NCBI GenBank assembly: GCA_022826515.1
Contig: JAJDUT010000015.1
Coordinates: forward strand, 1 to 15,305
Length of the DNA stretch: 15,305 bases
Origin: Candidatus Latescibacterota bacterium
GTDB lineage: Bacteria > Latescibacterota > UBA2968 > UBA8231
Direction: 5' to 3'
The position numbers and the translations under genes were made by a program. The notes under the pieces are model-generated. The model was given only the letters and a program-made list of their open reading frames with translations. It made no database searches and was not told where the DNA came from. Each line of letters opens with the position of its first letter. The stretch's first letter is position 1. Of this stretch, positions 1-15,305 are shown piece by piece.

Positions 1-3000
1 GCACTCGGCCTCGTCCGGCATCGTAATCTTGGCCGGCGATGGCTTCCATCGAAGTGGTAGCCCACTCGACGACCACCGTATCGGCTAGGGCCTCCGGCAG
101 GCGCACGACGAACCGGGCAATGCCGCCTTCGATGATGGTGACATCGTTGAGCGATACGTCCGGTGGTGGGGGCTGGGGGCCGGGGGGCGTGGGCTGATTG
201 CTACTGCCGCTGCCGTCTTGTTTGGGGCTGTCCTGTTTGGGGCTGTCTTGCTTGGGGCTGTCTTGCTCGGGGCTGTCTTGCTTGGGGCTGTCTTGCTTGG
301 GGCTGTCTTGCTTGGGGTCGTCATTGTCGTTGACGGCCACCGTGGCCAAGCTGTTGGTGTTGGACGATGAGTATCCGTCGCCATTGCGGATCCCCACTGT
401 GATGGAGCCGTGGGCTTCGTCGGTGTTGTCGTCTTGGGTGCTAACGGTCAAGCTGGCGGTGCCGCCGCTGCCAAGAGTTACCTGCCGCGCACCAGTTTCG
501 CCGCTTTCGGCAAAGCTGCCGGTTTGAGCAACGTTCACGTTGACGGTGATGGGAGTCGCCGGTTTGGGCGTGGCGCTGAGGGTGAAGATGGCGACGCCGC
601 CCTCGGTGATGGTGCCACCGCCGGCGATGCTGACCACCGGCGTTTGCGGCGTCGGATCGTCGTCGTCGGCGACGTTGACGGTGGCGGAGCCGTTGGTGCT
701 CGACGGCGAGTATCCGTTGCCGTTGCGGACCGTCGCGGTGATGGTACCGGGGGCCTCATCCGCGTTGTCGTCTTGGGTGCTAACGGTCAAGCTGGCGGAG
801 CCGCCGCTGCCGAGGGGCACCTGTCGCGTGCCGGTCTGTCCGCCGGATGCAAAATTGCCGGTTTGCGCGATGTTCACGGTGACGGTGATAGGAGTCGCCG
901 GTTTGGGGGTGGCGCTGAGGGTGAAGACGGCGACGCCGCCCTCGGTGATGGTGCTACTGCCGTCAATGCTGACCACCGGCGTCGGCGGCTCGTCGTTGTC
1001 GTTTACGGTGACGGTGGCGGAGCCGTGGGTGCCCGACGGCGAATATCCGTTGCCGTTGTCGATCGTCGCGGTGATGGTGCCACTGGGCTCGTCGGTGTTG
1101 TCGTTGACGGTGGCGACGGTGAGGCTGGCGGTGCCGCTGGTGCCGAGGGTCACCTGTCGCGTGCCGGTTTGGCCGTTGGCGGCAAAGTCGCCGGTTTGGA
1201 TGACGTTCACCTCGACGGTGATGGAGGCCGCCGGTTTGGGGGTGGCACTGAGGGTGAACGTGGCGTTGCCGCCCTCGGTGATGGTGCTACCGCCGGCGAT
1301 GCTGACCACCGGCGTTTGTGGCGGCGGCTCGTCGTTGTCGTTGACGCTCACGGTGGCGGAGCCGTGGGTGCTCGACGGCGAGTATTTGTTGCCGTTGCTG
1401 ACTGTCGCGGTGATGGAGCCACTGGCCTCGTCGTTGTTGTCGTTGACGGTGGCGACGGTGAGGCTGGCGGAGCCGCTGGTGCCGAGGGTTACTTGGCGCG
1501 TGCCGGTCTGTCCGCTGGCGGCAAAGTCACCGGTTTGGATGATGTTCACGTTGACGGTGATGCTGGCTATCGGTTTGGGTGTGGCGGTGAGGGTGAACGT
1601 GGCGTTGCCGCCCTCGGTGATGGTGCTACCGCCGGCAATACTGACCACCGGCGTCGGCGGCTCGTCGTTGTCGTTGACGTTGACGGTGGCCGTGTTGGTA
1701 GTGGCTGGCACGTAGTTGCTGCCGGTATTGACCCGAGCGGTGATGGAGCCATTGGGTTCGTCGGTGTTGTCGTCTTGGGTGGCAACCGTCAAGCTGGCCG
1801 AGCCGCCGGTGCCGATGGTCACCTGTTTGGTGCCGGTTTGGCCGCTGGCGGCAAAGCTGCCGGTTTGAGTGACGTTCACGTTGACGGTGATGCTGGCTGG
1901 GGGTTTGGGCGACGCGCTGAGGGTGAAGACGGCGACACCGCCTTCGGTGATGGTGCCGCCGCTGGCGATGCTGACCACCGGCGTCGGCGGCGGTTCGTCG
2001 TCGTCGTTGACGTTGACGGTGGCCGTGTTGTTCGTGGCTGGTACGTAGTTGCTGCCGGTGTTGACCCGTGCGGTGATGGAGCCATTAGCCTCGTCGTTGT
2101 TGTCGTTGACGGTGGTGACCGTGAGGCTGGCGGAGCCGCCGGTGCCGATGGTCACCTGTTTGGTGCCGGTCTGTCCGCTGGTGGCAAAGCTGCCGGTTTG
2201 GGTGACGCTGACGTTGACGGTGATGCTGGCCGGGGGTTTGGGCGATGCGCTGAGGGTGAAGACGGCGACGCCACCTTCGGTGATGGCGCTGCCGCCAGCG
2301 ATACTGACCACCGGCGTCGGTGGCTCGTCGTCGTCGGTGATGGTTAGAGTATGCGTGTTGGCGCTGCCGACTGTGTAGCCGCTGCCATCGGTCAGCGTCA
2401 GCACCACCGTCTCGCTGCTTTCGTCGGCGCTGTCGTCGGTAATCGACACTGGAATGTTCACCGAACTCGCGCCCGACGATACCGAGACCGTGGTGCTGGC
2501 GCTGTAGTCGCTGCCCCGCGTGGCCGTGCCCGACAGCGTGTATTTGACCGTCAGCGCCGCCGAGGCCGCCGCCGACAGGTTCACCTGCACATTGCGCGTG
2601 CCCGACCCTTCACCCGCAGTAGATGACGACGAGGCAAAAGATACCGTTGGATCCGAATTGGGTGGTGGCGGCGGTGGTGGCGGATCAAACGCACCGTCCT
2701 TCCGCCACTGGCGAATTTTTGCTATCAGAGGGTCCCAATTCGGGTTGTTTCTGTACTTGCCTCGTTCATACGGAAGCTGAGCAGGAGCCGGCTCTGGATG
2801 ACTGCTGGCCGACGTGAGGAATTGCGGCCGCGACATCGGCTTACCAGCCACGTGGCCCGTCCATTCTTCTCCGCATCGTATCGTAGCCGAAGCCCAAGGT
2901 GTAGCAGAACCGCTTTCAAACTGAACATACACGGTCCAAACCCTGTCGGCCGAAGCCAGATTCGCCCGATTCGCCGTAGTGACGCTCCTTGCCAACAGGG

Positions 3001-3319
3001 GCTCGGCGTCGTTGGCCAGCTTTCCGTACGCCTCAAAATCGTTCCGATTAAGCCGGAACCCCTTGAACACTCTATTGGGATGCTCCGAATCAACGTACGC
3101 CGGCCAAGTTAGCTGGATCGATTTGTATTCCCAATGAACGGGAGGAGCCGTCTCATGGTCCTCCATGGCCATGAGAAAATAAGGCGCATTCGTTTGTGGA
3201 TTGTTCGTCCAATTACCATTTCTAGGGGAGGAGAATCTCTCGAAATCTGGATCATCGATGCACTTAGCCGCAAAGCTAGGGACACTACTAAAAATGAGGA
3301 ACAACAGCGCGTAAATCAT
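1..3319 (-). CDS. Secreted Calx-beta repeat protein, 3' end outside the window
   Basis: Reading down from the ATG at 3319 the frame stays open to base 1 (1106 codons, no stop), so the C-terminus is missing. The start has a strong AGGAGG eight bases upstream (3328-3333). Residues 1-18 (MIYALLFLIFSSVPSFAA) form a signal peptide, so the product is exported. Residues 19-210 are unrecognised, with two cysteines (C20, C149) and a stretch around 65-148 that is faintly fibronectin-III-like. Eight prolines (213-220) lead to a divergent Calx-beta domain (about 225-335). Six near-identical repeats follow, beginning at residues 338, 449, 559, 672, 783 and 896, each with VSI..GG..ITEGG and ending in a NDNDE-type acidic turn. 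Then come a PKQDS linker (1002-1036), a Pro-rich hinge and the start of another Calx-beta domain with the G.DY motif. Such domains bind Ca2+ in surface and adhesion proteins; a surface or adhesive role is inferred. It is divergent from the ilv-leu operon and has no obvious link to it. Confidence 0.88.
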   Translation of the reverse strand, partial: MIYALLFLIFSSVPSFAAKCIDDPDFERFSSPRNGNWTNNPQTNAPYFLMAMEDHETAPPVHWEYKSIQLTWPAYVDSEHPNRVFKGFRLNRNDFEAYGKLANDAEPLLARSVTTANRANLASADRVWTVYVQFESGSATPWASATIRCGEEWTGHVAGKPMSRPQFLTSASSHPEPAPAQLPYERGKYRNNPNWDPLIAKIRQWRKDGAFDPPPPPPPPNSDPTVSFASSSSTAGEGSGTRNVQVNLSAAASAALTVKYTLSGTATRGSDYSASTTVSVSSGASSVNIPVSITDDSADESSETVVLTLTDGSGYTVGSANTHTLTITDDDEPPTPVVSIAGGSAITEGGVAVFTLSASPKPPASITVNVSVTQTGSFATSGQTGTKQVTIGTGGSASLTVTTVNDNNDEANGSITARVNTGSNYVPATNNTATVNVNDDDEPPPTPVVSIASGGTITEGGVAVFTLSASPKPPASITVNVNVTQTGSFAASGQTGTKQVTIGTGGSASLTVATQDDNTDEPNGSITARVNTGSNYVPATTNTATVNVNDNDEPPTPVVSIAGGSTITEGGNATFTLTATPKPIASITVNVNIIQTGDFAASGQTGTRQVTLGTSGSASLTVATVNDNNDEASGSITATVSNGNKYSPSSTHGSATVSVNDNDEPPPQTPVVSIAGGSTITEGGNATFTLSATPKPAASITVEVNVIQTGDFAANGQTGTRQVTLGTSGTASLTVATVNDNTDEPSGTITATIDNGNGYSPSGTHGSATVTVNDNDEPPTPVVSIDGSSTITEGGVAVFTLSATPKPATPITVTVNIAQTGNFASGGQTGTRQVPLGSGGSASLTVSTQDDNADEAPGTITATVRNGNGYSPSSTNGSATVNVADDDDPTPQTPVVSIAGGGTITEGGVAIFTLSATPKPATPITVNVNVAQTGSFAESGETGARQVTLGSGGTASLTVSTQDDNTDEAHGSITVGIRNGDGYSSSNTNSLATVAVNDNDDPKQDSPKQDSPKQDSPEQDSPKQDSPKQDSPKQDGSGSSNQPTPPGPQPPPPDVSLNDVTIIEGGIARFVVRLPEALADTVVVEWATTSMEAIAGQDYDAGRGRV
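212..316 (-). repeat. 15-bp minisatellite, seven units coding PKQDS
   Basis: Seven back-to-back 15-bp units on the - strand (CCCAAGCAAGACAGC) encode PKQDS; the fourth reads PEQDS and the last PKQDG. It sits between the sixth near-identical repeat and the next Calx-beta domain, followed by a Gly/Ser/Asn and proline-rich stretch. It probably forms a flexible hydrophilic spacer. Because the unit is 15 bp, changes in copy number would keep the reading frame. Confidence 0.9.
319..2308 (-). repeat. Six tandem ~333-bp repeats coding Calx-beta-type domains
   Basis: The codon for V of the VSI motif falls at 2308, 1975, 1645, 1306, 973 and 634, all in one frame, giving unit lengths of 333, 330, 339, 333 and 339 bp. 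Size changes are multiples of three and fall in the Pro/Glu hinge (EPPTP, EPPPTP, EPPPQTP). Every unit has the ITEGG..VFTLSA.PKP block, an N.....QTG.FA..GQTG block and a TDE or NDE turn. Neighbouring units resemble each other closely in DNA, which points to recent duplication or gene conversion. Confidence 0.9.
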
Positions 3320-3464
3320 TGGGGAGTCCTCCTTATTGGGGGATGTTACGTAGCTGCGCCGAACCTGTAGGTGTAGAGGCGGTGTGTAACGTCCGTTCGT
3401 TAGGAATTCAGACCGTACCCATGAGTAACGTTAGTGCTGTAAGGCAATGCGATTTATCGCGCCA

Positions 3465-3495
3465 AGTAGGGGGCGGTTTTCAAACCGCCCCTACT
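3465..3495. repeat. GTAGGGG-CGGTTT palindromic element
   Basis: An almost perfect inverted repeat: AGTAGGGG(G)CGGTTT on the left, AAACCGCCCCTACT on the right, a two-base TC loop, and one extra G in the left arm. No T-run follows on either strand and no gene ends here, so it is not a usual terminator. Short GC-rich hairpins of this look are often dispersed intergenic repeats. Whether this one is repeated elsewhere cannot be seen from the window. Confidence 0.7.
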
Positions 3496-3528
3496 GCGAA
3501 AAAAATGCGGAAAACTAATGTGGGGGTA

Positions 3529-3555
3529 TAAATCGTTGTTTTTTTTAACGATTTA
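3529..3555. repeat. 9-bp perfect inverted repeat with T-rich loop
   Basis: TAAATCGTT at 3529-3537 is exactly mirrored by AACGATTTA at 3547-3555, with the loop GTTTTTTTT between. It could be a hairpin or a dimeric protein-binding site upstream of either divergent gene. No T-tract lies outside the stem, so an intrinsic terminator is unlikely. Confidence 0.55.
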
Positions 3556-3580
3556 CGAAGATATGTGTCGGCAAAACCTC

Positions 3581-3664
3581 GGGGCTGGAAGCAGTTTGAT
3601 AGCGTCGTAGCAGGCTGTGCTAGTGGCAAGGCAAATGTTTGGTCATTTACCATCTTCCAGTCCC
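3581..3664. other. Possible structured RNA or DNA element (three-stem fold)
   Basis: GGGGCTGGAAG (3581-3591) can pair with CTTCCAGTCCC (3654-3664): 11 pairs, one of them G-U on the + strand. The enclosed sequence offers two more hairpins, TAGCA/TGCTA (3608-3612 with 3618-3622) and AAATG/CATTT (3633-3637 with 3644-3648). Together this would be a three-way junction. It lies upstream of the operon promoter, so if transcribed it would belong to another unit. I recognise no known RNA family. The rest of 3320-3794 holds no convincing gene. Confidence 0.3.
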
Positions 3665-3794
3665 TCCGCCGAAGGGCGAAACCGCCGGTTCTGCGTTGAG
3701 GTTATGTAAGGCTATACATTAAAATGGCGTGGATTGTCAAGAAAAATCGACGTTGCATTTTGCGCCGCACTACCTTTGCTTTGCGCCACCTCGC

Positions 3795-3823
3795 TTGACA
3801 TTCCCTCTGGCACGCCATATATT
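3795..3823 (+). promoter_or_regulatory. sigma70-type promoter of the ilv-leu operon
   Basis: TTGACA at 3795-3800 is a perfect -35 box, and TATATT at 3818-3823 follows after exactly 17 bases, one base off the -10 consensus. Transcription would begin near 3830, leaving a leader of about 280 bases before ilvC. That is long enough for the leader peptide and hairpins listed next. The call rests on sequence match and spacing only. Confidence 0.65.
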
Positions 3824-3877
3824 GAAATTTCTATCGCAATTGAAGCTAACTTCTTGGATTACTTAGGGTTAATGACA

Positions 3878-3991
3878 ATGAGCGCGCCGTTCCAGTTCCC
3901 GCGTATTTTCCGCTCGACGCCCGTGTGGGTGCGCCTCCGACTTCTCCTCCTCCTCGACGTACTGCTTATTATTGGCCGACTGGTCAAGTAG
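3878..3991 (+). CDS. Candidate Leu/Val/Ile leader peptide, 37 aa
   Basis: A short ORF lies wholly inside the predicted ilvC leader. Its second half (residues 16-36) reads VWVRLRLLLLLDVLLIIGRL followed by V, so 15 of 21 residues are Leu, Val or Ile, including five leucines in a row (CTT CTC CTC CTC CTC). These are the end products of the operon, as in the ilvL and leuL leader peptides of enterobacteria. The first half (MSAPFQFPRIFRSTP) has no such bias. AGGG at 3865-3868 stands nine bases before this ATG; an ATG at 3872 adds two residues, and the frame is open back to 3734, above the promoter. The expected role is to stall the ribosome when charged branched-chain tRNAs are scarce and so raise expression downstream. 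No hairpin plus T-run terminator is visible after it, so the mechanism may be Rho-dependent or act on ilvC translation. Confidence 0.65.
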   Translation: MSAPFQFPRIFRSTPVWVRLRLLLLLDVLLIIGRLVK

Positions 3992-4056
3992 GCTTCGCTC
4001 CTCGTTCCACTTTTACAGCCCAATTAACGGACGAAGCCGCTGCAAACGCGCCGGCT
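3991..4056 (+). promoter_or_regulatory. Alternative hairpins in the ilvC leader
   Basis: GGCTTCG (3991-3997), starting on the last base of the leader-peptide stop codon, is perfectly complementary to CGAAGCC (4032-4038). The same right arm (AGCCG, 4035-4039) can instead pair with CGGCT (4052-4056). The two stems exclude each other, as expected for an attenuator whose fold depends on ribosome position. A smaller stem TTGGCC/GGTCAA (3972-3977 with 3982-3987) overlaps the end of the peptide. The second stem lacks a T-run. Confidence 0.45.
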
Positions 4057-4100
4057 GTCAGCTAACTATGTCTATCAAACAATCTCAACGCCCTCAGTGA

Positions 4101-4107
4101 AGGAGAA
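4101..4107 (+). promoter_or_regulatory. ilvC ribosome binding site, complementary to leader Leu codons
   Basis: AGGAGAA lies five bases before the ilvC ATG at 4113. It is perfectly complementary over seven bases to TTCTCCT at 3942-3948, inside the leucine codon run of the leader peptide. Such pairing would hide the site unless a ribosome sits on the Leu codons. Confidence 0.5.
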
Positions 4108-4112
4108 TTTTC

Positions 4113-5105
4113 ATGCAGATGTTCTACGACAACGACGCCAATCTCGACCTGCTCTCGGACAAGACCGTGGCCGTCATCGGCTACGGCAGCCAAGGCCACG
4201 CGCATTCGCTCAATTTGGCCGAGAGCGGCGTCAAGGTAGTGGTGGGCTTACGCGCGGGTAGCCAGCGGCGCGCTGAAGCCGAGGCCGAAGGGCTGGAAGT
4301 AGCCGATGTGGCCGAGGCCAGCAAGCGCGGCGACATCGTGGTGATCCTGATCAACGACGAAGTCCAGAAGGCTGTGTACGAAGCCGATATCCGCCCCAAT
4401 CTCGAAGCGGGCAATGCCCTCGCCTTTGCCCACGGGTTTAACATCCACTTTGGGCAGGTAGTGCCGCCGCCGGAGGTCGATGTGTTCATGGTCGCGCCCA
4501 AAGGGCCGGGGCACTTGGTGCGCCGCGTGTACCAGCAGGGAGGTGGCGTGCCGGGCCTGTTGGCCGTGTACCAAGACGCCACCGGCCGAGCGCACGAGAT
4601 CGGCTTGGCTTATGCCAGGGGGATTGGCTGCGGCCGGGCCGGCGTCATTGAGACGACCTTCCGCGAGGAGACAGAGACCGACTTGTTCGGCGAGCAGGTG
4701 GTGCTGTGCGGTGGGTTGACCGAGCTGATCCGCGCGGGGTTTGACACGCTCGTCGAGGCTGGCTACCAGCCCGAGGTCGCTTATTTCGAGTGTCTGCACG
4801 AGGTCAAGCTGATCGTCGATCTGATCTACGAGGGCGGCATCGCCAACATGCGCTCGTCGATTTCGGATACTGCGGAGTTTGGCGACTTGACGCGCGGCCG
4901 CCGGGTGATAACCGAGCAGACGCGGGCGGAAATGAAGCAGATTCTCGCCGACGTGCAGAACGGCCACTTTGCGCGGGAATGGCTGGCCGAAAACCAAGTG
5001 GGCCGCCCGGTGTACAATGCGGTCAAGCGCCGCGATTCCGAGCACTTGATCGAGACCGTTGGCACCCGGCTGCGTGCGATGATGAGTTGGCTGGACGACA
5101 AATAA
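4113..5105 (+). CDS. ilvC: Ketol-acid reductoisomerase
   Basis: 330 aa, the usual length of class I (short) ketol-acid reductoisomerase. It rearranges and reduces 2-acetolactate or 2-aceto-2-hydroxybutyrate to the dihydroxy acids, a step shared by valine, leucine and isoleucine synthesis in the cytoplasm. The Rossmann motif GYGSQG is at 23-28, followed by the cofactor loop LRAGSQRR (46-53). Active-site H107 lies in AFAHGFN, K130 in APKGPGH, and the two Mg2+ sites in [10 protein letters not shown] (D190, E194) and FECLHE (E226, E230). All key residues are present. The ATG at 4113 has the AGGAG site; starting at M3 would also fit the family. It is the first structural gene after the promoter and leader, and 159 bases separate it from leuA. 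Confidence 0.97.
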
Positions 5106-5137
5106 CAAATAGAAAACCTTGAGAGGAGGTAAGCGCG

Positions 5138-5272
5138 ATGGAGCCCCTACTTAGCGAGTTGAGTTCCGACCCCGACCTTAGATCGGTAGGCGGTCTCTGC
5201 ACGGCTGGAGGGGACTGTCTGCCGCTTGTATCACTTCATCCGGCCAGCCTAGGAAAAACACATCATGGCTGA
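5138..5272 (+). CDS. Possible 44-aa upstream ORF coupled to leuA
   Basis: Directly after GAGAGGAGGT, the best ribosome binding site in the window, an ATG at 5138 opens a 44-codon frame (begins MEPLLSELSSDPDLRS, ends SLGKTHHG). It stops at TGA 5270-5272, eight bases into leuA in another frame. About a fifth of its residues are leucine, but without a run. leuA itself has only a weak AGGA 10 bases before its ATG, so re-initiation after this ORF could drive leuA. It may be a second regulatory leader. I recognise no homologue, and it could be chance. Confidence 0.4.
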   Translation: MEPLLSELSSDPDLRSVGGLCTAGGDCLPLVSLHPASLGKTHHG

Positions 5273-6800
5273 TGCAAATCGCGTATATATTTTCGACACC
5301 ACGCTGCGGGATGCCGAGCAAACGCCCGGTGCCTCGCTGACGGCTAGAGAGAAGCTGGAAATCGCCCATCAGTTAGCGCGGCTGAAGGTCGATATTATCG
5401 AGGCCGGCTTTCCAGTGTCCTCCAACGAGGACTTTGAGGCCGTGCGCCGCATTGGGCAGGAAGTCGAAGGGCCGGTAATCTGTGGGTTGGCCCGCGCCGT
5501 GCCCAAGGACGTTGAGCGAGCGGGCGCGGCTCTCCAAGGCGCATCTCGGCCGCGGATCCACACCTTTATCGGCACATCGGATATTCAACTCGCGGGCCAA
5601 TTGCGCAAGGACCGGGATGAGGTGCTGAAGATGGCGGTGGAGTCAGTGGAGCAGGCCAAGTCGTACTGTGACGATGTCGAGTTCTCGCCCTTGGACGCCA
5701 CGCGCACGGAGCCTAGCTACCTCTACGAGATCATCGCGGCGACGATCGCGGCGGGGGCGACGACGATCAATATCCCCGACACGGTCGGCTATGCCGTGCC
5801 CGAAGAATTTGGGGAGATGATCGCGCGGATTATCGCCGAAGTGCCGAATAGTGGAGACGCCATCATCAGCGTCCATTGCCACGACGATCTGGGCATGGCG
5901 GTACCCAATACCCTCACAGCGATCAAAAAAGGCGCACGCCAAGCCGAATGCACGATCAACGGCTTGGGAGAGCGGGCCGGCAATACTTCGCTGGAGGAGA
6001 TCGTCATGGCGCTAAAGACGCGCCAGAACTACTTCGGCTTTGATACGGAAGTGGTCACCGAGGAAATCGTCTCCACCAGCCGGCTAGTTAGCCGCTTGAT
6101 GGGCATCGCGGTCCAGCCCAACAAGGCGATCGTCGGTGCCAACGCCTTTGCCCATAGCTCGGGCATCCACCAGGACGGCGTACTCAAGCAGCGCGACACT
6201 TTTGAGATCATGGATCCGAAAGATGTAGGGCTGGAGGCTACCGAGATCGTGCTGACGGCGCGCTCGGGACGCGCGGCGCTGCGCCATCGGCTGGAGGTCT
6301 TGGGCTACGAGTTGAACAAAGAGGAACTGGACAAGGTGTACGAGGACTTCGTCGCGTTGGCCGACAAGAAGAAGGAGGTCTTCGACGAGGACCTGATTGA
6401 AATCGTCGGTGGCTCGGACGAGACGACCGCTTACTACGAGCTCCAGTACCTGCATTCGGTCAGTGGCACTGGCACGGTGCCTTCGGCCACAGTGCGGATG
6501 CGCATTGGCGACGAGATCGTGCAGCAGTCGTCTTGGGGTGCGGGACCGGTGGATGCGGCGTATGCGGCCATTGGCTTGGCCTGCGGCACCGAGGTCCGGC
6601 TCGACGACTACGCCATCCGCGCCATCACCTCCGGCCGACAGGCGTTGGGCGAGGTAACGGTGCATCTGTCGAAAAACGGCGAGCAGGCGCGGGGCCGAGG
6701 CGTTTCAACCGACGTTATCGAGGCGAGTGCGCGGGCGTATGTGGATGCGCTGAACCGCTTGACCGCAAAGAACGCTAAAGAACAGCATCAGACCGTGTAG
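5265..6800 (+). CDS. leuA: 2-isopropylmalate synthase
   Basis: 511 aa, matching the standard LeuA with a C-terminal regulatory domain. It condenses acetyl-CoA with 2-oxoisovalerate, the first step committed to leucine. The TIM barrel (about 5-275) shows the HMG-CoA-lyase-like signature TLRDAEQTPGAS with R15 and D16, SVHCHDDLG with metal ligands H204 and H206, and NGLGERAGNTSLEE. GANAFAHSSGIHQDG (291-305) lies in the linker. The C-terminal LeuA dimer domain (about 385-500) normally binds leucine for feedback inhibition. One oddity is Ala in the signature where most LeuA have Gly (LRDGEQ). The start is weakly served by its own ribosome site and overlaps a short upstream ORF. leuC follows after 12 bases. 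Confidence 0.95.
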   Translation: MADANRVYIFDTTLRDAEQTPGASLTAREKLEIAHQLARLKVDIIEAGFPVSSNEDFEAVRRIGQEVEGPVICGLARAVPKDVERAGAALQGASRPRIHTFIGTSDIQLAGQLRKDRDEVLKMAVESVEQAKSYCDDVEFSPLDATRTEPSYLYEIIAATIAAGATTINIPDTVGYAVPEEFGEMIARIIAEVPNSGDAIISVHCHDDLGMAVPNTLTAIKKGARQAECTINGLGERAGNTSLEEIVMALKTRQNYFGFDTEVVTEEIVSTSRLVSRLMGIAVQPNKAIVGANAFAHSSGIHQDGVLKQRDTFEIMDPKDVGLEATEIVLTARSGRAALRHRLEVLGYELNKEELDKVYEDFVALADKKKEVFDEDLIEIVGGSDETTAYYELQYLHSVSGTGTVPSATVRMRIGDEIVQQSSWGAGPVDAAYAAIGLACGTEVRLDDYAIRAITSGRQALGEVTVHLSKNGEQARGRGVSTDVIEASARAYVDALNRLTAKNAKEQHQTV

Positions 6801-6812
6801 AGGAGATTGGAG

Positions 6813-8210
6813 ATGGGTAAAACCCTGTTGCACAAGGTTTGGGACGCGCACACCGTGCGCGAGTTGCCCTCGGGGCAGACGCAGTTGTTCGTTGGCCTGC
6901 ATTTGGTTCACGAGGTGACCAGCCCCCAGGCCTTTGAGATGCTGCGGGAGCGCGGCCTTACGGTCCGCTTTCCACAGCGCACGTTTGCCACCGTAGATCA
7001 CATCGTGCCCACAGACTTGGTGCAGCGGCCTTTTGTCGATGACTTGGCCGAGGAGATGATGGATGCGATTGAGCAGAATGCCGCCGAGTTCGAGATCCCG
7101 CTGTTCAACATCGACGACCAGCGCCAAGGGGTAGTCCACGTCATCGGCCCGGAATTGGGGCTGACTCAGCCGGGCATGACCATTGCCTGCGGCGATAGCC
7201 ACACTTCGACGCACGGGGCTTTTGGCGCGGTGGCCTTTGGCATTGGTACGAGCCAAGTGCGCGACGTGCTCGCCACTCAGTGCTTGGCCATGGACCCGCT
7301 CAAGGTACGGCGGATTGAGGTCAGCGGCGCGCTGAGCGAGGGGGTGTACGCCAAGGACATCATCTTGCACATTATCGGCCTGCTCGGGGTCAATGGCGGC
7401 GTTGGTTTCGGCTATGAGTACGGCGGTTCAGTCATTGAGGCCATGTCCATTGAAGAGCGGATGACAGTGTGCAACATGTCGATTGAGGGCGGTGCCCGGG
7501 TCGGGTACGTCAATCCCGACCAGACGACGTACGACTATCTCAATGGGCGATCTCATGCGCCGCGCAACTTTGAGTCTGCGGTCGAGTGGTGGGAGTCCAT
7601 GGCCTCGGACGCCGACGCCGAGTACGACGACCTAGTCCAAATCGACGGCCGCGAGATCGGCCCGACCGTGACGTGGGGCATTACGCCGGGCCAATCGGTC
7701 GGCGTTGACCAGGATTTGCCCGATTTGGATGCTTTTGCCGACGCCGATCGTTCCACTGTTCAAGAAGCCTTCGATTACATGGATTTTGAGCCAGGGCAGC
7801 AGATCGCCGGGACCAAAGTAGATGTGGCGTTTATCGGCTCTTGTACTAACGGTCGGCTCTCGGATCTGCGCGAGGCGGCCCGAGTCGCTCGCGGGCGCAA
7901 GGTCGCTCCCGGCGTCCGCGCTCTCGTGGTGCCTGGGTCGCAACAGGTGCGGGCCGCAGCCGAGGCCGAGGGTTTGCACGAGATCTTTGCGGAAGCCGGG
8001 TTCCAGTGGCGAGGGGCGGGTTGCTCCATGTGCTTGGCGATGAACCCCGACAAACTGCAAGGGCGCGAGCTATGTGCTTCGTCGTCCAACCGCAATTTCA
8101 AGGGCCGGCAGGGCAGTCCTACCGGTCGCACCCTGCTGATGAGTCCAGCGATGGTCGCCGCGGCGGCGGTGGCGGGTGAGGTGGCGGATGTGCGGGAGTT
8201 GGTGGGGTAG
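6813..8210 (+). CDS. leuC: 3-isopropylmalate dehydratase large subunit
   Basis: 465 aa, full length for the bacterial LeuC type. With LeuD it isomerises 2-isopropylmalate to 3-isopropylmalate. It should also act on citramalate, giving beta-methylmalate on the isoleucine route. The [4Fe-4S] ligands are C344 (GSCTNGR) and C404 with C407 (GCSMCLAMN). Other aconitase-family blocks are [15 protein letters not shown] (125-139) and [11 protein letters not shown] (426-436). The ATG at 6813 has AGGAG seven bases upstream; an in-frame TTG at 6807 is less likely because the ribosome site would overlap it. It lies 12 bases after leuA and 13 before leuD, so the genes are co-transcribed. Confidence 0.96.
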
Positions 8211-8223
8211 AGGAGGAGACACC

Positions 8224-8817
8224 ATGGAAAATTCGAGTGTGATTCAGACTATAGCCGGCCGCGGCGTGGTGGTGCGCGGGGCTGATATTGATACCGACCG
8301 CATTATTCCGGCTCGTTTTTTGCGGACGGTGACCTTTGAGAATTTGGGTGCCCATGCCTTTGAGGACGATCGCGCCGGTGGAGACCATCCCTTTGACCAA
8401 GCGCGCTTCCAAGGAGCGTCGGTCCTGTTGGCCAACGCCAATTTCGGCTGTGGGTCCTCACGCGAACACGCGCCGCAGGCCCTGATGCGCTGGGGGATCA
8501 AGGGCTTTGTCGCCGAGTCCTTTGCCGAGATTTTCTTTGGCAACTGCATCGCCATGGGATTGCCCTGTGTGCGAGTGGCGGCTGGGGACATGCAGGCGTT
8601 GATGGACGCGGTCGAGAGCGATTCGGCGCAGGAGGTGGCCATCGATCTCGAAGCGCGGCAGGTGCGCTGGGCCGGCGGCCAAGTTGCAGCCGATATTGCC
8701 GATGGCCCGCGCGAGCAGTTTCTCAAGGGAAGTTGGGACTCGCTAGGCCAGCTTTTGGCCGCTGGCGACCAGATTGAGAGCACCACGCGGAAGCTGCCGT
8801 ACGTGGCGGGGTTCTGA
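8224..8817 (+). CDS. leuD: 3-isopropylmalate dehydratase small subunit
   Basis: 197 aa, the normal size. It supplies the swivelling domain of the isopropylmalate isomerase; the motif ANFGCGSSREHAP (72-84) binds the substrate carboxylates. DIDTDRIIPARFL near the N-terminus is also typical. The ATG at 8224 follows AGGAGG (8211-8216) and fits the family start; frames further upstream overlap leuC and are not needed. The next gene begins 13 bases on, but it is not leuB as would be expected: two unrelated small genes intervene. Confidence 0.96.
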   Translation: MENSSVIQTIAGRGVVVRGADIDTDRIIPARFLRTVTFENLGAHAFEDDRAGGDHPFDQARFQGASVLLANANFGCGSSREHAPQALMRWGIKGFVAESFAEIFFGNCIAMGLPCVRVAAGDMQALMDAVESDSAQEVAIDLEARQVRWAGGQVAADIADGPREQFLKGSWDSLGQLLAAGDQIESTTRKLPYVAGF

Positions 8818-8830
8818 AAGAGGTGATAAG

Positions 8831-9082
8831 ATGGGACGTTCCAACTGGACGAAAGCCGATTCGATCAAGGCAAAGCAAATTTGGGCGCAATACCAACGGC
8901 AGTACAATGTTGCCGATCGAGTCGGGCAGACCGTGGGAATTGATCCTAGAAGCGGACAGATTTGGTTTGGGGAATCGATTCGAGATATTGTTTTGCAAAG
9001 AGATGCTGAAGATATGCAGTCACCCCTTTTCTTTGAACGGGTCGGCTCTGAAACATATCTCCTCAAGGGATGTAGGCAGTGA
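8831..9082 (+). CDS. Conserved-type hypothetical protein, partner of the aspartic protease
   Basis: 83 aa, start ATG at 8831 behind a near-ideal site (AGAGGTGAT). The sequence has an amphipathic first half (KADSIKAKQIWAQYQRQY), a central VGIDPRSGQIWFGES block and a C-terminal PLFFERVGSETYLLKG strand. No catalytic motif, signal or membrane segment is seen. From memory, small proteins with a G-IDP-SG-WFG block occur next to DTG proteases in other bacteria, but no function is known to me. Its stop overlaps the next gene by four bases (GTGA), so the two are translated together. Composition is clearly more A+T-rich than leuD and leuB, suggesting acquisition as a pair. It may be an antitoxin-like or substrate partner; this is only a guess. 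Confidence 0.75.
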   Translation: MGRSNWTKADSIKAKQIWAQYQRQYNVADRVGQTVGIDPRSGQIWFGESIRDIVLQRDAEDMQSPLFFERVGSETYLLKGCRQ

Positions 9083-9453
9083 TTCGAGGCACTGTTTCAT
9101 CTATCGGTGTACCCACGGTTACACTGCCGATCGTTGGCCAAAATTGGGCTGCCACTATTGACACAGGCTTCAATGGTGACTTGGAATTGCCAGAAGACAT
9201 ACGCGATTCGTTAAACGCCCGGTACGTTGGCCGGATGACTTCTGCTTTGGCTGGTGGTCAAGTTATTGATGAAGATGCCTACTTGGTTAGTTTTCCGTTT
9301 GATGGTCAGATCATTCAAGCAGAAACAACTTTCGTTTCTGGGACCCAAATCCTCATAGGGACACGTTTGCTAAGAGAGTATCGTTTGGAGATCAATTTTG
9401 TGAGTAGAATCGTTGAATTGGTGAAATCAGAAACCATATCCAACGATGGATGA
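9079..9453 (+). CDS. Retropepsin-like aspartic protease, clan AA DTGF type
   Basis: 124 aa from a GTG at 9079, which overlaps the preceding stop. The stretch ATIDTGFNGDLELPE holds the catalytic D28-T29-G30 followed by Phe, as in the small clan AA family described for AF_0612-like proteins. The second conserved block, ILIGTRLLREYRLEINF near the C-terminus, matches the I-L-G....L strand of retropepsins. At this length it carries one active-site Asp and would work as a homodimer. There is no signal peptide, so it is cytoplasmic. The biological substrate is unknown. Placed between leuD and leuB in A+T-richer DNA, it looks like an inserted two-gene module, not part of leucine synthesis. leuB follows after 23 bases. 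Confidence 0.8.
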   Translation: MIRGTVSSIGVPTVTLPIVGQNWAATIDTGFNGDLELPEDIRDSLNARYVGRMTSALAGGQVIDEDAYLVSFPFDGQIIQAETTFVSGTQILIGTRLLREYRLEINFVSRIVELVKSETISNDG

Positions 9454-9476
9454 ACCTTAACATGGGAGATAAGTAA

Positions 9477-10535
9477 TTGCACAAAATCGCCGTAATACCC
9501 GGAGACGGAACAGGGCCTGAAGTGGTGGTCGAGGGTTTGAAAGCACTCGACGCTGTAGCCGCTAAGCAGGGATTCAAATACGAAACTGTGGATTTTGACT
9601 TTGGCGGCGACCGCTATTTGCGCACCGGCGAGGTCTTGCCCGAGTCGGCGGCCGACGACTTTAGGCAGTTCGATGCCATCTATCTAGGGGCCATCGGCCA
9701 CCCCGACGTGAAGCCGGGTATCCTCGAAAAAGGCATTCTACTGAGGCTGCGCTTTGAGTTGGACCAGTACATCAATCTTCGCCCGGTCAAGCTCTATCCC
9801 AACGTGCCGACGCCGATCAAGGACAAAGGGCCGGAGGATATCGATTTCGTGGTGGTGCGGGAAAACACTGAGGGACTGTACGCGGGTTCTGGCGGCTTTC
9901 TCAAAAAGGGCACGCCAGACGAGATCGCAGTGCAGGAATCTATCAACACTCGCAAAGGCGTCGAGCGCTGCTTGCGCTACGCCTTTGAGTACACCCAGCG
10001 GCGCAACAAGGACAACACCTTGACGCTGTGCGGCAAGACCAACGTGCTGACGTATGCCTTCGACTTGTGGGAGCGGGTGTTTGAGGAAATCGGCGCGGCC
10101 GACTATCCGACCATCAAGCGCGACTACGCCCACGTCGATGCTATCTGCATGTGGATGGTTAAAAATCCCGAGTGGTTCGACGTGGTAGTTACCGACAACA
10201 TGTTCGGCGACATCATCACGGATTTGGGCGCGATGATCCAGGGTGGGATGGGCATTGCCGCGGGTGGCAATATCAATCCCGAAGGCGTGTCGATGTTCGA
10301 GCCGATCGGCGGCTCGGCCCCCAAGTACACCGGCCAGAATATCATCAATCCTATGGCTGCCATCGGTGCCTGTCAGCTCATGCTCGACACGCTCGGCGAG
10401 CACGAGGGTGCCGACATTTTGGAGGGCGCTATCGTCTCGACGCTGACCAAGCTCGACGATATGGGCGCGGGTAGGATGGGGTATTCGACGGCGGAAGTAG
10501 GCGACTTAGTAGCCCAGGCTGTGGCCGACGCCTAG
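9477..10535 (+). CDS. leuB: 3-isopropylmalate dehydrogenase-type enzyme
   Basis: 352 aa, matching the isocitrate/isopropylmalate dehydrogenase family. It should oxidise and decarboxylate 3-isopropylmalate, and beta-methylmalate from citramalate, to the 2-oxo acids. Substrate and catalytic groups are R90, R92, R102, R128, the ENTEGLYAG loop, K187, and D221, D245 and D249 in the [14 protein letters not shown] region. The loop GILLRLR resembles that of isopropylmalate dehydrogenases and not the serine loop of isocitrate dehydrogenase. The cofactor region reads [18 protein letters not shown]: Lys283-Tyr284 occupy the place of the NAD-specific Asp-Ile of classical LeuB and recall the NADP-binding Lys-Tyr of E. 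coli isocitrate dehydrogenase. The start is TTG with GGGAGAT eight bases upstream; the ATG at 9462 meets a stop after four codons. A tartrate or malate dehydrogenase is possible, but context favours LeuB. Confidence 0.88.
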
Positions 10536-10557
10536 GACGATGGAGGGAAGCGACACC

Positions 10558-12153
10558 ATGCGCATCGAAGTCTATGACTCCACCCTGCGAGACGGCGCTC
10601 AAGCCGAGGGCATTTCCTATTCGCTAGAGGACAAGCTGCTGATCGCGCGGCGGCTCGACGCGCTGGGGGTCGATTACATTGAGGGAGGTTGGCCGAACCC
10701 GACCAATCCCAAGGACTTGGCTTTTTTCCAAGAGGCGAAAAAGCTCGGGTTACAGGCGAAAGTAACCGCTTTCGGCAGTACCCGGCGGGCGACCAACGCA
10801 CCGGAGGAAGACGAGACCTTGCAGACGCTGCTTAAGGCCGAGACCGAGAGCATCGCCCTCTTCGGCAAGAGCTGGACCTTGCACGCGACTGAAATCTTGC
10901 GCACCACGCTAGCGGGCAATGTGCAGTTGATCGAGGATTCGGTCGCCTATCTGGTCGCGCACGGTCGCGAAGTGATCTACGATGCCGAGCACTTTTTCGA
11001 CGGCTATAAGGCCGACGCCAGTTACGCGATTGAGACGCTATTGGCCGCCGAGCGCGGTGGGGCACGGATTTTGGTGCTCTGCGATACTAATGGCGGTACC
11101 CTGACCAGCGAGATGAGTCAGATCGTCGAGGAGGTCAAGGCACGGATCGGGATTCCCTTTGGCATCCACACGCACAACGATGCTGGCGTGGGCGTGGCCA
11201 ATACCCTCGTGGCGGTGGAGCGGGGCGCGGTGCAAGTGCAAGGGACCTTCAACGGCTATGGCGAGCGCTGCGGCAACGCCAACTTGTGCGCCATTCTGCC
11301 CAACTTAGAACTGAAGATGGGTTTCGAGACAGTGGGCCGCGACAACCTTGCGGAACTGATGGACTTCTCCCGCTTCCTCAGCGAGATCGCCAACGTCTAT
11401 CACGACCACCGACAGCCTTATGTCGGTGAGAGCGCATTCGCCCACAAGGGCGGAGCACATGTCGATGGAGTGATGAAGGTCGCCCACTCGTTTGAGCACA
11501 TCGAGCCGGAGCGGGTGGGTAACGAGCGGCGGTTCTTGGTCTCGGACCAAGCGGGCGGCGCCACGGTCGTCAGCAAGCTGCGGCGATTTTTGCCCGACAT
11601 AGAGAAGCGGGATCCGCTGGTGGGACGGGTCTTGGAGCGGGTCAAGCAGTTGGAGCACGAGGGCTATCAGTTTGAGGCGGCGGAGGGGTCGTTTGAGTTG
11701 TTGGCGCGGCGGGTTCAGGGCACGTACGAGGACTTATTTACGCTGATCAACTTCCGCACCATCAACCGCAGGATCGGGGAGCACGCCGAAGAAGCCGAGG
11801 CCATTGTCAGGATCGTCATCGGCGATGCCGAGTACCATATGGTCGCTGGCGGCGATGGGCCGGTCAATGCGCTCGATCAAGCACTGCGCAAGGCGCTGGA
11901 GCAGGAGTTTCCCGCACTCAAGCAGGTGCATTTGGAGGACTACAAGGTGCGGGTGTTGTCGAGCAGCGACGGGACCGCGGCCAAGACGCGGGTATTGATC
12001 GAGTCGTCGGACGGCAAGGATGTGTGGGGTACGGTGGGGGTTTCGGAGAATGTGATTGAGGCGAGTTGGATCGCGCTGGCCGATAGTTTGCACTACAAAT
12101 TGATGAAGGATGCGCTGGCCGAGCTAGCGGTCGGCGCGACGGGAACGGATTGA
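10558..12153 (+). CDS. cimA: (R)-citramalate synthase
   Basis: 531 aa, the usual CimA size. It condenses pyruvate with acetyl-CoA to (R)-citramalate, the threonine-independent entry to isoleucine. Diagnostic blocks are STLRDGAQAEGISYS (8-22), GGWPNPTNPKD (43-53), HTHNDAGVGVANT (204-216), NGYGERCGNANL (232-243) and FAHKGGAHVDG (294-304). The GGWP and AEGISYS forms separate it from LeuA. The C-terminal third carries the LeuA-type regulatory domain, expected to sense isoleucine. The ATG at 10558 has GGAGG 11 bases upstream; a start at 10540 has no room for a site. LeuC, LeuD and LeuB upstream complete the route to 2-oxobutyrate. The last 12 codons, stop included, are duplicated before argJ. Confidence 0.95.
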   Translation: MRIEVYDSTLRDGAQAEGISYSLEDKLLIARRLDALGVDYIEGGWPNPTNPKDLAFFQEAKKLGLQAKVTAFGSTRRATNAPEEDETLQTLLKAETESIALFGKSWTLHATEILRTTLAGNVQLIEDSVAYLVAHGREVIYDAEHFFDGYKADASYAIETLLAAERGGARILVLCDTNGGTLTSEMSQIVEEVKARIGIPFGIHTHNDAGVGVANTLVAVERGAVQVQGTFNGYGERCGNANLCAILPNLELKMGFETVGRDNLAELMDFSRFLSEIANVYHDHRQPYVGESAFAHKGGAHVDGVMKVAHSFEHIEPERVGNERRFLVSDQAGGATVVSKLRRFLPDIEKRDPLVGRVLERVKQLEHEGYQFEAAEGSFELLARRVQGTYEDLFTLINFRTINRRIGEHAEEAEAIVRIVIGDAEYHMVAGGDGPVNALDQALRKALEQEFPALKQVHLEDYKVRVLSSSDGTAAKTRVLIESSDGKDVWGTVGVSENVIEASWIALADSLHYKLMKDALAELAVGATGTD

Positions 12154-12158
12154 GTGCT
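12118..12158 (+). repeat. 41-bp direct repeat, copy A (cimA end)
   Basis: This stretch is identical base for base to 12733-12773. It covers the codons for ELAVGATGTD, the cimA stop and five spacer bases. The match ends exactly where the toxin-antitoxin segment begins. Confidence 0.97.
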
Positions 12159-12177
12159 CAAATCAAGGAGCAAGACA

Positions 12178-12402
12178 ATGACCTCTGAAAAAGTTGCCGA
12201 TTTAACAGTTGATGAGTTTAGAGCACTTGTTCAGGAGATTGTTGTACACACGCTCTCAGAAATGCTGGGCGATCCTGATGAAGGAGCGGAATTGCGCGAA
12301 GACTTCGCCGAGGAACTTCGGTCCGCCCTTGTCGCTGTAGAAGGCGATAGCGAAACCGTACCTGCCCATAAAGTCGCTAAACGACTAGGGCTGACTTGGT
12401 GA
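12178..12402 (+). CDS. Antitoxin-like partner of the RelE/ParE toxin
   Basis: 74 aa, ATG at 12178 behind AAGGAG. It is acidic and mostly helical in appearance (LTVDEFRALVQEIVVHTLSE, then DPDEGAELREDFAEELRSAL), ending in VPAHKVAKRLGLTW. This pattern is typical of short antitoxins encoded just upstream of RelE-like toxins; I see no clear DNA-binding fold. Its stop and the toxin start share one base (TGATG), so translation is coupled. Composition is more A+T-rich than cimA and argJ. Expected role: bind and neutralise the toxin, and perhaps repress its own expression. Confidence 0.75.
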   Translation: MTSEKVADLTVDEFRALVQEIVVHTLSEMLGDPDEGAELREDFAEELRSALVAVEGDSETVPAHKVAKRLGLTW

Positions 12403-12665
12403 TGTACCATGTAGAATTCACACCCAATGCCGAAGCAGATTTAACTAAGTTGGAGGCTTCAGTAGCACAGCGCGTACTCAACAGATTGCGTTGGTTAGCT
12501 GAGAACTTTGAGTCAATTAGGATCGAAGCACTTACAGGACGATTTTCGGGTGTATTCAAATTGCGCGTCGGCGATTATCGCGTTCTCTATATTTGTGACC
12601 GGACAGAAAAGAAGATAATTGTTCAGTTTGTTAAGCATCGGCGCGAAGTGTACGAAAAGAACTAA
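12402..12665 (+). CDS. RelE/ParE-superfamily toxin
   Basis: 87 aa. The order FTPNAEADLTKL, a helix (VAQRVLNRLRWLAENF), then KLRVGDYRVLY and FVKHRREVYEK is the hallmark of RelE/ParE-type type II toxins. Basic residues K53, R55 and R60, H79-R80 and Y84 lie where RelE enzymes cut ribosome-bound mRNA; whether it cleaves RNA or targets gyrase (ParE-like) cannot be told. I place the start at ATG 12402 overlapping the antitoxin stop; an in-frame TTG at 12396 would add two residues. The pair lies between cimA and argJ, bounded by a 41-bp repeat, and is plainly inserted. Confidence 0.88.
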   Translation: MYHVEFTPNAEADLTKLEASVAQRVLNRLRWLAENFESIRIEALTGRFSGVFKLRVGDYRVLYICDRTEKKIIVQFVKHRREVYEKN

Positions 12666-12690
12666 AAAAGAAGCGACAGGAGTGAAGATA

Positions 12691-12768
12691 TTGGACGACG
12701 GCAACATTTGTTCCACGAAAAGGTTTCAAGCCGCCGAGCTAGCGGTCGGCGCGACGGGAACGGATTGA
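12691..12768 (+). CDS. Possible 25-codon mini-ORF ending in the duplicated cimA tail
   Basis: AGGAG at 12678-12682 stands eight bases before TTG 12691. The frame reads DDGNICSTKRFQA and then runs into AELAVGATGTD, the same frame as the true cimA end, stopping at TGA 12766-12768, five bases before argJ. Translation of this ORF would restore the stop-start arrangement argJ had before the insertion. It may be chance; no function is claimed for the peptide. Confidence 0.35.
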   Translation: MDDGNICSTKRFQAAELAVGATGTD

Positions 12769-12773
12769 GTGCT
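12733..12773 (+). repeat. 41-bp direct repeat, copy B (before argJ)
   Basis: Perfect copy of 12118-12158, 615 bp downstream. It ends directly at the argJ ATG. The junction cimA-stop, GTGCT, ATG found here is most simply the ancestral cimA-argJ junction. Confidence 0.97.
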
Positions 12774-13967
12774 ATGAGGATTATCGAGGGTGGCGGGGTC
12801 ACTGCGCCGCGTGGGTACCGGGCGGGCGGCATTCAGACGGGTGTTAAGGAATCGGGCGCTAAGGACTTGGCGCTGGTGTATTCGACGCGCCCGGCCAATG
12901 CCGCTGCGGTGTACACCACCAATAAGGTGCAGGGTGCGCCGATTGCCATCGACCGCGAGCATCTCGCCGATGGCAAGGCGCGGGCCGTCATTCTCAACAG
13001 CGGCAACGCCAATGTCTGCAACGGCGACGTCGGTTTGGATCACGCCCGGCGGATGTGCGCCTTGACGGCGAGTGAGTTGGGTCTGCAAACGGAAGAAGTG
13101 CTGGTCTGCTCCACCGGCTTGATCGGCGTACCGCTGCCGATTGCCAATATAGAAGCGGGCATCCCGCGGATTGTCGCGGCGTTGTCCGAGGAAGGCGGAG
13201 CGACTGCCGCTGAGGCGATCATGACTACGGACACTGTGCCGAAGAGCTGTGCCGTTGAGGTCGAGTTGGAATCGGGCCGCGCCGTAGTTGGGGCGATGGC
13301 CAAAGGAGCGGCGATGATCGCCCCCAACATGGCGACGATGCTGGCAGTGGTGACCACGGACGCGGCTGTGCCCAGCGGCCCATTGCAGGAACTGCTGTCG
13401 CAGGCCATCCAGCGCACGTTTAACTGCATCACGGTTGACGGCGACATGAGTACGAGCGACACGGTGATCCTGATGGCCAATGGCGACGGCGCGGAGCTAG
13501 GCGAAGGCGATTGCGCGCGCCTCTACGAGGGCATTGAGTACGCGTGTCGGCAGATGGCCCAGGCGATCGCGCGCGACGCCGAGGGATCGTCCAAGCTGAT
13601 TACCATAGCGGTGCGTGGGGCCGCTACTGAAGCGGAGGCGAGGCAAGTCGGCATTGCGGTGGCTAATTCGAGCTTGGTGAAGACCGCGGCATTCGGCAAC
13701 GACCCCAACTGGGGACGCATTCTGTGCGCGATGGGGTACGCTGGCGTCGAGTTTGATCCCGAGAGGGCGTGCGTGTCGCTGTGCGGCACGGACATTTACG
13801 GCAACGGCGCGGGTCTCGATTTCGACGGGGATAAGCTGAGCGCGGCCATGCAGATGGAGGAAATGACCATTGATATCGATTTGGCGATGGGCGAGGCCGC
13901 GGCTGAAATTTTTACCTGCGATCTGACGTACGAGTACGTGCGCCTGAACGCCGAATACACTACCTGA
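12774..13967 (+). CDS. argJ: Glutamate N-acetyltransferase (ornithine acetyltransferase)
   Basis: 397 aa, the usual ArgJ length. It transfers the acetyl group from N-acetylornithine to glutamate (and, in bifunctional forms, makes acetylglutamate from acetyl-CoA) in arginine synthesis. The self-cleavage motif reads KGAAMIAPNMATML; cutting between A187 and T188 gives the alpha and beta chains, with T188 the nucleophile. Other family blocks are AVILNSGNANVCNG (71-84), FNCITVDGDMSTSDT, FGNDPNWGRI and the C-terminal RLNAEYTT. The start is the ATG directly after repeat copy B. No good ribosome site precedes it, which suggests translation coupled to an upstream stop (originally cimA). A TTG at 12708 is in frame but would add 22 residues foreign to the family. 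aspC follows after six bases. Confidence 0.95.
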   Translation: MRIIEGGGVTAPRGYRAGGIQTGVKESGAKDLALVYSTRPANAAAVYTTNKVQGAPIAIDREHLADGKARAVILNSGNANVCNGDVGLDHARRMCALTASELGLQTEEVLVCSTGLIGVPLPIANIEAGIPRIVAALSEEGGATAAEAIMTTDTVPKSCAVEVELESGRAVVGAMAKGAAMIAPNMATMLAVVTTDAAVPSGPLQELLSQAIQRTFNCITVDGDMSTSDTVILMANGDGAELGEGDCARLYEGIEYACRQMAQAIARDAEGSSKLITIAVRGAATEAEARQVGIAVANSSLVKTAAFGNDPNWGRILCAMGYAGVEFDPERACVSLCGTDIYGNGAGLDFDGDKLSAAMQMEEMTIDIDLAMGEAAAEIFTCDLTYEYVRLNAEYTT

Positions 13968-13973
13968 GGAACT

Positions 13974-15164
13974 ATGCCACTTTCGCACAATGTCCAGCGC
14001 GTCCAGCCGTCGGTCACCATGCAGATTTCGGCGCGGGCTGCGGCTATGCAGCGCGCTGGTATCGACGTGGTTTCCCTGTCGGCGGGCGAGCCGGATTTCG
14101 ATACGCCGCAAAACGTCAAAGACGCTGGCATCCGCGCCATTGTTGAGGGCTTTACCAAGTACACCACGCCGGGGTCGGGGATCATTGAGCTCAAGGAGGC
14201 GATCTGCCGCAAATTCGAGCGCGACAATGGCTTGGTTTACACCACCGACGAAGTGATCGTCAACAATGGTGCCAAGCACTCGCTCTTTTTGGCGGTGGCG
14301 GCGCTGGTCAACGCTGGCGACGAGGTCATTATTCCCACGCCTTATTGGGTGACCTACTGCGAGCAGCCGCGGATAGTGGGCGGCGAGTCGGTGATCGTCG
14401 AGACCCAAGCGGCGAACGGGCTCAAGCTGACTGCGGACGAGTTCCGCGCTGCTATCACGCCCCGCACGCGGATGCTCTTTTTGTGCTCGCCGTCCAACCC
14501 TAGCGGCGCGGTGTACACCCGCGAGGAATTGGAGAGCTTGGCGGCGGTGGCCGTTGAACACGGGGTCTATGTGCTCAGCGACGAGATTTACGAGAAGCTG
14601 ATTTACGACGGAGCCGAGCACCACTCGATTGCCGCTTGTAGCTCGGAGGCCAAGGAATTTAGCATTGTGGTCAACGGGGTGTCCAAGGCCTATTCGATGA
14701 CCGGCTGGCGCATCGGCTATACGGGGGCCAGCGAGGAGATCATCGCCGGAATGAACAAGGTGCAAAGCCAAGAGGTGTCGCACCCCTCGTCGATGGCGCA
14801 GAAAGCAGCCGTTGAGGCGCTCGACGGCCCGCAGGAATCGGTCGAGGAAATGCGCCGGGCCTTTGATGCGCGGCGGCGCTACATGGTCGAGCGCCTCAAC
14901 GCCATCGAAGGCGTGGAATGCGCGTTGCCGTCGGGGGCCTTTTACGCCTATCCCGATGTTTCCGCGTACTACGGTAGTAAGGTCCGCGATTCAGTAGCAT
15001 TGTGCGAGTACTTGCTTGAAGAGGCCAAGGTAGCCTGCGTGCCCGGTGCTGGGTTTGGCACCTACGAGCACATCCGGCTTTCCTACGCCACGTCGCTGGA
15101 CCTGCTTGAAAAGGCGTTGGACCGAGTTGAGGCGGCGCTGAGTGAATTAAGAATTAAGAATTAG
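13974..15164 (+). CDS. aspC: Class I aminotransferase, aspartate (or prephenate) type
   Basis: 396 aa, subgroup 1-beta of the PLP aspartate aminotransferases. The PLP lysine is K238 in NGVSKAYSMTGWRIGY; N175 (SPSNPSG), D203 and Y206 (SDEIYEK) hold the cofactor, R246 lies in GWRIGY, and R368 in HIRLSYATS binds the substrate carboxylate. The N-terminal blocks SLSAGEPDFDTP and YTTPGSGIIELKEAI are typical. Aspartate is the likely amino donor; prephenate activity is known in this subgroup and cannot be excluded, and the operon context allows a role with branched-chain oxo acids. AGGA overlaps the argJ stop, so the genes are coupled. The last codons (ELRIKN) fall in a 7-bp repeat, so the tail may be a late extension. 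Confidence 0.9.
   Translation: MPLSHNVQRVQPSVTMQISARAAAMQRAGIDVVSLSAGEPDFDTPQNVKDAGIRAIVEGFTKYTTPGSGIIELKEAICRKFERDNGLVYTTDEVIVNNGAKHSLFLAVAALVNAGDEVIIPTPYWVTYCEQPRIVGGESVIVETQAANGLKLTADEFRAAITPRTRMLFLCSPSNPSGAVYTREELESLAAVAVEHGVYVLSDEIYEKLIYDGAEHHSIAACSSEAKEFSIVVNGVSKAYSMTGWRIGYTGASEEIIAGMNKVQSQEVSHPSSMAQKAAVEALDGPQESVEEMRRAFDARRRYMVERLNAIEGVECALPSGAFYAYPDVSAYYGSKVRDSVALCEYLLEEAKVACVPGAGFGTYEHIRLSYATSLDLLEKALDRVEAALSELRIKN
15144..15164 (+). repeat. GAATTAA heptamer, three copies at the aspC end
   Basis: GAATTAA GAATTAA GAATTAG in tandem provide the last aspC codons and its TAG stop; a fourth partial unit (GAATGG) follows. It looks like small-scale slippage at the operon end. Confidence 0.8.
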
Positions 15165-15218
15165 GAATGGCTTTGGTGCATGAATCGGTGTTTTTTTGGG
15201 TAGCTCGGTTGAATAAAA

Positions 15219-15287
15219 ACAGGCTCCTCAGTAGATTGAGCACGACTTTCGCCAAAAAACCCATGCTTTCTCGTCCAAGGAACCTGT
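15219..15287 (+). repeat. Inverted repeat around the start of the last gene
   Basis: ACAGGCTCCT (15219-15228) and AGGAACCTGT (15278-15287) are reverse complements with one mismatch. A second pair, TTTTTTGG (15192-15199) with CCAAAAAA (15252-15259), overlaps it. The right arm contains the AGGAA ribosome site of the gene starting at 15289, so a transcript reading through from aspC could fold over it. Confidence 0.5.
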
Positions 15288-15288
15288 C

Positions 15289-15305
15289 ATGGCCAACCTA
15301 TCGTC
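15289..15305 (+). CDS. Possible start of another gene, cut by the window edge
   Basis: ATG at 15289 has AGGAA six bases upstream and opens MANLS before the sequence ends. A start whose ribosome site lies in an inverted repeat would suit a transposase gene protected from read-in, but five codons cannot identify it. Confidence 0.3.

Follow-up and report, generated by a model that had tools for sequence, protein, structure and literature searches.

In a Candidatus Latescibacterota genome, we found a Leu- and Ile-rich leader ORF upstream of ilvC, which is followed by three RNA strands, S1, S2 and S3, and which very likely acts as a ribosome-mediated attenuator for the branched-chain amino acid (BCAA) operon, with charged tRNA-Leu and tRNA-Ile as the signals sensed. 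The window, that is the whole stretch of DNA analysed, comprises 15,305 nucleotides (contig JAJDUT010000015.1, positions 1 to 15,305 of the forward strand). At the level of sequence, comparison with relatives shows the biased codons, two exclusive helices, the covariation of these helices and the link to BCAA operons. We propose that a ribosome would translate the leader during synthesis of the downstream RNA. In the presence of ample Leu and Ile, the ribosome at the UAG stop codon would cover S1, S2:S3 would form and the operon would be off. During Leu/Ile shortage, the ribosome would be expected to stall on the Leu/Ile codons, leaving S1 free to form the stronger S1:S2 helix, by which S3 would be released and the operon turned on. 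S2:S3 is presumed to be the off state because the homologous hairpin in a related genome, G036, carries a U8 terminator. As a lead only, the read-out in the window's family (f1) might be premature transcription termination at or after S2:S3 with the help of Rho.

The leader ORF and its conservation

The original prediction described a 37-codon ORF between a near-consensus promoter and ilvC, and its sequence, its position and the promoter match are all as claimed (Table 1). Transcription is expected to start near position 3830, and visual inspection revealed a similar promoter in seven or more relatives (L084, L086, L088, L089, L098, L099 and L101). The leader ORF has a further in-frame ATG at 3872, missing from L088, L089 and L090, and 121 bases separate the ORF from ilvC. 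Re-reading of the sequence also confirmed that 15 of the leader residues 16-36 are Leu, Val or Ile, including five consecutive Leu codons (residues 22-26). With 15 Leu/Ile/Val in 21 residues, the leader frame tops the 216 short ORFs (15-60 codons) of the window, followed by a repeat-derived frame with 14 in 21 residues. Counted over its last 20 codons, the leader contains 14 Leu/Ile/Val. No short open frame reached this number in 400 kb sampled from G005 (0/7692) or in a sample of G028 (0/7739), whereas 0.18% and 0.013% of the 20-codon windows of long frames did in G005 and G028, respectively.

A Pfam search of the two small ORFs located within the operon (8774-9453, plus strand) gave no matches; by eye, the second of them resembles a retropepsin-type protease. 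Divergent from the ilvC operon, an open-ended minus-strand frame of at least 1106 residues covers positions 2-3319 and contains six 333-base tandem repeats with TITEGG...TFTLSA-like units as well as a 15-base repeat (DSPKQ) at 215-317. This repeat-bearing frame accounts for the long plus-strand ORFs at 2-3319, which are spurious.

Table 1. Features of the ilvC leader region and operon in the window
Feature	Position	Strand	Remarks
Sigma-70-like promoter, TTGACA-17-TATATT	3795..3823	+	11/12 consensus matches
Leader ORF, 37 codons	3878..3991	+	Stop codon TAG at 3989-3991
Leu/Ile/Val codon block, 15/21 codons	3923..3985	+	Probable ribosome stalling site
Strand S1 (AGGCUUCG-c-UCC)	3990..4001	+	Starts inside leader stop codon
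S1-S2 loop, C-rich, G-poor	4001..4028	+	Possible Rho loading site
Strand S2 (GGACGAAGCCG)	4029..4039	+	GAAGCC pairs with S1, AGCCG with S3
S2:S3 hairpin, AGCCG-c-UGC-AAAC-GCG-c-CGGCU	4035..4056	+	Without U-tract; homologue of the G036 U8 terminator hairpin
NUG, conserved, 12 bases 3' of GGC; possible 10-codon mini-ORF (MSIKQSQRPQ)	4068..4100	+	Suggestive only
SD-like AGGAGA before ilvC	4101-4106	+	
ilvC, ketol-acid reductoisomerase	4113..5105	+	
Rest of operon	5265..12153	+	Gene names from Pfam domains and general family knowledge, also for the genes below
leuA	start 5265	+	
leuC	start 6807	+	
leuD	start 8176	+	
Two small ORFs	starts 8774 and 9079	+	Between leuD and leuB-like gene
leuB-like	start 9477	+	
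leuA/cimA-like	start 10540	+	

A search for ilvC in 60 relatives gave a match in 57, and we read 44 upstream regions in 14 genera belonging to the same class, consisting of an f1 set of 24 (the window, 22 ilvC loci and one leuA locus) and 20 ilvN loci of the groups f2-f4. Two of the 25 f1 genomes lie outside this reading, namely G003, which was matched by the model R1 described below, and G006, in which neither ilvC nor the motif was found. Genome G001 has 36% of sampled words in common with the window and is 95% identical to it over positions 3700-5105. Among 120 of 544 matching ilvC proteins, five had an assigned organism: four belonged to Candidatus Latescibacterota or Latescibacteria (85-89% identity) and one to Gemmatimonadaceae. 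A Leu/Ile-rich leader was present in all 44 regions, with a mean of 11.75 Leu/Ile/Val per last 20 leader codons, compared to 1.3 and 3.3 when the same stretch is read in the two other frames. The original prediction had asked whether the biased codons are kept while the peptide start drifts. This is what we observed: leader length and N-terminal part drift among the relatives, the last 20 codons contain between 7 and 15 Leu/Ile/Val codons, and neither the ORF nor its bias is lost in any of the 44 regions. Averaged by genus over the 14 genera, the last 20 residues consist of 39% Leu, 14% Ile and 4.5% Val, and Phe, Met, Trp, Tyr and Cys together account for 3.2%. Judged from this composition, Leu and Ile are the conserved signal and valine is not. 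The claim that the peptide contains all three amino acids therefore describes the window sequence but does not extend to the 14 genera, as Val is absent from the last 20 residues in 4 of the 14 genus representatives. Among the ilvC upstream regions of 80 distant loci, 16 short frames had at least 7 Leu/Ile/Val in 12 residues, the best of which, L020, had 9.

Two alternative helices and their distribution

S1 starts inside the leader stop codon in f1 and genus g15, and at most about 12 bases from the first base of the stop codon in the other genera. It is separated from S2 by about 30 bases, or about 50 bases in f4, and S3 lies close behind S2. As the S2 bases AGCC are used in both helices, S1:S2 and S2:S3 are mutually exclusive. 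For S1:S2, 7 cells were changed on both sides in 23 f1 sequences, all in one pair, and 14 cells in 3 pairs were changed on both sides in 20 class-wide sequences; none of 500 shuffles reached either cell count, bearing in mind that related sequences can beat covariation shuffles even without structure. Counted by pairs instead of cells, two-sided changes in S1:S2 did not exceed those of the shuffles, of which 477/500 reached the one pair in f1 and 296/500 the three pairs class-wide. In an alignment-free genus swap test, cognate S1:S2 combinations had an energy of -20.4 kcal/mol versus -16.0 kcal/mol for foreign ones, and none of 5000 permutations was as good. S2:S3 contained 13 changed cells (0/500 shuffles as high) and, class-wide, 4 pairs changed on both sides (6/500 shuffles) and 11 further pair types (1/500); its genus swap result was equalled by 57 of 5000 permutations.

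The S1:S2 duplex was stronger than S2:S3 in all 44 sequences. When the RNA from the stop codon to S3 was folded freely, S1:S2 was seen in 42/44 sequences (counted by eye), and S2:S3 took its place in L178 and L188. Masking of the first 12 bases, which mimics a ribosome at the stop codon, led to S2:S3 in the five folds inspected (window, L092, L097, L170 and L179). The local minimum-energy hairpin of f4 is not S2:S3; this group thus fits the scheme only in part, and S2:S3 pairing in f4 is doubtful. In genus g9 of f3 (L179-L187 and L189), GUUGUC on the 3' side of S3 is complementary to GACAAC within the S1-S2 loop; this pairing would lengthen the S2:S3 hairpin and is visible in the masked fold of L179. 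Two further pairings were rejected due to absent covariation, namely a 3:4 helix (AGGC with GYCU) and an outer GAC:GUC extension of S2:S3, although 85.5% of the cells of the latter were paired. The stability of the complete window leader is unremarkable (z +1.28), so that structure in the single sequence provides no evidence and the comparison does. The ORF and the two covarying, exclusive helices fit the anatomy of a three-strand ribosome-mediated attenuator as far as sequence comparison can tell, which is doubtful in f4.

We searched for the element with two models, R1, which was built on f1 only, and the class-wide model R2. R1 matched 24/25 f1 genomes and, outside f1, G028 (E 3.9e-4) and two weak others. 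Of its extra matches L136, L138 and L139, the first two were discarded since they are coding sequence by eye. At E<1e-7, R2 matched 40 of the 64 genomes of the phylum with one strong copy each (f1 24/25, f2 1/1, f3 15/15, f4 0/6, outside the class 0/17); since many of the matched sequences are in the models, these counts are a census and not an independent test. Across the 64 genomes there were four weak extra R2 matches, among them those in G020:C150 and G060. R2 matched four f4 loci, which are not part of the model, weakly but at the expected position (E 0.0045 to 0.058), and gave no match in ten ilvN loci outside the class (L190-L199), in which the end of an ilvB-like gene lies upstream by eye. 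R1 gave no matches in 18 of 80 named distant genomes, which shows little because R1 also missed most f3 members. At gathering score, Rfam models (T-box, leader and riboswitch models) had no matches in the window and 13 related loci.

The gene directly after the element is ilvC in f1, leuA in G014 and ilvN in f2-f4. It accompanies the BCAA operon whichever of these genes comes first. In G014 (L135, around 1490-1602, minus strand), the leader is flanked by leuA and a divergent ilvC-like gene with 40% identity, and its position beside leuA indicates that the element went with this gene. Compared to the ilvC product of the window, those of G036 and G046 are 76-77% identical, and those of most f2-f4 genomes (G026-G035 and others) 31-36% identical with frames of about 500 residues, pointing to two reductoisomerase types in one class. 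A second copy of the element before ilvB-ilvN in f1 was rejected, as R2 had no matches in 18 such regions; ilvB was located in 16 of the 18, in one of these with no more than 29 bases of preceding sequence. Just upstream of ilvB, L207, L208 and L215 contain short frames whose last 20 codons include 10-11 Leu/Ile/Val. These have a TTG or an upstream GTG start, have no sequence in common and lack the S1-S2-S3 element. Matches to the S2:S3 pattern outside the known places were also set aside: 12 of the 14 loci were inspected and none was leader-like except L146.

Output of the proposed switch and alternative explanations

The original prediction stated that no standard terminator follows the leader. 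This is the case for the window and its family, but in G036, of the sister genus g10, U8 follows the same S2:S3 hairpin, resulting in a canonical intrinsic terminator. No terminator-like sites were found in positions 3600-4300 of the window (mean of 0.7 in shuffles). The 10 bases after S3 contain 3 T in the window, 1-3 T in 23 of the 24 f1 tails, where L103 has 5 and the L088 tail is mis-anchored, 4-5 T in g9 and 7 T in G036. The hairpin with U-tract of a classical intrinsic-terminator attenuator is therefore missing in the window and was seen only in G036. Canonical terminators are sparse in the samples of G005 and G028, as indicated by the low number of gene ends with a hairpin and at least 5 T of 8 (8/122 in G005, shuffled 5; 16/198 in G028, shuffled 7). 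A rho gene scored above the cut-off in 38/40 genomes. Over the 14 genera, the S1-S2 loop has a C content of 0.36 and a G content of 0.11, compared to an excess of C over G close to 0 in upstream-region windows of 28 bases; Rho might load there, and C-rich loops may merely be unstructured. Our preferred output for the window's family is termination without a U-tract or with Rho, to which a translational relay may be added.

Such a relay, on its own, would use the same sensor: a mini-ORF starting at an NUG codon would run to the ribosome binding site (RBS) of the first gene, and S2:S3 would hinder initiation of the mini-ORF and, by coupling, that of the operon. An NUG 12 bases after a GGY at S3 is found in 21/24 f1 and 11/11 g9 sequences. 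The mini-ORF stops 15 bases before ilvC in the window, and in L103 the NUG frame has 75 codons and stops at -19. In 10/16 representatives, with f4 left out, the stop codon of the frame falls between -25 and +15 relative to the first gene, where 4.5 are expected, a nominal P of 0.0012 that is only indicative because the range and start were chosen post hoc and the sequences are related. However, L179 is among these hits without power (expected 1.0), the relay fails in g3, g4, g5 and g11, and in g8 and g13 the frame extends into the gene. The spacing from AGG to NUG is about 13 bases, which is long for a Shine-Dalgarno (SD) sequence, and the U8 of G036 speaks for a transcriptional output. We therefore consider the relay as sole output unlikely, though worth keeping in mind. 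A transcriptional pause at UNUG seems unlikely, as its spacing deviates from the pause consensus.

Much less probable is a translational mechanism in which the run of Leu codons base-pairs with the first gene's SD. The segment CUUCUCC was paired with the ilvC SD in one fold, and CUC and CUU account for 75% of the leader Leu codons in genus g1 versus 34% in long frames of G005, a baseline that includes some wrong frames. A stem between a Leu run and the SD has been described for leuA of Actinobacteria (PMC1262725). Nevertheless, co-adaptation of run and SD is absent here (cognate -12.7, foreign -13.1 kcal/mol; 3845/5000 permutations as good), and the distance from the stop codon to the first gene varies between 94 and 315 bases in the 44 regions, which also argues against this pairing. 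The C-terminal half of the leader peptide is hydrophobic, as would be expected for a functional small membrane peptide to which the hairpins are unrelated, but the hydrophobic residues are almost only Leu and Ile, with the low share of Phe, Met, Trp, Tyr and Cys given above, and the stop codon is tied to S1 while length and N-terminus drift, making this explanation highly improbable. That the biased frame arose by chance in a C-rich upstream region would agree with the ordinary stability of the whole leader, but is contradicted by its conservation in all 44 regions of 14 genera and by the covarying helices, so that we give it next to no weight.

Returning to the attenuator reading, we tentatively suggest, as one possible scenario, that the f1 attenuator without a U-tract passes its decision to Rho loading on the S1-S2 loop and/or to an NUG mini-ORF bridge to the RBS of the first gene, and that g10 kept or regained the intrinsic-terminator version. 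One class would then show both outputs of one homologous leader-peptide switch.

Relation to known attenuators

Proteobacteria and Actinobacteria are known to use leader-peptide attenuators for their BCAA genes. The enterobacterial ilvL and leuL leaders encode peptides rich in the regulated amino acids, in which they resemble the leader described here, but they are four-strand attenuators with U-tract terminators. The proposal of leader-peptide attenuation after the model of ilvL and leuL is supported in its principle by the alternative covarying hairpins, which had not been noticed in the original prediction, whereas the closer analogues are the three-strand ilvB leaders. A three-hairpin model has reportedly been described for the C. 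glutamicum leader.

The Mycobacterium tuberculosis ilvB1 attenuator also combines a BCAA-rich uORF with two exclusive hairpins, and a ribosome at the stop codon is proposed to mask the antiterminator strand, which is the same logic as suggested here (PMC13236596). It differs in that it precedes ilvB1NC and has a Rho-independent terminator with a U-tract (PMC13236596), whereas our element is followed by ilvC, ilvN or leuA and lacks the U-tract in the window's family. The Corynebacterium ilvB-II motif and the ilvB-OMG and ilvB motifs likewise consist of an RNA motif and a BCAA-rich uORF before a BCAA gene (PMC10272879). Our element has no Rfam match, and Rfam may hold only some of these motifs. 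Mycobacterial cys operon leaders are amino-acid-biased leaders without an obvious terminator for which Rho was proposed, but conserved hairpins were not found there (PMC1262725), unlike the two covarying alternative helices described here. Similarly, the actinobacterial LEU element places a Leu-rich uORF before a leucine gene, and its Leu run may pair with the SD (PMC1262725), a pairing without co-adaptation in our sequences.

Since leader-peptide attenuators and terminator-less leaders have already been described, the element is a new variant of a known attenuation principle and not a new mechanism. A 2010 report states that until the Firmicutes histidine leaders presented there, no such attenuators had been shown outside Proteobacteria and Actinobacteria (PMC2965389), and we found no report of such a leader in the present lineage in the open-licence literature. 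If our interpretation is correct, ribosome-operated amino acid attenuation would extend to this lineage, with an RNA element outside Rfam. The leaders would also constitute a natural series, in which one homologous switch carries U8 in a single genus but lacks it in the relatives, making the change of output directly testable. In addition, the motif would be searchable and could be used for marking BCAA operons in these genomes.
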